Shown here piece by piece: positions 1 to 64,000 of a stretch of 64,000 nt of DNA. The position numbers were made by a program, and so were the translations under genes. A model generated the notes under the pieces. The model was not told where the DNA came from, searched no databases, and was given only the letters and a program-made list of their open reading frames with translations. The DNA comes from Lysobacterales bacterium. GTDB taxonomy: Bacteria > Pseudomonadota > Gammaproteobacteria > Xanthomonadales > SZUA-5. Each line of letters opens with the position of its first letter. Position 1 is the first letter of the stretch. The stretch covers positions 1 to 64,000 of the forward strand of contig JALHMG010000016.1 of assembly GCA_022844135.1 (NCBI GenBank). The letters run 5' to 3'.

Positions 1-106
1 ACTACAACGTCTTCTTTAACAACTGCCGGTCTTTTGCTCAGCAGATGCACTCGTTCTTCTCTGATCATTACCCGAACAGCACTCCCATGAGGCCATACAC
101 GCCGAT
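1..106. other. Non-sucA sequence at left edge (breakpoint or assembly join)
   Basis: The sucA reading frame that is open from about base 104 has stops at 17-19 and 62-64, and none of the peptides upstream resembles the segment that precedes RLERFLQLC in 2-oxoglutarate dehydrogenase E1. The third + frame is open across this stretch and begins YNVFFNNCRSFAQQM, which reads like the end of some unrelated protein. I infer a rearrangement or a chimeric contig end near base 105. Confidence 0.5.
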
Positions 107-730
107 TTGCATGGGGAACGGCTTGAACGCTTCCTGCAGCTGTGCGCGCTGGACAACATGCAAGTGTGCGTACCCACTACGCCGGCGCAAATGTTCCACA
201 TGCTGCGCCGGCAAATGGTGCGCGGCGTGCGCAAGCCGCTGATCGTGATGACGCCGAAAAGCATGTTGCGCCACAAGTTGTCGACATCGACGATGACAGA
301 GCTGCAGGATGGCAGTTTCCAACTGCTGATCCCCGACACGTTGGCGAGCGATACCGCCAAGGTAACGCGTCTGGTCCTTTGCAGCGGCAAGGTCTACTAC
401 GATCTCGTCGAAGAGTACGAAAAGCGCGGCGTGACCGATGTTGCGATCGCGCGCGTCGAGCAGCTGTATCCATTCCCGCGCATCGAAGTGGCGGCAGAAT
501 TGAAGCGCTTCGAAAACGCGAAGGAGCTGGTGTGGTGCCAGGAAGAGCCGATGAATCAGGGCGCCTGGTTCCAGATCCGCCATCACTTGCAGGCCGCCAT
601 CGGCGAACAGGTACCGATTCAATATGTCGGTCGTGTACGCTCGCCAGCGCCGGCCTGCGGCCATTTCAATACGCACGTCAAAGAGCAAACAGCCCTCGTC
701 AATGACGCGCTGACCACCTCGAATACCTAA
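107..730 (+). CDS. sucA: 2-oxoglutarate dehydrogenase E1 (SucA), C-terminal ~207 residues only
   Basis: This encodes the thiamine-dependent E1 subunit that decarboxylates 2-oxoglutarate and passes the succinyl group to SucB in the TCA cycle. Only the C-terminal fifth of a roughly 940-residue protein is present. Recognisable family segments are RLERFLQLCALDNMQVCVP, TPAQMFHMLRRQ, KPLIVMTPKSMLRH and the end segment VWCQEEPMNQGAW. The stated left end (a TTG) is simply where the frame opens and not a real start. It lies 15 bases before sucB in the usual sucA-sucB-lpd order. The missing N-terminus is replaced by unrelated sequence, so the copy seen here is not a complete gene. Confidence 0.9.
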   Translation: MHGERLERFLQLCALDNMQVCVPTTPAQMFHMLRRQMVRGVRKPLIVMTPKSMLRHKLSTSTMTELQDGSFQLLIPDTLASDTAKVTRLVLCSGKVYYDLVEEYEKRGVTDVAIARVEQLYPFPRIEVAAELKRFENAKELVWCQEEPMNQGAWFQIRHHLQAAIGEQVPIQYVGRVRSPAPACGHFNTHVKEQTALVNDALTTSNT

Positions 731-745
731 GCCAAAGGACACCCC

Positions 746-1978
746 ATGGCCGTTGAAGTCAAAGTTCCTGTACTGCCCGAATCGGTCGCCGACGCGGTCA
801 TCGCCTCCTGGCACAAGAAGCCCGGCGATCGCGTCAAGCGCGAGGAGAATCTGGTTGATCTCGAAACCGACAAAGTGGTCCTGGAAGTCCCGGCGCCGGT
901 CGATGGCGTGCTGAAGTCGATCATCAGAAATACCGGCGATTCGGTGCAGAGCCAGGAGCTGATCGCAACGATCGAGGAGGGTGAAGCGCCAAGCTCTCGC
1001 GCCACCGGCGCGATTGGCGCTGAACGCCCGGCGGCTGCGCCGACGGGCCGGAGTGATGGGTCTGCGACGACCACTGAATCGCCGAAAGCAGCCGCTGGCG
1101 ATCACGCACCCAGCGTACGCCGCATCGCGGCTGAAACCGGGCTCGATCCAGCCAGCGTCGAGGGCACGGGTCGCGGCGGACGGGTGACCAAGGAAGACAT
1201 GCTGCGCGGCCCGAGTGCGCCGGTTTCGACCGCGTTGACGCCGGTGGCGTCGACAGCCATCAGCGTCGCGCCGGGGCAACGCGCCGAACAGCGCGTGCCG
1301 ATGACGCGCCTGCGCGCGCGTATCGCCGAGCGCATGATGCAGAGCAAAAATTCCATCGCGATGCTGACCTCGTTCAACGAGATCAACATGAAACCGGTGA
1401 TGGACATCCGCAAGAAATACGCCGAGAGCTTCGAAAAAGCGCACGGCATCAAACTAGGTTTCATGAGCTTCTTCGCTAAGGCCTGCACCGAGGCGCTGAA
1501 ACTTCATCCGATCGTCAATGCCAGCGTCGAAGGCAACGACATCGTCTACCACGGTTATCACGACATTGGCGTCGCGGTGTCCACCGACAAGGGACTGGTG
1601 GTGCCGGTGCTGCGCAACACGGACTCGCAGTCCTTGGCCGACATCGAACGCGCCATCGCCGGTTTCGCCAAGCAGGCGCGCGAAGGCGGCCTGCAGCTCG
1701 AAGACCTGCAGGGCGGCACCTTCACCATCACCAACGGTGGCGTGTTCGGTTCGCTGTTCTCCACGCCCATTGTCAACCCGCCGCAAAGCGCGATCTTGGG
1801 GATGCACGCCATCAAGGAACGCGCCATTGTTGAGGACGGCGTCGTTGTCGCCAAACCGATGATGTACGTGGCGCTGAGCTACGACCACCGCATCATCGAT
1901 GGCAAAGACGCGGTGCTATTCCTCGTCGCCGTGAAGAACTTCCTCGAAGATCCGGTAAGGCTGATGTTGAACTTGTAG
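746..1978 (+). CDS. sucB: Dihydrolipoyllysine succinyltransferase, E2 of 2-oxoglutarate dehydrogenase
   Basis: E2 forms the core of the complex, accepting the succinyl group on a lipoyl arm and handing it to CoA. The 410-residue protein has the normal layout. The lipoyl domain is at about 1-77, with the lipoylated Lys43 in ETDKVVLEV. An E3-binding domain lies near 117-152 ([14 protein letters not shown] followed by [12 protein letters not shown]), after an Ala/Pro/Ser-rich linker. The catalytic domain carries HRIIDG, giving His381 and Asp385. The ATG follows an AAGGA-like site shortly after sucA, so the two are presumably co-transcribed. lpdA follows after a 200-base gap containing an inverted repeat. 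Confidence 0.97.
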
Positions 1979-2013
1979 GCCAACGCAAGTGGGTCTCGCA
2001 CGAAGGCACGAAA

Positions 2014-2082
2014 ACACGAAGTTGCAGGGCTTCGAAGTCGCGAAGAAAACCAGCTTGTCGTCTTCGTGTCTCTGCAACTTCG
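2014..2082. repeat. Inverted repeat between sucB and lpdA
   Basis: The arm CGAAGTTGCAG (2017-2027) is exactly complementary to CTGCAACTTCG (2072-2082), with 44 bases between. The loop and upstream flank repeat short CACGAA/CGAAG units. It could fold in the sucB-lpdA transcript as a processing or attenuation structure, or be a small intergenic repeat. No T-run follows, so it does not look like a strong terminator. Confidence 0.55.
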
Positions 2083-2181
2083 AGTGAACAATCACACCAC
2101 GCAAGGCGCGAAGCGTTGCGCCTTGCGCGGGAGAAGCTAACCGCGTCGCGCTAAAGCGCGACCCACAGTGGATCTACAGTT

Positions 2182-3606
2182 ATGTCGCATTTCGACGTTC
2201 TCGTTATCGGTGCCGGCCCGGCCGGCTATGTCGCCGCTATTCGCGCCGCGCAGCTTGGGCTCAATACTGCGTGCATCGATGAATTCATCGGCAAAGACGG
2301 CAAGCCGGCGCTGGGCGGCACCTGCCTCAACGTCGGCTGCATGCCCTCCAAAGCGCTGCTGGAATCGACCAAGCAGTTCCACAACCTCGTGCATACCTTC
2401 AAGGATCACGGCATCAGCGCGGGCGCACCGAGCATCGATGTGCCGACGATGATCGGGCGCAAAGACAAGATCGTGAAGCAGCTCACCAGCGGCATCGCGA
2501 CCTTATTCAAAGCGAACAAGGTCAAGAGCTTTGCCGGGCGCGGCAAGTTGCACGCGAACAAGCAGGTCGAAGTCAGCTTCCACGATGGCGCCAAGGAAAC
2601 CTTGAGCGCAACCCATGTCATCCTCGCCACGGGGAGCATTCCGATTGCCATTCCAGGTGTGGCCTTCGATGGCAAACACATCGTCGACAATGTCGGCGCA
2701 CTCGACTTCAGCGCCGTGCCGCGGCGCCTGGGCGTGATCGGCGCGGGCGTGATCGGCCTGGAGATGGGTAGCGTCTGGAAGCGCCTCGGCAGCGAAGTCA
2801 CCGTGCTGGAAGCCATGCCGGAATTCTTGAGCGTGGTCGATGCCGACATCGCTCGCGTCGCCGCGCGCGAGTTCAAAAAGCAAGGCCTGGATATCAAGCT
2901 CGGATCGAAGGTGACAGGCGCACAGGTGGTGGGCGATGAAGTGCAGTTGAGCTACACCGACAGCAGCGGCGGCGCGCACCAGATCAGCGTCGACAAACTG
3001 CTCGTCGCCGTCGGTCGTCGCGCGTATACCCAGGGGCTGCTGAGCGAGGACTGCGGCGTCAAGCTCAATGCACGCGGACAGATCGAAGTCGATGAACATT
3101 GCCACACGGGCGTGGAGGGCATTTGGGCCATCGGCGACTGCGTGCGAGGCCCGATGCTGGCGCACAAGGGCTCGGAAGAAGGCATCGCGGTGGCCGAACT
3201 CATCGCCGGCAAGGCCGGGCACGTCAACCTCGACACCGTGCCGTGGGTGATCTACACCGAACCCGAGATCGCATGGGTGGGCAAGACCGAAAAAGAATGC
3301 AAAGACGCCGGCATCCCGATCCGGACCGGCAGCTTCCCCTTCGCCGCCATCGGCCGCGCGATGGCAATGAACGAGGCCTACGGCCAAGTCAAAATCATCG
3401 CCCACAGCGAGACCGACCGCGTGCTCGGCGTGCACATGGTCGGCCCGATGGTCTCCGAACTCATTGCCGAGTGCGTCGTTGCGATGGAGTTCCACGCATC
3501 GAGCGAAGACCTGGCCCGCATCTGCCACGCGCATCCGACCCTATCGGAAGCCGTGCACGAAGCCGCATTGGCGGTGGATAAGCGGGCGATTCATCGGGCG
3601 AATTAG
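2182..3606 (+). CDS. lpdA: Dihydrolipoyl dehydrogenase (E3)
   Basis: This FAD flavoprotein reoxidises the dihydrolipoyl arms of E2, passing electrons to NAD+. The 474-residue protein has the FAD-binding GAGPAG at 10-15, the redox-active disulfide Cys48/Cys53 in GGTCLNVGCMPSKALL, a second nucleotide-binding GAGVIGLEMG, the AIGD motif of the FAD domain, and the C-terminal HAHPTLSE holding the catalytic His-Glu pair. Its position directly after sucB marks it as the E3 of the 2-oxoglutarate complex, though Lpd is commonly shared with pyruvate dehydrogenase. Confidence 0.97.
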   Translation: MSHFDVLVIGAGPAGYVAAIRAAQLGLNTACIDEFIGKDGKPALGGTCLNVGCMPSKALLESTKQFHNLVHTFKDHGISAGAPSIDVPTMIGRKDKIVKQLTSGIATLFKANKVKSFAGRGKLHANKQVEVSFHDGAKETLSATHVILATGSIPIAIPGVAFDGKHIVDNVGALDFSAVPRRLGVIGAGVIGLEMGSVWKRLGSEVTVLEAMPEFLSVVDADIARVAAREFKKQGLDIKLGSKVTGAQVVGDEVQLSYTDSSGGAHQISVDKLLVAVGRRAYTQGLLSEDCGVKLNARGQIEVDEHCHTGVEGIWAIGDCVRGPMLAHKGSEEGIAVAELIAGKAGHVNLDTVPWVIYTEPEIAWVGKTEKECKDAGIPIRTGSFPFAAIGRAMAMNEAYGQVKIIAHSETDRVLGVHMVGPMVSELIAECVVAMEFHASSEDLARICHAHPTLSEAVHEAALAVDKRAIHRAN

Positions 3607-3707
3607 AGCGCTCGTGACACCGTCATCGTTCGCCGTGAGAGTTTATGAACATCGAGTTCGTATTCGGGTCAAAAGGCGCGGAAACAGTTCAAGGTAATTA
3701 CGGAACA

Positions 3708-3729
3708 GCGCAGACCAAACGGTCTGCGC
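3708..3729. terminator. Hairpin between convergent lpdA and the giant-protein operon
   Basis: GCGCAGACC (3708-3716) pairs perfectly with GGTCTGCGC (3721-3729) around the four-base loop AAAC. It sits between two convergent gene ends, where a bidirectional terminator is expected. There is no clear T-run on either side, so termination may rely on Rho or be weak. Confidence 0.55.
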
Positions 3730-3733
3730 CAGA

Positions 3734-6700
3734 TCAGCAACAGCCGCCCCCGGCAGCCACTAACCGCGAGGTGCGCAAGATGCGCACGTGACCGAGGTCG
3801 GCGCCCACCGGATCGGCAAAGCGACCATTGGGTTCCGGCAGCAGCTCGATAGCAACGAACCCCAGCGGAACGCCAGCCGGCAGGCCCCATTGGTCCAGCA
3901 AAGCCTCGACCTCGCTCGACTTGAAGTGCGAGATTGCCGCAGTGGATGCGCGGCGAGTCTTCGATGGTTTACCGACTGAAGGCTTCGGCGCGAACGCGCG
4001 GCGCCGACCGATCTGCAGATTGCGCCAGCTTTTTCCGTCGGCTTGCATGACGCGGGCGTACATGACCATCCAGATTTCCGTGTTCGGTTGCTTCGGCGCG
4101 AGTTCCCGGCCGTCCTGGGTTGCCCGCGCAAACTCCGAGTAGAGCGTGATGAGTTTGGCCTTGCGGTCGTGTTCGACCTCCAACGTAAGCGGCGGTGCGG
4201 GATGCTGCACGCCCTCCAGCGTCAGTCCGACGCCGAAACGCGCTTGCGCCGTGACCCACAGTGGATCGTCTGCCGGGCCGCGATCGTGCCCGACCGCGAA
4301 CTCGTAGCTGAAAAAACCGAGAAGCTCAGGCGATCCACTGCTGAGCGATGGCGGCTGGCGCAACATGTAATGCCGAGGTTTTTCGCTGCCTTGTGTTTCG
4401 CATGGAATGAGCTTCTGGAATGCCATTAATCCGGCGAGATCGCGCACCTGACCGGGGCGGACAACACGGACCCACTCCGGATCCAGCGGCCGCTCCACCG
4501 TCATCGCCGGATCGGCCATCGGTTCGCATTGCGGAAGCAGCATTGGATCCGGCGTCGAGTGCAGCACTCGGGCGAAGTATGCGTCGCGCGCGTCGGCGAG
4601 CGGTTCGGCGAACTCGATCCAGAGTACGCGCTCGCGTGCTTGCGTTTCTTCGTAATCGCCCAGCACTCGATAGTCGGAGAAGGCGTGACCGGTGGCGACG
4701 ATGCGCGGCACTTGATTGGGCGCGATGGTGATCGGCAGTTCGTTGCTGACGCTGACCGCGGTGCTTTGCCCATTGGCGAGTCGCACCCTGACGTCATATT
4801 CGATCTCTATCGGATACGGAAATCCGTCGCTGCCCAGCAGCGGCTCTACGGCGTCGATCAAACACAGCCAGAAGCGCGAGCGATCGACCTCTCCGCGGCG
4901 CGCCTGATAGCCAATCGTGTGTTGCAAGGTCACGCTGCCCAGATCCGCTTGGACCACCGGCGTGCTCGATCCCTTCAACCTGAGCTTGCGTACGATTTCG
5001 AACGTAGGTTCGCCAGCGCCAAGCCATGTCCAGTCGCGTTGCACCTCCAGCTTGAGTACGTTGATCCAACGTCCGGGCAACTCGCCAGGGGCGGAAATTT
5101 GTACGCTGGACGCATCCGGAGCGATGACGTGTTTGAGTCCGCGACAAGCGAACACGAAGCGCTGGCCCTGCGGCGCAAGCAAGATGCCATCGTCGGCAAC
5201 CAGATCTACCGACTGCGCCAGGCGCGCGGTCAATGCGGCGCCCGCGGCTGCGTCCACGACGGCGGCTTGAGAGGGATTGACCATCGCCATATCGGCGCGC
5301 AAATACACGGACGCAAGGCGCTCTTGCGGCGACGTTGCTGCCAACAACGCATCTTGCGGCGCCAGCATCAGCTCATCGATTGCCCGTTTGCGAATCGGGC
5401 GTAGCGTCAGGTCGACCCGATCGCCGCGGCGCGCGCGGTCGGTACCGAAGTATTCGTCGTCGTGGCGCGCCAGCGCCCGAAGCTCGATGCGCACATCGCG
5501 CTCGCTGGGCAAAACCAACGGCCCGGTTTCGCTTCCCAATGGCGCGGCGCTGTTCGGCCAGGCGATGGCGTCGACACGCGCACAGTCGATGTACTGGAGC
5601 TCAATCTCCGTCGCGCCGGGCTCATCGCCGTTTCCATCCAGGGCCAACATTTTGCGCGTGGTGCGATAGAGCTCGCGAAAGCCGCCATGTTCACCGCTGG
5701 GGTCGAATGCCGGCATGCGCACGAGCACGCGGATCTCGACGAAATCGGCATCGGGGTCTGGAATGCCCAGCGGCTCGGCTTTGCCGGAGAGACGATTGTT
5801 CCTGGCCTGCGCTGCCAAACGAGAGCGCGCATTGATCGCTCCGGCCAACTCTGCCTGCGGGTACCCGATCGCCGGACGATTGATTCGGCAGCTTGTCGGC
5901 GTGTGCGGGTCATCCAGGACCAGTCTCGGTGCAGCCAAGGGTACGTAACGCTTGAACTTCAGCGCAGCGACGGGAGCCTGCGCAGGCGCAATCGGCGCCT
6001 CGTCGATGCGCGGCCCGCCGCCGACCGCGTCGACCATGCGCACGCGGAACTCGTAGCTTCGGCCATAGCGCAAAGGGACCGCGTCGGCGTTAAGCGGCAA
6101 CACCGGCGACGGGTTCGGATCGGCCTCGATATCGTTCTGCTCGTCGGTGTCTGCGACCAACGATCCGCCCGTCCAGTAAGTGAAATACGGCGGCACCCAG
6201 AAGTCGACGCCGATCTGACTCGGATGGATTTCAACCATCAATTCGGTGGTAAACGGTTCCAGGCGTGCGGTACCGATGGCCAGTCCCGGCGATTGCACCT
6301 GGGTCAGCGACGACCATTGCGACTCGCCTGCGTTGCGCACATCGATTCGATAGCCGGCGGCGCCGGTCGGTGCCATCGGCAAGGGCGTGCCATCGCTGCG
6401 CGTGGCCGAGACGGTACGATCGAGACGTTCGACGATCGATTCGTCGTCCCAACCCAGACGCACACCCATGTCGCGCAGCGGCGGTTGATGCTCGTCGATG
6501 CCGTCCTCAGCGTGGTCCGATGTCCGCGCCTGGCTCGCATGGACAATTTTGGTGAAGCCGTCGTCGAAAGCCACCGCCTCAGGGTACACCTCATCCATCG
6601 GACCGAACGTGGCGGCCTCGGTGGCATCTTTGCCAACCGGGAAAAGCACGGCGGTAAAGACCGGGCGAGGCCCCGCGAGTTTGGGCACGCGCGTTGCGAA

Positions 6701-7378
6701 CAGACGCACGAATCGCGGATCGATTGCAGCTTGCGCCGCCCACGGATCGCTGAGCGAAAGGAACAACCATCCACCATTGTCGTAGCGATCTCCCACGTCG
6801 ATTTCCGCACGTCGGATCAACCCTGCTGCACGGGCCACGCTCGGCTGCCTCAGCAGCATCGCGTAGATGTCGCCCCAGCTAATGGTCTTCGACCACGGCA
6901 CATCCGACGCTTGCTGTGCCGGTGGGCAGCGGCGGGCGCAGTGATAGCTATCGTCGACCACCGCCAGCTCCGTGCGCGGCGCGACAAATCCGAAAGCCTT
7001 TCGATAGCTCTGCGGCAAGTACTTCCGGAAGGTGCGCGAGCCATTCCGCGCGGGCGGTTCCGGCGCCGCGGCAAGGTCGTAACGCGCCGCAAGTTCGGCA
7101 AAGATCGCCGCCTGGGAGGCTGGCGCTGGCAGTTCCAACGGTGCCGATGGCGGGACGTCCGCCAGCGTCGGCAGAACCGTGGCGTTCGAGCTGATGTGCG
7201 GACGAATCTTTAGCGCCTGGCCCTCGAACATCGGTCCGGGCGGCAACGGCCAATTCAGCGTCAGCGGTTGCCGCGGATCTCCCAGCGGCACACACATCAG
7301 ATCGACACTCAAACGCTGCGACAGGGGATCCCAGTTCGACAGGTAAGGAACCAGTGTTAGGGCAGACAGACCGATCAT
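3734..7378 (-). CDS. Giant uncharacterised protein B (1214 aa), beta-rich
   Basis: I do not recognise this protein. The reading frame extends upstream to 7450, but the start at 7378 is better because TGAGGAG precedes it at good spacing and lies right at the stop of the upstream gene. It has no clear signal peptide or transmembrane segment. Several stretches look like beta-sandwich (fibronectin III-like) units, such as YGRSYEFRVRMVDAVGG and a late LTLEVEHDRKAKLITLYSE segment, but this is only an inference. Composition is rich in Pro, Asp, Arg and Ala. It follows the 1611-residue gene by 11 bases, so the two are almost certainly made together and may act as partners. Confidence 0.85.
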   Translation of the reverse strand: MIGLSALTLVPYLSNWDPLSQRLSVDLMCVPLGDPRQPLTLNWPLPPGPMFEGQALKIRPHISSNATVLPTLADVPPSAPLELPAPASQAAIFAELAARYDLAAAPEPPARNGSRTFRKYLPQSYRKAFGFVAPRTELAVVDDSYHCARRCPPAQQASDVPWSKTISWGDIYAMLLRQPSVARAAGLIRRAEIDVGDRYDNGGWLFLSLSDPWAAQAAIDPRFVRLFATRVPKLAGPRPVFTAVLFPVGKDATEAATFGPMDEVYPEAVAFDDGFTKIVHASQARTSDHAEDGIDEHQPPLRDMGVRLGWDDESIVERLDRTVSATRSDGTPLPMAPTGAAGYRIDVRNAGESQWSSLTQVQSPGLAIGTARLEPFTTELMVEIHPSQIGVDFWVPPYFTYWTGGSLVADTDEQNDIEADPNPSPVLPLNADAVPLRYGRSYEFRVRMVDAVGGGPRIDEAPIAPAQAPVAALKFKRYVPLAAPRLVLDDPHTPTSCRINRPAIGYPQAELAGAINARSRLAAQARNNRLSGKAEPLGIPDPDADFVEIRVLVRMPAFDPSGEHGGFRELYRTTRKMLALDGNGDEPGATEIELQYIDCARVDAIAWPNSAAPLGSETGPLVLPSERDVRIELRALARHDDEYFGTDRARRGDRVDLTLRPIRKRAIDELMLAPQDALLAATSPQERLASVYLRADMAMVNPSQAAVVDAAAGAALTARLAQSVDLVADDGILLAPQGQRFVFACRGLKHVIAPDASSVQISAPGELPGRWINVLKLEVQRDWTWLGAGEPTFEIVRKLRLKGSSTPVVQADLGSVTLQHTIGYQARRGEVDRSRFWLCLIDAVEPLLGSDGFPYPIEIEYDVRVRLANGQSTAVSVSNELPITIAPNQVPRIVATGHAFSDYRVLGDYEETQARERVLWIEFAEPLADARDAYFARVLHSTPDPMLLPQCEPMADPAMTVERPLDPEWVRVVRPGQVRDLAGLMAFQKLIPCETQGSEKPRHYMLRQPPSLSSGSPELLGFFSYEFAVGHDRGPADDPLWVTAQARFGVGLTLEGVQHPAPPLTLEVEHDRKAKLITLYSEFARATQDGRELAPKQPNTEIWMVMYARVMQADGKSWRNLQIGRRRAFAPKPSVGKPSKTRRASTAAISHFKSSEVEALLDQWGLPAGVPLGFVAIELLPEPNGRFADPVGADLGHVRILRTSRLVAAGGGCC

Positions 7379-7389
7379 GGCAAGGCTCC

Positions 7390-10300
7390 TCAGGTCAATT
7401 TCTTTTTGTCGCTGACATTGGCGCTGAACTTGATACTCAAGATCCAGCACACCTCAACGTTGATGGCAACTTCGCCGCTCCACTTCTGATACTTCTCGCC
7501 GTTGTCGGTCACGCATAACACCGCGAACTCGCCAGTGACCTTGATCTTTGCGATCTCGATGCTGGCCTTGATTTCGAGGAAGATGAAGCCGCCGATGCCG
7601 ACGGCGCTGCCCTCCTGCTGGAGCAGGAACCCGGCGCCGGTGGTGACCTTGGCCTTGAAGGGGCCCAGCTCCTTGCCGAAGGCGACGCCCACATAAATGC
7701 TGATCTCGGCGAGTCCCTTGGTCTTTCCGGCGTCAGGGCCACCGATGATCAACTTGCCGCCAAGCTCGACGCCCCAGCCGAAGACCACGGCCACCGGATA
7801 GGGCTCGATCGGAATACTGAAGCGCGCTTCGTAACCCGCTTTGGCCGATAGCGAACCGCTGTCGAAGCCGCCGCCGCCGGCGAGCTGCAGATCGCCCGGC
7901 TCCGTCGACGGATCTACGGGTGCCGAGCTCGTATCGTTTTCGCCCGCCAGTTCGATCGCAGCGAACAGGCGGATGGCGGCGTAGCCCAGCGGATCCTCGA
8001 TCTTCGTTTCCAGGACCGCCGCAATCTTCCAGGCGATCTTCAAGTTCGTGGCGCCGAGGTCGATCGGGCCATGCACACCGCGGTTGTTCATCATCGGCAG
8101 AATGCTGAAGATGTCTTCCAGATCGGGGTGCAGCACATTCTCGATGCGATCCAGTTGAGCGCGTTTGCCGCTGCCGCCGACCAAACTTTGGCGGCTGCCG
8201 CTGGCGCTCTTCATGAACGAGAAGTCGGACCACAGAACGATGTCGGGGAAGTCGATGGTCCACGCGTTTTCGTGCAATTGGAAGCGCAGCCGGGCATCGT
8301 CGTAAACCACGCGCATGCCATCGCTGGGGCCTTCTGCGAGCACGAGTTCCGGGCGCGGCGCCAACCAATCGACATCCGGCACCAACCGCAATCTTCCGGT
8401 CCCGGATTGAATCGCCAATTCATAGGGTTTGTTGTTCAGCGCGATGGTATTCGCGGCGGGCGGGAACAGGCCTTTGCTGGTCGTGGCGGCGAAGAAGTCG
8501 GCAAGCAGCGGCGGAAGCCCGGCACGGACACGTTGCTCATTTGGAAAGATGCTCGGGCGCCGATACAGGAATCGATGCGTTGTGTCCGATTGCATGAAAC
8601 CGTAGTCGCTTTGCGGCTGATTGGGCACGAACAAATCGGCGGCATCGGCGAAGCGGTACGGCCCGGATAGCGGCGCATGAATCGTCTTGCCGTCGCCCGG
8701 TAGCGCTTTGCCCTCGCGTACGATCGGCGTGCCTTGCAGCACTGCCACCGTTTCGGCGCCCGGATCGCTGGCGGCAGGACCGGGCGAACGTACCACCGAC
8801 CAGGACGTCGCCGCGCCGAATTGCGGCACCGCGCGCACAGCGCCTACGAAGCGCGGCGCAGGGCCGCTGGCCCGGTCGATCTCGACGCGCAAAGCCCGCG
8901 CCCGGAACGGGCTGCCGCCGACCAGAAACTCGGCATCCACGGCGCCGCCGATCGGACCTTGAAAGGCAATCAACGCCGCCAGGTCGGCCGCCGTAATCGG
9001 CCCACTCGAGGTCGGAGGAAGAGGAGGGCCTTTGATGTGCAGGAAGCCGAGCATGCCCACTGTCGCGGCTCGACACACATCCGGCTTCTGATCGATCAGT
9101 ACTTCGGCGTCGAAGGCCATCGGCAGCACCTCGCCACCGTCCGGCAGAACCAATGCATCCTGCGCGAGCGGCCGAATGCGGCGAACGTTTTCGATGCCGC
9201 GAATCAGGCCTGGATGAATCTCGTAAGGCTGGTTCGGAATGCCGTCGGCGGTGAAATCGAACAAACCTGGCCCGAGCGCTTGCCAACCACTGTCTTTGCG
9301 GATGACGCCGCCACCGCCTTTGCGCTCGATCGTAATCGAACGCGTGACTCGAATGCCCCAGGGGTAGACCACGCTCGACACCTTGATCACTTCCAGCGCG
9401 GTGCGACCAACCATCACCTGGAATTGCGCTTTGGTGACGACGCCGTAGCTACCGTTGGGATTGCCCCAGTCGCTGAACGTCGATGCGCCGTAGCCGCATA
9501 GTTCATAGCGCGTCAGCGGCACGCGTGGATTGGAGCCGCCGGGCGCGAGTTCATTGTTGAACAGATTTTCGACCGATCCAGCAGGCCCGAGCGTCGAACC
9601 GAGTACGCTGATACCAAGCGGCGCGCCACTGACGAGGTCGACGCCGTTTTTGGTTTGCCAGGTGGCGCCGAGGAACGACGGGTCTTCTTTGCCGGTCTTT
9701 TTGCCGCCCTGGGCGAGCAGAGAAAGCTGCAGCGCGCCGCGCAATGGGCGCCCGCCTTGCGGCTTGAAGTCGGGCTCGTTGCGTTGCATCTGGTCGGCAG
9801 GTCGCTGTGGCGAGCTGTCGCCGCGCAACACCATCACTGCGCGCATGCCGAATGGCAATGTCGTGGCGATGGCGACGTCGCTGCCCAGCTGATGCGCATC
9901 GATGAGGCCATCGACGACGAGATCGGGAATGCTCGCCGCCAGCTTCATATGCGGCGTGACGAGGACGGCCGGGCCACCGTCGTCCGCCGATGCCAATGGC
10001 GTCGGGAAAATTCCGAGCGTTATCGGGTCCTGGTCTTTCTCCAGCGTTCGTACCGGTTCCCACTGTATCTGCGGCAAGGCGAAGGCTCGCATCAGCGGCA
10101 GCCAGGTCCCGATGCGCATGCCGTGCACGACCATCAGCGGATGCATGGAAGGAACACCAACGCCGCCGAACGGGTCCTCAAAACCTCGGGCACCACTGTC
10201 GTCGTCGGCGATCGTCACGCCCATCTGGTGGCGTGCCGTGGATACGTCCAGCAACGCAAGTCCCCGCAGTCGCATCGGCGGTCCGTCGCGCGGCGGCGCC

Positions 10301-12225
10301 ACGACCGAATGCGACGCCGATCGACGCGCATGTTCGAAAGCCGATTGATCGCGACCGATTCGCCGCAGATTGCCAACCCTGAGCCGATTGGCCACCAGCG
10401 CGCCTTGCGCGCTCTGGGTTGGGTAGTCGGGCAACTCGGTTCCGATCGGTCCGGTGCCTGGTTGCGACATCGCTTGCGCCGACGTTTCGCTTGGTTTCAG
10501 CAAGCCCAGAAGGCGCATGTCGGCGCCGCCTGTGCTCCACTCGAAATCGATCGCGAGTAAGTCCGAGCGTCGTTGATCGCTCCACGCCCGACGCGACATC
10601 TCGAAGTTGCTCACGTAAGGGTCCGGCAAGGTCGGCGCCCAGGCATTCACCGCGATCGACAACAGCAAATGCGCATGGTCGACATTGCCGCTGGCGCCAA
10701 GATCCCCGTGCAAAGCGAAAATGCGCGGCGTCTGAACCATCAAAGCCGCATTCTCAAGAACGACCAGTTGTGGCCGCTCTACCGGTGCAGACACATCCGG
10801 CAAGGGCAATAGCGTCACCGAGCGTTGATCCGGCACGCCAATCAGCGTGACCCAAACGGGCGCAGGTCGACATGCCAACGGCGTCCCAACCGCTGTTCGC
10901 GGTCGGTCGAGATCGGCCTTGGCGAGCGCCGAGAAAGAGACAAACGGCCGATCGTTGTCGACGATGCCGATGGCCAAAGCTGGCGCCGCGGGTAACGCGG
11001 CCTGAAGTTCGATGCGATGCAGTGCCTCCTCGCCGAGTCGCCACAGGGCGAAGCGCTGCGCATCATCCGCCCCGACGCGCTTGGCGGTCAGATCGATCAG
11101 CGCATACCCGCTGGCCCAGACCACCAGCTGCGCTTTGGTCAAGCGCACGCCGCTCTCGGGTCCGCCGGGCCAGGTCAGTCCTAGCGTTTGCGCGAGACCG
11201 AGGACCCATGCCACCTGACCCGCCGCCGCCGGCAACTGCAGTGGATCGGAGGGTGTGGTGAGCGCAATGGCCAGCGCCGCCGCGGCGATGGTCGACGTTC
11301 CGCTGAGCACGAAAGCCTCAGTCGACAGCGGATCGGAATTCAAGGTATCTGGCGCAACGTCGAACTGGATCGCCAGCATTCCGGACTGGACCGCCATAGT
11401 GCCGGCGTGCCGAAATTCGAATGCCTGGTCGTGGATTTGCGCGCGGCCATCCGCGGCGGCGACGCTGACGCTGCCATCGTTTGCGAATTCGAATTCGATG
11501 TAAGACGGCGCGCTTACGCTGATTCGCGGATCGGCATCGACCAGCGGTGCCGGATCGAGCCTGAGCCTGGTGGCCGTCCCGACCGAGACCGTGACCACAT
11601 CGCCCTGCCTTTGCGTCGCTTTGGCGAACTTGAGATCGCCCGCCTCGATCCGGAATCCCACATACGCGCCAGGTGGAGCGTTGGCCACAAGACTGCTGGC
11701 CAATACCCAGACGGACGACGCCGGCAATTCGATCTTGCGGTTGCTGACGACACGCCCAGCGCTCAGCAGCATCCATGGCAAGGCCAGGTCGCTGCGCCGG
11801 ATCTGCAGGCGAACCGCCGGTATCAGCACCTCGATCGGCACCAGCCTGCCGATGGCGTCGGCCAACGATCCCAGTTCGACGCCGGGTTTAACGTTGCGCA
11901 GCCGTTGCGTTGCGCCGCCGATGGCGAACGGCAGCTGGGCGGCAAGGTCGCGGTGCTGGATCAACGGTTCTTGTCCAGCGTCGAGTCCCAGCGCCCGCCG
12001 CACGTCCAGCGGCACATCGCTCTCGGTTTGTGCCGATGCGTCGCGACTGGCGCCGAGGGGCTGGAGCAGAGCATCGAAATCGCCCAAGCCGTAGAGTGCG
12101 CCGCGACCCGCCGAGCGCTCCATTAGCGGCAGGACGATATCGCTATCGGCAGTTGCGCCAGGGCGATCGTGCAGCAGCCATCGGCCTGGAGAGTGCGAGT
12201 TCGGCAGCTTGGTAGGCTTATTCAT
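7390..12225 (-). CDS. Giant uncharacterised protein A (1611 aa)
   Basis: I do not recognise this protein. The start ATG at 12225 is preceded by GAGGGA. There is no evident signal peptide. Most of the chain is low in Cys and looks beta-rich, with many short hydrophobic strands and Pro/Asp turns. The last ~160 residues differ: a Gly-rich block (GGGGFDSGSLSAKAGYE) leads into alternating, strand-like sequence (VVFGWGVELGGKLIIGG, GVAFGKELGPFKAKVTTG, GVGIGGF-like repeats) that could be a glycine-rich beta structure. Codon use and GC match the neighbours. It is the first gene of a two-gene unit with the 1214-residue protein. A structural or cell-surface role is possible but not shown. Confidence 0.87.
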   Translation of the reverse strand: MNKPTKLPNSHSPGRWLLHDRPGATADSDIVLPLMERSAGRGALYGLGDFDALLQPLGASRDASAQTESDVPLDVRRALGLDAGQEPLIQHRDLAAQLPFAIGGATQRLRNVKPGVELGSLADAIGRLVPIEVLIPAVRLQIRRSDLALPWMLLSAGRVVSNRKIELPASSVWVLASSLVANAPPGAYVGFRIEAGDLKFAKATQRQGDVVTVSVGTATRLRLDPAPLVDADPRISVSAPSYIEFEFANDGSVSVAAADGRAQIHDQAFEFRHAGTMAVQSGMLAIQFDVAPDTLNSDPLSTEAFVLSGTSTIAAAALAIALTTPSDPLQLPAAAGQVAWVLGLAQTLGLTWPGGPESGVRLTKAQLVVWASGYALIDLTAKRVGADDAQRFALWRLGEEALHRIELQAALPAAPALAIGIVDNDRPFVSFSALAKADLDRPRTAVGTPLACRPAPVWVTLIGVPDQRSVTLLPLPDVSAPVERPQLVVLENAALMVQTPRIFALHGDLGASGNVDHAHLLLSIAVNAWAPTLPDPYVSNFEMSRRAWSDQRRSDLLAIDFEWSTGGADMRLLGLLKPSETSAQAMSQPGTGPIGTELPDYPTQSAQGALVANRLRVGNLRRIGRDQSAFEHARRSASHSVVAPPRDGPPMRLRGLALLDVSTARHQMGVTIADDDSGARGFEDPFGGVGVPSMHPLMVVHGMRIGTWLPLMRAFALPQIQWEPVRTLEKDQDPITLGIFPTPLASADDGGPAVLVTPHMKLAASIPDLVVDGLIDAHQLGSDVAIATTLPFGMRAVMVLRGDSSPQRPADQMQRNEPDFKPQGGRPLRGALQLSLLAQGGKKTGKEDPSFLGATWQTKNGVDLVSGAPLGISVLGSTLGPAGSVENLFNNELAPGGSNPRVPLTRYELCGYGASTFSDWGNPNGSYGVVTKAQFQVMVGRTALEVIKVSSVVYPWGIRVTRSITIERKGGGGVIRKDSGWQALGPGLFDFTADGIPNQPYEIHPGLIRGIENVRRIRPLAQDALVLPDGGEVLPMAFDAEVLIDQKPDVCRAATVGMLGFLHIKGPPLPPTSSGPITAADLAALIAFQGPIGGAVDAEFLVGGSPFRARALRVEIDRASGPAPRFVGAVRAVPQFGAATSWSVVRSPGPAASDPGAETVAVLQGTPIVREGKALPGDGKTIHAPLSGPYRFADAADLFVPNQPQSDYGFMQSDTTHRFLYRRPSIFPNEQRVRAGLPPLLADFFAATTSKGLFPPAANTIALNNKPYELAIQSGTGRLRLVPDVDWLAPRPELVLAEGPSDGMRVVYDDARLRFQLHENAWTIDFPDIVLWSDFSFMKSASGSRQSLVGGSGKRAQLDRIENVLHPDLEDIFSILPMMNNRGVHGPIDLGATNLKIAWKIAAVLETKIEDPLGYAAIRLFAAIELAGENDTSSAPVDPSTEPGDLQLAGGGGFDSGSLSAKAGYEARFSIPIEPYPVAVVFGWGVELGGKLIIGGPDAGKTKGLAEISIYVGVAFGKELGPFKAKVTTGAGFLLQQEGSAVGIGGFIFLEIKASIEIAKIKVTGEFAVLCVTDNGEKYQKWSGEVAINVEVCWILSIKFSANVSDKKKLT

Positions 12226-12407
12226 AATGTCCCTCGACAGGAGCAGTTCGGCGTTCGCGCGTCAGCGCTGCAGGCGGCAGGCAATTCACTGCGGGCCTCG
12301 CAACCGGTCACGGGTAACGGCGACCCCGGGGGACTCGAAATTTACGGTTGTAAGAATTTGCGAGATTTGAGCGCGCGAGCCGACTGGGCGGCCAGCGTCT
12401 AGCACGA
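12226..12407. other. Leader region of the giant-protein operon
   Basis: No gene is seen here. The minus-strand GAGGGA ribosome binding site for the 1611-residue protein lies just inside the left edge. A short AT-rich stretch near 12340-12365 is the only plausible promoter area. The hairpin array lies immediately beyond. Confidence 0.4.
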
Positions 12408-12558
12408 TGTTGAGAAACGCACTTCCTGTGCGTTTCTCAAGTCGCGAGTCCGGCGCATGTCCGGACTCGCTCTCCATTGATCAAACACTTACGTGCTTGA
12501 TCAATGTGCGAACCATCCATGGTTCGCGCTAGCAGACTGTTTCTCAACAGCCTGCTAG
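12408..12558. ncRNA. Five consecutive hairpins; candidate structured RNA or ssDNA element
   Basis: Five stem-loops follow one another with gaps of only 1-4 bases. H1 is 12410-12422/12428-12440 (13 bp perfect, loop TTCCT). H2 is 12444-12453/12461-12470 (10 bp perfect). H3 is 12475-12488/12493-12506 (14 bp, one mismatch, loop TTAC). H4 is 12508-12516/12519-12527 (9 bp, tight loop). H5 is 12529-12541/12546-12558 (13 bp, one mismatch, loop TCTC). In addition TGTTGAGAAAC at 12408-12418 is the exact complement of GTTTCTCAACA at 12539-12549, so the two ends can pair with each other in an alternative fold. H5 contains the stop codon of the epimerase gene. It could be a terminator cluster, a leader of the giant-protein operon, or a mobile structured repeat. 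Confidence 0.7.
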
Positions 12559-13475
12559 GCCACTGCCACCGACCGGATGGCGCGCCCGATGCCCTCGCCG
12601 AGGGTCACGCGCGGCTGATAGCCGAGAACTGCCTTGGCGTGACTCAGATCAGCCACGAAGCGTTCGATCTCGCCGGTCTGCATCGGCGCTTCGATGATTT
12701 CCACGTCGCGCTCAACGCACTGCAGGATGGTGTCGGCGAGTGCCCGCAGGGTGCAGGGATTACCGCTGCTGATGTGAACGGTGTCGAGCGCGATGCGCCC
12801 GGCGACGAGTCGCTCGCAGCCGGTTAACAGGGCTCCGATGGCATCGTCGATGTAGGTGGGGTCGAGCACTTTCTGCGCTGCGTAAAGTGTCAGCGGCTGG
12901 CCGCTGCGTGCGCGCTCGATGAAGAGCGGGATGACTCGCTCCAGGCGATCCAGATCGGTATCGAAACGTCCATACACATTGCTCAGGCGCACGATCAATC
13001 CGCGCATCTCGTAGCAGCGGTGATAGGCGTGCAGCATCGCCTCGCTGGCAAGCTTGCTCGCGGCGTAGGGGCTGGCGCTTTGGTGCTGCACATCGGTTTC
13101 GCGTGTGACCGCGCGCCAGGTGTTGCCGTAGACCTCACGGCTGCTTGCCAGCAACACGACTGCAGCGCAGGCGCGCGTCATTTCCAACGCCGTCTGCGTG
13201 GCTGCGATGTTGTCGAGCGCGCGCATCGGGTCGAGGACCAGTGCATGGACTTTCGGATGCGCCGCCAGATGGACGACCACCTCGGGCGCAAAGTCCTGGG
13301 CGAGCGCGATGGCGCGGTCGCGCTGGGTCGTCATATCGATCGCCATTGTTTCGATGGCATCGGTCCAGACGTTGGGCCTACGATCGAGGCCGAGGACGCG
13401 ATGGCCGGCACGCTGCGCGGCCAGCGCCAGGTTGGCGCCGACCATGCCGCTGGAACCGGTGATCAAGAGCTTCAT
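12555..13475 (-). CDS. NAD-dependent nucleotide-sugar epimerase/dehydratase (extended SDR)
   Basis: This is a probable GalE/RfbB-type enzyme that modifies a nucleotide sugar. The 306-residue protein has the NAD-binding GSSGMVG at 7-13, the LAAHPKVH segment after beta-4, and Tyr137/Lys141 of the YxxxK site in SASPYAASK, with an upstream SSREVYG serine motif. The open frame continues 333 bases further upstream, but the ATG at 13475 overlaps the stop of the glycosyltransferase gene as ATGA and begins the fold directly. It is the last gene of the eight-gene biosynthetic operon and probably supplies a sugar for one of the two glycosyltransferases. Its exact substrate cannot be read from the sequence. 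Confidence 0.88.
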   Translation of the reverse strand: MKLLITGSSGMVGANLALAAQRAGHRVLGLDRRPNVWTDAIETMAIDMTTQRDRAIALAQDFAPEVVVHLAAHPKVHALVLDPMRALDNIAATQTALEMTRACAAVVLLASSREVYGNTWRAVTRETDVQHQSASPYAASKLASEAMLHAYHRCYEMRGLIVRLSNVYGRFDTDLDRLERVIPLFIERARSGQPLTLYAAQKVLDPTYIDDAIGALLTGCERLVAGRIALDTVHISSGNPCTLRALADTILQCVERDVEIIEAPMQTGEIERFVADLSHAKAVLGYQPRVTLGEGIGRAIRSVAVA

Positions 13476-14245
13476 GCGACGGCGCCCATGTAGTGCGTAT
13501 CGAAGAGCCAGCGTTCGGCACGAAAATCGCTCTCGCCGCGCAACACCGCCAGCGCGCGTTCGCGTTCGGCCGCGAATACCTGCGGGTGATTGAGGATGAT
13601 TTGCGCATACAGCGCCTCGTAGCGCTCGCGCACAGCGTGCACCTGCGATCCCGCGCGGCGCCGATGGCGAAACGGATAACCCGCCAGGTGCTGCGCACGC
13701 GCGCCCGAAGCGGCGGCGCCGATCCAGAAGTCCCAATCGTCGAAACCGCTGACGTTGCTGCGATAGCCGCCGAGTTGTTGCCACAAGCTGCGCTTGTATA
13801 GCGCGCAATAGCTGTGCTGATTGAAGCGCTTCAGGCGTTGCAATTCGAAGGGGCCGGCGCGACAGAGGCGATCGAAGTCGCCGAACTCCAGGCGGTCGGG
13901 AAAAACGATATCGGCATCGTTGGCTTGCGCTGCGGCGAGCGCGGCGCGCAAGAATCCTGGCGCCAGCAGATCGTCGGCATCGAGCGGCACGATGAATTCG
14001 CCGCGCGCCAGCGCGATGCCGGCGTTGCGGGCCGCGGCGACACCGGCGTTGACCTGACGGGCGAATTGCGTCGGCAATGGCGTGATCGCGATCAGCTGTT
14101 CGATCAGCGCAACGCTGTCATCGGCGCTGCCATCGTCGATCAGCACCAACTCGCAGCCGGGCAGGTTTTGTCCGGTCACGCTGGCAACCGCTTCGCTCAG
14201 CCAAGCCCTTGAGTTGAAACATGGAATCACCACCGAGACGCGCAT
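13472..14245 (-). CDS. Family 2 glycosyltransferase
   Basis: This is a GT-A fold enzyme that transfers a sugar from a nucleotide donor. The 257-residue protein starts MRVSVVIPCFNS, and has the LIDDGSADDS segment, the DADD metal-binding motif at 89-92 and an acidic SGFDDWDFW region near the catalytic base position. A much longer frame is open upstream but has no GT character. The start at 14245 shares one base with the stop of the radical SAM gene (TGATG). It lacks membrane segments, so it is probably cytosolic and could decorate the NRPS product or an intermediate. Confidence 0.9.
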   Translation of the reverse strand: MRVSVVIPCFNSRAWLSEAVASVTGQNLPGCELVLIDDGSADDSVALIEQLIAITPLPTQFARQVNAGVAAARNAGIALARGEFIVPLDADDLLAPGFLRAALAAAQANDADIVFPDRLEFGDFDRLCRAGPFELQRLKRFNQHSYCALYKRSLWQQLGGYRSNVSGFDDWDFWIGAAASGARAQHLAGYPFRHRRRAGSQVHAVRERYEALYAQIILNHPQVFAAERERALAVLRGESDFRAERWLFDTHYMGAVA

Positions 14246-15366
14246 CACTGACCTCGCGTGTACAGCAGATTGCACTTGGCGCACACCGGCATGAGGCCGC
14301 AGCGCTGCACGGTATCGCGAAGGTGCTTGAAACTGGCGCCGTGCCAGACATCGGTCAGCGTCTGTCGTTGCAGACTGCCCATCGTGAACTCGGGGAAAAA
14401 CTTGCACGACACGACGCTGCCGTCCGGGAACACGTCCATCCGGGTATGAATCGCGCCGCAGGCACGCTTGCCTTGCGCCGCTTGCGTGCTGCCGGACAGA
14501 AACGTAGCCAGATCGTGATCGGACAGGTCCGGGTTGTAGCGCACCTTCAGCGGCCCCCGGCGCGCATCGATTTGCCGCAGCGCGGCCCGCAATTGCGGCG
14601 TATCGGACAGCGCAAAACGATAGCCGTGCCAACTCGGTGCGCTGCCGCAGCGCAGGTGCGGGTGCCTGAGCGCAACGTAGCGATCCATTTCATCCGCAGC
14701 GGCGGGCGACAGGAACCAGGGAAAGCTCAAATATAGTGCGCCGACGCCGTGCTCCTCGATGCGCTCGACAAACGCCGGCAGATGTTCGACCAGCGCGTCG
14801 CTCAGCACCGCGTTGACGCTGATCTCGCCGAGGTAGCGCTGGCTATCGAGCAGTGCGCGCAGCCCGGCCATCGTGCGCGCGTAGGCGCCGCGGCCGCGCA
14901 GGGCATCGTGCATTGCCTCGAATCCGTCGAGCGATACCGATACCTCGAGGCGCTCGCCGAGGGCGAGCAGGCTGTCCAATCGGCGCTCGATCAGCGTGCC
15001 GTTGGTGCAAATCGACACATAGCGCTGGTGCGTGGCGAGGCGCTCGCAAAGCTCGGCAAAGCGGCGGTACAGCAGCGGCTCGCCGCCCCACAAAAACACA
15101 TTCGAATGCACGGGCGCCGTCGCATCGAGCACGCGTTCGATGACGCCAAGGTCGAGCTCATTGCGTTGCTCGATCGCGCTCAGTTGCTGATGGTGCCCGC
15201 CCTCGCCCCATTGATAGCAGTGCGTGCAGCGTAAATCGCAACGCGCGGTCAGCTTGAACGCAATTTCTTGCGGCAACGGCGCGGTTTCGAGCCGGCGCGC
15301 GTGCGCCAGTCCCGGCGCGATGCGCTTGAGTTTCTCCAGCGCCGTGGCATCCACGCCTGGGCTCAT
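14245..15366 (-). CDS. Radical SAM/SPASM protein (second copy in locus)
   Basis: This 373-residue protein carries the iron-sulfur motif CDLRCTHC (Cys43, Cys47, Cys50), a GGEPLLYRRF motif typical of the radical SAM core, and a C-terminal SPASM-like region. The latter has Cys in KRACGA, SCKFFPEFTMG and MPVCAKCN, which can hold auxiliary clusters. SPASM enzymes usually modify peptides, but some act on other scaffolds. The start at 15366 is chosen because its ATG overlaps the NRPS stop (ATGA); an ATG three codons upstream is also possible. It shares a CYxWGExG signature after the cluster motif with the other radical SAM protein of this locus, so the two are related. Substrate unknown. Confidence 0.9.
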   Translation of the reverse strand: MSPGVDATALEKLKRIAPGLAHARRLETAPLPQEIAFKLTARCDLRCTHCYQWGEGGHHQQLSAIEQRNELDLGVIERVLDATAPVHSNVFLWGGEPLLYRRFAELCERLATHQRYVSICTNGTLIERRLDSLLALGERLEVSVSLDGFEAMHDALRGRGAYARTMAGLRALLDSQRYLGEISVNAVLSDALVEHLPAFVERIEEHGVGALYLSFPWFLSPAAADEMDRYVALRHPHLRCGSAPSWHGYRFALSDTPQLRAALRQIDARRGPLKVRYNPDLSDHDLATFLSGSTQAAQGKRACGAIHTRMDVFPDGSVVSCKFFPEFTMGSLQRQTLTDVWHGASFKHLRDTVQRCGLMPVCAKCNLLYTRGQ

Positions 15367-18300
15367 CGTTGCCATCGCATCTCCCACCAGGCCAACACGG
15401 CCGCTCGTGTCTGCGCAGCAAATCTACGCAGATAACTGCTGTGATCGCCAGGCACCGGCCATTGGCGAACCTCCGCCAGCGGCTGCCACGCCGCGGCGAT
15501 CCGATGCCGCCGCGAATGTCGCGGTGCGATCAGGGCCAGCGCTGGCCCGGGCGCGCTGCGGTGCGCAACCGCTTGCGCCGCGACCTCAGCGCCGCGCGCA
15601 TCGCTGGCGCTGCGCGGCGCACCGACAGCTGCGATCTGTGCCCGCCACGCCTGGGCAACGCGCCACAAGGTGCCCAGCACATCCTTGCGGTAGGCCGATC
15701 GCAACAGCGATCGATTGCAATGCGCGATGAGCACTCGCGCCAGATCCTGGATCGCCAGGCGCCGAAGACGCCAGGCTTCGCGGCGCAGCTGCCGGGGCCG
15801 GACGCGCTCGGTGTAGTGCGCCACGCCAGCATCGGTCATCGGCCAGGTGTCGAGCAACAGCAAGTCCACCGGGCGCGGCCCGAGCACACGCGCCGCTTCT
15901 TGCGCCAGGACGCCGCCGATACACTCGCCGACGATGCGTAGCGGTCCCGTGGGCGAGCGCTGCTCCAACCGCTGCGCCAGCAGGCGCGCGCGCTCCGCGA
16001 GCGTGTCGGCATCCAGCGATACGATGCGCACACCGATCAACCGTATCGGCAGCGCGCCGAACGCAGCACGATACAGCGCCAGTTCGGCGTCGCCGCCGTG
16101 GCCGCCCGGAATGAGGTAGGCCGCTGGCCCGTCAGTCACGCCGGTCAAATCGACGAACAGTTCGTCGCCGCGAGGCGCGGCTGCGGTCAGGCAACGCGCC
16201 AATGCCCGAGCATTGGGCGCAGCGTTGAACTCGGCAATCTCGATCCGCCGCTGGAAACGTTGCATCAATTCCGAGAGCACCCGCAGCGCCAGCAAGGAAT
16301 GGCCGCCGCGCTCGTAAAAATCGTCGTCGGCGGCCATCGCCACCGGCGCCAGCGCCTGCTGCAGCACCGCCAGCACATCCGCTTCCATCGGCGACAACGG
16401 TGCAGCCATCGCAACCGGTTCGACCTGCTCGCGGTGCGCGCGCTTGCCGGAGGGCAGCATCGCTTTGGCGCGAACGCGATAGTCGCTGGGCAGCATCGTC
16501 GCCGGCCAGCGTGCTGCCATGCGTTGGCGCACCGCCCTCAGATCGGCGCCATCCTGCAGCTCAACCTCCGCCACCAGACGCACGTCGGGTACCCGCATCA
16601 GTTCCACGCGCGCCGCGCGCACATCGGCATCGGCACGCAACGCGGCTTCGACATGATCCAAGTGCACACGAAAGCCGCGCCATTTGACCTGCCGATCGAT
16701 GCGTCCGGCGAAATGCAGCTCGTCGTTCTCCAGCCACAGGCGATCGCCACTGCGATACAACGCGCCGTGTTCAGCGTCCTGGCGCACGCGCGGCTCATCG
16801 CCGTCGGTCAGCATCACACCGTCGCCGCCGAGCCAGGCCTCGCCGACGATGCCGGGCGGTAACAGCCGCCCGCAGCGATCCAGCAGCAGCACGCTGCGCC
16901 CTGGCAGCGGCGCGCCAAGCGGGACCGGGCCATCGATGCGTGACAGCGGGCAGGCGGTGGTAAACGTCGTGTTTTCCGTGGGACCGTAAACATTCACCAG
17001 GCGCACCGCCGGCAACGCAGCCAGAAAACGCGCCGCGTGCGTGGGCGACATCACTTCGCCGCCGGAGAGCACCAGGCGCATGCCGCGAAGCGCCCGAAGA
17101 TGAAAATCGACCAGCAGCTCGAACCAGCCGCTGCCCAGAAAAGCCACACTGATTCGCTGCGCTTCGATCCAGTTCGCCAAAGTCGCGGCCGACAGTCGCT
17201 GCGCTGGCGCGATCAACGTGGCGCCGTTGAGCAGGCTGGCCCAGATCTCGAAGGTCGACGCGTCGAAACCCAGCGGCGCAATCATCGCCACGCGATCGTC
17301 GCTACGTACGGCGGTGACACCCTCCATCAGCGCCAGTTGCACGATCGAGCGTTCGCCGATGCGGGCCGGTTTGGGCGCACCAGTGCTGCCGGAGGTGTAC
17401 ATCCGATAGCCGCCGCGACGATCGCACCGTGCCTGAGGGTGTTGCGATTCGATGACCCAGTCGCCGCTCGCTTGCGAGAGCGTCGCGGCGACGTCGCCCC
17501 AGGACTCGACCAGGCGCCGCGGATGCTGTGCATCGCACGGCACGTAAATCATGCCCAGCCGCGCCAGCGCGACGATGGCAATGACATACGCGGGCTGCGC
17601 TTCGATATCGACCAACACTGCCTGCCCCGGTCGAATGCCTGCCTCGGTGAGGCGCCGCATCAACGCGCCGGAAACTTCATCGAGGTCGCGATAGCTCAAG
17701 CTGCGATCGCCGCAGACCAGCGCAGGCTCGCTGCCGCGCTCGGCAACGATGGCCTGAAAGCGCACTGCGAGTGCGGGAATCGACGCCGGGTGTGGGGTCG
17801 CGAGCGCGCGGCCAGCCCAGTCGACGTCGCGCGGCTCACGCCCCGCCAGCAGTTGCGTGAGCAGTTGCTGCCAGGCGCGCAGCAAGCTTGCGGCCGTGGT
17901 GTCGGAGATGGTGTCGCGCGCCGTGTCCCAGCGCACGTCCAGGGCTGCGCCTCGCACCTGCAGCGTGATCAGATGGTCGACGGCGGCGGTCGGCGCCGGC
18001 AGCGCTTCGGCGCCGATGAGCTCTGGCCACGGCGCAGCGGTCGGCGCGTTCTGGAATGCGATGGTGGCACTGGCAGGCGAGGCATCGTCGCCGCGCTCGC
18101 GCAATGCGGCCGCCAGCCGGGCACTGGCTGCGGCGACGAGATCGGCAAATGAAGCGCTATCGTCGATCGCCAGTTCGACGCCCACCCGGCGCGACAGCGG
18201 GCCCACCATCTGCGCCGCGCGACCGCGATTCGAGTCCGCAATATGGAAACGCACGCAAAGCGCATCGCCGAGCCGCGAAAACAACAACGCTAGAGATACG

Positions 18301-18974
18301 AGCAACCACTCGAAGCTGCTGACGCCGAGCTTGCGCGCCGCCGCTTCGATCTGCGCTGCATCGCCCAACGCGTCGCGCAGCCGGCGCAGCGGTCGCGGTC
18401 CCACCTGTCGCGTACGAGTAGCAAAATCGACCGGACTCGGCGCGGCGGCCGGCGCCGCAGCGCGCTCGAGAGCCACCGCCCAGCGCGGCGCAGGCGGCAG
18501 CAACGCACCGCGATACAAGCGCGCCAACTCCTCGACAAACACCTGATACGACCAGCCGTCGAAAATCAGATGGTGCCAGCACAGCCACACGACCAGCGGG
18601 TCGCCCGCCACGATCGCAGCGCGCATCAGCGGCGCAGACGCGATATCGAACGGCGCAAAACAAAACGCCTCGCGCTCGGCGAGCGACGCGCAACGTTCGA
18701 CGCGCAGATTCGCCCGCGGCGCAATCCGCATCTGTCCGCCGCGGAAGTCCATGCGCAGCGCGTCGTGGCGCTCGACCATTGTGTGCAGCGCCGCTTCCAG
18801 GCGCGACACATCGAGCCTGGCAAATCGCAACTCGACTGCCAGCAAATGGGCCGCATCCGGCGCGGGCGCTGCGAGCAAGTGGCTTTGCGTTGCGCTCAAT
18901 TGCGGCGCGGTCGCGACCGGCGCCGCCGCCAGGCGAGCTTTGACCACATCGAACATGGCCGGTGAAATGCTCAT
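15363..18974 (-). CDS. Single-module NRPS, C-A-T-TE, with Cys nucleophile in the TE
   Basis: The 1203-residue synthetase starts with a condensation domain (about 15-430) that has HHLIFDG at 134-140. An adenylation domain follows (about 440-845; YTSGSTGAPKP, NVYGPTENT, A10-like SGKRAHRE). A carrier domain has GGHSLL (phosphopantetheine Ser893), and a thioesterase runs from about 940 to the end. A by-eye specificity code is D-A-F-F-L-G-V-T-F-K, close to codes for branched aliphatic residues such as Ile/Val, but this alignment is unverified. In the TE the nucleophile motif reads GECIGG, putting Cys1018 where Ser is usual; His1178 in GDHSS is the likely partner. An N-terminal C domain implies an acyl donor from upstream, plausibly the free-standing carrier protein loaded by the ligase. 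Start chosen by ATGA overlap with the preceding gene. Confidence 0.93.
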   Translation of the reverse strand: MSISPAMFDVVKARLAAAPVATAPQLSATQSHLLAAPAPDAAHLLAVELRFARLDVSRLEAALHTMVERHDALRMDFRGGQMRIAPRANLRVERCASLAEREAFCFAPFDIASAPLMRAAIVAGDPLVVWLCWHHLIFDGWSYQVFVEELARLYRGALLPPAPRWAVALERAAAPAAAPSPVDFATRTRQVGPRPLRRLRDALGDAAQIEAAARKLGVSSFEWLLVSLALLFSRLGDALCVRFHIADSNRGRAAQMVGPLSRRVGVELAIDDSASFADLVAAASARLAAALRERGDDASPASATIAFQNAPTAAPWPELIGAEALPAPTAAVDHLITLQVRGAALDVRWDTARDTISDTTAASLLRAWQQLLTQLLAGREPRDVDWAGRALATPHPASIPALAVRFQAIVAERGSEPALVCGDRSLSYRDLDEVSGALMRRLTEAGIRPGQAVLVDIEAQPAYVIAIVALARLGMIYVPCDAQHPRRLVESWGDVAATLSQASGDWVIESQHPQARCDRRGGYRMYTSGSTGAPKPARIGERSIVQLALMEGVTAVRSDDRVAMIAPLGFDASTFEIWASLLNGATLIAPAQRLSAATLANWIEAQRISVAFLGSGWFELLVDFHLRALRGMRLVLSGGEVMSPTHAARFLAALPAVRLVNVYGPTENTTFTTACPLSRIDGPVPLGAPLPGRSVLLLDRCGRLLPPGIVGEAWLGGDGVMLTDGDEPRVRQDAEHGALYRSGDRLWLENDELHFAGRIDRQVKWRGFRVHLDHVEAALRADADVRAARVELMRVPDVRLVAEVELQDGADLRAVRQRMAARWPATMLPSDYRVRAKAMLPSGKRAHREQVEPVAMAAPLSPMEADVLAVLQQALAPVAMAADDDFYERGGHSLLALRVLSELMQRFQRRIEIAEFNAAPNARALARCLTAAAPRGDELFVDLTGVTDGPAAYLIPGGHGGDAELALYRAAFGALPIRLIGVRIVSLDADTLAERARLLAQRLEQRSPTGPLRIVGECIGGVLAQEAARVLGPRPVDLLLLDTWPMTDAGVAHYTERVRPRQLRREAWRLRRLAIQDLARVLIAHCNRSLLRSAYRKDVLGTLWRVAQAWRAQIAAVGAPRSASDARGAEVAAQAVAHRSAPGPALALIAPRHSRRHRIAAAWQPLAEVRQWPVPGDHSSYLRRFAAQTRAAVLAWWEMRWQR

Positions 18975-20023
18975 GCGCTGTGATATCGGCAGCACGCGGT
19001 GCAAATCGACAGCAGGCCTTCGCGCAAGCGCGCACGCCATTGCTGCGCGCGCTCGTCGTGCCAGATCTCGCGCAGCGAGTTCCGATAGATATTGCCGAGG
19101 CTGGCATCGTAGAAACTGTGGCAGGTGCTCACCTCGCCGGCAGCGCTGATCTCGGCGGCCACCCACGGCATTGCGCAGCGTGCGCGGGCATCGTCCAACG
19201 CCGCAAAATCGCCACTGAAGTAGGCGCCCAGATTGCGCGCCGTGGGCCGCCGCGGCTGCAAATTCAGCTCAATGCCGCGCGCGGCGCACAGTTCGCCGAT
19301 GGCGACCAGCGCTGCCGCCAGTTGCGCGCAATCGACGGCAGCGAAATCCGCAGGCGACTGGCCATAGGCGTCGGCGTACGGTGTGGCGGTCACGCCGAAG
19401 GGTCGCAGTTCTGCGCGATAGCTCGCCAGTTGCGCCGGCGTTGCGTAACAGCAAAGCTCGATACTGAGCGCCGCGACGTGATCGAGCGGCAGGTTGGCGA
19501 CGTACGCTGGCGTGATCGCGTGCCAGTTGGCCGCCGTCACAATCGTCGTGACGCCAATCTCGGGGCGAGCGGCTGCCCCGCGCAAGGCCGCCAGGCGCTC
19601 GATGCCCGCCAGCGCGCGTGCGTACACGCCTGCGCCACGCTGTGCATCGTTGATGCCTGGCGGCCCGTCGATGGACACCCACAGGCGGCGCGGCGGGTGC
19701 GGCAACAGGCCCGGTGCGGCGGCGGCCAACCGCCAGCCGTTGGTCGAGAAACTCACCTCGCTGCCACGCGACGCAATCGCTTCGAGTACGCGATCGAGTC
19801 CCCGATATAGCAGCGGCTCGCCACCAAAAAACTCATAGCGCGGACGTTGCGGCGCGGCTTCCTCGATCAACGCCAGAACCCGATCGAGCTTGAGCTGACG
19901 CCGCCCGCCGATGCTGGCATAGGTGCCACGCTCGCCCCACTCGTAGCACATCGCGCAGCGCAAGTTGCAGCGCTCCAGCAGTTGCAGAACGATCAGGCTC
20001 GGCAGTGGCGTCGGCCTAAGCAC
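18971..20023 (-). CDS. Radical SAM/SPASM protein (first copy in locus)
   Basis: The radical SAM motif CNLRCAMC lies at residues 19-26 if translation begins at GTG 20023, which has an AGGA about 8 bases upstream and overlaps the preceding stop by 8 bases. An in-frame ATG at 20047 is the alternative. The core has FFGGEPLLYRGL and SFSTNGW. The C-terminus has SPASM-type cysteines (RCAMPWVA, STCHSFYD, ICTACCRY) and the GNIYRNSLREIWH element common in that domain. It precedes the NRPS and is related to the second radical SAM protein. It probably modifies a carrier-bound or free peptide-like intermediate; the reaction cannot be read from sequence. Confidence 0.88.
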   Translation of the reverse strand: MLRPTPLPSLIVLQLLERCNLRCAMCYEWGERGTYASIGGRRQLKLDRVLALIEEAAPQRPRYEFFGGEPLLYRGLDRVLEAIASRGSEVSFSTNGWRLAAAAPGLLPHPPRRLWVSIDGPPGINDAQRGAGVYARALAGIERLAALRGAAARPEIGVTTIVTAANWHAITPAYVANLPLDHVAALSIELCCYATPAQLASYRAELRPFGVTATPYADAYGQSPADFAAVDCAQLAAALVAIGELCAARGIELNLQPRRPTARNLGAYFSGDFAALDDARARCAMPWVAAEISAAGEVSTCHSFYDASLGNIYRNSLREIWHDERAQQWRARLREGLLSICTACCRYHSA

Positions 20024-21026
20024 AGGCAAATTCCTGCGCCAGCGCATCGATGTAACTGGGCCCGACGCGCGCCGCGAGCAAGCGCTCATGCATCGCCTTC
20101 AAGTCGTCCCCGCGCGCACCGCGCGCCAGCCAGTCCGCCAGCGGCATGCCCAGCCCGAGCGACTGCCACAGCGCGCCGCTGCGAGCCTCTGCAGCGCCAA
20201 ATGGTGGCAGCATCAGCAGCGGGGTCGCCGCCCAGAGCGATTCGATCAAGGTCCCGCCACCTGGTTTGCTGATCACAGCACGCGCCCCGCGCAGCAGCTC
20301 GTAAGCGCGATGCTCATGCGCTGGCGAAAAATCGTCGCTGCCCGCTGGCGCCATCGGCGGAAAGCGCGGGGCGCCATTCCACGGCCGCCACTCCGACGCA
20401 ACACGCCACACGCGCGCTCGCGGCACCGCCATCTCGCGTTGACCGCAGAGCACATCAGCCTCCCAGCCCGTCGGCAAGGCGTCGATGCCCACACCAAACT
20501 CGCCCAGCGCCCAGCCGCCGCCGTGCGCCACGACGCGGCGCTCGCGCTCTGCCCACGGCAACGGCAGGCGCGCATCCACCGGCAAACGCCAGTGCAGGGC
20601 GCCCTCGTGCCACAACCAGATCTCGCGATCGCCGTCCCGCGGCGCGCCATTCTCGAAGGATGCCGATACCACTGCGTCGATGCGGCAATGGTCGATGACC
20701 ACAGGCTTTTGCGCCAGCAATGGCAGCCAGAACCCGCTCCAGGCGGCGATGCGCTGGCCGCGCAGCGTGGCCTGCCACGCCGCCACTCTGGCCGCGTCGA
20801 AGCGCGCCGGGTCGTGGCGCGCGCGCCGATGGGCCAGCTGCGCGAGCCTGAAGTCCGATTGAAACGCCGGCACCGCACGTTCGCGTTCGCGCAGTGCCGC
20901 TTCGGTGTAGAGCGATTCCAGTACCGCAAGCGCGACATCGACGCCGCGCAACGCCAGGGCGCGATGCATCAAGAGCCCCGGGATGTAAACGCCTAAACCG
21001 GTGCCGGCGGTGAGGATCGTCAGCAC
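20016..21026 (-). CDS. GT-B-like glycosyltransferase
   Basis: A 336-residue protein that begins at GTG 21026, overlapping the carrier protein stop by 7 bases (GTGCTGA). The N-terminus (LTILTAGTGLGVYIPGLL) resembles the glycine-rich start of MurG/GT28-type enzymes. The C-terminal KPGGGTLIESLWAATPLLML is the donor-binding signature seen in that fold, where a Gly-rich loop and a Glu hold the nucleotide sugar. A longer upstream frame is open but is the shadow of neighbouring genes. It is likely soluble. The best reading is a sugar transfer step in the operon's product; family assignment is by motif only. Confidence 0.7.
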   Translation of the reverse strand: MLTILTAGTGLGVYIPGLLMHRALALRGVDVALAVLESLYTEAALRERERAVPAFQSDFRLAQLAHRRARHDPARFDAARVAAWQATLRGQRIAAWSGFWLPLLAQKPVVIDHCRIDAVVSASFENGAPRDGDREIWLWHEGALHWRLPVDARLPLPWAERERRVVAHGGGWALGEFGVGIDALPTGWEADVLCGQREMAVPRARVWRVASEWRPWNGAPRFPPMAPAGSDDFSPAHEHRAYELLRGARAVISKPGGGTLIESLWAATPLLMLPPFGAAEARSGALWQSLGLGMPLADWLARGARGDDLKAMHERLLAARVGPSYIDALAQEFACA

Positions 21027-21262
21027 GGCGCGCCGTCGAGAAAGGTCGCCAGGGTCCGCAGCGACCGCAGCATCTGGAACTCGAGACGATCGTAGTCGAT
21101 GCGCGTGCCGAGCGCGTCTTCCAGCTCCAACAGAAACTGCAGCGTTTCCAGCGAATCGAGACCGATATCGTCGATCAGATCGATGTCGTCGGCGACGTGC
21201 GCCAACGCCGGGTCGCGCTTGATCTTGGCCAGCGCCTGCCTGGCGAGATCGAGCGTACTCAT
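21020..21262 (-). CDS. Free-standing acyl carrier protein
   Basis: This 80-residue acidic protein has the carrier motif GLDSLETLQFLLELE, with Ser37 as the phosphopantetheine site. It is the natural partner of the divergent AMP-forming ligase, which would load it, and of the NRPS condensation domain, which would accept its acyl group. Both ends overlap neighbours: ATGA with the methyltransferase-like gene and a 7-base overlap with the glycosyltransferase, so synthesis is probably coupled. Confidence 0.92.
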   Translation of the reverse strand: MSTLDLARQALAKIKRDPALAHVADDIDLIDDIGLDSLETLQFLLELEDALGTRIDYDRLEFQMLRSLRTLATFLDGAPC

Positions 21263-21999
21263 GCGCCGCTCCGGATTGCCAGACCAATCCCCATGAACGG
21301 ACCGCGATCGTATTGCGCCGTGAATTCGAGGCAGCGATAGCCAGGCAACTGCCGAATGCGTCGCCAGATCTCACCGACGCCGGGGCAGCCGATGTTGGCG
21401 ATATCGTGCAGAGCCACCATGCGCGCGATCGGTGCCACGCGTTGAAATTCGGCCCAGCATTGTTCGGCCTCGTGGTGGGTGTCGATCATCGCCAGATCGA
21501 TGGCGCCCAGCGCGTGCAATTGCTCATGGAAGCGCGGCGTCAAGGTGGACACCTGCCAGAACGTCACGCCCTCGGGTGTGTAGCGATCGAGCGCGGGACA
21601 TGGCAGAACGTCGACCGCAATCGCGCGCGCAATCGGCGCCGCCCGGCGCAAGATTTCGACCGTCGCGATGAACGATCCGCCGTGGCGAACGCCCAGTTCC
21701 AGGTACGAGTGCACGCCAAGCTCGGCGAGCGCACTTAAGTACGGCGCGAACTGATTGGGATATTGCCAGACCAGCAAACCGCGCCCCAGCGCCGGCTGCA
21801 GCGACGCCGGGAACTCATCGCTTCCTTCATCATTCAATCCCAAATCGATGAGCAGCGATTCCAGCGCCGCAAGATCGGCAAAGTCGATCGTATCGGGAAG
21901 GCGCGCGAGTACCGAAAGGTCTGGCTCGCGCGCGCGCAGTTGCGATAGCAGCCGCCAGCTGCGTTGTTGCGCTAGAAACTGGTGTTCGAGAATCGGCAT
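21259..21999 (-). CDS. SAM-dependent methyltransferase-like protein (CmcI type)
   Basis: This 246-residue protein has a class I methyltransferase-like core. YLELGVRHGGSFI is a motif I equivalent, AIAVDVLPC is the motif II region, and DLAMIDTHHEAEQCWAEF with MVALHDIANIG resembles the CmcI-type families, where HDI follows the core. The start at 21999 (MPILEHQF) is favoured; a start 4 codons upstream is possible. It is the first gene of the operon, diverging from the ligase gene across 58 bases that must hold both promoters. A methylation or hydroxylation-linked tailoring role is inferred; the acceptor is unknown. Confidence 0.72.
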   Translation of the reverse strand: MPILEHQFLAQQRSWRLLSQLRAREPDLSVLARLPDTIDFADLAALESLLIDLGLNDEGSDEFPASLQPALGRGLLVWQYPNQFAPYLSALAELGVHSYLELGVRHGGSFIATVEILRRAAPIARAIAVDVLPCPALDRYTPEGVTFWQVSTLTPRFHEQLHALGAIDLAMIDTHHEAEQCWAEFQRVAPIARMVALHDIANIGCPGVGEIWRRIRQLPGYRCLEFTAQYDRGPFMGIGLAIRSGA

Positions 22000-22057
22000 G
22001 CGCGGCACCATTGGGAAACGCCGTTTGGAGGGCATCCATGTTGGAGAAGTTCCGCCC

Positions 22058-23455
22058 ATGATGAACGATCTGCTGCGCCACGCGCGACAGCGCTGGCCGA
22101 CCGCTACGGCCGTGGATTCGGTCGCAGGTTCCATGAGCTACGCCACGCTCGAGGCGCGCGCCTGCGCCCTCGCCGCGGGTCTGGCGGCGCGCGGCGTTGG
22201 CACTGGAGACCGCATTCTGCTCGCGGCGAGCAATTCGCCCGATGCGGTGGCCGCGATGCACGCCATCTGGCGCATCGGCGCGGTGCTGTCGTGGATCCAT
22301 CCCTCGACCCCCGAAGGCAAACGCGAGCGCCTCGCGGCGCGCCTGGCAGCGCGCGCGGTGCTCACCGATCCTGATCTGCCGGGGCTGGCACTTGGCGGCG
22401 AAACCGACTACGCCCAGCGCAGCGCCGACGACCTCGCGGCCATCCTGTTCACCTCGGGTAGCGAAGGCGAACCCAAAGGCGTGATGCTGCAACACGGCGC
22501 CATGCGCGCAGCGCTCGACGCCATCCAGTCCTATCTTGGCTACCGCAGCGACGACGTTGTCGGCACTGCACTGCCGCTGTCCTTCGACTATGGCTTGTAC
22601 CAGCTGCTGCTCGCGGCGAACGTCGGCGCCAACGCGAGCTTGCTGCCGGAGCTGGCCCTGCTGGGCAAAGCCGAGTCGGCGCTGCGCGCGGCCACGGTGC
22701 TGCCGCTGATGCCGAGCATCGTCGCGCTGCTGCGTGCCGGCGAAGTGCGCGCCTGGCCCGGCTTGCGGCTCATCACCAGCACCGGCGCGGCGCTGGCGCC
22801 GGCACAGATCGACTGGCTGCTGACGCATTTCCCGAAGGCGACGCTGTACTCGATGTACGGCCTGACGGAGTGCAAGCGCATCAGCTATCTGCCGCCGGAG
22901 TGGTTGGCGCGAAAGCCAGGCAGCATTGGCGTTGCGATTCCCGGTACGCGCGTCGAGATCGTCGATGAGGGTGGCGTATCGTGTCCCACTGGTGCTATCG
23001 GCGAACTGATCGTCAAAGGACCGACGTTGATGGCCGGCTACTGGAACGACCCGCCAGCCACCGCGCGCGCGCTGCGCCTGCAGGGTGGCGAACTCGCGCT
23101 GTTCACTGGCGATCGCGTGTACCGCGATGGCGATGGTCATTTGTACTTCGTCGGACGCAGCGATGACATCATCAAGTCCCGCGGCATGAAAGTAGCACCG
23201 AAGGAAGTCGAAGCGGCGCTGCTTGAAATCGACGGCGTCATTGCTGCGGCAGTGATCGGCATCGACGATGCCATGCAAGGTCAGGCCATTGCCGCGTACG
23301 TTGAACTGGCGCCGGGCGCGCCGTTGGCCGTTTCGGCGCTGCGCCGTCTGTGCGCCGCGCGCCTGGAAGCGCCGCTGGTTCCTAAACACCTGCATATCGT
23401 GGCGGCTTTGCCGCGCACGCCTAATGGCAAGATCGACAAGGCCGCACTGCGATGA
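22058..23455 (+). CDS. AMP-forming acyl/aryl ligase (ANL family)
   Basis: This enzyme activates a carboxylic acid with ATP and transfers it to a thiol. The 465-residue protein has the P-loop FTSGSEGEPKG at 131-141, the SMYGLTECKR motif, the GDRVYRDGDGHLYFVGR hinge region, and the catalytic Lys458 in PNGKIDKAALR. The ATG at 22058 has GGAG upstream; the frame is open further left only as shadow. It lacks a fused carrier domain, so the free-standing acyl carrier protein across the intergenic region is the likely acceptor. It diverges from the eight-gene operon and overlaps a 39-codon ORF at its end. Confidence 0.92.
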   Translation: MMNDLLRHARQRWPTATAVDSVAGSMSYATLEARACALAAGLAARGVGTGDRILLAASNSPDAVAAMHAIWRIGAVLSWIHPSTPEGKRERLAARLAARAVLTDPDLPGLALGGETDYAQRSADDLAAILFTSGSEGEPKGVMLQHGAMRAALDAIQSYLGYRSDDVVGTALPLSFDYGLYQLLLAANVGANASLLPELALLGKAESALRAATVLPLMPSIVALLRAGEVRAWPGLRLITSTGAALAPAQIDWLLTHFPKATLYSMYGLTECKRISYLPPEWLARKPGSIGVAIPGTRVEIVDEGGVSCPTGAIGELIVKGPTLMAGYWNDPPATARALRLQGGELALFTGDRVYRDGDGHLYFVGRSDDIIKSRGMKVAPKEVEAALLEIDGVIAAAVIGIDDAMQGQAIAAYVELAPGAPLAVSALRRLCAARLEAPLVPKHLHIVAALPRTPNGKIDKAALR

Positions 23456-23571
23456 TCGGGCCGTCTTTGCTGACCTGGGCGCAGCAACCGACCGCCTCCG
23501 CCGACGCGCTCGCGGCGCCGATGGGCCTCGTCGCGTACACGCCGTTTGATGTCAGTGGCTTTCATCCTTGA
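23452..23571 (+). CDS. Short ORF (39 aa) overlapping the ligase gene
   Basis: The ATG overlaps the ligase stop as ATGA, the same coupling used throughout this locus. The peptide begins MIGPSLLTWAQQPTAS and ends FDVSGFHP. It has no Cys. It could be the truncated start of a lost gene, a small accessory peptide, or a substrate for one of the two SPASM enzymes. The only support is the start-stop overlap and the setting. Confidence 0.4.
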   Translation: MIGPSLLTWAQQPTASADALAAPMGLVAYTPFDVSGFHP

Positions 23572-23624
23572 AACCTCAGTCGACTGCTCGTGGTTTGTTC
23601 AACGTGATTGTGTTGTCTGTGGCA

Positions 23625-24293
23625 TTACTTGGGCTGCAAGCGCACCGCGCCATCAGGGCGCATCGTGGTGCCGTTGAGATAACGATTGCTCAGCGCAAAG
23701 CACACGGCATCGGCGAACTCCGCCGGTTCGCCAAGGCGCGACGGGAACGGCACCATCGCTTCGAGCGAGGCCTTCACGTCGGGCGGCATGCCGCCGGCCA
23801 TCGGCGTCATGAAAATGCCAGGGGCGATCGTCACCACACGTACGCCAAAGCGCGCCAGCTCGCGCGCCATCGGCAGCGTCATGCCCACCACGCCGCCCTT
23901 GCTGGCGGAATAGGCCGCTTGCCCGATCTGTCCTTCGAAGGCCGCCACCGAGGCGGTGTTGATGATCGCGCCGCGTTCGCCATCGCTCCCGGCGGCGTTG
24001 TGCTGCATCAGATGCGCACCGGCCTTGGCGACGTTGAAGCTGCCGATCAAGTTGACGCGAATGGTGGTTTCGAAATTGCTGAGCGCCATCGGGCCGGTTT
24101 TTCCGAGCACACGACCCGCGCCGAGGATGCCGGCGCAGTTGATCACCGCGTTCAGTCCACCCATCGCCGACTGCGCCGCCGCGAGCGCGGCAATCACGCC
24201 TTCTTCGTTGGTGACATCGGTGCGGTAAAACCGCGCGCGTGCGATCCACCGAGCGAATTGAGATGTATACGGGCTCGTTTGCCGCGTTTGCAT
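23625..24293 (-). pseudogene. 5'-truncated SDR (3-hydroxyacyl-CoA dehydrogenase type) cut at a MITE
   Basis: From about 24236 leftwards the frame matches a short-chain dehydrogenase of the HSD17B10-like type: ARFYRTDVTNEE, the NCAG motif (INCAGILGAG), the active-site YSASKGG, and the ending NGTTMRPDGAVRLQPK. The N-terminal Rossmann strand with its TGxxxGxG nucleotide-binding motif is absent. The first ~19 codons (MQTRQTSPYTSQFARWIAR) are not SDR-like and start 3 bases from a MITE-like element. The gene has therefore lost about 50 residues and is unlikely to bind cofactor. The element's arrival may have accompanied the loss, although no SDR N-terminus is visible on its other side. Confidence 0.75.
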
Positions 24294-24295
24294 GC

Positions 24296-24691
24296 CTAGC
24301 CCGCATATTTCATGAGGTCGCGATGAAATGGCTTGATTTCGTTGTTACAGCGTGGAAATCATCGAGTTGGTCGTACTGACAGAGTGTTCGCTGCCATTTC
24401 CTCGCTAACACGGCCCTCGCTCGTTCTTTGCGCCGGACTCTTCGTTGCTCGTCGTCCCAATGGGAGAGGGGCATCGTTTGCGCGCGCAGCGCGCGATGCT
24501 CCGAGCGCCCGGCAGCTACGCTGACGGGCCGGGTCAACCATTCCGCCCGGTGCGGCGGCGCAGCCGCCGCCCGTTCGAGCGGGCGCGCCGCATGCGGCGC
24601 AAGCTTGCCCGCTCTCACCCTCCTCGCGCCTCGATTCCGGCGCAAAGCCCTTCGCGATCTTCCGCGTTCCCTCATGAAATATGCGGGCTAG
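24296..24691. mobile_element. MITE-like element, copy 1 (396 bp)
   Basis: Perfect 21-bp terminal inverted repeats at 24296-24316 and 24671-24691 begin CTAGCCCGCATATTTCAT. The outer CTAG at both ends may be a duplicated 4-bp target. There is no transposase frame. The interior is built of palindromes, including GCGGCGGC-GCA-GCCGCCGC near 24552 and the stem starting GAGCGGGC at 24577. It lies in the same orientation as copy 2, 1.24 kb away. The open frames inside are products of the structured sequence, not genes. Confidence 0.88.
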
Positions 24692-24959
24692 TGCTTGCAA
24701 GCTGAGCAACGCGCCCAGCGCAGCCGCCACTGGTCTCTGTTCGCGTTAGTGGCCGACCCGGACCGTTTTCATGGAAGTAGTGGGCGTTTACGGCCATGCC
24801 TCTATTGGGTTCGAATAACAATCTCTGTCCGGTCCGCAATTAGCCGTCGGCTTGCGAAACGCCTCTGCCAGCGAACGAAGCTATACAGCGGCGATGCGTT
24901 TCGCACACGCGATTGAGCGTACCGTGGTGCTGCCGATCCGATCCAACGACCCCGACCCC
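24692..24959. other. Spacer between MITE copy 1 and the SDR gene
   Basis: No gene is seen. The frame of the following SDR gene is open back to 24852 but the residues there are not SDR-like, and no clear promoter or ribosome binding site was found. Confidence 0.4.
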
Positions 24960-25910
24960 ATGCTCAGAGCCCTGGCCAGCCTGTTTTTCTACACCCGGTT
25001 CTTCACCCGTTTCAGCCGCGTCGGCCTGCGCCAACGGCAGCGAGATTGGCAAGCCTATCCAGAACGACTGGACGGCCAGACCTGGCTGATCACCGGCGCC
25101 AGCGGCGGCATTGGCGCGGCGATTGCGCGCATCGCCCATGCGCGTGGCGCACGCGTGCTGGCGGCGGCGCGCAGCGGCGACAAGCTGGCCTCGCTGGTGC
25201 GCGCGGCCGACACGAAAATGGTTCCCTTGCAGGTGGACTTTTCGAGTATCTCCGACACGCGAAGACTGGTACAGGATCTCAGCGCACGCAACGAACGTAT
25301 CGACGTGCTGGTCAACAATGTCGGCGTGTTGCTGGATCGCTTCGAACTGACCGCCGAAGGCCTGGAAACCTCCTTCGTCACCAATCTGCTGAGTCACTTT
25401 GTGCTGACCGAGGGCTTGCACGCTGCGGCACGATTCGCCCACGGCGCCGCGGTGATCAACATGAGCTCGGGCGGCATGTATGGCTCGCCGCTGCGGCTTG
25501 CCGAGATGGCCGCGAACAATGGCCAGGACTACGACGGCATGGCCGCCTACGCCATGCATAAGCGCGCGCAAGTGGAGTTGACACGTGCCTGGAATCGACG
25601 TTGGCAAGGCAGTCCGCGCGGCTACGCGATGCACCCCGGCTGGGCCGACACCGCTGGCGTTCAGACCGCACTGCCGTGGTTTCGGGCCACGTTGCGCACG
25701 CAGCTGCGCAGCAGCGAAGACAGCGCCGACACCGCTTTGTGGCTTGGCACGACGCGACCGAGCCCGGCAAGCGCGGGCGGCATCTGGCTGGATCGCGTGC
25801 TCGATCCCGAGCACGCGTTCGCGCTGACCAGAAAGGCAACGCCAACCGCCGACGATCTTTACGCCTTCCTGGCCTCTAAGAGCGCAAGCGTTCGGGAAAA
25901 CGCGAAATAG
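24960..25910 (+). CDS. Short-chain dehydrogenase/reductase, DHRS12-like
   Basis: A 316-residue NAD(P)-dependent oxidoreductase. An N-terminal extension (FFYTRFFTRFSRVGLRQR) precedes the nucleotide-binding TGASGGIG. NNVG follows beta-4, INMSSGGMY supplies the catalytic Ser, and YAMHKRA is the YxxxK active site. The N-terminal extension and HPGWADTAGV segment resemble the DHRS12 group. An upstream ATG at 24894 is possible. The gene sits alone between two MITE-like elements in the same orientation. Substrate unknown, probably a lipid or aldehyde. Confidence 0.87.
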   Translation: MLRALASLFFYTRFFTRFSRVGLRQRQRDWQAYPERLDGQTWLITGASGGIGAAIARIAHARGARVLAAARSGDKLASLVRAADTKMVPLQVDFSSISDTRRLVQDLSARNERIDVLVNNVGVLLDRFELTAEGLETSFVTNLLSHFVLTEGLHAAARFAHGAAVINMSSGGMYGSPLRLAEMAANNGQDYDGMAAYAMHKRAQVELTRAWNRRWQGSPRGYAMHPGWADTAGVQTALPWFRATLRTQLRSSEDSADTALWLGTTRPSPASAGGIWLDRVLDPEHAFALTRKATPTADDLYAFLASKSASVRENAK

Positions 25911-25934
25911 GCTGCGGTCCCGACCTTCGAGCTG

Positions 25935-26403
25935 CTAGCCCGCATATTTCATGAGGTCGCGATGAAATGGCTTAGTTTCGTTGTTACAGCGTGGAAATCA
26001 TCGAGTTGGTCGTACTGACAAAGTGTTCGCTGCCATTTCCTCGCTAACACGGCCCTCGCTCGTTCTTTGCGCCGGACTCTTCGTTGCTCGTCGTCCCAAT
26101 GGGAGAGGGGCATCGTTTGCGCGCGCAGCGCGCGATGCTCCGAGCGCCCGGCAGCTACGCTGACGGGCCGGGTCAACCATTCCGCCCGGTGCGGCGGCGC
26201 AGCCGCCGCCCGTTCGAGCGGGCGCGCCGCATGCGGCGCAAGCTTGCCCGCTCTCACCCTCCTCGCGCCTCGATTCCGGCGCAAAGGTCCGGCCTGGCGG
26301 CGCAGCCGCCAGTCGTTCGAGAGGGCGCATCGCATGCGATGCAAGCTTGCCCTCTCTCACCCTTCGCGATCTTCCGCGTTTCCTCATGAAATATGCGGGC
26401 TAG
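25935..26403. mobile_element. MITE-like element, copy 2 (469 bp), with a second hairpin module
   Basis: It has the same 21-bp terminal inverted repeats as copy 1 (25935-25955 and 26383-26403), again bounded by CTAG, and a nearly identical left two thirds. It carries about 73 extra bases. A second palindromic module at 26294-26356 follows the first at 26191-26253. The two modules differ at paired positions so that all three stems stay intact (GAGCGGGC/GCCCGCTC versus GAGAGGGC/GCCCTCTC, for example). There is no transposase, so it would have to move in trans. Confidence 0.88.
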
Positions 26404-26470
26404 ATCGTTGCAGGCGGCTTAGGTCCTGCAGAAAATATGGCGACCCGTGCTCTGACAATTGGACCGCCGC

Positions 26471-26719
26471 ATGAAATCGACCATTGAGGTCTCCGATGCG
26501 CTGATGGCTCGCACTCGCCAATTCGCGAAAGCCAACGGCCTGACCATGAAGGCGACCATAGAACTTAGCCTGCGAAAGCTGTTGGAGGCCGAGCCCGTCG
26601 CGACAAAGCCCTTCAAACTCAGGAAAGCGAGCGTTGGGGGCAGTGGCCTGACCGACTGGGCTAAAGGGCGAAGCATGAACGAGCTGATCGCCAGCAGCTA
26701 CGAAGGGCGCGGTGAGTGA
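26471..26719 (+). CDS. vapB: VapB-type antitoxin
   Basis: An 82-residue protein starting MKSTIEVSDALMARTRQFAK, a ribbon-helix-helix-like N-terminus followed by a helix (MKATIELSLRKLLEA) and a basic, Gly-containing C-terminal tail that would wrap the toxin. This is the usual form of DUF2191/VapB antitoxins. Its last codons overlap the GTG start of the VapC gene (GTGA), the typical arrangement for such pairs. Because the toxin frame is broken, the antitoxin may now be an orphan. Confidence 0.82.
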   Translation: MKSTIEVSDALMARTRQFAKANGLTMKATIELSLRKLLEAEPVATKPFKLRKASVGGSGLTDWAKGRSMNELIASSYEGRGE

Positions 26720-27269
26720 TCGCCGTCGACACTAACATCCTGGTCTACGCACACCGCGAAGATTCGCCCTTTCATCCACAAGCTTATGCGTCCAGATACT
26801 TGCCGAATCCGGCCGAGCATGGGCGATTGCCTGGCCATGCGTTCACGAGTTCTTTTCGATCGCGACGAATCCAAAGATCTATCGAAACGCAAACAGCACC
26901 AGTCAAGCGAGTGAACAGATCGACGCGTGGTTTGCGTCGCCCTCACTGATGCTGCTTAACGAAAGCCCAGTGCATTGGCGAACGCTCAGGGAATTGGTTC
27001 TGACAGGCAAGATTCAAGGCGCCCAAGTCCACGACGCGCACATCGCCGCCCTTTGCCTGCAACACGGGGTGGCAGAGCTTTGGACAGCGGATCGGGACTT
27101 TTCCAGATTTCGGGGGCTTGCGACTCGCAATCCGCTGGTTGAGGAAGTCGGAATCAGGCTCAGGGTCCGGCGACGACAGCCCGTGCTCAAACTCAAACCC
27201 GCCGCCGCGACGGGAAGCCCACCATGCGCTGCAAATCTTCGTCCCACAGTTTCAAGCGCGCGCTCTTGA
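26716..27269 (+). pseudogene. vapC: VapC PIN-domain toxin, single frameshift
   Basis: The first frame reads MIAVDTNILVYAHREDSPFH and then loses homology. From about base 26790 the homologous protein continues one frame away (VQILAESGRAWAIAWPCVHEF), with no stop, through IYRNA, HDAHIAALCLQHG and ELWTADRDFSRF. One deleted base near 26785-26795 explains it. Joined, it has all the PIN acidic residues: Asp in VDTN, Glu in VHEF, Asp in HDAH and Asp in TADRD. The second frame runs past the usual VapC end and overlaps the 3' end of the desaturase gene on the other strand. Either the toxin is inactivated or this is a base-calling error. Confidence 0.8.
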
Positions 27270-28209
27270 AACTGCTCCATATCGTCAGGCGCGGCGCCTG
27301 CTGCAACGCCGGGTGCGACTGGAAAGCTTCACGCAGTCGGTAGTTGGGGATGCGGCTGGCCAGATGGTGGATGTGGTGGTAGCCGATGTTGCCAGTGAAC
27401 CAATGCAGCCAACGCGGCAAGTCGTAGTATGAACTGCCGCGCACGGCGGCCTCTTCCGAGTTCCATTCCTTCTGCGTTGCCCAGTAAGCATTTTCGAAGG
27501 TGTGTTGCACGTAGAACAACCAGACGCCCAAGGCGCCGGCGATCAGCACGATGGGCAGATGCACCATGAATGCCGTTTTCCAGCCGACCGCGAAGCCGAG
27601 CACAACGAGGGTTGTGAGCAGCACGAGGTTGTTGAGCCAGACGCTGGCCCATTCTTTTTTCCAGCTGCGCGGCAAATCGAACGGGAATCGATGCTTGATG
27701 ACAAACTGATAGACGGGCCCGATCAGCAGCAACACCGGGGTGCTTCGATAGAAGCGATAACAGAAGCGCCCAAACCAGGACCGCGACAGGTACTCGCGCA
27801 CCGTCAACGTGTCGACATCGCCCAACTCGCGGCGATCAAGATTGCCACTGGTGCCATGGTGCACCGCGTGCGTCTTGCGCCAGTAGCTATACGGAAACAA
27901 CGTGATGACGCCGAGCACCGCGCCAAGCGTGTTATTGGCACGCGCACTGGCGAAAAACGAGCCATGACCACAATCGTGCTGCAGGATGAACAGGCGCACA
28001 TATAAGCCGGCCGCTGGAATCGCGAGCAGCAATACCCAGAGGTAATTCCAATCGTTGGCGGCGCCGTAAGCCATCAACGACCACAGCGCAAGAAATGGAA
28101 TGAGGGTATTGATCACTTGCCAGATAGCGCGACCGAGATGCGGCTTGGCAAACTCGGCGCACAATTGGCGCAGCGAGACGGGCGTTGGGCTTGATGCAAT
28201 GTCGCTCAC
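27193..28209 (-). CDS. Membrane fatty acid desaturase
   Basis: A 338-residue acyl-lipid desaturase that inserts a double bond into fatty acyl chains using a di-iron centre. The three histidine boxes are present: [15 protein letters not shown] and the late GYHHIHHL. At least four hydrophobic membrane segments lie between them. The GTG at 28209 (VSDIASSP) is chosen because it gives normal family length; the open frame goes further upstream to 28386 without homology. The 3' 428 bases are duplicated 12.8 kb away at 40059-40486. It ends inside the run-out of the broken vapC on the opposite strand. Confidence 0.88.
27212..27639. repeat. Direct repeat, left copy (3' part of desaturase gene)
   Basis: These 428 bases align without gaps to 40059-40486 in the same orientation, with about 25 mismatches counted by eye (about 94% identity). 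The repeat covers the C-terminal third of the desaturase gene including the last histidine box. The two copies bracket the pectin catabolism genes. Confidence 0.85.
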
Positions 28210-28404
28210 GAAGGCACTCGGTGTTCGAAGACCCGTCGATTCTCGCGGTCTTCGATGGCTGGGGCAATCGGCCAGGTGGCCCGAATTGATGCCGAAGACG
28301 GCGGATGGCGTTCGGTTCCGAACATCGATGGCCGGTCGCGGTCTGGAAAGCGCAGAACGAGCCAATGCCGAGTGCAAGGATTTCAATCGCCAGCACGAGC
28401 GACG

Positions 28405-28420
28405 AATGACACCGGTTACC
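28405..28420. promoter_or_regulatory. Putative LacI-family operator upstream of kduI
   Basis: The site reads AATGACACCGGTTACC, 44 bases before the kduI start, followed at once by a second CCGGT. The core ATGACACCGGT occurs three more times in this window, each time upstream of pectin-utilisation genes. The LacI-type regulator at 38995 is the obvious candidate to bind it. Confidence 0.7.
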
Positions 28421-28463
28421 GGTTTCGCTATGCTGCGCTGAAATTCTGGAACGGCCGCACCTT

Positions 28464-29309
28464 ATGTACGACAAGATTTATCACGCCACGCATCCGGACA
28501 TGATGCAAGGCGTCAGCAACGTGCAACTTCGCGATCGCTACCTGATCGAGACGATTTTCGCGCCGGACGCTGTTCGCCTGAACTACACGCACTACGAGCG
28601 GATCGTGGTCGGCGGCGCGATGCCGGTGGCGTCGGAGCTGGTGTTGCCGGCGCAATCCGAGCCGGCATCGTCGGCTGGGCAGCCGTTCCTGGAACGCCGC
28701 GAATTGGGTGTGGTGAATGTCGGCGGGGCGGGTTCGATCAGCGTCGACGGCACGGCGCTGACGCTGGCGCCGCGCGACGGCGCCTACATCCCGATGGGGA
28801 CTAAAGAGGTGCGCTTCGCCAGCGCCGATCCCAACTCTCCGGCCAAGTTCTATCTGGTGTCGACCCCGGCGCACGCCCGGCATGCGTTGAAGCATCTATC
28901 CATCGCCGCCGCAGTGCCGCTGGAACGCGGCAGTCTCGAGAGCAGCAATCGCCGCACGATTTTCCAGTACATCGTGCCGAGCACTTGCGCCTCGTGCCAA
29001 CTGCTGCTCGGGATGACGTTGCTCGAACCGGGCAGCGTCTGGAACACCATGCCGCCGCATCTGCACGATCGGCGCTCCGAGGTTTACTTCTATTTCGGCC
29101 TGGATGGCGACGAACGCATTCTGCACTTCATGGGGCGTCCGGACGATACCCGCCATCTCACGCTCGCCAACGAACAGGCGGTGCTGTCGCCGCCGTGGTC
29201 GATCCACATGGGCGCCGGCACACGCAACTACGGATTCATCTGGGCGATGGGCGGCGAAAACCTCGACTACACCGACCTCAAACAAATCGATATTTGCCAG
29301 TTGCGATGA
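28464..29309 (+). CDS. kduI: 5-dehydro-4-deoxy-D-glucuronate isomerase
   Basis: KduI converts 5-keto-4-deoxyuronate, the unsaturated monomer from pectin lyase action, to 2,5-diketo-3-deoxygluconate. The 281-residue protein matches the family throughout: the start [14 protein letters not shown], the strand [20 protein letters not shown], the metal-binding region [16 protein letters not shown] with its HxH and Glu ligands, and the end [15 protein letters not shown]. It overlaps kduD by 4 bases (ATGA). The operator upstream puts it in the pectin regulon. Confidence 0.97.
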
Positions 29310-30058
29310 ACGCCTTCGACCTCTCGGGTAAAGTGGTGCTGGTGACCGGCGCAAATGCTGGCATCGGCCAGGCAATCGCGATCGCGCTGGCGCAAAACGG
29401 GGCGGATATTGCGGCCTTGGCGCGACGCGAACCAGCGGACACCATTGCTGCGGTTGCGCGGCTCGGACGCCGCGCCGTCTGGATCGAGGGCGAACTCGGC
29501 ACTGCCATGCCGGGGGATTTTGTCGATCGCACCGTGACCGCGCTGGGGCGGCTGGACGTGCTGGTAAACAATGCCGGCACGATTCGCCGTTGCGACGCGA
29601 TCGATTTTTCCGAACGGGATTGGGATGAGGTCGTCGACATCAATCTGAAGAGCGCGTTCTTCCTGAGCCAGCAGGCGGCGCGGTATTGGCGCGCCCGGGA
29701 TGCCACCGGAAAGATCATCAATATCGTCTCGATGCTGAGCTTCCAGGGTGGCATTCGGGTGGCCTCGTACACGGCCAGCAAATCGGGACTTCTGGGCATC
29801 ACGCGGCTGCTGGCGAACGAATGGGCGAAGCTCGGCATCAACGTCAACGCTATCGCGCCGGGATATATCGCCACCGACAACACTACTGCGCTGCGCGAGG
29901 ATGCAGAGCGCAGCCGCGACATCCTGGCCAGGATTCCGGCAGGCCGCTGGGGCGAGCCTGGCGATTTGGGTGGCGCGGCTGTGTTTCTTGCATCGGCGGC
30001 CGCCGACTACGTGCACGGCGCCGTGCTGCCAGTCGACGGCGGCTGGCTGGCGCGCTGA
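29306..30058 (+). CDS. kduD: 2-dehydro-3-deoxy-D-gluconate 5-dehydrogenase (SDR)
   Basis: KduD reduces 2,5-diketo-3-deoxygluconate to 2-keto-3-deoxygluconate with NAD(P)H. The 250-residue classical SDR has [16 protein letters not shown], an [10 protein letters not shown] catalytic Ser segment, YTASKSG and the C-terminal PVDGGWLAR typical of KduD. It is translationally coupled to kduI. The product is the substrate of the KdgK encoded convergently next door. Confidence 0.96.
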
Positions 30059-30091
30059 TGTCAGCGTCCGTTGACGCTGGCAAACAGCCTG

Positions 30092-31093
30092 TTAGCGCCG
30101 AACGCCGAAACCGCGGGCGGCGACAAAATCGCGAAGGTCGTCCGGCGAGGCGCGACCGGCGTCGCCCGGTATCGAGTGCTTCAGGCACGCCGCCGCAAGA
30201 CCGAGATGCAGTGCTTCGGCGTCCGGCAGACGTTCCATCAAACCGTGCAGCACGCCCGCCGCGAACGCATCGCCAGTACCGATTCGATCGACGATCGGCG
30301 AGAGCGTGTAACTCGGGGCGCTTTCGCTGGCGCCGCTTCGATGGATCAATCGCGCCGTCAGCGTATGGTGATCGACGCTATGTTCCTCGCGGAGCGTGGT
30401 CGCCATCCGTTCGAGTCGCGGAAACGCGGCGAATGCGCGCGCCGCGGCGTGCGCGAAACGATCCGCAGCGGGCGCATCGCCCAACACCACCGCGATGTCT
30501 CGCTCATTGGCGAACAGCAGCTCGGCTCGGGCCATCAGCGAACGCAAACGGCGCTCGGGCTCGCCGCGCCAGAGCGCCCACAGCTTGCTTCGGAAATTGC
30601 CGTCGAAGGCGATACGGATCCCACGCTCGGCAGCAGCGTCGAGCAGGCGTTCGCAGGCATTCGCAGCGTTTTCGCCGAGCGACGGCGTGACACCCGAGAG
30701 CATCAGCCAATCGACGCCGGCCAAAGCGCGCTCAACCTCGTCTGTCGTCCATTCGTGCTGGGCGAACGCGGAGTGCTGCCGGTCGTAAAGCACTTCCGAG
30801 GGCCGATGCATGGCGCCCGGAACCAGGAAGTACAGTCCCATCCGGCCCTCGCAGCGCACGGCCTGCGTAGCTACACCAAATCGGCGCAACTCGCCGAGCA
30901 CGCAGTCGCCGAGCGGTCCATAGGGCAAAGCGGTCAGGACACGCGCCGAATGCCCGAACTGCGCAAGCGCAACGGCGACATTGGCTTCCGCCCCGCCGAC
31001 GCTGACTTCGAACTGCGGCGTTTGCAGCAGCATTTGCCGGCCGGGCGCTCCCAATCGGAGCAGCAATTCGCCAAAGCACAGTACGGCTGACAT
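30092..31093 (-). CDS. kdgK: 2-keto-3-deoxygluconate kinase (PfkB family)
   Basis: KdgK phosphorylates 2-keto-3-deoxygluconate to KDPG, which enters the Entner-Doudoroff route. The 333-residue PfkB-type sugar kinase starts MSAVLCFGELLLRLG, has the GGAEANVAVALAQFG N-terminal signature, FDGNFRSKLW typical of KDG kinases, and the C-terminal GTGDAFAAGVL with the catalytic Asp. The ATG at 31093 has AAGGAGA at good spacing; the frame runs upstream through the operator region without homology. It diverges from the TonB receptor gene, with two operator copies between. Confidence 0.95.
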   Translation of the reverse strand: MSAVLCFGELLLRLGAPGRQMLLQTPQFEVSVGGAEANVAVALAQFGHSARVLTALPYGPLGDCVLGELRRFGVATQAVRCEGRMGLYFLVPGAMHRPSEVLYDRQHSAFAQHEWTTDEVERALAGVDWLMLSGVTPSLGENAANACERLLDAAAERGIRIAFDGNFRSKLWALWRGEPERRLRSLMARAELLFANERDIAVVLGDAPAADRFAHAAARAFAAFPRLERMATTLREEHSVDHHTLTARLIHRSGASESAPSYTLSPIVDRIGTGDAFAAGVLHGLMERLPDAEALHLGLAAACLKHSIPGDAGRASPDDLRDFVAARGFGVRR

Positions 31094-31156
31094 CGATGTC
31101 TCCTTCGAGATGCTCACAGCAATGCTTGCAAATATCTCATGCTCTGCTACCCTTTT

Positions 31157-31202
31157 GACTACCGGTGTCATCTTTTTCACGCGATTTGCTACCGGTGTCA
31201 TT
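31157..31202. promoter_or_regulatory. Two operator copies between kdgK and the TonB receptor gene
   Basis: ACCGGTGTCAT occurs at 31161-31171 and again at 31191-31201, exactly 30 bases apart, about three helical turns, so a regulator could bind both on one face. Read on the minus strand each is ATGACACCGGT followed by AG. The pair can control both divergent genes. Confidence 0.7.
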
Positions 31203-31237
31203 TAACGCGGTATTATTGGCCTTGGGAGGGGAAATTC

Positions 31238-33994
31238 ATGACATTCAAGACACGCCATCGGTCTCTACAGCAGGCGCTGCTGGCGTCCGCCATCGTTGCC
31301 GCACTGTATGCACCGGACAGTCGCGCTCAGCAGACCGACGAGGAGGACGCCAAACAGCTCGACACAGTCAGCGTGGTCGGCTTTCGGCAAAGCCTGCAGC
31401 GCGCGATCGACATCAAACGCGACACGGTGGGTCAGGTCGACGCGATTGTTGCCGAGGACATCGGCAAATTCCCCGACCTCAATCTCGCCGAATCCCTGCA
31501 GAGGATTCCGGGCGTCAGCATCACGCGCGACGCTGGCGAGGGCCGCAACATTTCGGTGCGCGGGCTCGACTCGCAATTTACCCGCGTCCGCATCAACGGC
31601 ATGGAAGCGCTGACCACCACGGGTGGTACCGATAGCTCCGGCGGCGCAAATCGCGGCCGCGGCTTCGACTTCAATGTCTTCGCCTCGGATTTGTTCAACA
31701 GCATCACGGTGCGCAAAACGGCAGCCGCGGAGATCGAAGAAGGCTCACTGGGCGCCACCGTCGACCTGCAGCCCGCGCGGCCCTTCGACTACGACGGTTT
31801 CGTGCTGGCGACATCCGCCCAACTCGGCTACAACGATCTTTCCGAAGACACCGATCCACGCGGGGCGGCGCTGATCAGCAACACCTGGGCCGACGGCACC
31901 ATGGGTGCTTTGTTGTCGGTGGCCTACACCGATCGGCGACTGATCGAAGAGGGCCACAGCACGGTGCGCTGGGATCGCGGCAATTCCAGCGGCGGTTTTG
32001 CGCCCAGTTCGCCGTTTGCCGCTGCGCTATCGCCGGATGTGTTTCACCCGCGTATACCTCGGTACGGCGTGCTCGAACACCAGCAGGAGCGCATCGGCCT
32101 CACGGGCGCCTGGCAGTTCCGCCCCAGCGACGAAACGCTGATCTCCTTCGATGCCCTGTACGCCCGATTCGATGCAACCCGCAGCGAGGATTTTCTCGAG
32201 TCCATTTCCTTCTCGCGAACCGGCACTGGCAAACCACAGACGATCGTGCGCGACGGCGCCATCGACTCGCGAGGCAACCTGGTTTATGGCGTATTCGACA
32301 ACGTGGACGTGCGCTCGGAGTCGCGCTACGACGAGTTGCAGACGACCTTCAAGCAGCTCACGCTGAGCGGCGAGCACCAGATCAACGATCGCTGGCGGAT
32401 CGACGGTCGCATCGGACATGCCGAGTCGCTGTTCGACAACCCGATCCAGACGACGGTGACGCTGGACCGGGTCAATGCCAACGGCGTCGTTTGGGACTAT
32501 CGCAACAACGATCGCCTTCCGCTGCTGAGCTACGGGTTCGACGTCAGCAATCCAGCCAACTGGACCTTCGCCAATGGTTTGTCGGAGATCCGCTTGCGCC
32601 CGCAAACCGCCGACAACGAGTTCGACAGTGCGGAACTGAATCTCGCATTCGATCTCAACGACAGCGTTACGCTGAAGGGCGGCGTACTCTGGAAGGAGTA
32701 CGGCTTCGTCACCAGCGAGCTGCGCCGCGCGTCGGAAACCGTGGTGCCCGCCTTGCCTGCCGGCACGACCGTCGCCGATTTGTCGCGCATCCTGCGTTTG
32801 TCCGACTTGAATGTGCCCGGCGGCACGGACGTGAGCTGGGTGACACCCGATGCCGCTGCGTTCGCGCGGCTTTTCGATATCTACAGCAATAGCGGCGTCT
32901 TCGCGCTCGCGTCGACGGTGGCCAGCGCGCGCGGCAATAACCGCAGCGTGGACGAACAGGACCTCGGCACCTGGGTGCAGGCCGACATCATCGCCGACAT
33001 CGGCAATGTGCCGATCAACGCCAATGTCGGCGCTCGGTATGTTCGTACGGAACAAACCGCGAGCGGATTTGCGGTGGTCAACAACACACCGGTGTTGATC
33101 ACGGTCGAACGCGAGTACAACGACTTTCTGCCGGCGGCCAATCTGACCGCAGAAATCAGCCCGGACGTCCTGCTGCGTTTCGGCGCCGCAAAAGTCATGG
33201 CACGGCCCGGACTCGGCAACTTGACGCCCGGCGTAACGGTCAGCGTCAGCGGCGGCAACCGCACGGTCACCGGCGGCGATCCCTTCCTCGATCCATTCCG
33301 AGCGACAACCGCCGATCTCGCGTTGGAGTGGTACTACGCCGAGGAATCTCTGCTCTCAGCCGCGGTGTTCTACAAGGACATCGAAACCTTCGTCCAGACC
33401 TCGCGCGAGACCCGGCCTTACAGCTCCTCGGGCCTGCCCGAGAGTCTGCTGGCCGGCACCGGCGCGAGCATCAACGACGACTTCCAGTTCAATATTCCAG
33501 TGAACACGCCGGGCGGCGAGTTGACGGGACTGGAGTTGAGCTGGCAGCAGCCTTTCAGCTTCTTGCCCGCGCCGTTCAACGATCTCGGCGCAATCCTCAA
33601 CTACACCTACGTGGATTCCAAAATCCAGTACGTCACGTCGACCGGCGTGAACGCGCTGCAAACTGATCTTACGGGCCTGTCGAAAAATGCCTACAACGCG
33701 ACGCTCTATTACGAGACCGAGCGTTTCGGCATGCGCGTCTCAGCCGCCTATCGCGACGACTACCTGACCACCGCGCCGGGCCGCAATGGCAACGACGTGG
33801 AAGGAACCAAGGCCACGCTCAATATCGACGCCTCGGCGTCGTACAAGATCAACGATCAGTGGGAACTGAGTTTCGAAGCGCTCAACTTAACCGACGAGTT
33901 CAACGACCAATGGGTCGATTCGCGCGGCGACCGCGTTTCCGTGTATCACCACACGGGCCGCCAGTACTTGTTCGGCGTTCGCTACCGGATGTAG
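31238..33994 (+). CDS. TonB-dependent outer membrane receptor, probably for oligogalacturonides
   Basis: A 918-residue outer membrane transporter powered by TonB. Signal peptide cleavage is likely after Ala30 (APDSRA). A TonB-box-like LDTVSVVGF follows, then the plug domain with AEDIGKFPDLNLAESLQRI, the ISVRGLDSQFTRVRINGM segment and SITVRKT. The rest is a beta-barrel ending in alternating YLFGVRYRM. The plug has the form of large carbohydrate-type receptors in Xanthomonadales. The ATG at 31238 has GGGAGGGG upstream. Its place between kdgK and the pectate lyase with shared operators points to uptake of pectin fragments. The substrate is inferred from context. Confidence 0.92.
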   Translation: MTFKTRHRSLQQALLASAIVAALYAPDSRAQQTDEEDAKQLDTVSVVGFRQSLQRAIDIKRDTVGQVDAIVAEDIGKFPDLNLAESLQRIPGVSITRDAGEGRNISVRGLDSQFTRVRINGMEALTTTGGTDSSGGANRGRGFDFNVFASDLFNSITVRKTAAAEIEEGSLGATVDLQPARPFDYDGFVLATSAQLGYNDLSEDTDPRGAALISNTWADGTMGALLSVAYTDRRLIEEGHSTVRWDRGNSSGGFAPSSPFAAALSPDVFHPRIPRYGVLEHQQERIGLTGAWQFRPSDETLISFDALYARFDATRSEDFLESISFSRTGTGKPQTIVRDGAIDSRGNLVYGVFDNVDVRSESRYDELQTTFKQLTLSGEHQINDRWRIDGRIGHAESLFDNPIQTTVTLDRVNANGVVWDYRNNDRLPLLSYGFDVSNPANWTFANGLSEIRLRPQTADNEFDSAELNLAFDLNDSVTLKGGVLWKEYGFVTSELRRASETVVPALPAGTTVADLSRILRLSDLNVPGGTDVSWVTPDAAAFARLFDIYSNSGVFALASTVASARGNNRSVDEQDLGTWVQADIIADIGNVPINANVGARYVRTEQTASGFAVVNNTPVLITVEREYNDFLPAANLTAEISPDVLLRFGAAKVMARPGLGNLTPGVTVSVSGGNRTVTGGDPFLDPFRATTADLALEWYYAEESLLSAAVFYKDIETFVQTSRETRPYSSSGLPESLLAGTGASINDDFQFNIPVNTPGGELTGLELSWQQPFSFLPAPFNDLGAILNYTYVDSKIQYVTSTGVNALQTDLTGLSKNAYNATLYYETERFGMRVSAAYRDDYLTTAPGRNGNDVEGTKATLNIDASASYKINDQWELSFEALNLTDEFNDQWVDSRGDRVSVYHHTGRQYLFGVRYRM

Positions 33995-34025
33995 CCGGCG
34001 CCGCGCGCTCGGCTGGGTCATCGGC

Positions 34026-35342
34026 TTACTTTGGCGGCGGACGCCGCCAAAGGGCTTTACGCGGCGCCATCCGCGTCAGATCCCAATCCGCCTCGACAAA
34101 CGGCGCCCTGGTTTCCTCGTAGCTGGGGTACCCGCCAACCTGCGTTTCGCTGTCGATAATGGCGCCCCGCCCTTCGGCGACGTTGGCCACGATGCGGCGA
34201 TCGATGTCGTCGCGGTCCCAGGGCCGTGCGCCAGCGTTGGCGATGACCGATTCCTGCACAGCCGCCGACGGCAACAGTTCGACGCCGGGCGGAAGCTCCC
34301 AAGCCTGCTCGACGATCTGGATCGGCGCAGTGGTGTATCGACCCAACACCGGCATCGGCATGCCGATGCGATCGACAGCGAGATTGTCGCGAGCATCCAG
34401 GCGCAGATCGCCCGATCCGCCGATCATCAGCAGCGCGATCGGCGACGAGGTCGACGGTCCAGCGCGCAGCACGTTGCCCACCAGCTGCATCTCACCGATC
34501 GCGTACTCGCGATCCACCCATTCCTGCGCCACCAGGTTGTAGTGCACCGCCCGCGCGCCCGGATCGTAAATCAGATTGTTGATGACGGCGCCGCGCACGC
34601 CGCCCTTGAACAACGGCGACCGCTCGGCGTTGTGCGCGTAAAGATTACCGACGATCAAAATGTCGCCGACGTTGTCGTGGATCAGGCTGCCTTTGCTGTG
34701 TTCGCCCTTGGCATGCGTCGAGAACGCCAGCCCTTCGGCGATCAGGTTGTTGCTGAAGGTGATTCGCCGCGACGTAGCCGCACGGAAATCCGCCATCGTG
34801 CGCCCGCCGTCGACGAATCGCGGGCCGGAGGCCGACAGATTTTCGTCGGTCGCCCAGGTCAGCGAGCAGTGGTCGATGACCACATCCTGCGCACCGATGG
34901 TGGCGATGCCGTCGAAGTCCACGCCGCTACCTTTGGCCGCCCCCGCCTCGCCAGGACGCACGCGCAAGTGCCGGATCACCACATCGTGTGTGCGGATTTC
35001 GATGCCGCCTCGAATCAAAGTGATCCCCGGATATGGCCCTGTTTGCCCCGCAATGGTGAGGAACGGCTGGTCGATCACCAACGCCTTCGCGCCCAGATCG
35101 ATGACGCCGCCGACTTCGAAGACGACGATGCGTGGCCCCGCTTGAGCAATCGCATCGGGCAAAGAGCCGGGACCGCTGGCCGCCAGTGTGGTGACGCGCA
35201 AAATACGGCCGCCACGGCCGCCGCGGTCATCGGCCCACCCCAGCCGCGTTTCGGCCTCTGCGGACGAATAGGCGTGGCCTGGAAACAGCAATGCGCTCAG
35301 CGACAAGAGCGCGCATCCCGACATGGCTGCGATCGAATTCAT
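34026..35342 (-). CDS. Secreted pectate lyase (PL1-like)
   Basis: This enzyme would cleave polygalacturonate by beta-elimination outside the cytoplasm. The 438-residue protein starts with a signal peptide (MNSIAAMSGCALLSLSALLF, likely cut near HAYSS). The mature part begins with GRGGRILRVTTLAASGPGSL, followed by VFEVGGVIDLGAKALVI, PYPGITLIRGGIEI, VVIRHLRVRPGEAG and DVVIDHCSLTWATDENLS, the parallel beta-helix pattern of the PL1 pectate lyase group. The ATG at 35342 is chosen because the longer frame would place the operator inside the gene. It is convergent with the TonB receptor gene, and its operator lies just upstream. Confidence 0.87.
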   Translation of the reverse strand: MNSIAAMSGCALLSLSALLFPGHAYSSAEAETRLGWADDRGGRGGRILRVTTLAASGPGSLPDAIAQAGPRIVVFEVGGVIDLGAKALVIDQPFLTIAGQTGPYPGITLIRGGIEIRTHDVVIRHLRVRPGEAGAAKGSGVDFDGIATIGAQDVVIDHCSLTWATDENLSASGPRFVDGGRTMADFRAATSRRITFSNNLIAEGLAFSTHAKGEHSKGSLIHDNVGDILIVGNLYAHNAERSPLFKGGVRGAVINNLIYDPGARAVHYNLVAQEWVDREYAIGEMQLVGNVLRAGPSTSSPIALLMIGGSGDLRLDARDNLAVDRIGMPMPVLGRYTTAPIQIVEQAWELPPGVELLPSAAVQESVIANAGARPWDRDDIDRRIVANVAEGRGAIIDSETQVGGYPSYEETRAPFVEADWDLTRMAPRKALWRRPPPK

Positions 35343-35358
35343 GCTTCGCCTCGTTGAA

Positions 35359-35374
35359 AATGACACCGGTTTCC
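35359..35374. promoter_or_regulatory. Operator between the pectate lyase and FAH/TRAP genes
   Basis: AATGACACCGGTTTCC lies 17 bases upstream of the pectate lyase start, in the only gap between that gene and the divergent FAH-TRAP operon. It can therefore govern both. It matches the other three copies in its first 12 bases. Confidence 0.7.
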
Positions 35375-35414
35375 TTTATATCTTACTTCCATCGCAACGC
35401 GCACGAGAAAGATC

Positions 35415-36221
35415 CTGGACAGTCGCCTCTCGAGCTCTGAAACGGCAACGCAAGTAGCGGCGCGTTTTGTCGCTGCGCGCCGCGCCGGCGTCGCGCTGCA
35501 CGATTATCCGGGCTCGCTGCCAAATTCCCTCGCCTCCGCTTACGAACGGCAGGACGCGGCGATCACGCTGTGGCCGGACGTCATCGCCGGTTGGAAAGTT
35601 GGCAAGATTCCAGATGCGTGGTGCGACCGCCTCGGCGAGGAACGCCTGGTCGGACCGATCTTCAGGGACAACGTGCAATGGCTTGCGCCAGGCGATAGCG
35701 GTTTGCTGCGGGTGATCCCCGGCGGCTTCGCTGCAGTCGAGGCGGAGTACATTTTTGAGCTGGCGCACGACGCGGATCCCTCGCAGCAGCGGTTTTCCCT
35801 GGACGAGGCGCAGACATTGGTCGCCCAGATGCGACTGGGAATCGAGTTTGCCGGCAGCCCGCTCGCCAGCATCAATGTGCTCGGACCCGCAGTGGTGGTG
35901 TCCGACTTTGGGAACAACGCGGGGCTGCTGGTCGGCCCAGCTGTCCTCGACTGGCAACGCACCTGGCCGGACCTGGCCTGCGAGACCTTTATCGAAGGGC
36001 GCAGCGTGGGTCGCGGCGGCGCAGCGTCGATCAGCGGCGGCCCGCTGGCGGCGCTGGCATTTGCGCTGGAGCGCAACGCAAGGCGCGGCCGGCCGCTGAA
36101 AAAAGGCGACCTGGTGTCTACCGGTGCCAGCACCGGCATCCACGATATTCGAATCGGCGAACGAGCCCAGGTCCATTTCACCGGTGGCGCCGTTCTGTAT
36201 TGCGAGGCCAGATCCGCATGA
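35415..36221 (+). CDS. FAH-family protein (2-keto-4-pentenoate hydratase-like), unusual start
   Basis: The homologous frame starts near 35440 (ATQVAARFVAARRAGVALHDYP) and continues through ITLWPDVIAGWKVGKIP, FAAVEAEYIFELA, FAGSPLASINVLGP and GDLVSTGASTGIHDI, the form of 2-hydroxypentadienoate hydratases. That frame has no ATG, GTG or TTG between the stop at 35361 and the conserved N-terminus; CTG at 35415, behind a GAGAAAG, is the best candidate and gives 268 residues, the usual family size. GTG at 35673 would lose a third of the domain. It overlaps the TRAP binding protein gene by ATGA. It probably hydrates or cleaves a keto-deoxy sugar acid, but this is inferred. Confidence 0.75.
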   Translation: MDSRLSSSETATQVAARFVAARRAGVALHDYPGSLPNSLASAYERQDAAITLWPDVIAGWKVGKIPDAWCDRLGEERLVGPIFRDNVQWLAPGDSGLLRVIPGGFAAVEAEYIFELAHDADPSQQRFSLDEAQTLVAQMRLGIEFAGSPLASINVLGPAVVVSDFGNNAGLLVGPAVLDWQRTWPDLACETFIEGRSVGRGGAASISGGPLAALAFALERNARRGRPLKKGDLVSTGASTGIHDIRIGERAQVHFTGGAVLYCEARSA

Positions 36222-37192
36222 GACGTCGAGAGGCGATAGCAGGACTGACCGGGCTGGCGGCGCTGCAGATGCCCGATACAGTGTGGGCCGAGACGGTACT
36301 GCGCGGCGCGGACGTGCATGTCGACGGTTACCCGACCGTGCTCGCCGTTCAGTGGCTCGGCGCGGAACTCGAGCGGCGGACCGACGGTCGCTTGCGCCTG
36401 GTTCACTATCCAGCCGGCCAGCTGGGGCGTGAGGCAGATACTTTGACCCTCGTCCGTCATGGCGCGCTGGCGCTGACGCGCGTGACGATCGCGGCGCTGA
36501 ACAATGCGTTTCCAGACACCGCGCTGCTGTCGATGCCCTATGTGTTCGACGATGTCGGGCATCTTCGGCGTGCTTTGGACGGCGACCCTGGGCGAAGACT
36601 GCTCGCGCATCTGTCCAGTCGCGGCCAGATCGCGCTGTGCTTCTACGATGCCGGCGTTCGCGGCATTTACAACATCCGGCACCCGGTCGCTACGCCAGCG
36701 GACTTGAAAGGACTGAAACTGCGCGTGCCAGCGTCGGATGTTTTTCTGACCATCATGCGCCGCCTCGGCGTCAATGCCACACCGTTGGCCTTCGGCGAAG
36801 TGTACTCAGCCCTGCAGACTGGCCTGATCGACGGCGCCGAAAACAACTGGATGAGTTTCGTCAGCAGTCGCCAGTTCGAGGTCGCCAAACACTGGTCGAG
36901 CAGCGAGCATTCGATGGTGCCGGACGTGCTGCTGCTGTCGGCTGCAGTGGACGCCCGGCTGCAGCCGCAAGATCGGGAGTTGATCCGGGACCTTGCACAA
37001 CAGTCGGTCGGCGTGATGCGCGCAGCGTGGGATCGGGCGCTCGCGACCGCCCGGCAACGGGCGCTCGCGAGTGGCGTCGTTGAAACCGCCATCGATCGCC
37101 AGGCTTTTGCTCAGGCCGTGGAACCCTTGATCGCCGAGCTTGCGACCGGCAAACAGGCGGGTCTGTACGCCGCCATAAGGAGTTTGGCATGA
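36218..37192 (+). CDS. TRAP transporter substrate-binding protein (DctP family)
   Basis: This is the periplasmic solute receptor of a tripartite ATP-independent transporter. The 324-residue protein has an export signal with Arg repeats (MRRREAIAGLTGLAALQMP, possibly Tat-type) and DctP signatures: GRLRLVHYPAGQLG, LSMPYVFDDVGHLRRAL, DLKGLKLRVPASDVF and GLIDGAENNW, which carries the conserved Arg/Asn acid-binding residues. It overlaps both neighbours by ATGA. In this locus the ligand is probably an unsaturated uronate or digalacturonate. Confidence 0.93.
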   Translation: MRRREAIAGLTGLAALQMPDTVWAETVLRGADVHVDGYPTVLAVQWLGAELERRTDGRLRLVHYPAGQLGREADTLTLVRHGALALTRVTIAALNNAFPDTALLSMPYVFDDVGHLRRALDGDPGRRLLAHLSSRGQIALCFYDAGVRGIYNIRHPVATPADLKGLKLRVPASDVFLTIMRRLGVNATPLAFGEVYSALQTGLIDGAENNWMSFVSSRQFEVAKHWSSSEHSMVPDVLLLSAAVDARLQPQDRELIRDLAQQSVGVMRAAWDRALATARQRALASGVVETAIDRQAFAQAVEPLIAELATGKQAGLYAAIRSLA

Positions 37193-37638
37193 GCGCTGGC
37201 GACCGGATTGCCAAACTGACGCTCGGCATTTGCATCGCCTCGCTGCTCGCCATCGTCCTGGTGCAAGCCTGGCAGGTCATCGGCCGGTATCTGTTGAACG
37301 ATTCGCCGAGCTGGACTGAGCCGGTGGCGCTATTGCTCATGAACACCACGATGGCCTGCGCCGCGGCGCTTGGCGTGCGCAGCGATGCCCATTTCCGCTT
37401 TTCGCTGCTCAGCGAGCGGCTGTCGCCAGTCGCGCAACGGGCGCTCAATGTCTTGTCGATAGCGATCGCCATCGGACTCGGCCTGCTGCTCGCCTACGGC
37501 GCCGCCGTGTTGGCATGGGCCGATCGCGACGTGCCGATGGCCGGAACGTTTCTGCCAGAGGGCATTCGCTATCTGCCCCTGGTGCTTGGCGGCGCGCTGA
37601 TTGCGGGATTTGCGCTGGAACGCGGGATCAGCCGATAG
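37189..37638 (+). CDS. TRAP transporter small membrane subunit (DctQ family)
   Basis: A 149-residue membrane protein with four hydrophobic segments and the conserved early WQVIGRYLLNDSPSWTEPVALLLM stretch, in which the RY and WTE residues are typical of DctQ. It joins the large permease subunit in the inner membrane. It overlaps the binding protein gene by 4 bases and ends 10 bases before the large subunit. Confidence 0.92.
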   Translation: MSAGDRIAKLTLGICIASLLAIVLVQAWQVIGRYLLNDSPSWTEPVALLLMNTTMACAAALGVRSDAHFRFSLLSERLSPVAQRALNVLSIAIAIGLGLLLAYGAAVLAWADRDVPMAGTFLPEGIRYLPLVLGGALIAGFALERGISR

Positions 37639-37648
37639 GAGCCAGGCC

Positions 37649-38926
37649 ATGTCAGCTACAGCCCTTCTGTTCTTGAGCTTTTTCGCGCTGCTCGCGCTCG
37701 GCGTTCCGGTTGCGTTCGCGCTGGCAGCCGCATCGCTCGCCACCATCGTCTACCTTGGCCTGCCGCCGTTAGTGCTGGTGATCGAGCTGGCGGCCGGCGC
37801 CAATGCGAGCACGCTGTTGGCCATTCCGCTGTTCATCCTCACCGGCGAGATCATGCTGCGCGGCGGATTGTCGGATCGGATCATTGCGCTCGCGACGAGC
37901 CTGGTGGGCCATATGCGCGGTGGGCTGGGCCAGGTGAACGTGCTCGCGTCGATGTTGTTCGGCGGCGTATCGGGCTCTGCCATCGCCGATGTATCGGCCA
38001 TCGGCGGAACAATGATCCCGCAAATGAAGCAACGCGGATTCGATGCCGACTTCGCGGTCAACGTCTCGATCACTGCGGCGCTGGTCGCGCTGCTGGTACC
38101 GCCTTCGCACAACCTGATCCTGTATTCCGCTGCCGCAGGTGGCGGCGTCTCTATCGCAAAGTTGTTTGCCGCGGGCATCGTCCCGGCGCTGCTGTTCACC
38201 ATCGCCGTGATGGCGACAACTTACGTATTGGCGTGGCGCCGCGGTTACCGCACCGAGGTTTTCCCCGGCGCTCGTGCGGTACTCCGCTGCGCCGTGGCGG
38301 CGGTGCCTGGGCTGCTGCTGATGCTGGTCATTCTCGGCGGCATTCGCGCCGGCATTTTCACGGCCGTGGAGAGCGCGTCGATTGCGGTGCTGTACGCGCT
38401 GGCCATCGCCTCCCTGGTGTATCGGCAGATGTCGCGTGCCGCGTTTGTCCACATGCTGAGCGGCGCGATACGCACAACCGGCGTGATCTTGTTCGTCATC
38501 GCCGCGGCGGCGACCTTCGGTTGGTTGTTGGCGTATCTGCAGGTTCCTGCAGCCACGGTCGCGGCGCTGAAAAGCGTCGCCGATTCGCCGACCACCGTTC
38601 TGCTGCTTATGGTCCTGGCCTTGCTGATCCTGGGCACGTTCATGGATATGGCGCCGATGATCATCATCTGTACGCCCATTTTCTTGCCGGTGGCGCAGGC
38701 ATACGGCATTTCGCCGGTGCATTTCGGCGTCGTGCTGATATTGACTGCTGGCATTGGCCTTATCACCCCGCCGGTGGGGTCGGTTTTATTCGTCGGCGCC
38801 GGGATTGGCCAGATCAGCGTTGGCCAGACGCTGCGCAGCATCTGGCCGTTCTATCTGGCCGCGCTCACAGTGCTGCTATTGGTTGTCCTCCTGCCGCCTT
38901 TGAGCTTGTGGCTGCCAGGACTTTGA
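37649..38926 (+). CDS. TRAP transporter large permease (DctM family)
   Basis: A 425-residue polytopic inner membrane protein, about twelve hydrophobic segments, the ion-coupled channel subunit. DctM signatures include IPLFILTGEIMLRGG, GVSGSAIADVSAIGG, ALLVPPSHNLILYS and GIGLITPPVGSVLFVG. The ATG at 37649 is preceded by AGGAGCC; the longer frame would overlap the small subunit. It is the last gene of the FAH-DctPQM operon; the LacI regulator follows 68 bases later on the same strand. Confidence 0.94.
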   Translation: MSATALLFLSFFALLALGVPVAFALAAASLATIVYLGLPPLVLVIELAAGANASTLLAIPLFILTGEIMLRGGLSDRIIALATSLVGHMRGGLGQVNVLASMLFGGVSGSAIADVSAIGGTMIPQMKQRGFDADFAVNVSITAALVALLVPPSHNLILYSAAAGGGVSIAKLFAAGIVPALLFTIAVMATTYVLAWRRGYRTEVFPGARAVLRCAVAAVPGLLLMLVILGGIRAGIFTAVESASIAVLYALAIASLVYRQMSRAAFVHMLSGAIRTTGVILFVIAAAATFGWLLAYLQVPAATVAALKSVADSPTTVLLLMVLALLILGTFMDMAPMIIICTPIFLPVAQAYGISPVHFGVVLILTAGIGLITPPVGSVLFVGAGIGQISVGQTLRSIWPFYLAALTVLLLVVLLPPLSLWLPGL

Positions 38927-38994
38927 CCGGCGCGTTGTGAGCTGCCCGGCGCAGCGCCTTCGCCAGCCCCGACCGACACCGCGAAACGGCTACA

Positions 38995-40035
38995 ATGCCG
39001 CGCATGCCGCCGGCCAATAAAAGCGAAAAAGCCACGATCAATACCATCGCACGTCTGGCCGGCGTGTCGAAAAAAACCGTCTCGCGTGTTCTGAACAACT
39101 CCCCGTTGGTGCGCGACGACACCCGCGAGAAAGTACGCGCGCTGATGCGCGAACACGATTACGCGCCCGATCCGCAAGCCCGAGGCTTGGCGTTCCGTCA
39201 TTCGTTCCTGATCGGTCTGGTTTTCGACAACCCGACCGCGCAGTACATCGTCAACATGCAGTACGGCGTCCTGGACGCCTTGGCGGGCACCGGCTTCGAG
39301 CTGGTGGTGCATCCCTCGGACAGCCGACGCAGCGACTACATCGACGGCGTACGCCAATTCGTCCGGCGGCAGCGTCTTTATGGCGTCATCCTGGTGCCGC
39401 GCGTCTCCGAAGATGCGGCCTTGGCGGATATGTTGATCGAAGAGCAGTGCCGATATGTCCGCATCGCATCGATCGAACTCGACGAACCAGCGCGGCGCCT
39501 GCATACGCACGATCGCCGCGCCTGTATCGAAGCGGCGCACTACGTACAATCGCTCGGCCATCGCCATATCGGGTTGATCACCGGTCCCAAGCGCTACCGC
39601 TCGGCCATCGAGCGTGGCGAAGGCTTCAAACAGGGACTCGCGGAGCGCGGCATCGAGTTGCCGACTCATCTGGAATACGAAGGCGGCTACACCTTCGAAT
39701 CCGGCGTTGCAGGCGCTGACGCGCTGCTCGCACAGGTGCCCCGTCCCACCGCGATCTTCGCAGCCAACGATGAAATGGCGGCGGGGGTGTACAAGGCAGC
39801 GCTGCGCCGCGGCCTCTCGGTGCCCGCCGATGTGTCGGTGATCGGCTACGACGACAGCCCGCTGGCCGCCCAGCTATGGCCGGCGTTAACAACCGTGCGA
39901 CTGCCGGTCCGGGAAGTGGGACGAAAAGCCGCCGATTTGCTACTGGCCGAGTTCCAGAACAAGCCGGCATTGCCGATCAGCATCCGACCCAATCTGGTCG
40001 TCCGCGACAGCTGCCAGCCACCGCGAGCATCCTGA
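38995..40035 (+). CDS. LacI-family regulator, probable pectin regulon repressor
   Basis: A 346-residue regulator with an N-terminal helix-turn-helix (TINTIARLAGVSKKTVSRVL), the hinge RGLAFRHS that would insert into a CpG-centred operator, and a periplasmic-binding-protein-like sensor domain (GLVFDNPTAQYIVNM, GLITGPKRYRSAIERGEGF, AIFAANDEMAAGVYKA, VIGYDDSPLAAQLWP). An internal ATG three codons in is equally possible. The central CCGG of the shared ATGACACCGGT sites suits a LacI hinge. It most likely represses all pectin genes in this window until an inducer such as 2-keto-3-deoxygluconate binds; that ligand is an inference from known pectin regulators. Confidence 0.9.
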   Translation: MPRMPPANKSEKATINTIARLAGVSKKTVSRVLNNSPLVRDDTREKVRALMREHDYAPDPQARGLAFRHSFLIGLVFDNPTAQYIVNMQYGVLDALAGTGFELVVHPSDSRRSDYIDGVRQFVRRQRLYGVILVPRVSEDAALADMLIEEQCRYVRIASIELDEPARRLHTHDRRACIEAAHYVQSLGHRHIGLITGPKRYRSAIERGEGFKQGLAERGIELPTHLEYEGGYTFESGVAGADALLAQVPRPTAIFAANDEMAAGVYKAALRRGLSVPADVSVIGYDDSPLAAQLWPALTTVRLPVREVGRKAADLLLAEFQNKPALPISIRPNLVVRDSCQPPRAS

Positions 40036-40058
40036 CGCGGGCGTTGCGATGCACCGAT

Positions 40059-40486
40059 GGGAACCCCACCATGCGCTGCAAATTCTCATCCCACAATTTC
40101 AAGCGCGCGCTCTTGAAGCTGCTCCATAACGTCAGACGCGGCGCCTGCTGCAACGCTGGGTGCGATTGGAACGCTTCACGCAATCGGTAGTTGGGGATGC
40201 GGCTGGCCAGATGGTGGATGTGGTGGTAGCCAATGTTGCCGGTGAACCAATGCAGCCAACGCGGCAAATCGTAGTACGAGCCGCCGCGCACGGCGGCCTC
40301 TTCCGAGTTCCATTCTTTCTGCGTTGCCCAGTAAGCATTTTCGAAGGTGTGTTGCACGTAGAACAACCAGACGCCCAAGGCGCCAGCGATCAGCACGATG
40401 GGCAGATGCACGATGAATGCCGTTTTCCAGCCGACCGCGAAGGCGAGCACAACGAGGGTCGAGAGCAGCACAAGGTTGTTGAGCCA
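40059..40486 (-). pseudogene. 3' fragment of a fatty acid desaturase gene (direct repeat, right copy)
   Basis: The minus frame reads [20 protein letters not shown] through [20 protein letters not shown] and GYHHIHHL to RMVGFPS, about 94% identical in DNA to the end of the intact desaturase gene at 27212-27639. Both upstream histidine boxes and the first two thirds are missing; homology stops abruptly at 40486 and the residues before it (MHPIARLPSQLRPVTHSWYD) are unrelated. It lies 23 bases after the LacI gene. It is either a remnant of a second desaturase gene or the scar of the event that placed the pectin island. Confidence 0.85.
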
Positions 40487-40790
40487 TAGGCCGCATCGAA
40501 AATCGTACCATGAGTGCGTTACTGGGCGCAGTTGTGATGGAAGCCTTGCAATTGGATGCACCGCGTCTCATCAAAAACGGGCGCTTTACCGCGTTGTGTT
40601 CCGGCATTTCATGGTCGCCGCCCTAATTGAATTGCTTCGAATTTACTCTGCGGCGAAAAGACACAATGAAATCTGGACGGCTGTCTTGACTTGAATTCGA
40701 CGGGTGTCCGCGTTCCCGGATGGCGGGCAGATTGTCTTTTCTTTCGATGCAAAGGAGACTTGAGACAATTTGCGTGCGCAGGACGTTGCC
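40487..40790. other. Gene-free stretch before the kinase gene
   Basis: About 300 bases, lower in GC than the neighbours, between the desaturase fragment and the winged-helix kinase gene. No homologous frame is seen. An AAAGGAG at 40751 is 12 bases before an in-frame TTG (40770) and would serve if translation started there. Confidence 0.45.
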
Positions 40791-43508
40791 ATGCTCATGT
40801 CCACGAACGATTCAGGTCAGACCGAGAGCCGTCACCTCTGGCAGTTCGGACGCTTTTCGCTGAACGAAAGTACCTTTGAGTTTCGCATTGACGGTTATCT
40901 CACTCCGTTGCCTACCAAACCATTCCTGTGTCTGGCTGCGCTGCTGCGCCACGCCGGGCAAACCGTTACGCGCGACGAACTGATCGAGGCAGCCTGGGAT
41001 GGTCGCGCCACCACGGACGCAGTGGTGGCACAGGTCATCAAGCGCGTACGCCAAGCCCTCGGCGATGGTGATCACCAGCTGGTCAAGACGGTGCATGGTG
41101 TCGGCTTTCGTTTTGCTGCGCCAGTGCGCGTCGGCACCGTGGAGCCGCTGCAACAGGAACTTGGTCTGCAGATCAGTAAGGACACAGTGCTGCGTTCGCG
41201 CCCCCATTGGCGGTTTGAACGATCCTTAAACATTGGTGGGCGTTCAGCGGTATGGTTGGCGCGCCACAGCCAAACGCATGAGCGGCGAGTATTCAAGTTG
41301 GCCTTCGATCCGCGCGGCTTGCGCGCGCTCAAGCGCGAGCTTTCCGTCTGGCGCCTTTTCAAAGGTCAAGCCAAAGTCCCGGTGCCAAAGGTTTTGGACT
41401 ACGACTTCAGCGAACGCCCATTCCTCATGGAAGTCGAGTACATCAGCGGGCTTTCGATGATTGAGTGGCTGGAAAGCCAATCGGGTGTGGCCGCGTTGGC
41501 GCTGGAGCTGCGACTGGAGTTGGTGGCGCAATGCGCCGATTTGCTCGCCCAGGCTCACGCCGTTGGCGCGATACACGGTGATCTCAAACCGCAAAATCTG
41601 CTGGTGGACGAGCGCGCAAGTGCTGCCGGTGGCACCTCGCCGCCGCAACTGCTGCTGGCGGATTTCGGCTCCGCGCAACTTACAACTTGCGAACGGCTCA
41701 ATGCACTCGAGGTCAGCGCGATCACGCTTAGTGAACCGACACCCGGCGGCACCGGCGGGACTTACACTTACCTTGCCCCGGAAGTTGTAGCGGGCGAAAG
41801 CATCAGCGCACGCTCGGACGCCTTTGCCCTCGGTGTGCTAATGTTTCAAATGGTGATCGGCGATCTCCGCCGTGCACTGGCCCCAGGGTGGGAGCGCGCA
41901 GTCTCCGATTCGATGTTGCGCCAAGAAATCAGCACGCTCGCGGATATCGATCCTGCCCACCGAACGGTGGATTTTGCCGAGCTTGCCCGGCGGCTGCGCA
42001 CACTCGAAGTTCGCCGACAGGCATTGCAGCGCGAGCAGGAACTAAGCCGACGTCTAGAAAATGCGCGCCGTGCGGCCGTTCGAAATCGGCGTCGCTGGCG
42101 CTGGGCGGGGTTAGCCGCAAGTGGCTTGCTCGCCGCCTTGAGCGTGGCGTGGTGGCAATACCTGGAAGCGGACGCAGCGCGCCTGGCCGCATCGCAACGC
42201 GCCATGGCGCTGGATGCCACGCAGCGCTTTTTGTTTGACGAGGTGCTCGCCGCTAACATTCCGCTCGACTACCGCCGTAGTGATACCACTCTCGCCGAAA
42301 TCCTCGATCGTGCTGCGCTGCGTGCTCCCAAGGCACACGCCGACGATCCGAGCGTGCGCGCCATGATCTGGCTCTCGCTGGCGCGTGCCAATCTCGCGAT
42401 TGGTCGCGCGGCGCTTGTGCAACAACAGCTGGATGCGGCGCGCGAGTCGGAGGCGGCCAGCCTGCGGGCCAACGCCTACGCGCGCGCCCGGATCGACTTG
42501 CTCCAACTTGCGTTGGACAGTGCCAGCGCGCGGACCTCTAGCGTGCCGGCAGCACGTGAAGCGGAACTCGCTCGCACGCTGGGAGAGAGCAGTGACGAAG
42601 GCCTTCGGTTGGCGTCCCTGCTCGCCGAACAGCGGGCACTGCACGGCGATTTGGCAGGCAGCTTGACCGCCAGCGAGCGCGTGCTGCAGCAAGCCATTCG
42701 TGCGCGGGGCAACCAGGACGCGTTAATAGTGCTCGAACTGCGCAACGATCTGGTCGAGCGACTGTTGGTGCAAGGTCAACTCGAACGCGCCGATCGCGCG
42801 CTGAGCGAGTTCCAAGGCGACCTTGAACAAGCCCCCCCAGGCCTGGACGAATTGCAGTGGCTGCGCGCGCGAACTTCCATTGCAGAACTGGCCGCCTATC
42901 GCAACGACTTTGCCCGCGCAGTTGTGCTCCAAAGCACCACAGTGGCAAGAATGAGCACGCTGCAAGGACCCGATCACCCGATCACCATTGAAGCCGAAGG
43001 GGAGCTGGGACAGTACCAGTGGCTGAATGGCGACAAAGATGGCGGCTTGGCGCGCCTTAAGGCGTTGGCTGAAAGAGCAGAAGCTCGGCTGGGATTGGAG
43101 TCGTTGCAGGCTACGCTCGTGCTGCATAATTACAGCACCTACTTAATCAACAGCGGTAACTATGCCTTGGCCTCACAAATATCTAACAAGTTGCGCGCAA
43201 AGGTTATGCATCAATCGGCACATTGGGTTTCGGTCGGAATCCTGCGCAATGCCGGTGTAATTGCTTGGAAATTAGGTCAATTAGAAGCAGCGCGGGCGTA
43301 CTTTGACCAAGCCATTGATCGTGCGAAGGCGTTGCAACCAAACTCGCGCGAACAATTGCTCGCAGAATTCGCTTTTGCCCAATTTCTTGAAGACACTGGT
43401 CGACACGACGAAAGCGATCAAATTTATCAGAGGCTCCGCAATGAAAGTGCAAAGCGCAAGTTTCGAGAAATCGAAGCGATGGTTAAGGTAAAACACAGCA
43501 GCAAATAG
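40791..43508 (+). CDS. Winged-helix DNA-binding domain fused to Ser/Thr kinase and TPR region
   Basis: A 905-residue fusion. Residues ~15-112 form an OmpR/PhoB-type winged helix (FGRFSLNESTFEFRIDG, VTRDELIEAAWDG, VIKRVRQALGDG, VKTVHGVGFRF). Residues ~135-400 form a Hanks-type kinase with a Gly-rich loop IGGRSAVWLA, Lys169 in RVFKLAF, catalytic HGDLKPQNLL (Asp264), DFG at Asp291 and GTYTYLAPEV. A hydrophobic segment near 440-460 (WAGLAASGLLAALSVAW) probably crosses the membrane, followed by ~440 residues of TPR-like helices. ATG 40791 is preferred; TTG 40770 is an alternative. It is a candidate one-protein signalling device linking an extracytoplasmic sensor, a kinase and DNA binding. There is no obvious partner gene. 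Confidence 0.85.
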   Translation: MLMSTNDSGQTESRHLWQFGRFSLNESTFEFRIDGYLTPLPTKPFLCLAALLRHAGQTVTRDELIEAAWDGRATTDAVVAQVIKRVRQALGDGDHQLVKTVHGVGFRFAAPVRVGTVEPLQQELGLQISKDTVLRSRPHWRFERSLNIGGRSAVWLARHSQTHERRVFKLAFDPRGLRALKRELSVWRLFKGQAKVPVPKVLDYDFSERPFLMEVEYISGLSMIEWLESQSGVAALALELRLELVAQCADLLAQAHAVGAIHGDLKPQNLLVDERASAAGGTSPPQLLLADFGSAQLTTCERLNALEVSAITLSEPTPGGTGGTYTYLAPEVVAGESISARSDAFALGVLMFQMVIGDLRRALAPGWERAVSDSMLRQEISTLADIDPAHRTVDFAELARRLRTLEVRRQALQREQELSRRLENARRAAVRNRRRWRWAGLAASGLLAALSVAWWQYLEADAARLAASQRAMALDATQRFLFDEVLAANIPLDYRRSDTTLAEILDRAALRAPKAHADDPSVRAMIWLSLARANLAIGRAALVQQQLDAARESEAASLRANAYARARIDLLQLALDSASARTSSVPAAREAELARTLGESSDEGLRLASLLAEQRALHGDLAGSLTASERVLQQAIRARGNQDALIVLELRNDLVERLLVQGQLERADRALSEFQGDLEQAPPGLDELQWLRARTSIAELAAYRNDFARAVVLQSTTVARMSTLQGPDHPITIEAEGELGQYQWLNGDKDGGLARLKALAERAEARLGLESLQATLVLHNYSTYLINSGNYALASQISNKLRAKVMHQSAHWVSVGILRNAGVIAWKLGQLEAARAYFDQAIDRAKALQPNSREQLLAEFAFAQFLEDTGRHDESDQIYQRLRNESAKRKFREIEAMVKVKHSSK

Positions 43509-43641
43509 TGGAGTTGCTCTTTATCGGAGCCGTCTGAGCGACTGCCAAAAAATGACATCGATCCGGCAACTTGTTGATTTCGACTTCTGGTGGCGTAGCA
43601 GTTAGGCACCTTCGGCGGTTCGGATACGCCGCAGTTTTTGA

Positions 43642-43675
43642 AGTGTCGCGCTTCGTCACTGCCGAGCGCGACACT
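43642..43675. terminator. Hairpin between convergent kinase and FG-GAP genes
   Basis: AGTGTCGCGCT (43642-43652) pairs perfectly with AGCGCGACACT (43665-43675), loop of 12 bases. It lies between two genes that end towards each other, consistent with a shared terminator, though no clear T-run follows on either strand. Confidence 0.6.
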
Positions 43676-43712
43676 CCATTAAGCGAACTCTATTGCACCA
43701 ATTAATGGCCAG

Positions 43713-46040
43713 CTACTCGCCGTCCTGCCACTCCGCAGCTTCGACGCAAGTAACTGCCCCGGAGACCAAGTGAGTTTCAGATCTCGTCAAGGGCATGCCG
43801 GGGCATGGAGGGTTGGGTGCTTCAACTCGAAAGTTTGCGTCCTGATAAGGGCCAGGGCTGGTAGTGCCATTGATCGTCATTGTCGGAGGAATGTTAACAA
43901 CGTCTGGAATAATCGCATTTTGCGAGTTGAAACAATATCCGGCTGTTGTATAAAAGCAGCTCCGTACCCGAAGTCCGGGGTTGTAAGAAAATGTTGGTTT
44001 GCTAGCGAAATACCCGATGAACTGTGATGCCTTAGTGGCTGATATGGCCCCGTCTGTAACTGAACAAATCGAGTTTCCGGTTCCGGAAGAGGGGATAAAC
44101 GTCGAACGCCTTAACTGTGTAATCTTCATACAGTAAGAGTTGTTATGGATTCGGCATACGCAATTTCCGCCCTCGCATATCGGTACCCAATAATCAGCCG
44201 GGTCTCCTGTCCGCTGCTGACAACTGCAGGCCTCGGGGCCAGACCCAACTCCAACTGTCTCTCCACGCTGGCAAGCATTTTTTTCCAGTCGATCTTGAAC
44301 GCGATCGTAGGACGCCCCGAAATCCATTGCAAAGCTAAAAACAAATCCACCAACGCATCCAACTGCGCCGGCAGCCGCAACAGGACCCATCGTCATCAAT
44401 GCTCCCAGGCCCGCTCCAGTAGGTGACTCAGGTGAACCACCACTTAGGCCCATTCTGCGAATGACCGCAGCAGTAGTACTCACTGTTCTGCCGGCTGTAG
44501 CGGCGCCAAGTCCTGCTCCACTGGCACACCCAATTAAGTCTGAGAACGGCGATTGAGGATTTGCTGAATAAATCGGCGAAAGACCTGCCAATGCTGCGCC
44601 TAAGTCTAAAAGCGTGTCTCGGGGCGGGTCTTGTGACCAGCATCGTCTCTGGACAATACATTCCGAGCTGTTTGGGTCGATTCTTTTCACGGCCGCAGAA
44701 GCTTTCAATGCTGCCATCCGGGGTTGATTAAGAACCGCTGTGATTTTCTGATAAGCAGCGTGTCCAGCATAGGCTCCACTGGCGTCTTGCCATATCGGAA
44801 CCGATGACGCGATCAGCTTGGGCTTCGCAGTTAAGTAGTGTGTGTACAGTTCGGAGCCACCAAAGCTCCCGGTAGCGACTATTTGGTCCGAGTCGTCGTA
44901 TCCATACAGCAACTTGGACACAAAAGTGCCCTGGAAATCATAGAAGCTTGCTGAAACAATTCTCGGAACTGCGCCGGACGAGAATTGCAGGATTTCCCCA
45001 GAGAATGGAACATGCATCCAGATGATCGGTCTTAGTTTGTAGTCATCATACCTGAAAAAAGCATCTACGAATTTTGCAGGTTTTTGGTCGATTCGATCAA
45101 AATTCTGTATTCCGAAAACCAAGGTTGCATTGTAAAACGAAGCAGAAATATGGTAGCTAGTGTCGGAGACCTGAATCAAAACCTCATCCGAATCTTCACC
45201 TGCGAAACGAACGGGCCTCATTAAGGTTATGCCTTTCCAGTTGCCAGGAAACCTTAACGAGGACCTCTGGTAGCTCGGATTACCAGTGAGGGTGAGCGTA
45301 GTTCGAGTGAGCGTGCCATCATTCGCAGCGAAGTAGACCCTCGCGGCCGAATTGCCCGTGCCGTGATTTAGCGCGCCTATGACCAGCCCTGTGCCAGCGG
45401 GTGGGGTAAAAGACCTTCGGCCGATTATGCCCTCTTCTTCGTCCAGCAATACCATTAACACACTGTTGTTAAGGTCGCGCAGCAAAATGTCTTGGTTTCC
45501 GTCGCCATTTAGATCAGCAATCCATGCTGAATCCACCACCGTGCTAAGACTCACCTTTTCATTACTGCCAGGCTTTACAATAGGCGCCGGAGTTTTTTGA
45601 TAAAAGGCGCCTAGATCGAAACTGTCATTGACCGTAATTGAAAACCTCGAATAGGCGATTTGCAGAAATCCGTTGTTACAAACGAGATCATCGATACCGT
45701 CACCATTGAAGTCATGTGCAGCGATTGGATCGCACGGAAGCTGAGCGTTGCGTGTTGGCCCCGAATGAGGAATCTCACCCAAACCTGTATGAGAAGTTCT
45801 TTTCAACATTTGACGCCAAAGTCGTTCAGTGTGATTGTAGTACAAGAAGTTCGGCGTTTCTGGCGTTTGGTAGCGGTTGCTTGAATAGTAGACGGCAGGG
45901 GCAATGGCGAAGCCTTTTCCGTGGCTGCTTTCGATGGTTCTCTGATTTGCTTGTGCAGTCACATTTCCAAGTGCGAGGGTTGACAGCAGGGCAAAAATTG
46001 CGAAGCTCCCCAGGTGCGAAGTCATGGCTTGAATTCTCAT
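43713..46040 (-). CDS. Large secreted FG-GAP/VCBS-like protein with Gly-rich hydrophobic segment
   Basis: A 775-residue protein with a signal peptide (start MRIQAMTSHLGSF, hydrophobic core, likely cut after VTAQA). Two calcium-loop repeats are visible, HDFNGDGIDDLVC and ADLNGDGNQDILL, as in FG-GAP beta-propellers, and the first 450 residues are compatible with a propeller. A Gly/Ala-rich hydrophobic region follows (GCASGAGLGAATAG ... GALMTMGPVAAAGAVG), then a Cys-rich tail (ACSCQQRTG, CEGGNCVCRIHNNSYC). GC content is visibly lower than in flanking genes, suggesting transfer. The frame is open upstream to 46307 but those residues are not signal-like. Function unknown; adhesion or membrane interaction is possible. 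Confidence 0.78.
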   Translation of the reverse strand: MRIQAMTSHLGSFAIFALLSTLALGNVTAQANQRTIESSHGKGFAIAPAVYYSSNRYQTPETPNFLYYNHTERLWRQMLKRTSHTGLGEIPHSGPTRNAQLPCDPIAAHDFNGDGIDDLVCNNGFLQIAYSRFSITVNDSFDLGAFYQKTPAPIVKPGSNEKVSLSTVVDSAWIADLNGDGNQDILLRDLNNSVLMVLLDEEEGIIGRRSFTPPAGTGLVIGALNHGTGNSAARVYFAANDGTLTRTTLTLTGNPSYQRSSLRFPGNWKGITLMRPVRFAGEDSDEVLIQVSDTSYHISASFYNATLVFGIQNFDRIDQKPAKFVDAFFRYDDYKLRPIIWMHVPFSGEILQFSSGAVPRIVSASFYDFQGTFVSKLLYGYDDSDQIVATGSFGGSELYTHYLTAKPKLIASSVPIWQDASGAYAGHAAYQKITAVLNQPRMAALKASAAVKRIDPNSSECIVQRRCWSQDPPRDTLLDLGAALAGLSPIYSANPQSPFSDLIGCASGAGLGAATAGRTVSTTAAVIRRMGLSGGSPESPTGAGLGALMTMGPVAAAGAVGCVGGFVFSFAMDFGASYDRVQDRLEKNACQRGETVGVGSGPEACSCQQRTGDPADYWVPICEGGNCVCRIHNNSYCMKITQLRRSTFIPSSGTGNSICSVTDGAISATKASQFIGYFASKPTFSYNPGLRVRSCFYTTAGYCFNSQNAIIPDVVNIPPTMTINGTTSPGPYQDANFRVEAPNPPCPGMPLTRSETHLVSGAVTCVEAAEWQDGE

Positions 46041-46529
46041 GCAATAGTTAATGCCGGTGGAAATCATTTTGGTTCCATTGCTCATTCCAGCCCAAAAGCG
46101 AGCAGGCAGATAATTTTCGTTAGTGCCCGGATAGTCTTGATGTTTTTTTGAGTCATGCCGGTTATTTATTGAGTTTTCTTGACAGGATGTGAGACGACCG
46201 GATTCGAGCCCATGGCAAGCTGGCACCGAAGTGCAAGTCTTGGGCGGCCGTTCGTCCCACTTCGACCTTGACTGCCGACATGGACGTGGTGACATGGACG
46301 TAGTCACTCAGCAACTGGCCTGAAGTGCCGGTTGTCAGGTTATGGGGCGCGATCAGCTTTCGATCTTTCGCGAGCCAGCATATTGTTGAGAGACAGTCGG
46401 GTATGCCTTTGGCGGCTTTCGTCTAGAGCTTGTGAAACGCTTCGCATTAGCTGGTCGAAGCCAAGAGGCTCCCGCGTCCTTCACGATCACGACCGCTTCC
46501 TTTAAGGAAGCGTCGGACTTAACGCAAAG
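46041..46529. other. Gene-free stretch between the FG-GAP protein and ompW
   Basis: About 490 bases of mixed GC holding the promoters of two divergent genes. No homologous frame, tRNA or repeat was seen. The upstream part of the long minus frame here (46041-46307) does not resemble coding sequence. Confidence 0.5.
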
Positions 46530-46543
46530 TTGACCTCAATCAA
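46530..46543 (+). promoter_or_regulatory. FNR/ANR-like box upstream of ompW
   Basis: TTGACCTCAATCAA matches the FNR/ANR consensus TTGAT-N4-ATCAA at nine of ten positions. It lies 63 bases before the ompW start, which suits activation. ompW is oxygen-regulated by FNR in enteric bacteria, so control by anaerobiosis is likely here. Confidence 0.6.
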
Positions 46544-46606
46544 GTGCGGCGCTGGAGGTTGCCTCTAGCTTTGTCGTCATCGTCGACAACCCAGAGGAAA
46601 CAAGCA

Positions 46607-47242
46607 ATGAGCATTCATCGAATTGGACTGGCATGTGCGCTGTTCGGTCTGGCGGCCGGCTTGAGCGGCCCGGCGCTGGCCGGCAATGCCGGCAGTTGGG
46701 AGATCAAGTTCGGTGCGCACACGGTGAATCCGAAATCGGATAACGGCACGCTGCGCGCTGGCAGCACGGCCTTCGACGTTGAGGTTGGCAACGATGTACG
46801 CCCCACCTTCAATGTGGGCTACTGGTTTAGCGACAACTGGCAGCTGGATGTACTCGCCTCTTTGCCCTTCGAGCACGATGTCGATTTGAACGGCGGTCGC
46901 GCTGCATCGTTCAAGCATCTGCCGCCGACGTTTACGCTGCAATACCACTTCAATCCGGACGGCGATGGCGTCAATCCCTTTGTCGGTGTGGGCCTCAACT
47001 ACACCTTCGTTTATGACGAGCAGGAAGTCGGGCCGCTGGCCGGCACGCGCCTGCGCCTGGACGACTCCATTGGCCTTGCCGCTCAGGTGGGCCTGACGTT
47101 CCCGATCAACGAGAACTGGTCGATCGGCGGCGATGTGCGTTGGTTCGATATCGATTCGGATGCCGAGCTCAACGGTGCCAGCCTCGGTACGGTCAATGTC
47201 GATCCGCTGGCTTTCGGCATCTTCGCGATTTATCGGCTGTAA
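46607..47242 (+). CDS. ompW: OmpW-family outer membrane protein
   Basis: A 211-residue eight-stranded barrel protein. Signal peptide MSIHRIGLACALFGLAAG with a cut after PALA. The mature part begins GSWEIKFGAHTVNPKSDNG, has NVGYWFSDNWQLDVLASLPF and NPFVGVGLNYTFVYDE, and ends in FGIFAIYRL, all typical of OmpW. GAGGAAA precedes the ATG. The upstream FNR-like box fits the family's known oxygen control. OmpW forms a hydrophobic channel for small nonpolar compounds. Confidence 0.93.
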   Translation: MSIHRIGLACALFGLAAGLSGPALAGNAGSWEIKFGAHTVNPKSDNGTLRAGSTAFDVEVGNDVRPTFNVGYWFSDNWQLDVLASLPFEHDVDLNGGRAASFKHLPPTFTLQYHFNPDGDGVNPFVGVGLNYTFVYDEQEVGPLAGTRLRLDDSIGLAAQVGLTFPINENWSIGGDVRWFDIDSDAELNGASLGTVNVDPLAFGIFAIYRL

Positions 47243-47361
47243 ACCGTCAAGGCGCTGCTCGGGTCGCTCGCACGCGCGAGCGGCCCCGCTTGCGCGCCAA
47301 GGTCTTGTGCTTGTGCGTTTCGCCCTCACCTCGGGAGGTCGACGCCCAGGTTCCGAGCCCA

Positions 47362-49383
47362 ATGAATCCTTTACTTCACGCCGCTGAACTTCCCGATTTC
47401 GCCGCCATCGCACCTGAGCACGCCGTGCCCGCAGTGGAGGAGGTATTGGCGGAATACCAGGCGCAAGTCGATGCCCTGGTCGCAATCGAACACCCCACCT
47501 GGGATTCGTTGATAGCGCCGCTTGAGGCGATGGACGCAAAACTGGAACGTGCGTTCAGTCCGGTCTCGCATCTGCATTCGGTGATGGATAGCCCGGATTG
47601 GCGGGCCGCGCACGAGATCGCGCAGGACAAGATCACCGAGTTCACCGCCGCACTGGGGCAAAACCGGGCGTTGTACGACGCCTATCGCAAGCTCAAATCC
47701 GCGCCAGAGTTCGCGCATTTTCCACGCGAGCGGCAGGCAGTGATCGAGCATGCGCTGCGCGATTTCGAACTCTCAGGCGTGGCCCTGGATGAGCCGATGC
47801 GAACGCGTTTTCGCGACATTGCGCGCGAGTCGACGCAGCTGGAGACCGCGTTCGAGCAGGCGGTCATGGATGCCACCGATGCGTGGCAGCGCCCATTGAG
47901 CGAAACCGAACTCGACGGCATCCCCGACAGCGAACGCGCAGTACTTGCGCAGGCCGCCCGCGACAAGCAACAGGACGGGCATCTGCTGACGCTGCAACAA
48001 CCGGCATACCACGCGGTCATCACCTACGCGCGAAATCGCGAGCTGCGCGCCGAAGCTTATCGCGCCTACCAGACGCGCGCATCCGATCAGGGCCCACATG
48101 CTGGCCAGTTCGACAACGCCGGGCGCATCGAAAAAATCATGGCCTTGCGTCACGAGGCCGCGCAGTTACTGGGTTTCCCAAACGCCGCTGCGGTGTCTCT
48201 GGCGACCAAGATGGCGCCGAACGCCGATCGCGTGCTCGCGTTTCTGCGCGATCTTGCCGCTAAGGCGAAGCCAGGCGCGGAGCGCGACCTTGCCGAGCTG
48301 CGCGCGTTTGCGGCCAGCGAGCTGGGCATCGACGAGCTGCAGCCTTGGGATGTGGCGTACGCGTCGGAGAAGTTGCGCGAACGCCGCTACGCGCTATCGG
48401 ACGAAGAGCTCAAGCCGTATTTCCCGCTCGATGCGGTGATGGCGGGTCTGTTCCGCATCGTCGAGGAAGCCTTCGGCGCGCGCATCGTGCCAGGCGCCGC
48501 GAGCGTGTGGCATGCGGACGTGCAGTATTGCGATGTGCTGGCCGAGACCGGCGAGCGCATTGCCGGTTTGTTTCTGGACCCGTACGCGCGCGCCAAAAAA
48601 CGCGGCGGCGCTTGGATGGACACCTGCCGATCGCGGTTTGTCTCAAGCCAGGGCAGTTCGTTGCCGATCGCGTATCTGACGTGCAACTTCGCGCCGCCGA
48701 CGCCGGGCAAACCTTCGCTCCTGACGCACGATGATGTGACCACGCTGTTCCACGAATTCGGTCACGGCCTGCACCATATGCTGACGCGCATCGATGCGCG
48801 CGATGTCTCGGGCATTTCAGGTGTCGAATGGGACGCGGTGGAATTGCCCAGTCAGTTCATGGAGAACTTTTGCTGGACGCGTGCGGGCCTGGATCGCTTT
48901 GCGCGCCACGTCGATACCGGCGCGGCCATGCCCGACGATTTATTCCAACGCCTGTTGGCCACGCGCCATTTTCAATCGGGTTTGTTCCTGGTGCGCCAGC
49001 TCGAGTTCGGTCTGTTCGACTTTCTGCTGCATTTGAACTACGCGCCAGAGCGCGGCGCACGTGTGCTGGAGACCCTCGCCGCCGTGCGCGAGGAAGTTGC
49101 CGTCATCCGGCCACCGGAATGGCAGCGCTTTCCGATGAGCTTCGGCCACATCTTCGCGGGCGGTTATGCCGCCGGCTACTACAGCTATCTGTGGGCCGAG
49201 GTGCTGTCGGCCGACGCTTTCGCGGCGTTCGGCGATGGCATTGATGCCAGCGCAGGGCGACGGTTCCTCAACGAGGTGCTCTCGGTGGGCGGCAGCCGAC
49301 CCGCACTCGAAAGCTTCGTCGCTTTCCGCGGCCGCGAGCCGATCGTTGAACCGCTATTGGCGAGTTACGGGCTCGCAGCCTAG
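47362..49383 (+). CDS. prlC: Oligopeptidase A (M3 zinc metallopeptidase)
   Basis: A 673-residue cytosolic endopeptidase that degrades short peptides, including cleaved signal peptides. The zinc site is HEFGH at residues 464-468 (LFHEFGHGLHHML), with the downstream GVEWDAVELPSQFMENF glutamate ligand region. Other family segments are LDPYARAKKRGGAWMD, QLEFGLFDF and HIFAGGYAAGYYSYLWAE. The start at 47362 (MNPLLHAAELPDF) gives normal length; the open frame extends upstream into the ompW gene without homology. Confidence 0.95.
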   Translation: MNPLLHAAELPDFAAIAPEHAVPAVEEVLAEYQAQVDALVAIEHPTWDSLIAPLEAMDAKLERAFSPVSHLHSVMDSPDWRAAHEIAQDKITEFTAALGQNRALYDAYRKLKSAPEFAHFPRERQAVIEHALRDFELSGVALDEPMRTRFRDIARESTQLETAFEQAVMDATDAWQRPLSETELDGIPDSERAVLAQAARDKQQDGHLLTLQQPAYHAVITYARNRELRAEAYRAYQTRASDQGPHAGQFDNAGRIEKIMALRHEAAQLLGFPNAAAVSLATKMAPNADRVLAFLRDLAAKAKPGAERDLAELRAFAASELGIDELQPWDVAYASEKLRERRYALSDEELKPYFPLDAVMAGLFRIVEEAFGARIVPGAASVWHADVQYCDVLAETGERIAGLFLDPYARAKKRGGAWMDTCRSRFVSSQGSSLPIAYLTCNFAPPTPGKPSLLTHDDVTTLFHEFGHGLHHMLTRIDARDVSGISGVEWDAVELPSQFMENFCWTRAGLDRFARHVDTGAAMPDDLFQRLLATRHFQSGLFLVRQLEFGLFDFLLHLNYAPERGARVLETLAAVREEVAVIRPPEWQRFPMSFGHIFAGGYAAGYYSYLWAEVLSADAFAAFGDGIDASAGRRFLNEVLSVGGSRPALESFVAFRGREPIVEPLLASYGLAA

Positions 49384-49595
49384 GCTGGGCTCACATTCGA
49401 AACAGGCCGAAATCACGTGACCGAATACACCCCGTGACCAATGGCTGCTGGCCCGACGCGGCGGAAGCAATAATCTGCAGCCCATTGGGACAGGAACGAG
49501 TTCAATGAATTGGAGGCGTTTGCCAGCCCCGGCAGCATTTTCGCCCGCCGCACCGGCATGTTAAGCCGATCACTAACAGGATCCAGGAGGCAAAC

Positions 49596-50633
49596 ATGCG
49601 AGTAATGGTTGTGTTTGTGCTATCGCTGCTTGCGTTCGACGTCGCGGCGTTTCCACGTGCTGCGCTCGAACGAGTCGATCTTGAGACGGCTGCGATTCAA
49701 CTGCAGATCGCCAACCATGCAGCGCAATCCGACCAGAAACGCGATCGGCTGGTCGCGGCGCTGCTCCTCAAATACCTGCCGGAAAAACTGGTCACCGCGG
49801 AAATTGCTGCACGCCAAAAGAAGCTTTTCGCCGACGCGACGCAGGCGACAAACGACGATGCGCTGATCTTGTTATGGCGCCTGGGTGCCAGTGAGGACAA
49901 GACGGAGCAAATGGCGATTGCCCAGAAGATGACCGAGGTCAGTCCCGATTGGGTGATGGGTTGGCTCGCCAGCCTGCCCTCGTCGTACAGCGAGGACCAG
50001 CTGGCGTATGCCGAGTCGCTACTCGCAAGGGCCGCAATCGCGCCCGACTACAACGGACGGTCCGGCGAGCTGATGCGGCATGTGTCGCGCCTGGCTGTCG
50101 GCGCTGGTATCGCTCCGCCCACCGCATCGATTCGCAAAGCAACGCAGTTGCCGTCGGGAGCCGATGCGGCAGATCTGGGCATCTATTTGGGCCTGACCAT
50201 CGAAGTGGTGCACTTGCAGACGTGGATGCACTCCACGCCTCAGCCCTGGTGTCCGACATCGCCACCCGATAAATCGGCGCCATCTTGCAGCAGCGTGTTG
50301 CAGCGATTGTCGGTCGAATCGACGGAACTGGCTTCTCTTGCCCTAAGCCATGCCGTGTCCAATCTCCGTGCCACAAACGATGACGAACGCGCCCAGATCT
50401 TGACATTGGTCAGTGCGCTGAACTGGATGACCGACAACGTCAATCGTCGGCACAGTTCGCATTTGCAGGATTTCCTGGAGGTCTGGAAAATGGATGGCAT
50501 GACCGAAATTGGCGCTTACCGCGCATTGATGGGGCGCTGGGGCATCCCCCTGACGCCGCCCTCGGATTACCGCTCGAACTGGGTCAAGGTCGCTCAACAA
50601 AAAGCGAGAGATCACGAGCGAGGGGATCACTGA
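49596..50633 (+). CDS. Hypothetical exported protein (345 aa)
   Basis: I do not recognise it. It has a signal peptide (MRVMVVFVLSLLAFDVAAF) and an otherwise helical, soluble character with repeated leucines and TPR-like helix pairs (ALILLWRLGASEDKTEQM, AYAESLLARAAIAP). There are two Cys pairs in a PWCPTSPPDKSAPSCSS stretch that might form a disulfide. The start is preceded by CAGGAGG. Related Xanthomonadales proteins of unknown role have this general form. It stands alone, with 212 bases upstream and 165 downstream. Confidence 0.75.
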   Translation: MRVMVVFVLSLLAFDVAAFPRAALERVDLETAAIQLQIANHAAQSDQKRDRLVAALLLKYLPEKLVTAEIAARQKKLFADATQATNDDALILLWRLGASEDKTEQMAIAQKMTEVSPDWVMGWLASLPSSYSEDQLAYAESLLARAAIAPDYNGRSGELMRHVSRLAVGAGIAPPTASIRKATQLPSGADAADLGIYLGLTIEVVHLQTWMHSTPQPWCPTSPPDKSAPSCSSVLQRLSVESTELASLALSHAVSNLRATNDDERAQILTLVSALNWMTDNVNRRHSSHLQDFLEVWKMDGMTEIGAYRALMGRWGIPLTPPSDYRSNWVKVAQQKARDHERGDH

Positions 50634-50798
50634 CCTGCAGGCATTAACATCGCGACTTGGCGAGTCGCGGAATCTGTCGCCTCGTTCGCATACGGCCGGG
50701 GGCCTGATATCAGCGGATTGCAACCGCAAGTCGCGTTGGGTCGGCCCCGTCGTCGCCAGCCGCTATGATCCGCGCGTCTTCCCGATCGCCCCATCCTC

Positions 50799-51116
50799 AT
50801 GCGCCTTGCTGATCAGAACTGCATTCCCCGGCGCGGCGACGCGCATCGTATTGCTGCGAAAGATGCGCGAGCTTTGCTCTCCGAGATCCCCGCTTGGACG
50901 GCCAGCGATGCGCTGTTAACGCGGACGTTTAGCTTCGCCGATTTCCACGCCACGATGGCCTTCGTCAATCGCGTCGCCGACATCGCGCATGCGCAGGACC
51001 ATCACCCGGATATGGCGGTGAGTTACAACCGCTGCACAGTCTCGTGGAACACGCACGATGTGGGCGGGCTGTCGCTCAACGATTTCATCTGCGCCGCGAA
51101 AGTCGACGCGCTATGA
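50799..51116 (+). CDS. phhB: 4a-hydroxytetrahydrobiopterin dehydratase
   Basis: A 105-residue pterin-4a-carbinolamine dehydratase, which regenerates the tetrahydropterin cofactor after phenylalanine hydroxylation. The catalytic HHPDMAVSYN histidines are present, with the flanking FADFHATMAFVNRVADIA helix and the TVSWNTHDVGGLSLND end typical of the family. It overlaps the next gene by ATGA. No phenylalanine hydroxylase gene is in the window. Confidence 0.95.
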   Translation: MRLADQNCIPRRGDAHRIAAKDARALLSEIPAWTASDALLTRTFSFADFHATMAFVNRVADIAHAQDHHPDMAVSYNRCTVSWNTHDVGGLSLNDFICAAKVDAL

Positions 51117-52666
51117 GCCGGGTGCTCAAAATACTGGCGCTGATCCTGGTCGGCGCCGCCGTCGCGTTCGCCATCAGCAGCGCGGCCTTCGATCGCTTCC
51201 TGCAAGATGAATTTGGCCGCGACATTGCGCGCATGGAGCGCGGCGATTCGCGTTTGAGCCTGGATTTCGATGTCACGGACGATCTGATTGTCGATGCGAG
51301 CGACGGCCTTACCGATGTCCGCGCAAGCGAAGGCACCGTAAGCGCCGTGGTGCCGAACGGCCACGCGAACGTGCGCCTCAATTTGCGCGGGCGCTGGCTC
51401 GACGCACGGCGTTTCGATTACCTCATCGCGCGTATCGAGGTCAGCGCACCGGCCGAGATGGTGCTGATTTTCGACGAACCCGGCGAGCTGGTGCAGAACG
51501 CGGTGAAGGTCGATCTGATTGCCGGCTGGAACGAGCTGAAATTGCCGCTGATGGAGATGCCGTGGCGTCGCGGCCGTGAGCAGGAAGGCGAGTTGTTCCA
51601 TACCGTCGAGCCGTGGGGCGGCGTCAGCGGCGCGGTGGGCGAATTCCGTTTGTACATCGCCGGTGCGCCCGATACCCGATTGGCCATCGACCACGTGCGC
51701 TTCAGCGAGCGCCTGGTCGTGACCGGCATCACGCCAGTGCGTCAACCGCTCAAGCGCATCGAATGGATCGATGTCGCCACGTTGAAAGATCGCCTCGCCG
51801 TGCGCCAGCCGCTGCGCGCGCAACCTGAGTTGCGCGTCGGCGTGCGCCTTCCTGTCTGGCAAGACACCCCGGAGCGCTTGTTGCTGCTGCGCGACGCGGC
51901 GCGCGAGCGCGATGCGGAGGTGCTCTTCTACCCGAGCCTGCGTACGCTGCCTGAAGACCATCGCACACTCACGCCATCGACCGCGACCGATGTGCCGCTG
52001 TCCTTGGTGATTGCGGTCGCAACGGTCCTGCTCCTGGTGCGCCTCGGGATCTCGCGACTGCCCCAACGTGGCGGCGCGCTGATCGCACTCGCGGCAGGCA
52101 TGGCGCCCTGGATATGGATCATGCTAGGGAGGCATTTCGACGCCGAACCCGGGCCCAACGCCTGGGCTGTGATTGCCCTGACGCTGCTGTTCATGCTGAC
52201 CCTGGTTCGCTACGCCGATCTTAAGCAGTGGATCGGCAACCGCGCCGCCTGGGATTCGATGTTGACCTGGACGTTGCCGATTGCATTGCTCATCGCCTGC
52301 GCAGGTTTGATCGTGGACCATATCGAATGGCAGCAGCCCGGGCGCATCCTCGGCTACGTACCCTTCGTGATCCTGCAGCAGCTCGTACTGGTGGGCTTCC
52401 TGCTGCCGTTTGCGCAACGGGCGAGCGCTGGCGGCGCCTGGGTTCTCGCTGCCGCGCTGTTCGGTCTGATGCACATCCCGAACTTCGCGCTGACGTTATT
52501 CGCCGCCATCGGCGCCGCGCTATGGTGCTTGCACTTCACCAGGCATCGCGCCATCGCTCCGCTCATCGTCTCGCACGTGATTCTGGGTCTGTGCGCGGTC
52601 ACTTTTGCGCCGAGCGCGGTGTTGTACTCGGCCGAGGCGGGAGCGCGGTTCTTCTTGCTGCAGTGA
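51113..52666 (+). CDS. CPBP-type membrane protein with extracytoplasmic domain, catalytic Glu pair replaced
   Basis: A 517-residue protein with an N-terminal membrane anchor, an extracytoplasmic beta-sandwich-like region (~30-300, for example HANVRLNLRGRWLDARRFDY), then eight or so membrane segments. The last four look like a CPBP/Abi protease core: FGLMHIPN (F450 to H454) is motif 2 and SHVILGL is motif 3. Motif 1, normally EExxxR, reads QQLVLVG, with Gln422-Gln423 in place of the two Glu. Peptidase activity is therefore doubtful. It is coupled to phhB and followed by a strong terminator. Role unknown. Confidence 0.75.
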   Translation: MSRVLKILALILVGAAVAFAISSAAFDRFLQDEFGRDIARMERGDSRLSLDFDVTDDLIVDASDGLTDVRASEGTVSAVVPNGHANVRLNLRGRWLDARRFDYLIARIEVSAPAEMVLIFDEPGELVQNAVKVDLIAGWNELKLPLMEMPWRRGREQEGELFHTVEPWGGVSGAVGEFRLYIAGAPDTRLAIDHVRFSERLVVTGITPVRQPLKRIEWIDVATLKDRLAVRQPLRAQPELRVGVRLPVWQDTPERLLLLRDAARERDAEVLFYPSLRTLPEDHRTLTPSTATDVPLSLVIAVATVLLLVRLGISRLPQRGGALIALAAGMAPWIWIMLGRHFDAEPGPNAWAVIALTLLFMLTLVRYADLKQWIGNRAAWDSMLTWTLPIALLIACAGLIVDHIEWQQPGRILGYVPFVILQQLVLVGFLLPFAQRASAGGAWVLAAALFGLMHIPNFALTLFAAIGAALWCLHFTRHRAIAPLIVSHVILGLCAVTFAPSAVLYSAEAGARFFLLQ

Positions 52667-52694
52667 GTGTGCCAACGCGCTCTTTTAGAGAGAG

Positions 52695-52734
52695 AAAAAG
52701 GGCCGAGCCCAACCATCGCGGCTCGACCCCTTTT
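52695..52734. terminator. Intrinsic terminator after the CPBP-like gene
   Basis: AAAAAGGGCCGAGCC pairs with GGCTCGACCCCTTTT (one base mismatch in the middle), loop about ten bases, with A-rich and T-rich ends on the two sides. It would stop transcription of the plus-strand gene and also of the small minus-strand gene that ends at 52777. Confidence 0.85.
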
Positions 52735-52776
52735 GCATCCCTCGATAGCCAATCGAAATCTCTTTTGATGGCAAAA

Positions 52777-53136
52777 CTAATTCAGCCAGGGCATCGTATA
52801 AGGAGTGCCGCCAGCAGTGATGTAAAGCACGAGCGGATCGCCGGCAGCACCGATGTATGTCGATTCCGATACTGGATTCTCAACTGAAAGCGGATAAGTC
52901 GAGTAATAGATGCTGCTTTCGTACTGCCAAACGTAATACGTAGCGCTTTCCGTCGTGATGGTTATGTTATGGCCATCAAATTTTTTGGCGTTGTACCACG
53001 GAACTGGTGTATTGCTATAGTCCGCAGCGCTCAAGCCGGCCAGTGAAATCGGGCTTGGACCCTTTGCTTCTTGATCAGTAAAAGTGACCGACGAGCTGGT
53101 TAGATTAATAATCGCCTGAATCCGTGACAAACTCAT
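52777..53136 (-). CDS. Hypothetical protein (119 aa), lower GC
   Basis: I do not recognise it. The start at 53136 (MSLSRIQAIINLTSSS) follows an AGGGGGG run. The sequence is rich in Ser, Thr, Tyr and Pro with alternating hydrophobics (HNITITTESATYYVWQYE), suggesting a small beta protein. There is no signal peptide and no Cys. GC is clearly below that of the flanking genes. It faces a shared terminator on its 3' side and has 180 gene-free bases before it, so it stands alone. Confidence 0.65.
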   Translation of the reverse strand: MSLSRIQAIINLTSSSVTFTDQEAKGPSPISLAGLSAADYSNTPVPWYNAKKFDGHNITITTESATYYVWQYESSIYYSTYPLSVENPVSESTYIGAAGDPLVLYITAGGTPYTMPWLN

Positions 53137-53316
53137 TTTTACCCCCCTCTTTTTTGCACTTGGAAATGAAAGAACTGCTTTCACCTTCAGGAGCATGGCA
53201 ACGCCAGGATGCTCACGGCCAAGTTAGCAACAAATGACGAGAATGTCACTGACGCAATTCTAGCAAATTCTGACTGTTGTAGATTAGTTGACGCCATTTC
53301 GGTGTGAATAGCGATC

Positions 53317-55260
53317 TCATTTTTCGGCCGGATCGAGTTCGGATTTGGCAGCCCGCATCGTATCGATGTAGTTGCGCAAGTGGGGCGCTGGCGGCTCAGG
53401 CATTGGCATCTTGAGGTGCCGATGCAGCATTTCTTCCAGCAGATAAAGGCTGGCCTCGCGCGCTACGTCATCGCGCTGGCGATGTCCCGCATCGTGATCG
53501 ATCAGCACTGTCACATCTTTGTCCGCGAGCCGCGCGCGCGCGGCGTATTCGATGATGCCGGCGATGCCGACGCGCTCGTCGCTGCCGCCGGCCACGATCA
53601 ACACCGGGCGCGTCAGCCGATGGATGTTTGCCAGCGGCGATTGCCCGCGCAAGCGCGCCATGTGCACCTCGTCGCGCACGTCGAGCTTGAGCATTTGCAG
53701 CCAGTCGGCCATCGGTACCACGCTGTCCAGATTCGTCGACTCGGCATTGCGCAGCACCCACTTGAGCGTCCACGCAAAATCCGGTGGCGGCACGAAAGCC
53801 ACGGCAGCGCGGTACAGCTCCGGCGCAAAGGTCACACCCAGGAGCGCCGCATATCCGCCGAACGATGCGCCGACGATCGCCACCCGCGCCGGATCGCCGA
53901 TGCCGCCCTCCAGCACGGACCGCACGCCTTCGTCGATATCGCGCTGCACGCGACCGTTGCCGTAGTCGCCGTTTGCTGCGGTCATATAGGCATGCCCGTG
54001 ACCCGTCGAACCGCGATGGTTGGGCTCGAATACAACCGCGCCGCGGCTGGCGATGAATTGCGCGAGCCCGTTGTATGTGGGTTGCCAATGGCTCCAGGGC
54101 CCGCCGTGCGCAACGACGACCAGCGGCAATAGACGCGTCTCGCCCGCCGGCACTGTCAGGAAGCCGTGCAGGCGCATACCGTCGCTGGCAGTCCACGCAT
54201 ACGGCTGCTTTAACAAGCGCATTGGTGATGCGTCCGAGCGCTCGTCCATCAAGGGCGAGATACGCAGGGTTTTGGGATCGAACAGGTGCCAACGGGCGAA
54301 CGCGCGCGCACTTTGACGCTCCTCAATGAGCCATCGCGCTGCGGCGATTTGCGGGCGCAGCGCGCTGCCGGGAAACGCCCGCTGCAAGTACAGCACCGCG
54401 CGACGATCGCGCGGCTCGATGGCGGCAATCTGCGCTACGGTGCTTCGGTAGCCGGCAACTCGCGGCCTGCCCGTCGCATCGACCGAGACAAAGTCGATGT
54501 CCGCCTCGCCGCGCGGATCGCGGGCGAGCGGCTCGATCTTGCCATCGCCATCTACACGAACCAGCCGCGCCAGACCCAGCGCATCGCCGTCCGTTGAGTT
54601 GCTACGGAGGATCAGCTCGCCAGCGTTGTCGAACACGGGCGAGCAGCGCAACAGTTCGCCGCAGCGCAGCACCCGATGCATCGAGCGCTCCGCATCGACG
54701 CGATAGAGCACCAGCGCGCGATCTTCGACGCGCTGCAGCCAGCGCAGCTGGCCGTTGGCAGCGAGCGCGTAACCGCTGATGCGATGCGAATTGCTGTGCA
54801 GCAACTCCGTTCTGCCGCCAACGGCAAATCGCTGCAGTTGCCAGCGCTGCGCGCTGCGATCGCTAGGCGCGATAAGCGTTATCGCGGCGTCCTGACTGAA
54901 GTCCACGCGCCACTCGCTACGCTCGGCCAACTGCGTGAGCAGGCCCGACCCCCCCTGGCCGCCCACCGCGAGGGCGAAGACCTGCGTCGGCGCGGCGAGC
55001 AGCAGCCAGCGACCATCGCGTGTGAAGCTGAGCTCACGCGCTGGCGTGTGCGCCATCGCCCGCCGCGGCGCCGATCCGTCCAGCTTTCGCAACCAGACTG
55101 CGCGGCGCGGACCTTCCTCAGCCAGCCACGCGACGGACTCGCCATCCGGGGACATCGTGACAGCCGAGACTTGCGCCCGCGCCAGGAACTCGCTGCGTGG
55201 CGGCATCGCCAAGGCCGTCGATGTCAGGCAGCAGAACGCCATGGGGATCAGCAGCTTCAT
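53317..55260 (-). CDS. S9-family prolyl oligopeptidase-like peptidase
   Basis: A 647-residue exported serine peptidase. Signal peptide MKLLIPMAFCCLTSTALA. A beta-propeller region (~20-340; VSAVTMSPDGESVAWLA and similar blades) precedes an alpha/beta-hydrolase domain with HGGPWSHW, the nucleophile Ser466 in GASFGGYA, Asp561 in GGSDERVG and His593 in DHDAGHR. It resembles acylaminoacyl-peptidase or dipeptidyl-peptidase types common in Xanthomonadales. It overlaps the membrane protein gene before it by ATGA, so it belongs to the GntR-ABC operon. Confidence 0.93.
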   Translation of the reverse strand: MKLLIPMAFCCLTSTALAMPPRSEFLARAQVSAVTMSPDGESVAWLAEEGPRRAVWLRKLDGSAPRRAMAHTPARELSFTRDGRWLLLAAPTQVFALAVGGQGGSGLLTQLAERSEWRVDFSQDAAITLIAPSDRSAQRWQLQRFAVGGRTELLHSNSHRISGYALAANGQLRWLQRVEDRALVLYRVDAERSMHRVLRCGELLRCSPVFDNAGELILRSNSTDGDALGLARLVRVDGDGKIEPLARDPRGEADIDFVSVDATGRPRVAGYRSTVAQIAAIEPRDRRAVLYLQRAFPGSALRPQIAAARWLIEERQSARAFARWHLFDPKTLRISPLMDERSDASPMRLLKQPYAWTASDGMRLHGFLTVPAGETRLLPLVVVAHGGPWSHWQPTYNGLAQFIASRGAVVFEPNHRGSTGHGHAYMTAANGDYGNGRVQRDIDEGVRSVLEGGIGDPARVAIVGASFGGYAALLGVTFAPELYRAAVAFVPPPDFAWTLKWVLRNAESTNLDSVVPMADWLQMLKLDVRDEVHMARLRGQSPLANIHRLTRPVLIVAGGSDERVGIAGIIEYAARARLADKDVTVLIDHDAGHRQRDDVAREASLYLLEEMLHRHLKMPMPEPPAPHLRNYIDTMRAAKSELDPAEK

Positions 55261-57032
55261 GGTCGCGTCTCGCTATCGAGTTCGATCAGCCATAGCGCGA
55301 TGAGCATCGGCAACCCGAACAAGCCGCTGGCGACTATCCACGGCCAGCGGCGCAGTCCGTTATTCGCATGCAGGCGCCACAGCGTCAGCAATACCGCCAG
55401 CAGCCCAAGCACCATGGCCAGTGCCCACACCGCGTGCGGCACCGGCGCCGGCGCCGTGCTCTCCAGCGAGGGCCCGGCGAACAAGTACTTGGCGCGCTCG
55501 CGGAGCGTGTAGAGACCGGGCGAGAGCCACACCGCCTGATAGCGATACAACCATCCGAAGTCGTAAGACATCGCGCGCCGATGGATGTCGTCCACCGTAC
55601 CGTCGCTGCGCAGTACCTGAGCCGTTTGATATGGCGGCGCGCCCAGCGCGTCGTGGGCGAGACGCCCGAAGGTTGCGACCAGCAAATGGCCATCGACCAG
55701 CTCGATCAGATCCAGGTTGCTGAGGTCGCCGTATTTCCCAGGAAGCGGCAATCGCGCACGCGGAGCCACGACATCGAGCGTGGCAATGAACGGGCGCGCG
55801 TCGAATACGTACAGTGCGCGGTCACTGAGTGCGACGTATGCCTCGCCGACCGGCGCCATCGACACCAGCGCCTCGTCGCCCAGATCGACGCGCAAACTCA
55901 CCTGCCCGGACTCGCTCTCGAAGTGATAGACGCGGCCGCGTGCAACCAGCGCTGCATCGCCATCGCGCATGCCCGGCAGGCGACCGAATGGCAGCGGCGG
56001 ATGCTGGAACTGATGTGGCACCGTGCCGACAGCAGCGCCGTCGCGAATGCGGTACCCATGCAGCCGCCCGTCGTCGTGGCTGAACACATAACGCACACCC
56101 GAACGCTCGTCGTCGAATTCCATCGGCGAGACATTCGCCAGTTCGAACCATTGGGGCAGTCGCGACAACGATGAGCCGATCGAGACTGGCGCCGATAGCT
56201 TCACTTGCTCAGCCAGCAGCGGCGCGTCGGGGTGCTCGCTCGACGCGAGCGCCGCCAGCATCCGATCTTGCGATGTGGCCTTCTCCACCTCGTTATGGCC
56301 GCCCGGTGGCGGCCCGCCGTTGTTCGGGTGCGTGCCCCAGGCAATCCAGATCAACTCGACGGCGGCGAACGCCACAAGTGCCGCGAAGTACGTTGCCATC
56401 GCCAGCGGCATCGCGATTGCCACCACGGCAAGCTTGCGCGGCCTTTCCCGATTGGCCTTGAACAACGCCGCCACCATCCACGCCGACCATGTCAGCACCA
56501 GACACTGCACAACCAGCATCGACCCACCCGTCGCCCGTGCGTTGATCAGCCAGAACAGCAGCACGATGCCGATCGCAGCAAAACGCCGCGGCGCCAGCGC
56601 GGCGAATACGCCGCAACAATAGGCACACGCGGCGATCTGCCAGGCGGCCAACGCCAGCAGCCAGTGCCGTGTGTCGACAACACGCGCCGTCAGCGTTTCT
56701 TGCCAGAGCGCCGTCAACGCAATAGGAAGCGGTACGATCAATACCAGCACCAACCAACCTGCGCCCAGCAATGCCATGGCGATCGCCAACTCGGAGCGCG
56801 GACGATGGATCAGACTGAGCCAGGGATTGGGGCGGGCGTAGGTGGCAAACTGCGCAAAGCCCAACAAACCTCCCACGAGCGCATAGGTGGCGCCGAAGCT
56901 CCAGTGCACGGCGAGATTCTGTTGCCCAAGATCGACCATCCGACTGAGGAAAATCAGCCCACCCAGGTGCGCCAAGGCAAGCAACAAGGCGTAGGTTCCC
57001 ATCCGAGACCACTCGGCGCGAAAGAGCGTCAT
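55257..57032 (-). CDS. Membrane protein with embedded soluble domain, probable ABC partner
   Basis: A 591-residue protein. About seven hydrophobic segments fill the first 240 residues (MGTYALLLALAHLGGLIFL onward), then ~300 soluble residues with strand-like repeats (YRIRDGAAVGTVPHQF, LPGKYGDLSNLDLIELVDG, FGRLAHDALG) that look like a beta-propeller or YVTN-type fold. Two more hydrophobic segments follow at the end. It starts 4 bases after the ABC ATPase stop, with AGGTAAG as ribosome site, and overlaps the peptidase gene. By position it is the permease of the ABC system, with an unusual large extracytoplasmic domain. That role is inferred. Confidence 0.75.
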   Translation of the reverse strand: MTLFRAEWSRMGTYALLLALAHLGGLIFLSRMVDLGQQNLAVHWSFGATYALVGGLLGFAQFATYARPNPWLSLIHRPRSELAIAMALLGAGWLVLVLIVPLPIALTALWQETLTARVVDTRHWLLALAAWQIAACAYCCGVFAALAPRRFAAIGIVLLFWLINARATGGSMLVVQCLVLTWSAWMVAALFKANRERPRKLAVVAIAMPLAMATYFAALVAFAAVELIWIAWGTHPNNGGPPPGGHNEVEKATSQDRMLAALASSEHPDAPLLAEQVKLSAPVSIGSSLSRLPQWFELANVSPMEFDDERSGVRYVFSHDDGRLHGYRIRDGAAVGTVPHQFQHPPLPFGRLPGMRDGDAALVARGRVYHFESESGQVSLRVDLGDEALVSMAPVGEAYVALSDRALYVFDARPFIATLDVVAPRARLPLPGKYGDLSNLDLIELVDGHLLVATFGRLAHDALGAPPYQTAQVLRSDGTVDDIHRRAMSYDFGWLYRYQAVWLSPGLYTLRERAKYLFAGPSLESTAPAPVPHAVWALAMVLGLLAVLLTLWRLHANNGLRRWPWIVASGLFGLPMLIALWLIELDSETRP

Positions 57033-57036
57033 GTAC

Positions 57037-57945
57037 TTACCTCGATTGCGTGGGTGTGGCGTGGTTTTTGGCGAGAAACGCGTTCACCGCACGGTCCAGG
57101 CTGACGGGCATACAGTTCGCGTTGCGCGCACCGTTCGCACGCAGGAACTCGGCAAACGCCGGGCCCTGGTCGAGCACGAAATAGTGATGCAGACCATCGA
57201 GCTTCTGGCGCATCAGAAAACCCGGAATGGTGGCCGGCTCGGGCCCCATGAACGGGATGTCGCATATCCAGTGGCTGACGCGCGCGCAGAAATCGTCCGG
57301 CGACGAATGACTCATCAGGCGACCGCGCTCGAGCACGATCAAGTCGTCGGCGATACGCTCGATCTCCTCCATCTGGTGCGAGCAATAAATTACCGTGCAG
57401 CGCTCGGTGGCGTTGCTGTACATCAGCGATTCCAGGAATGCGCGCTTGGCGACCACATCCAGGCCCAGCGTGGGCTCGTCGAGAATCAGCAGTTGCGGCG
57501 ATTGCGCCAGGGCCAGCGCCAGGTTGAATCCAGCGCGCTCGCCGCGCGACAACTCGCGTACGCGCTGGCCAGGCAGCACTTGATAGTGGCCGATGACCTC
57601 ATCGAAAGCGCGCGAATTCCAGCTCGGGTACTCGTGCTGGCGCATGGCCTTGAGCTCGCTCACGCGCATCCACTCGGGCAAGGTGTGCTCCTCATTCACA
57701 TAGCCCACCAGCGCGCGATCCTGCGGCGTCAATGCGCTGCAATCGCGGCCGAGCACGCGCGCCGAACCGGCGGTGGGGCTCAAGAAACCCAGCAAGATGC
57801 GAAACAGCGTCGACTTGCCTGCGCCATTGGCACCCACCAGCGCATGGATCCGTCCCGGCGCGATGGCCAACGACAACTGGTCGAGCGCGAACTTGCTTCC
57901 GAAGCGTTTGCTCAGGTGCCTGGTCTCGATCACGACCTCGCTCAT
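57037..57945 (-). CDS. ABC transporter ATP-binding protein
   Basis: A 302-residue ATPase with Walker A GANGAGKST, a Q-loop region GYVNEEHTLPEW, the signature LSRGERAG, Walker B LLILDEPTLGLD and the switch HQMEEIERIADD. It ends in a ~90-residue extension. The form matches the ATPases paired with YtrA-type GntR regulators (YtrB/YhcH-like). The start overlaps the GntR gene stop as ATGA. It energises the neighbouring membrane protein. Confidence 0.94.
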   Translation of the reverse strand: MSEVVIETRHLSKRFGSKFALDQLSLAIAPGRIHALVGANGAGKSTLFRILLGFLSPTAGSARVLGRDCSALTPQDRALVGYVNEEHTLPEWMRVSELKAMRQHEYPSWNSRAFDEVIGHYQVLPGQRVRELSRGERAGFNLALALAQSPQLLILDEPTLGLDVVAKRAFLESLMYSNATERCTVIYCSHQMEEIERIADDLIVLERGRLMSHSSPDDFCARVSHWICDIPFMGPEPATIPGFLMRQKLDGLHHYFVLDQGPAFAEFLRANGARNANCMPVSLDRAVNAFLAKNHATPTQSR

Positions 57946-58349
57946 GCGCGCCTCCGTTGCAACGCGGCGAACTCGGCATCGATGCGGGCATGCACTTCCT
58001 CCGGCGCAATATTCAATGGCACCACGTCGGCGACGAAGCGTTGCACCGCATCGTCGAAGCGCCGCTCGCGCTCGCCCCGGCTCAGGCGCTGCCGCTTCGG
58101 CGCCACATACAAGCCAAGCCCCTGGCGCGCCTCCAGCCAACCCTCGGTCGTCAGTTCGGCATACGCCTTGGCCACGGTGTTCGGATTGATCCCAAGCTGT
58201 TGCGCCAAGCCGCGCACGCTCGGCAACTGATCGCCCGGCTCGATCTCGCCGGTCGAAATTTTGATTCGCACGCCGTCCGTGATCTGGCGCACGATGGGTC
58301 GCGTATCGCCCGTGGCGATATCGATCAATAGCGGAACTGTGCGCGCCAT
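57942..58349 (-). CDS. GntR-family regulator, YtrA subfamily
   Basis: A 135-residue repressor with the N-terminal winged helix (YDLK-less short form; PIVRQITDGVRIKISTGEI, LPSVRGLAQQLGINPNTVAKAY, GWLEARQGLGLYVA) and only a short C-terminal dimerisation tail, which defines the YtrA type. It is the first gene of the operon and has a palindromic operator over its own promoter, so it probably represses itself, the ABC pair and the peptidase. Confidence 0.94.
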   Translation of the reverse strand: MARTVPLLIDIATGDTRPIVRQITDGVRIKISTGEIEPGDQLPSVRGLAQQLGINPNTVAKAYAELTTEGWLEARQGLGLYVAPKRQRLSRGERERRFDDAVQRFVADVVPLNIAPEEVHARIDAEFAALQRRRA

Positions 58350-58363
58350 TCGCCTGTCTCATC

Positions 58364-58408
58364 TGTACTGTTAGTGCTAGTACAGTACACCAACCACCCA
58401 ACTGTCAA
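58364..58408 (-). promoter_or_regulatory. Operator and promoter of the GntR-ABC operon
   Basis: TGTACTGT (58364-58371) and ACAGTACA (58382-58389) form an 8-bp inverted repeat with a 10-base spacer, similar to known YtrA operators. On the minus strand a perfect -35 TTGACA (58408-58403) and a -10-like TGTACT (58384-58379) are 18 bases apart, so the operator covers the -10 box. Binding would block transcription 15 bases ahead of the start codon. Confidence 0.75.
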
Positions 58409-58462
58409 GCAGGGATTGCGTTCGCACGTTGACACGCGGTGACGGACGCCGCCGGTCGATAG

Positions 58463-59164
58463 TCAGGGCGGCCTCACCTCACCGCACAACTGGAGCTGCA
58501 GATCGGTTTCGAAGCGCTGGTACTGGCGCATGCAGGCGGCAAGATCGCTGCCGTGGTGCGCCCGCTCCCAGCCTTCGGTGAGCAGATCGAGCGGCGCGTG
58601 GTAGTCGGCGGCGGCGCGCGGCCCGCCTTGCAGCATGCCCAGGAACTTACGCATCGCTTCCTTTCCTCCGCTTCGCGTCTGCGGGCTGAACCTCGGCAGA
58701 TCCGGGCCGCCGTCGGGCAACATTCCGTCGATCGATCGCCCCGCAAAGGGCCGCGCCTGGCGTGCTTGCGCCACCTCGCTGGCAGCTTGTTGCATCTGGT
58801 CGGCGAGGCGCAATGCTGTCAACGGCGCTTGCGCTGGCGACGGTTGTTCGGCATCCACCGCTACCGGGCCGTTTGCCCTGACCGGCGGCGACACCTTAGC
58901 GCTGGTCGCGACCATCGGTCGCGGCAGCGCGTCTGGCGTCGGCGGCGATGGCACGGGCGTTTGCAGCTCGACGACAACATCGAGACGGTCCGCAGCGCTC
59001 AGCAATGGCTCAACTCGGGTATGCACCGTCAACAAAAAAAACGCTATGGCGTGGGCGATCAGAACCGAGCTCATCAATACGATGCGCACGGCACTTTGAG
59101 AAATCGTTCGATTGGGCAAACCTGTATTCCCGAGCAAGACGTCGGTGGAGCATGCGCAGGCCAT
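58463..59164 (-). CDS. Hypothetical membrane-anchored protein, Pro-rich, TonB-like layout
   Basis: A 233-residue protein, if the ATG at 59164 is right; later starts at 59119 or 59074 are possible and no clear ribosome site decides. A single transmembrane helix (VLMSSVLIAHAIAFFLLTV) is followed by a Pro-rich periplasmic stretch (TPVPSPPTPDALPRP), a layout like TonB-type energy transducers. The C-terminal part is not a TonB domain; it holds a small helical region with two Cys (LAACMRQYQR, LQLCGEV). Function unknown. Confidence 0.55.
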   Translation of the reverse strand: MACACSTDVLLGNTGLPNRTISQSAVRIVLMSSVLIAHAIAFFLLTVHTRVEPLLSAADRLDVVVELQTPVPSPPTPDALPRPMVATSAKVSPPVRANGPVAVDAEQPSPAQAPLTALRLADQMQQAASEVAQARQARPFAGRSIDGMLPDGGPDLPRFSPQTRSGGKEAMRKFLGMLQGGPRAAADYHAPLDLLTEGWERAHHGSDLAACMRQYQRFETDLQLQLCGEVRPP

Positions 59165-59491
59165 CGGCGCGAAGGGTTCGGCGCGTCTGAACTGGCGTCT
59201 CCTCAGCCTCCCGGTTCATCCTGCAAGAACTTCTATTGTGGCGGCACGATTGATTCGTCAACCGAAGCGGGGGCGGGGGTCACGGGCCGAGCATGAACCC
59301 CTTCGTAAGCGCTTCCCTGCGGCTGCCAGGGCTAAAGCGGTCATCGGCATAGAAGAAAAGTTTGGCCCCTGTCCCCCGCCCCCTGCCCCGTCGCTGAACT
59401 TACATGGCCGGATGATTCTGGCCGGATCAATAGGCGCGAACGCCGCGTTGACTAAGCCATGGCAGGCAATTTCTGATCGAAATAAGTACGA
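59165..59491. other. Gene-free stretch between divergent genes
   Basis: About 330 bases with no homologous frame. A C-rich tract near 59370-59390 is the only conspicuous sequence. The promoter of the next gene follows. Confidence 0.45.
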
Positions 59492-59520
59492 TTGCGTTAG
59501 TACTAACCTTGTCGTATATA
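59492..59520 (+). promoter_or_regulatory. Sigma-70-like promoter of the 149-residue secreted protein gene
   Basis: TTGCGT (59492-59497) and TATATA (59515-59520) are separated by 17 bases, 35 bases ahead of the ATG. The region is AT-rich in a GC-rich background. The start codon has GGAGTAG upstream. Confidence 0.55.
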
Positions 59521-59555
59521 TCCATTGCCCGCTATCGGGTGCACAGGAGTAGAAC

Positions 59556-60005
59556 ATGCGTCTCTGGACTTTGGTCGCCGGAATGCTTATCGCGACGGCG
59601 TTGTCGGCTAGCGAAGAAAAGATCATTGTGGCCTACGCGGCCGGCGAGATTCAAGAAATGGTTGACGAAACAGATCGTAGATTGCAACGAGGCCGCTATG
59701 ACGATCTGAGCCCTGCGCAAATGACCGACCTGGTCGACTCGATTGCCAGTCTGCGCGAGTCCCTGGCCGGCCGCAGCGAAACCGACAAGTTGACTGGTGA
59801 GGTATTGGACAGAGCCAATAGCTTTGCAAACCTGGTCATAGAAATCGAAGAAGGCGGCATCGTTTGCAAGCGCACATCCCGCGTCGGCTCGCGCATGAAG
59901 GAGCAGCGCTGTTATTCGCGCAAGCGTGCGGAGGAAGATCGACAGCGATCGAAAGAAGAACTCGCCAGGTTGAAACGGCCGCAAGTGCTACCGCGAAGCA
60001 ACTGA
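59556..60005 (+). CDS. Small exported protein of unknown function (149 aa)
   Basis: Signal peptide MRLWTLVAGMLIATALSA, then a helical, highly charged protein (EIQEMVDETDRRLQRGRYD). The last third is very basic with two Cys flanking a conserved-looking block, GIVCKRTSRVGSRMKEQRCY, followed by SRKRAEEDRQRSKEELARLK. A similar C-x(16)-C Arg-rich end occurs in small exported proteins of Xanthomonadaceae. Likely periplasmic; function not known. Confidence 0.75.
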   Translation: MRLWTLVAGMLIATALSASEEKIIVAYAAGEIQEMVDETDRRLQRGRYDDLSPAQMTDLVDSIASLRESLAGRSETDKLTGEVLDRANSFANLVIEIEEGGIVCKRTSRVGSRMKEQRCYSRKRAEEDRQRSKEELARLKRPQVLPRSN

Positions 60006-60095
60006 TCGAACGCCTCCCGTAACGCTTGCGGAAACGGGAGCGCGCTTGCGGTCAGTGGCGTATCCTGGCCGCCATTGCTTTCGACCTTCACTCGC

Positions 60096-61457
60096 ATGGC
60101 CGCCACCCACATCCTAGTTGTCGATGACGAGCCCGACATCCGTTCGCTGGTCAAGGACATACTGCTCGATGAAGGTTATCTGGTCGAAACCGCGGAGAAC
60201 GCCGCGGCCGCGCGCGCCGCGTTGCGTGCGCAACGACCCGATCTGGTTTTGCTCGACGTATGGATGCCCGACACCGACGGTATCAGCCTGCTCCGCGAGT
60301 GGAATCAAAGCGGCCGCGATCCGCTCGCGGTGGTGATGATGAGCGGCCATGGCACCATCGAAACTGCGGTTGAGGCCACACGGCTTGGCGCCTACGACTT
60401 CATCGAAAAGCCGATCTCGCTGGCCAAGCTATTGCTCACCGTCGAGCGGGCGCTGGAAACCACGCGCCTGCGGCAGGAGAACGAGGGTCTGAAGCGCCGC
60501 ATCCCCGACGCAGTCGAACCGATCGGCAGCTCGCGCGCGATGAACGATCTGAAGGCGCAACTGGAACGTGCAGCGAATGTCGATGCCAGCGTACTGCTGG
60601 AAGGCGAGCCGGGGACCGGCAAGCAACTGCTCGCCCGTTTTCTGCACGAGCGGTCTTCGCGTCGCGGCGGCCCGTTCGTCGTCGTGAGCGGCGGTGCGCT
60701 GATGAAACCCGACGCGGCGCGCGATCTGTTCGGCGGCGAAGACGGCGGCGAAGCGCGCTATGGGTTGCTCGAACAAGCGCAGGGCGGCACGCTCTATCTC
60801 GATGAGATCGGCGGCCTGAGTGCGATGCTGCAATCGCGCTTGGCGGCAGCCCTGCATGCGCGCCAGTTCATTCGCGTGGGCGGGCATGCACCAGTGAAGC
60901 TCGAAGCGCGCATCGTCGCCGGCACATCGAAGAACCTGGGCGATGAGGTGGCGCAGGGCCGTTTCGAGGAAGCATTGATGTATGAGTTGCGCGTGCTGCC
61001 GCTGCGCGTACCGCCGCTACGCGAACGGCCCGAGGATATTCCGGAGTTGTTGCGCTGGTTCGCCGAATCCTTCGCCGACCGCGATCAGTTGCCCTACCGG
61101 CGTTTCAACGTTGCAGCGCAGAACCGGTTGCGCCAGTACGCGTGGCCCGGCAATGTGCGCGAACTGTCGAACCTGGTGCAGCGCTTGCTGATCCTCGGCC
61201 AGGGCGATGAGGTGGATCTGCCCGAAATCGAAGCGGCCCTGGGTCCACCGCGCGTCGACCGGAAAGGCGACGCTCCGGCGCTCGACCTGGGGTTGCCGCT
61301 GCGGGAAGCGCGCGAGCAGTTCGAGCGCGAGTATTTGATTCACCAGCTCAAATTAGCCGGTGGCAGCGTCGGCAAGCTGGCCAAAGCGGTGGGACTTGAA
61401 CGCACCCACTTGTATCGGAAATTGCGATCTTTGGGGGTGGAGTTGAAGGACGATTAG
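60096..61457 (+). CDS. NtrC-family response regulator lacking the GAFTGA motif (NtrX-like)
   Basis: A 453-residue regulator with a receiver domain (phosphoacceptor Asp54 in LVLLDVWMPDTDG), an AAA+ domain (Walker A GEPGTGK at 170-176; Walker B GGTLYLDEIGG) and a Fis-type helix-turn-helix (GSVGKLAKAVGLERTHLYRKL). The L1 loop that contacts sigma-54, normally GAFTGA after LFGxE, is replaced by GGEARYG near residue 215, so activation through sigma-54 is unlikely. The ATG at 60096 is used; the frame is open to 60075. The partner sensor kinase gene usually found upstream is absent here. trkA follows 207 bases later. Confidence 0.88.
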   Translation: MAATHILVVDDEPDIRSLVKDILLDEGYLVETAENAAAARAALRAQRPDLVLLDVWMPDTDGISLLREWNQSGRDPLAVVMMSGHGTIETAVEATRLGAYDFIEKPISLAKLLLTVERALETTRLRQENEGLKRRIPDAVEPIGSSRAMNDLKAQLERAANVDASVLLEGEPGTGKQLLARFLHERSSRRGGPFVVVSGGALMKPDAARDLFGGEDGGEARYGLLEQAQGGTLYLDEIGGLSAMLQSRLAAALHARQFIRVGGHAPVKLEARIVAGTSKNLGDEVAQGRFEEALMYELRVLPLRVPPLRERPEDIPELLRWFAESFADRDQLPYRRFNVAAQNRLRQYAWPGNVRELSNLVQRLLILGQGDEVDLPEIEAALGPPRVDRKGDAPALDLGLPLREAREQFEREYLIHQLKLAGGSVGKLAKAVGLERTHLYRKLRSLGVELKDD

Positions 61458-61570
61458 GTTATTGGTCGGTGGTTGCGGGTTGCGGGTTGCGGCCGTTAGA
61501 TGCTGGCTTCTCCCGACCTTCGATTTGGCAGTGCAGGCAAAGGATTGCGGATAAAGTCGTGCCTTTTCCG

Positions 61571-61660
61571 AGAACCAGGAACCAACAACCGGGAACCCAA
61601 GAGCGGATGAGACCCGTGCATTTCCAAGAACCATGAACCTACAACCAAGATCCCAAGAGC
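61571..61660. repeat. Two degenerate 34-bp direct repeats before trkA
   Basis: The unit AGAACCAGGAACCAACAACC... at 61571-61604 recurs at 61627-61660 with 5 differences in 34 bases. Upstream near 61465-61490 there is a GGTTGCGGGTTGCGG run. They may be a small dispersed repeat that has been copied, or simple-sequence expansion. The second copy ends 4 bases before the trkA ATG. Confidence 0.6.
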
Positions 61661-61664
61661 CGGC

Positions 61665-63038
61665 ATGAACATCCTCATCCTGGGCGCAGGCCAAGTCGGC
61701 ACTTCGGTCGCCGCAGCGCTGGCGCGCGAGGCGAACGACATCACTGTCGTCGATACCGATGCCGAGCGCTTGCGTGAGCTGTCGGAAAAGCTCGACTTGC
61801 GTGTCGTGCAAGGCTTCGCGGCGCACCCATCGGTGCTGGCGCGCGCGGGGGCAGAAGACGCCGATGCGATCATCGCGGTGACCTCGTCGGACGAGGTCAA
61901 CATGATCGCCTGCGAAGTCGCCGCGACCCTGTACCGGACACCGATGAAGATCGCCCGGGTGCGGGCTCTGGAGTACTTGCGCCATCCAGAACTGTTCGCT
62001 CGCGGGCATGTGTCTATCGATCACTTGATCAGTCCCAGCCAACGCGTCTGCGACTACATCGAACGCCTCATTCAATATCCCGGCGCGCTGCAGGTGCTCG
62101 ATTTCGCCGACGGCCGGGCTCAGCTGATCGCGCTACGCGCCGATCAGGCCGGTGCGCTGGTCGGCCATCAGATCCGCGACCTTGCGATGCATTTGCCGGC
62201 AGGCAGCGCGGTGCGAATTGCGGCAATCTTTCGCGACAAGCGCTCGATCCCGGTCGACGGCGATACCGTGATCGAGCGCGGCGACGAAGTGTTCTTTTTG
62301 GCCGACCGCAAGAACATCCGCGCGATGATGGCCGAGCTGACGCGTATCGAACGCCCGGCCAAACGCATCATGATCGCTGGCGGCGGCAATATCGGCCTGG
62401 ATCTGGCCCGGCAGTTGGAACAGCGCTACAACGTCAAGATCGTCGAGCGCGGTCGCGAGCGTTCGCGCCATATCGCCGAGCAGCTGGAAAGCGCGATCGT
62501 GCTGACCGGCGATTGCGCCGACGAAGACTTGCTGCGCGAGGAGAACATCGACCAGACCGATGTGTTCTGCTCGCTGACCAACGACGACGAAGCCAACATT
62601 TTGTCGGCGATGCTCGCCAAGCGCCTGGGCGCGCGGCGCGTAATCTCGCTGATCAATCGCCCAGCGTATGCGGAATTGGTCGAGAGCGGCATGGTCGACA
62701 CCGCGGTCTCGCCGCAGCAGATCACGCTCGGTGCGCTGCTGTCGTACGTGCGCAAGGGCAATCTGGTGCGCGTCCATTCCCTGCGCGGCGGCGCGGCGGA
62801 AGCCTTCGAGGCGGTGGCCACCGGCATGAGCGGCAGCTCGCGCCTGGTGGGAAAGAGCATCGAGCAAATCCCGTTGCCGAACGGCGCCACCATTGCCGGC
62901 ATCGTGCGCGGCGAACGCGTACTCGCAGCGCACCACGACACGGTGATTGAAGCCGACGACCACGTGATCTTGTTCCTGTCGGACAAGCGCGAGCTGCGGC
63001 GCGTGGAGCTGTTGTTTAGGGCGGGGGCGTTGACGTGA
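61665..63038 (+). CDS. trkA: Trk potassium uptake system regulatory subunit
   Basis: A 457-residue cytosolic NAD-binding protein that gates the Trk K+ channel. It contains two RCK units: the first Rossmann motif is GAGQVGTSVAAALAREAND, the second GGGNIGLDLARQLEQRYNVKI, each followed by a TrkA-C domain (for example PNGATIAGIVRGERVLAAHHD). The trkH gene follows on the same strand. Confidence 0.97.
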   Translation: MNILILGAGQVGTSVAAALAREANDITVVDTDAERLRELSEKLDLRVVQGFAAHPSVLARAGAEDADAIIAVTSSDEVNMIACEVAATLYRTPMKIARVRALEYLRHPELFARGHVSIDHLISPSQRVCDYIERLIQYPGALQVLDFADGRAQLIALRADQAGALVGHQIRDLAMHLPAGSAVRIAAIFRDKRSIPVDGDTVIERGDEVFFLADRKNIRAMMAELTRIERPAKRIMIAGGGNIGLDLARQLEQRYNVKIVERGRERSRHIAEQLESAIVLTGDCADEDLLREENIDQTDVFCSLTNDDEANILSAMLAKRLGARRVISLINRPAYAELVESGMVDTAVSPQQITLGALLSYVRKGNLVRVHSLRGGAAEAFEAVATGMSGSSRLVGKSIEQIPLPNGATIAGIVRGERVLAAHHDTVIEADDHVILFLSDKRELRRVELLFRAGALT

Positions 63039-63150
63039 GGGCATCGCAACTGCGGGGAACGGGGCACGAGCGACGGGGCACGTGGGCGCCGCGAATCGCG
63101 AGCTTTGCTCGCGAGCGATTCGCTGCGCTCCTCTGGTCCGCTTCACCCGA

Positions 63151-64000
63151 TGCAGAGACTCCGCGCCATGCCCCACGCTGACCACGGCAGCAGCGGCGCG
63201 CGTTGGGCGACTGCGCTGCGCGCGATCGGCAATGTGCAGCTGATCGTGGCGCTGACGCTGATCCCGTCGATCCTGATCGCGTGGTGGGACGGCGATAACT
63301 CGGCGCTACCGTTTGTCGAAGCGACGGCCGCAATGGTGATTCTGGGCGGCGCGTTGATCGTGTTCACGCGCGGGCGGCGTGCCGAGCTGCGCCTGCGCGA
63401 TGGCTTCCTGGTGGTGTCCGCCGTGTGGCTGATTTCGGCACTGCTCACACCGCTGCCGCTCATCCTCGGCCCACCGCACTTGTCCTACACCGACGCTGTC
63501 TTCGAGGTTGTATCGGGGTTGACGACCACCGGCGCGACGGCGATCGTGGGATTGGACGAACTGCCGCGCAGCGTGCTGTTCTATCGCCAGTCGCTGCAGT
63601 TTCTCGGCGGCATGGGCATCGTGCTGCTGGCCGTCGCCATCTTGCCGACATTACGCGTCGGCGGCGCACAGTTAACGAAGGGCGAGACCAGCGGTCCGAA
63701 TAAAGACTCAAAACTGACGCCGCGCATCCAAAGCACAGCCGCAGCCCTGTGGCTGATTTACGTAGGTCTAAACGCGCTTTGCGCGGCCGCTTTTTTCATG
63801 GGCGGCATGAATGCATTCGATGCCATTACTCACGCTTTCTCCACCATCGCGACGGGTGGATTCGGCAATTACGACGCCAACTTCGCGGTCTTCAATTCGC
63901 CGCTGTTGGAAACGATCGCCATCGTGTTCATTCTGCTCGGCGGCGCTAATTTCGCATTGCACTTTCTCGCCTGGCACCGCGGCTCCGTGGCAGCGTACTT
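63151..64000 (+). CDS. trkH: Trk potassium uptake protein, membrane subunit (partial, runs off the window)
   Basis: This is the K+-conducting membrane subunit. The first ~283 residues are seen, continuing past 64000. The start may be at 63151 or at 63169 (MPHADHGS). Filter signatures are GLTTTGAT in the first pore loop and TIATGGFGNYD in the second; LQFLGGMGIVLLAVAILP and a following KLTPRIQSTAAALWLIY match the family. It is next to trkA, 112 bases after its stop, the usual partner arrangement. Confidence 0.95.

Follow-up and report, generated by a model that had tools for sequence, protein, structure and literature searches.

A conserved nine-gene cluster with two radical SAM enzymes and a one-module NRPS that probably builds a sugar-bearing small molecule on a carrier protein

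What product could be made by a compact gene group in which two radical SAM enzymes, a nonribosomal peptide synthetase (NRPS) and a free-standing carrier protein are encoded side by side? Such a group lies in the window analyzed here, a 64,000-nucleotide stretch of contig JALHMG010000016.1 from a Lysobacterales bacterium, and we concluded that it is a real, apparently unstudied cluster, whose likely product is a small molecule that bears sugar and is assembled on a carrier protein. The domain calls of the initial annotation matched Pfam for the two radical SAM plus SPASM enzymes, the Condensation/AMP-binding/PP-binding synthetase, the free-standing PP-binding protein, the ANL ligase, the family-2 glycosyltransferase and the methyltransferase-like protein (RMNT_CmcI/Methyltransf_24). 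Its enzyme list omitted the epimerase of gene A, and of its two glycosyltransferases B was recognized by Pfam and F by predicted fold only.

Genes H to A follow one another on the minus strand, and all seven overlaps claimed earlier were recovered on recomputing the coordinates: H/G at 21259-21262 (ATGA), G/F at 21020-21026 (GTGCTGA), F/E at 20016-20023 (GTGCTTAG), E/D at 18971-18974 (ATGA), D/C at 15363-15366 (ATGA), C/B at the single base 14245 and B/A at 13472-13475 (ATGA). The divergent ligase I ends at 23455 and overlaps by four bases, as had also been noted, a 39-codon ORF starting at 23452; this ORF gave zero tblastn matches at E 1e-4 in 65 loci, a weak test given the shortness of the query, and it was not counted as a gene. 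The GC content of the cluster (66.9%, with 62.8% and 61.7% in the window flanks) would fit horizontal import, a reading not pressed because the third-position GC values of the nine (0.73-0.84) and of the flanking genes overlap.

In Chitinimonas prasina and C. viridis, all nine genes were found in an order identical to that of the window, with identities of 39-54% for eight proteins and 32% for the NRPS. The proposal of one functional locus was thus upheld by the neighborhood comparison, with the correction that the conserved set is not eight genes but nine, including the ligase. By their listed starts, the Chitinimonas genes overlap by 4 (G/F), 4 (F/E), about 11 (E/D) and about 8 bases (D/C), with no overlap at H/G. 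In Chitinimonas L010 a UDP-glucose dehydrogenase gene adjoins the ligase. The full set is known from these two near-identical Chitinimonas genomes, and a partial one, five genes in the order F-E-D-C-B, from the cut contig of an Acidobacteria MAG, on which the 478 bases beyond B gave no match to A. F was not found in the other 60 relatives or the other 368 genomes of the class, nor E in those 368 genomes (with up to five scored candidates per genome, for F in part of the searches). Because the nine genes recur in order in Chitinimonas, their arrangement is more than chance. That unrelated genes came together here by chance or are decaying, as a truncated SDR gene beside the ligase and the shortened condensation (C) domain of D might suggest, is therefore exceedingly improbable and is already contradicted by synteny: all nine reading frames are open, the radical SAM, carrier and NRPS motifs are retained, seven junctions overlap and the order is conserved in other phyla.

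Radical SAM/SPASM enzymes C (373 aa, 14245..15366) and E (350 aa, 18971..20023) both carry the CxxxCxxC motif (CDLRCTHC and CNLRCAMC, respectively), and both Pfam domains exceeded the cut-off (Radical_SAM 8.7e-20 and SPASM 2.9e-11 for C; 7.7e-13 and 1.5e-12 for E). Four C-terminal cysteines align between them, corresponding to a twitch-like form. The two enzymes are not equivalent, C being widespread and tied to F and G, and E narrowly distributed. In the tree, E formed a clade with its Chitinimonas and Acidobacteria relatives (100/100), separate from the C clade (100/100), within which the window, Chitinimonas, Acidobacteria and Chamaesiphon proteins formed a subgroup (96/96). Only Chitinimonas and one Acidobacteria MAG yielded close relatives of E (45-48%); in the scan of 56 loci described below, 53 E matches were cross-matches to C, which reached no more than 113 bits where true E gave 312-320. 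A further eight radical SAM matches from Acidobacteria (28-35% to E, at most seven candidates per genome scored) were not counted as members, and about 1.5 kb on each side of them held no F, G, H or D. Two of these loci (L081, L084) have GT2-like matches beside the radical SAM gene, and L083 and L085 are closer to E than to C; L083 joins E on a long, unsure branch (84/78), so that the E clade may extend beyond the members counted here. Of the NCBIfam families matched by the two enzymes (79 and 57), the best 25 for each were all below their cut-offs, giving no RiPP-maturase equivalog among them, and no precursor peptide was seen at the locus, the 39-residue ORF having no tblastn relatives in the 65 loci.

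The distribution of C suggested which partners matter most. An F-like protein and a G-like carrier each occurred in 54/56 loci (L009-L064), counts that closely related loci, many of them from Paenibacillus and Streptomyces, push upward and that exclude nine of 65 loci (L065-L073), where the match is confined to a portion of the radical SAM core and neither F nor G was matched. The complete C, F and G trio was present in five phyla and in at least four gene orders among the 56 loci, so the co-occurrence is not merely inherited order. In a separate search, F matched two of 72,556 plasmid records; both are also the top matches of C (41% over at least 92% of C, the next being about 28% or less among the best 20 of 177), and on both C, G, ATP-grasp, Gfo/Idh, APH and F genes are grouped together. 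An ATP-grasp protein was found in 50 of the 56 loci. Those lacking it are L009, L010 and L055, loci of the window's kind with an ANL ligase in its place, and L011, L012 and L016; weak ligase-like matches (67-75 bits) in the ATP-grasp loci L017, L018 and L020 mean that this loader swap is not perfectly clean. The ATP-grasp relatives scanned matched no Pfam family, and the one modeled member matched ATP-grasp ligases in predicted fold (E 7.6e-19). Seventeen of the 56 loci encode a C-domain-like protein, those of L011 and L055 being NRPS C domains and the Pfam check covering L014 only; these proteins parallel the C domain of NRPS D.

This distribution bears on the stage at which the radical SAM enzymes act. 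They might work on the NRPS-bound amino acid or on the released dipeptide, with F and B glycosylating last, and E may indeed act there, its close relatives having been seen only beside NRPSs with a DAF[FW]LG[VC]TFK-type code. For the cluster as a whole we consider this order rather doubtful: C, F and G persist together in loci with a likely ATP-grasp loader where similarity to D is at most 62 bits, and for that reason C and F more likely act at the carrier stage.

Ligase I (465 aa, 22058..23455, plus strand) belongs to the ANL superfamily (AMP-binding 8.6e-69, AMP-binding_C 2.7e-15) and shares 45% identity with the Chitinimonas and 34% with the Chamaesiphon ligase; we propose that it loads an acid onto carrier protein G. 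The latter (80 aa, 21020..21262) is a free-standing acyl carrier protein (ACP; PP-binding 2.2e-7) with its serine in GLDSLE, and the genome contains two phosphopantetheinyl transferase matches. In Chamaesiphon, radical SAM C, ligase, ACP, glycosyltransferase F and a C-A-PCP-TE NRPS stand in a row, which strengthens the plausible suggestion, made in the initial annotation, that an ANL ligase and a free-standing ACP feed an N-terminal C domain. Methyltransferase-like protein H (21259..21999, 246 aa from the ATG at 21999, an uncertain start, with 22035 as another possible one) exceeded the cut-offs for RMNT_CmcI (2e-6) and Methyltransf_24 (2.8e-6), is 48% identical to its Chitinimonas counterpart and matched nothing among PDB sequences at an E cut-off of 0.01.

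Protein F (336 aa, 20016..21026) had no Pfam match at E 0.01, nor did the F relatives scanned fall into a Pfam family, and its AF2 model (pLDDT 86.4) matched elaiophylin glycosyltransferase, MurG and CalG3 in Foldseek (E 5e-9 to 2e-8, TM about 0.5-0.6). By predicted fold only, F is thus a GT-B glycosyltransferase with a predicted sugar-transfer function. Its HGGGW and SKPGGxTL stretches, invariant in 13 relatives, presumably have a role in donor binding. B (257 aa, 13472..14245) is a family-2 glycosyltransferase (Glycos_transf_2 6.1e-30; 50-54% to Chitinimonas and Acidobacteria), and A (306 aa, 12555..13475) an NAD-dependent sugar epimerase/dehydratase (Epimerase 1.7e-41; 47-48% to Chitinimonas). 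A pathway that modifies surface glycans or lipids, and not one for a secreted small molecule, would accommodate the GT2 enzyme, the epimerase and a GT-B protein with a MurG-related fold, as well as the weak NCBIfam similarity of F and its Paenibacillus relative to diglucosyl diacylglycerol synthase, the nearest NCBIfam model of ligase I (exosortase-associated TIGR03098, 333 bits against a cut-off of 592), the UDP-glucose dehydrogenase gene of Chitinimonas L010 and the absence of transporter genes among the nine. We regard it as unlikely, as the four related loci aligned encode an NRPS module that includes a C domain and a thioesterase, the best folds of F include natural-product glycosyltransferases besides MurG, and transporters do occur near C, F and G (an ABC-2 membrane protein in 25/56 loci, an MFS transporter gene in L018 and a transporter gene on a Streptomyces plasmid).

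Synthetase D (1203 aa, 15363..18974) was aligned with the Chitinimonas, Acidobacteria and Chamaesiphon NRPSs, and HHLIFDG, YTSGSTG, NVYGPTEN, YRSGD and GGHSL identified it as a one-module NRPS, with the domain order C-A-PCP-TE. Its C, A and PP-binding matches exceeded the Pfam cut-offs. The C match spans only residues 53-156, and the domain lacks two stretches, of 27 and 15 residues, that the other four synthetases have, so that activity of the C domain is not assured. The adenylation code DAFFLGVTFK is one that we take to be Val/Ile-like, for an aliphatic amino acid. The Thioesterase match was below the cut-off (20.6 against 26.4 bits), and no serine-type GxSxG motif was found in the window protein (GECIGG) or in L009, L010 and L011 (GECVGG), Cys replacing Ser, with GYSFGA in L055; the terminus of D is thus a thioesterase-like domain of cysteine type. 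A cysteine-type thioesterase is known in obafluorin synthetase.

Drawing on the observed gene set, domain content, conservation and co-occurrence, and on the predicted GT-B and ATP-grasp folds, we have proposed a route from I/G through F and C to D, followed by tailoring, to a glycosylated acyl-aminoacyl small molecule; we infer its reactions, their order, the substrates and the product alike, and give it a probability of about one half. Among the points against it, the nine genes include neither a transporter nor a resistance gene. Ligase I would activate a carboxylic acid and place it on G, charged by one of the genomic phosphopantetheinyl transferases. F would add a sugar to the acyl group while bound to G, although it may act after product release, and C would remodel the tethered conjugate (C-C bond formation, epimerization, dehydrogenation or decarboxylation). 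The C domain of D would join the conjugate to an aliphatic amino acid, the cysteine thioesterase would release the product, and E, H, B and A would perform later or parallel tailoring in the window's branch. More tentatively, C, F and G could form a portable module, present in at least five phyla, whose radical SAM enzyme would join a sugar to an acid carried on the carrier protein; ATP-grasp and ANL enzymes would be interchangeable for loading, as would a separate C domain and an NRPS for off-loading. With the second radical SAM enzyme and cysteine thioesterase added, the window's branch might then make an undescribed class of fused or strained glyco-acyl-amino acids.

The recurrence of the central trio in very distant bacteria makes it a good target for new chemistry, and the full gene set is available in named Chitinimonas strains. 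Poorly annotated families are also linked, F and the ATP-grasp relatives being "hypothetical protein" in the one annotated Streptomyces plasmid locus, and both are predicted to share a single carrier protein as their site of action. Glycosylation on a carrier and subsequent radical SAM chemistry have so far been put forward for mitomycin, and a family spread over several phyla would offer many natural experiments on this sequence of steps.

In agreement with the initial annotation, no described pathway with this gene set was found in the openly licensed literature, outside which most subscription papers lie, nor did any enzyme turn up in the families of C, E and F whose reaction is known. The nucleocidin cluster has a radical SAM protein, NucJ, and a glucosyltransferase, NucGT (PMC8694150); the word "carrier" is absent from the main text of that paper, and locus L022 of Streptomyces calvus could not be tied to the nucleocidin cluster. 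The available part of a review of actinomycete products (PMC12159101) was irrelevant to the cluster. The PDB sequence relatives of C (E <= 1e-5), namely an anaerobic sulfatase maturase, SkfB, cytosylglucuronate decarboxylase and the radical SAM domain of ChlB, share its radical SAM architecture, whereas no precursor peptide was seen at the locus analyzed here. EntF and ObiF1, which are among the PDB matches of the Chamaesiphon NRPS, have the C-A-PCP-TE order of D; in the window, unlike these, we propose that the donor is delivered by a free-standing ACP that has a glycosyltransferase and a radical SAM enzyme of its own. Loci of Streptomyces, Kribbella and Paenibacillus share the C, F and G trio with the window and encode ATP-grasp proteins, with a Gfo/Idh/MocA oxidoreductase and an APH-like kinase in Actinobacteria and an ABC transporter, at times also GH3, in Paenibacillus, whereas the window has the ANL ligase, E, H, B and A; no product of these loci was reported in the openly licensed literature searched.

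The closest parallel in roles is mitomycin biosynthesis in Streptomyces lavendulae (MitE, MmcB, MitB and MitD), for which the available part of the account describes an acid activated by a CoA ligase, a free-standing ACP, ACP-bound glycosylation and a radical SAM protein proposed to form a C-C bond (PMC8621148). Ligase, ACP, glycosyltransferase and radical SAM enzyme are all present in the window, a comparison of roles and not of sequences. A mitomycin-type pathway proper, from aminohydroxybenzoate and an amino sugar, would share these four roles and is nonetheless highly improbable, with no aminoshikimate, deacetylase or aminohydroxybenzoate gene among the ten proteins scanned at 12555-24293 and no NRPS named in that part of the mitomycin account (PMC8621148). 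Compared with the pathway as described there, the window adds an NRPS module, a second radical SAM enzyme, a methyltransferase and an epimerase, and has two glycosyltransferases.

On its minus strand, between 21999 and 12555, the window carries eight open genes, H-G-F-E-D-C-B-A, with recomputed successive overlaps of 4, 7, 8, 4, 4, 1 and 4 bases, and a divergent gene I at 22058–23455. The overlapping gene set described in the initial annotation was therefore correct, and its interpretation, a locus for an acyl-aminoacyl product, was judged broadly sensible. By Pfam, the set comprises a methyltransferase-like protein (H), a carrier protein (G), two radical SAM/SPASM enzymes (E and C), a C-A-PCP synthetase whose thioesterase match falls below the cut-off (D), a family-2 glycosyltransferase (B), a sugar epimerase/dehydratase (A) and an ANL ligase (I), while F had no Pfam match. 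An AlphaFold2 model of F built from 13 homologues (mean pLDDT 86.4) matched GT-B enzymes in the PDB, namely the elaiophylin glycosyltransferase, MurG and CalG3 (E 5e-9 to 2e-8), with TM-scores of about 0.5–0.6 and identities of 10–15%; by its predicted fold, F is a glycosyltransferase.

The host genome (5.34 Mb in 75 contigs, the window being positions 1–64000 of contig 16) has two phosphopantetheinyl transferase matches, and Condensation matches outside the window lie on contig 19. Beside the ligase, a short-chain dehydrogenase frame (23625–24293, minus strand) lacks its N-terminal part, which none of the three frames in the upstream 200 bases encodes, and it is probably a truncated gene on the cluster border. 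Elsewhere in the window, two very long ORFs overlap at 3734–7450 and 7390–12225 (minus strand; 1238 and 1611 aa), the former with no Pfam match at 1e-5, and the GC content, mostly near 60–65%, falls to about 50% at 43000–47000 around an ORF of 864 aa that matches FG-GAP weakly.

F had no match among 61 genomes of relatives outside the window's own genome, and among 369 genomes of the class, with at most five candidates scored per genome, both F and E matched that genome alone, where the second match of E was the neighbouring C (32% identity). A single scan over the genome contigs of 84,980 species, with E and C aligned as the query, gave 65 loci. Chitinimonas prasina and C. viridis have all nine genes in the same order as the window, I again being divergent, at identities to the window of 45% (I), 48% (H), 53–54% (G), 39% (F), 47% (E), 32% (D), 53% (C), 51–54% (B) and 47–48% (A). 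In C. viridis (L010), a UDP-glucose/GDP-mannose dehydrogenase gene (4538–6094) adjoins the ligase, and an ABC transporter ATPase gene (19205–20608) follows A. An Acidobacteria MAG contig (L011) carries F-E-D-C-B, with no A match in the 478 bases remaining past B; its C shifts frame near the end (about 7048–7155, two tblastn pieces), reflecting sequence error or decay. Within the order of Chitinimonas (250 genomes), E was found in 2, both already known, and within the phylum of the Acidobacteria MAG (297 genomes) in 9, that MAG being the sole close match (46%); the others were at 28–35%, and F, G, H and D were absent from the 1.5 kb viewed on each side of them.

A smaller set, C, F and G, is far more widespread. 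F-like proteins and G-like carriers each occurred in 54 of the 56 loci L009–L064, although only F and G count as independent evidence because the scan selected for C, and the 56 include many related, mutually non-independent Paenibacillus and Streptomyces loci. The Acidobacteria contig, which starts inside F, lacks G; L012, whose contig starts 178 bases before the C match, has neither gene, including in the 10 kb on the opposite side; and L016 has G with no F within 10 kb on each side. Actinobacteria have the order C-G-(ATP-grasp)-...-F, Paenibacillus and one Cyclobacteriaceae MAG have G-(ATP-grasp)-F-C, and a Chamaesiphon MAG (L055) has C-I-G-F-D, compared with I/H-G-F-E-D-C-B-A in the window. 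By lineage, the full trio is present in Pseudomonadota (Chitinimonas), Bacillota, Actinomycetota, Bacteroidota and Cyanobacteriota, and C with F also on the cut Acidobacteria contig, a sixth phylum. As a check independent of the locus scan, a tblastn search of 72,556 plasmid records with F gave two matches, both Streptomyces. C matched 177 records, of which the best 2 of the 20 listed were the same two, at 41% with 92% or more of C covered; the next among those 20 reached about 28% or less. On both records F and C are about 3.6 kb apart, in the order C, G, ATP-grasp, Gfo/Idh, APH-like kinase, F and a short C-domain match; the annotated record labels the ATP-grasp protein and F 'hypothetical protein'. 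Relatives of a 347-aa protein (L023, 16530–17573) that matches neither Pfam nor NCBIfam occur in 26 of the 56 loci, in Paenibacillus near ABC transporter genes. The radical SAM protein C of L046 (Rhodococcus rhodnii NRRL B-16535, 12.4-Mb genome) is near-identical to that of Kibdelosporangium aridum, and the strain name may be wrong.

Relatives of the ATP-grasp protein (e.g., L014, 10477–11661) were found in 50 of the 56 loci. Two members were scanned: Pfam gave no match and NCBIfam a weak one at most (E 0.005). The L014 protein, modelled with AlphaFold2 (pLDDT 91.6), groups with ATP-grasp ligases (best E 7.6e-19; best fold match 8ynd). From its gene position, we infer that this protein charges the carrier. 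It is missing from L009, L010, L011, L012, L016 and L055, among which the two Chitinimonas loci and the Chamaesiphon locus carry an ANL ligase; the L011 contig is cut. Weak ligase-like matches also occur in L017, L018 and L020. In a maximum-likelihood tree of 20 radical SAM rows, for which the program warned of long branches, the window's E among them, 15 C-type rows formed one branch (100/100) and three E rows another (100/100), with the C proteins of the window, Chitinimonas, Acidobacteria and Chamaesiphon grouped at 96/96. Because C and E separate, C belongs to the stage common to all loci and E is an addition of this branch.

In an alignment of five synthetases, the window's D retains the principal motifs of its C, A and PCP domains, but its C domain is shorter: segments of 27 and 15 residues that the other four share are missing, and Pfam covers only its first part. 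Specificity codes, read by motif with PheA numbering, were DAFFLGVTFK (window), DAFWLGCTFK (Chitinimonas), DAFFLGCTFK (Acidobacteria MAG) and DILQLGLIWK (Chamaesiphon); the first three would be Val/Ile-like, and the last would specify glycine. At the thioesterase nucleophile, the window reads GECIGG, whereas L009, L010 and L011 read GECVGG and L055 reads GYSFGA. Cysteine thioesterases occur in strained-ring release, as for the obafluorin beta-lactone.

Considering these results, the most likely working of the cluster is that ligase I would put an acid onto G, F would glycosylate it there, C would remodel the glycosylated conjugate, and D would join it to an aliphatic amino acid and release the product, with E, H, B and A serving product modification or sugar supply. 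The nine-gene synteny, the fold of F, the joint occurrence of C, F and G in five phyla and of C with F in one more, the exchange of the loader and the separation of C and E are what this analysis adds. The early mitomycin pathway activates, carries and glycosylates an acid on its carrier by MitE, MmcB and MitB, and MitD is proposed for C–C bond formation (PMC8621148). Compared by roles rather than by sequence, this pathway is the closest described logic, a likeness in working and not in membership.
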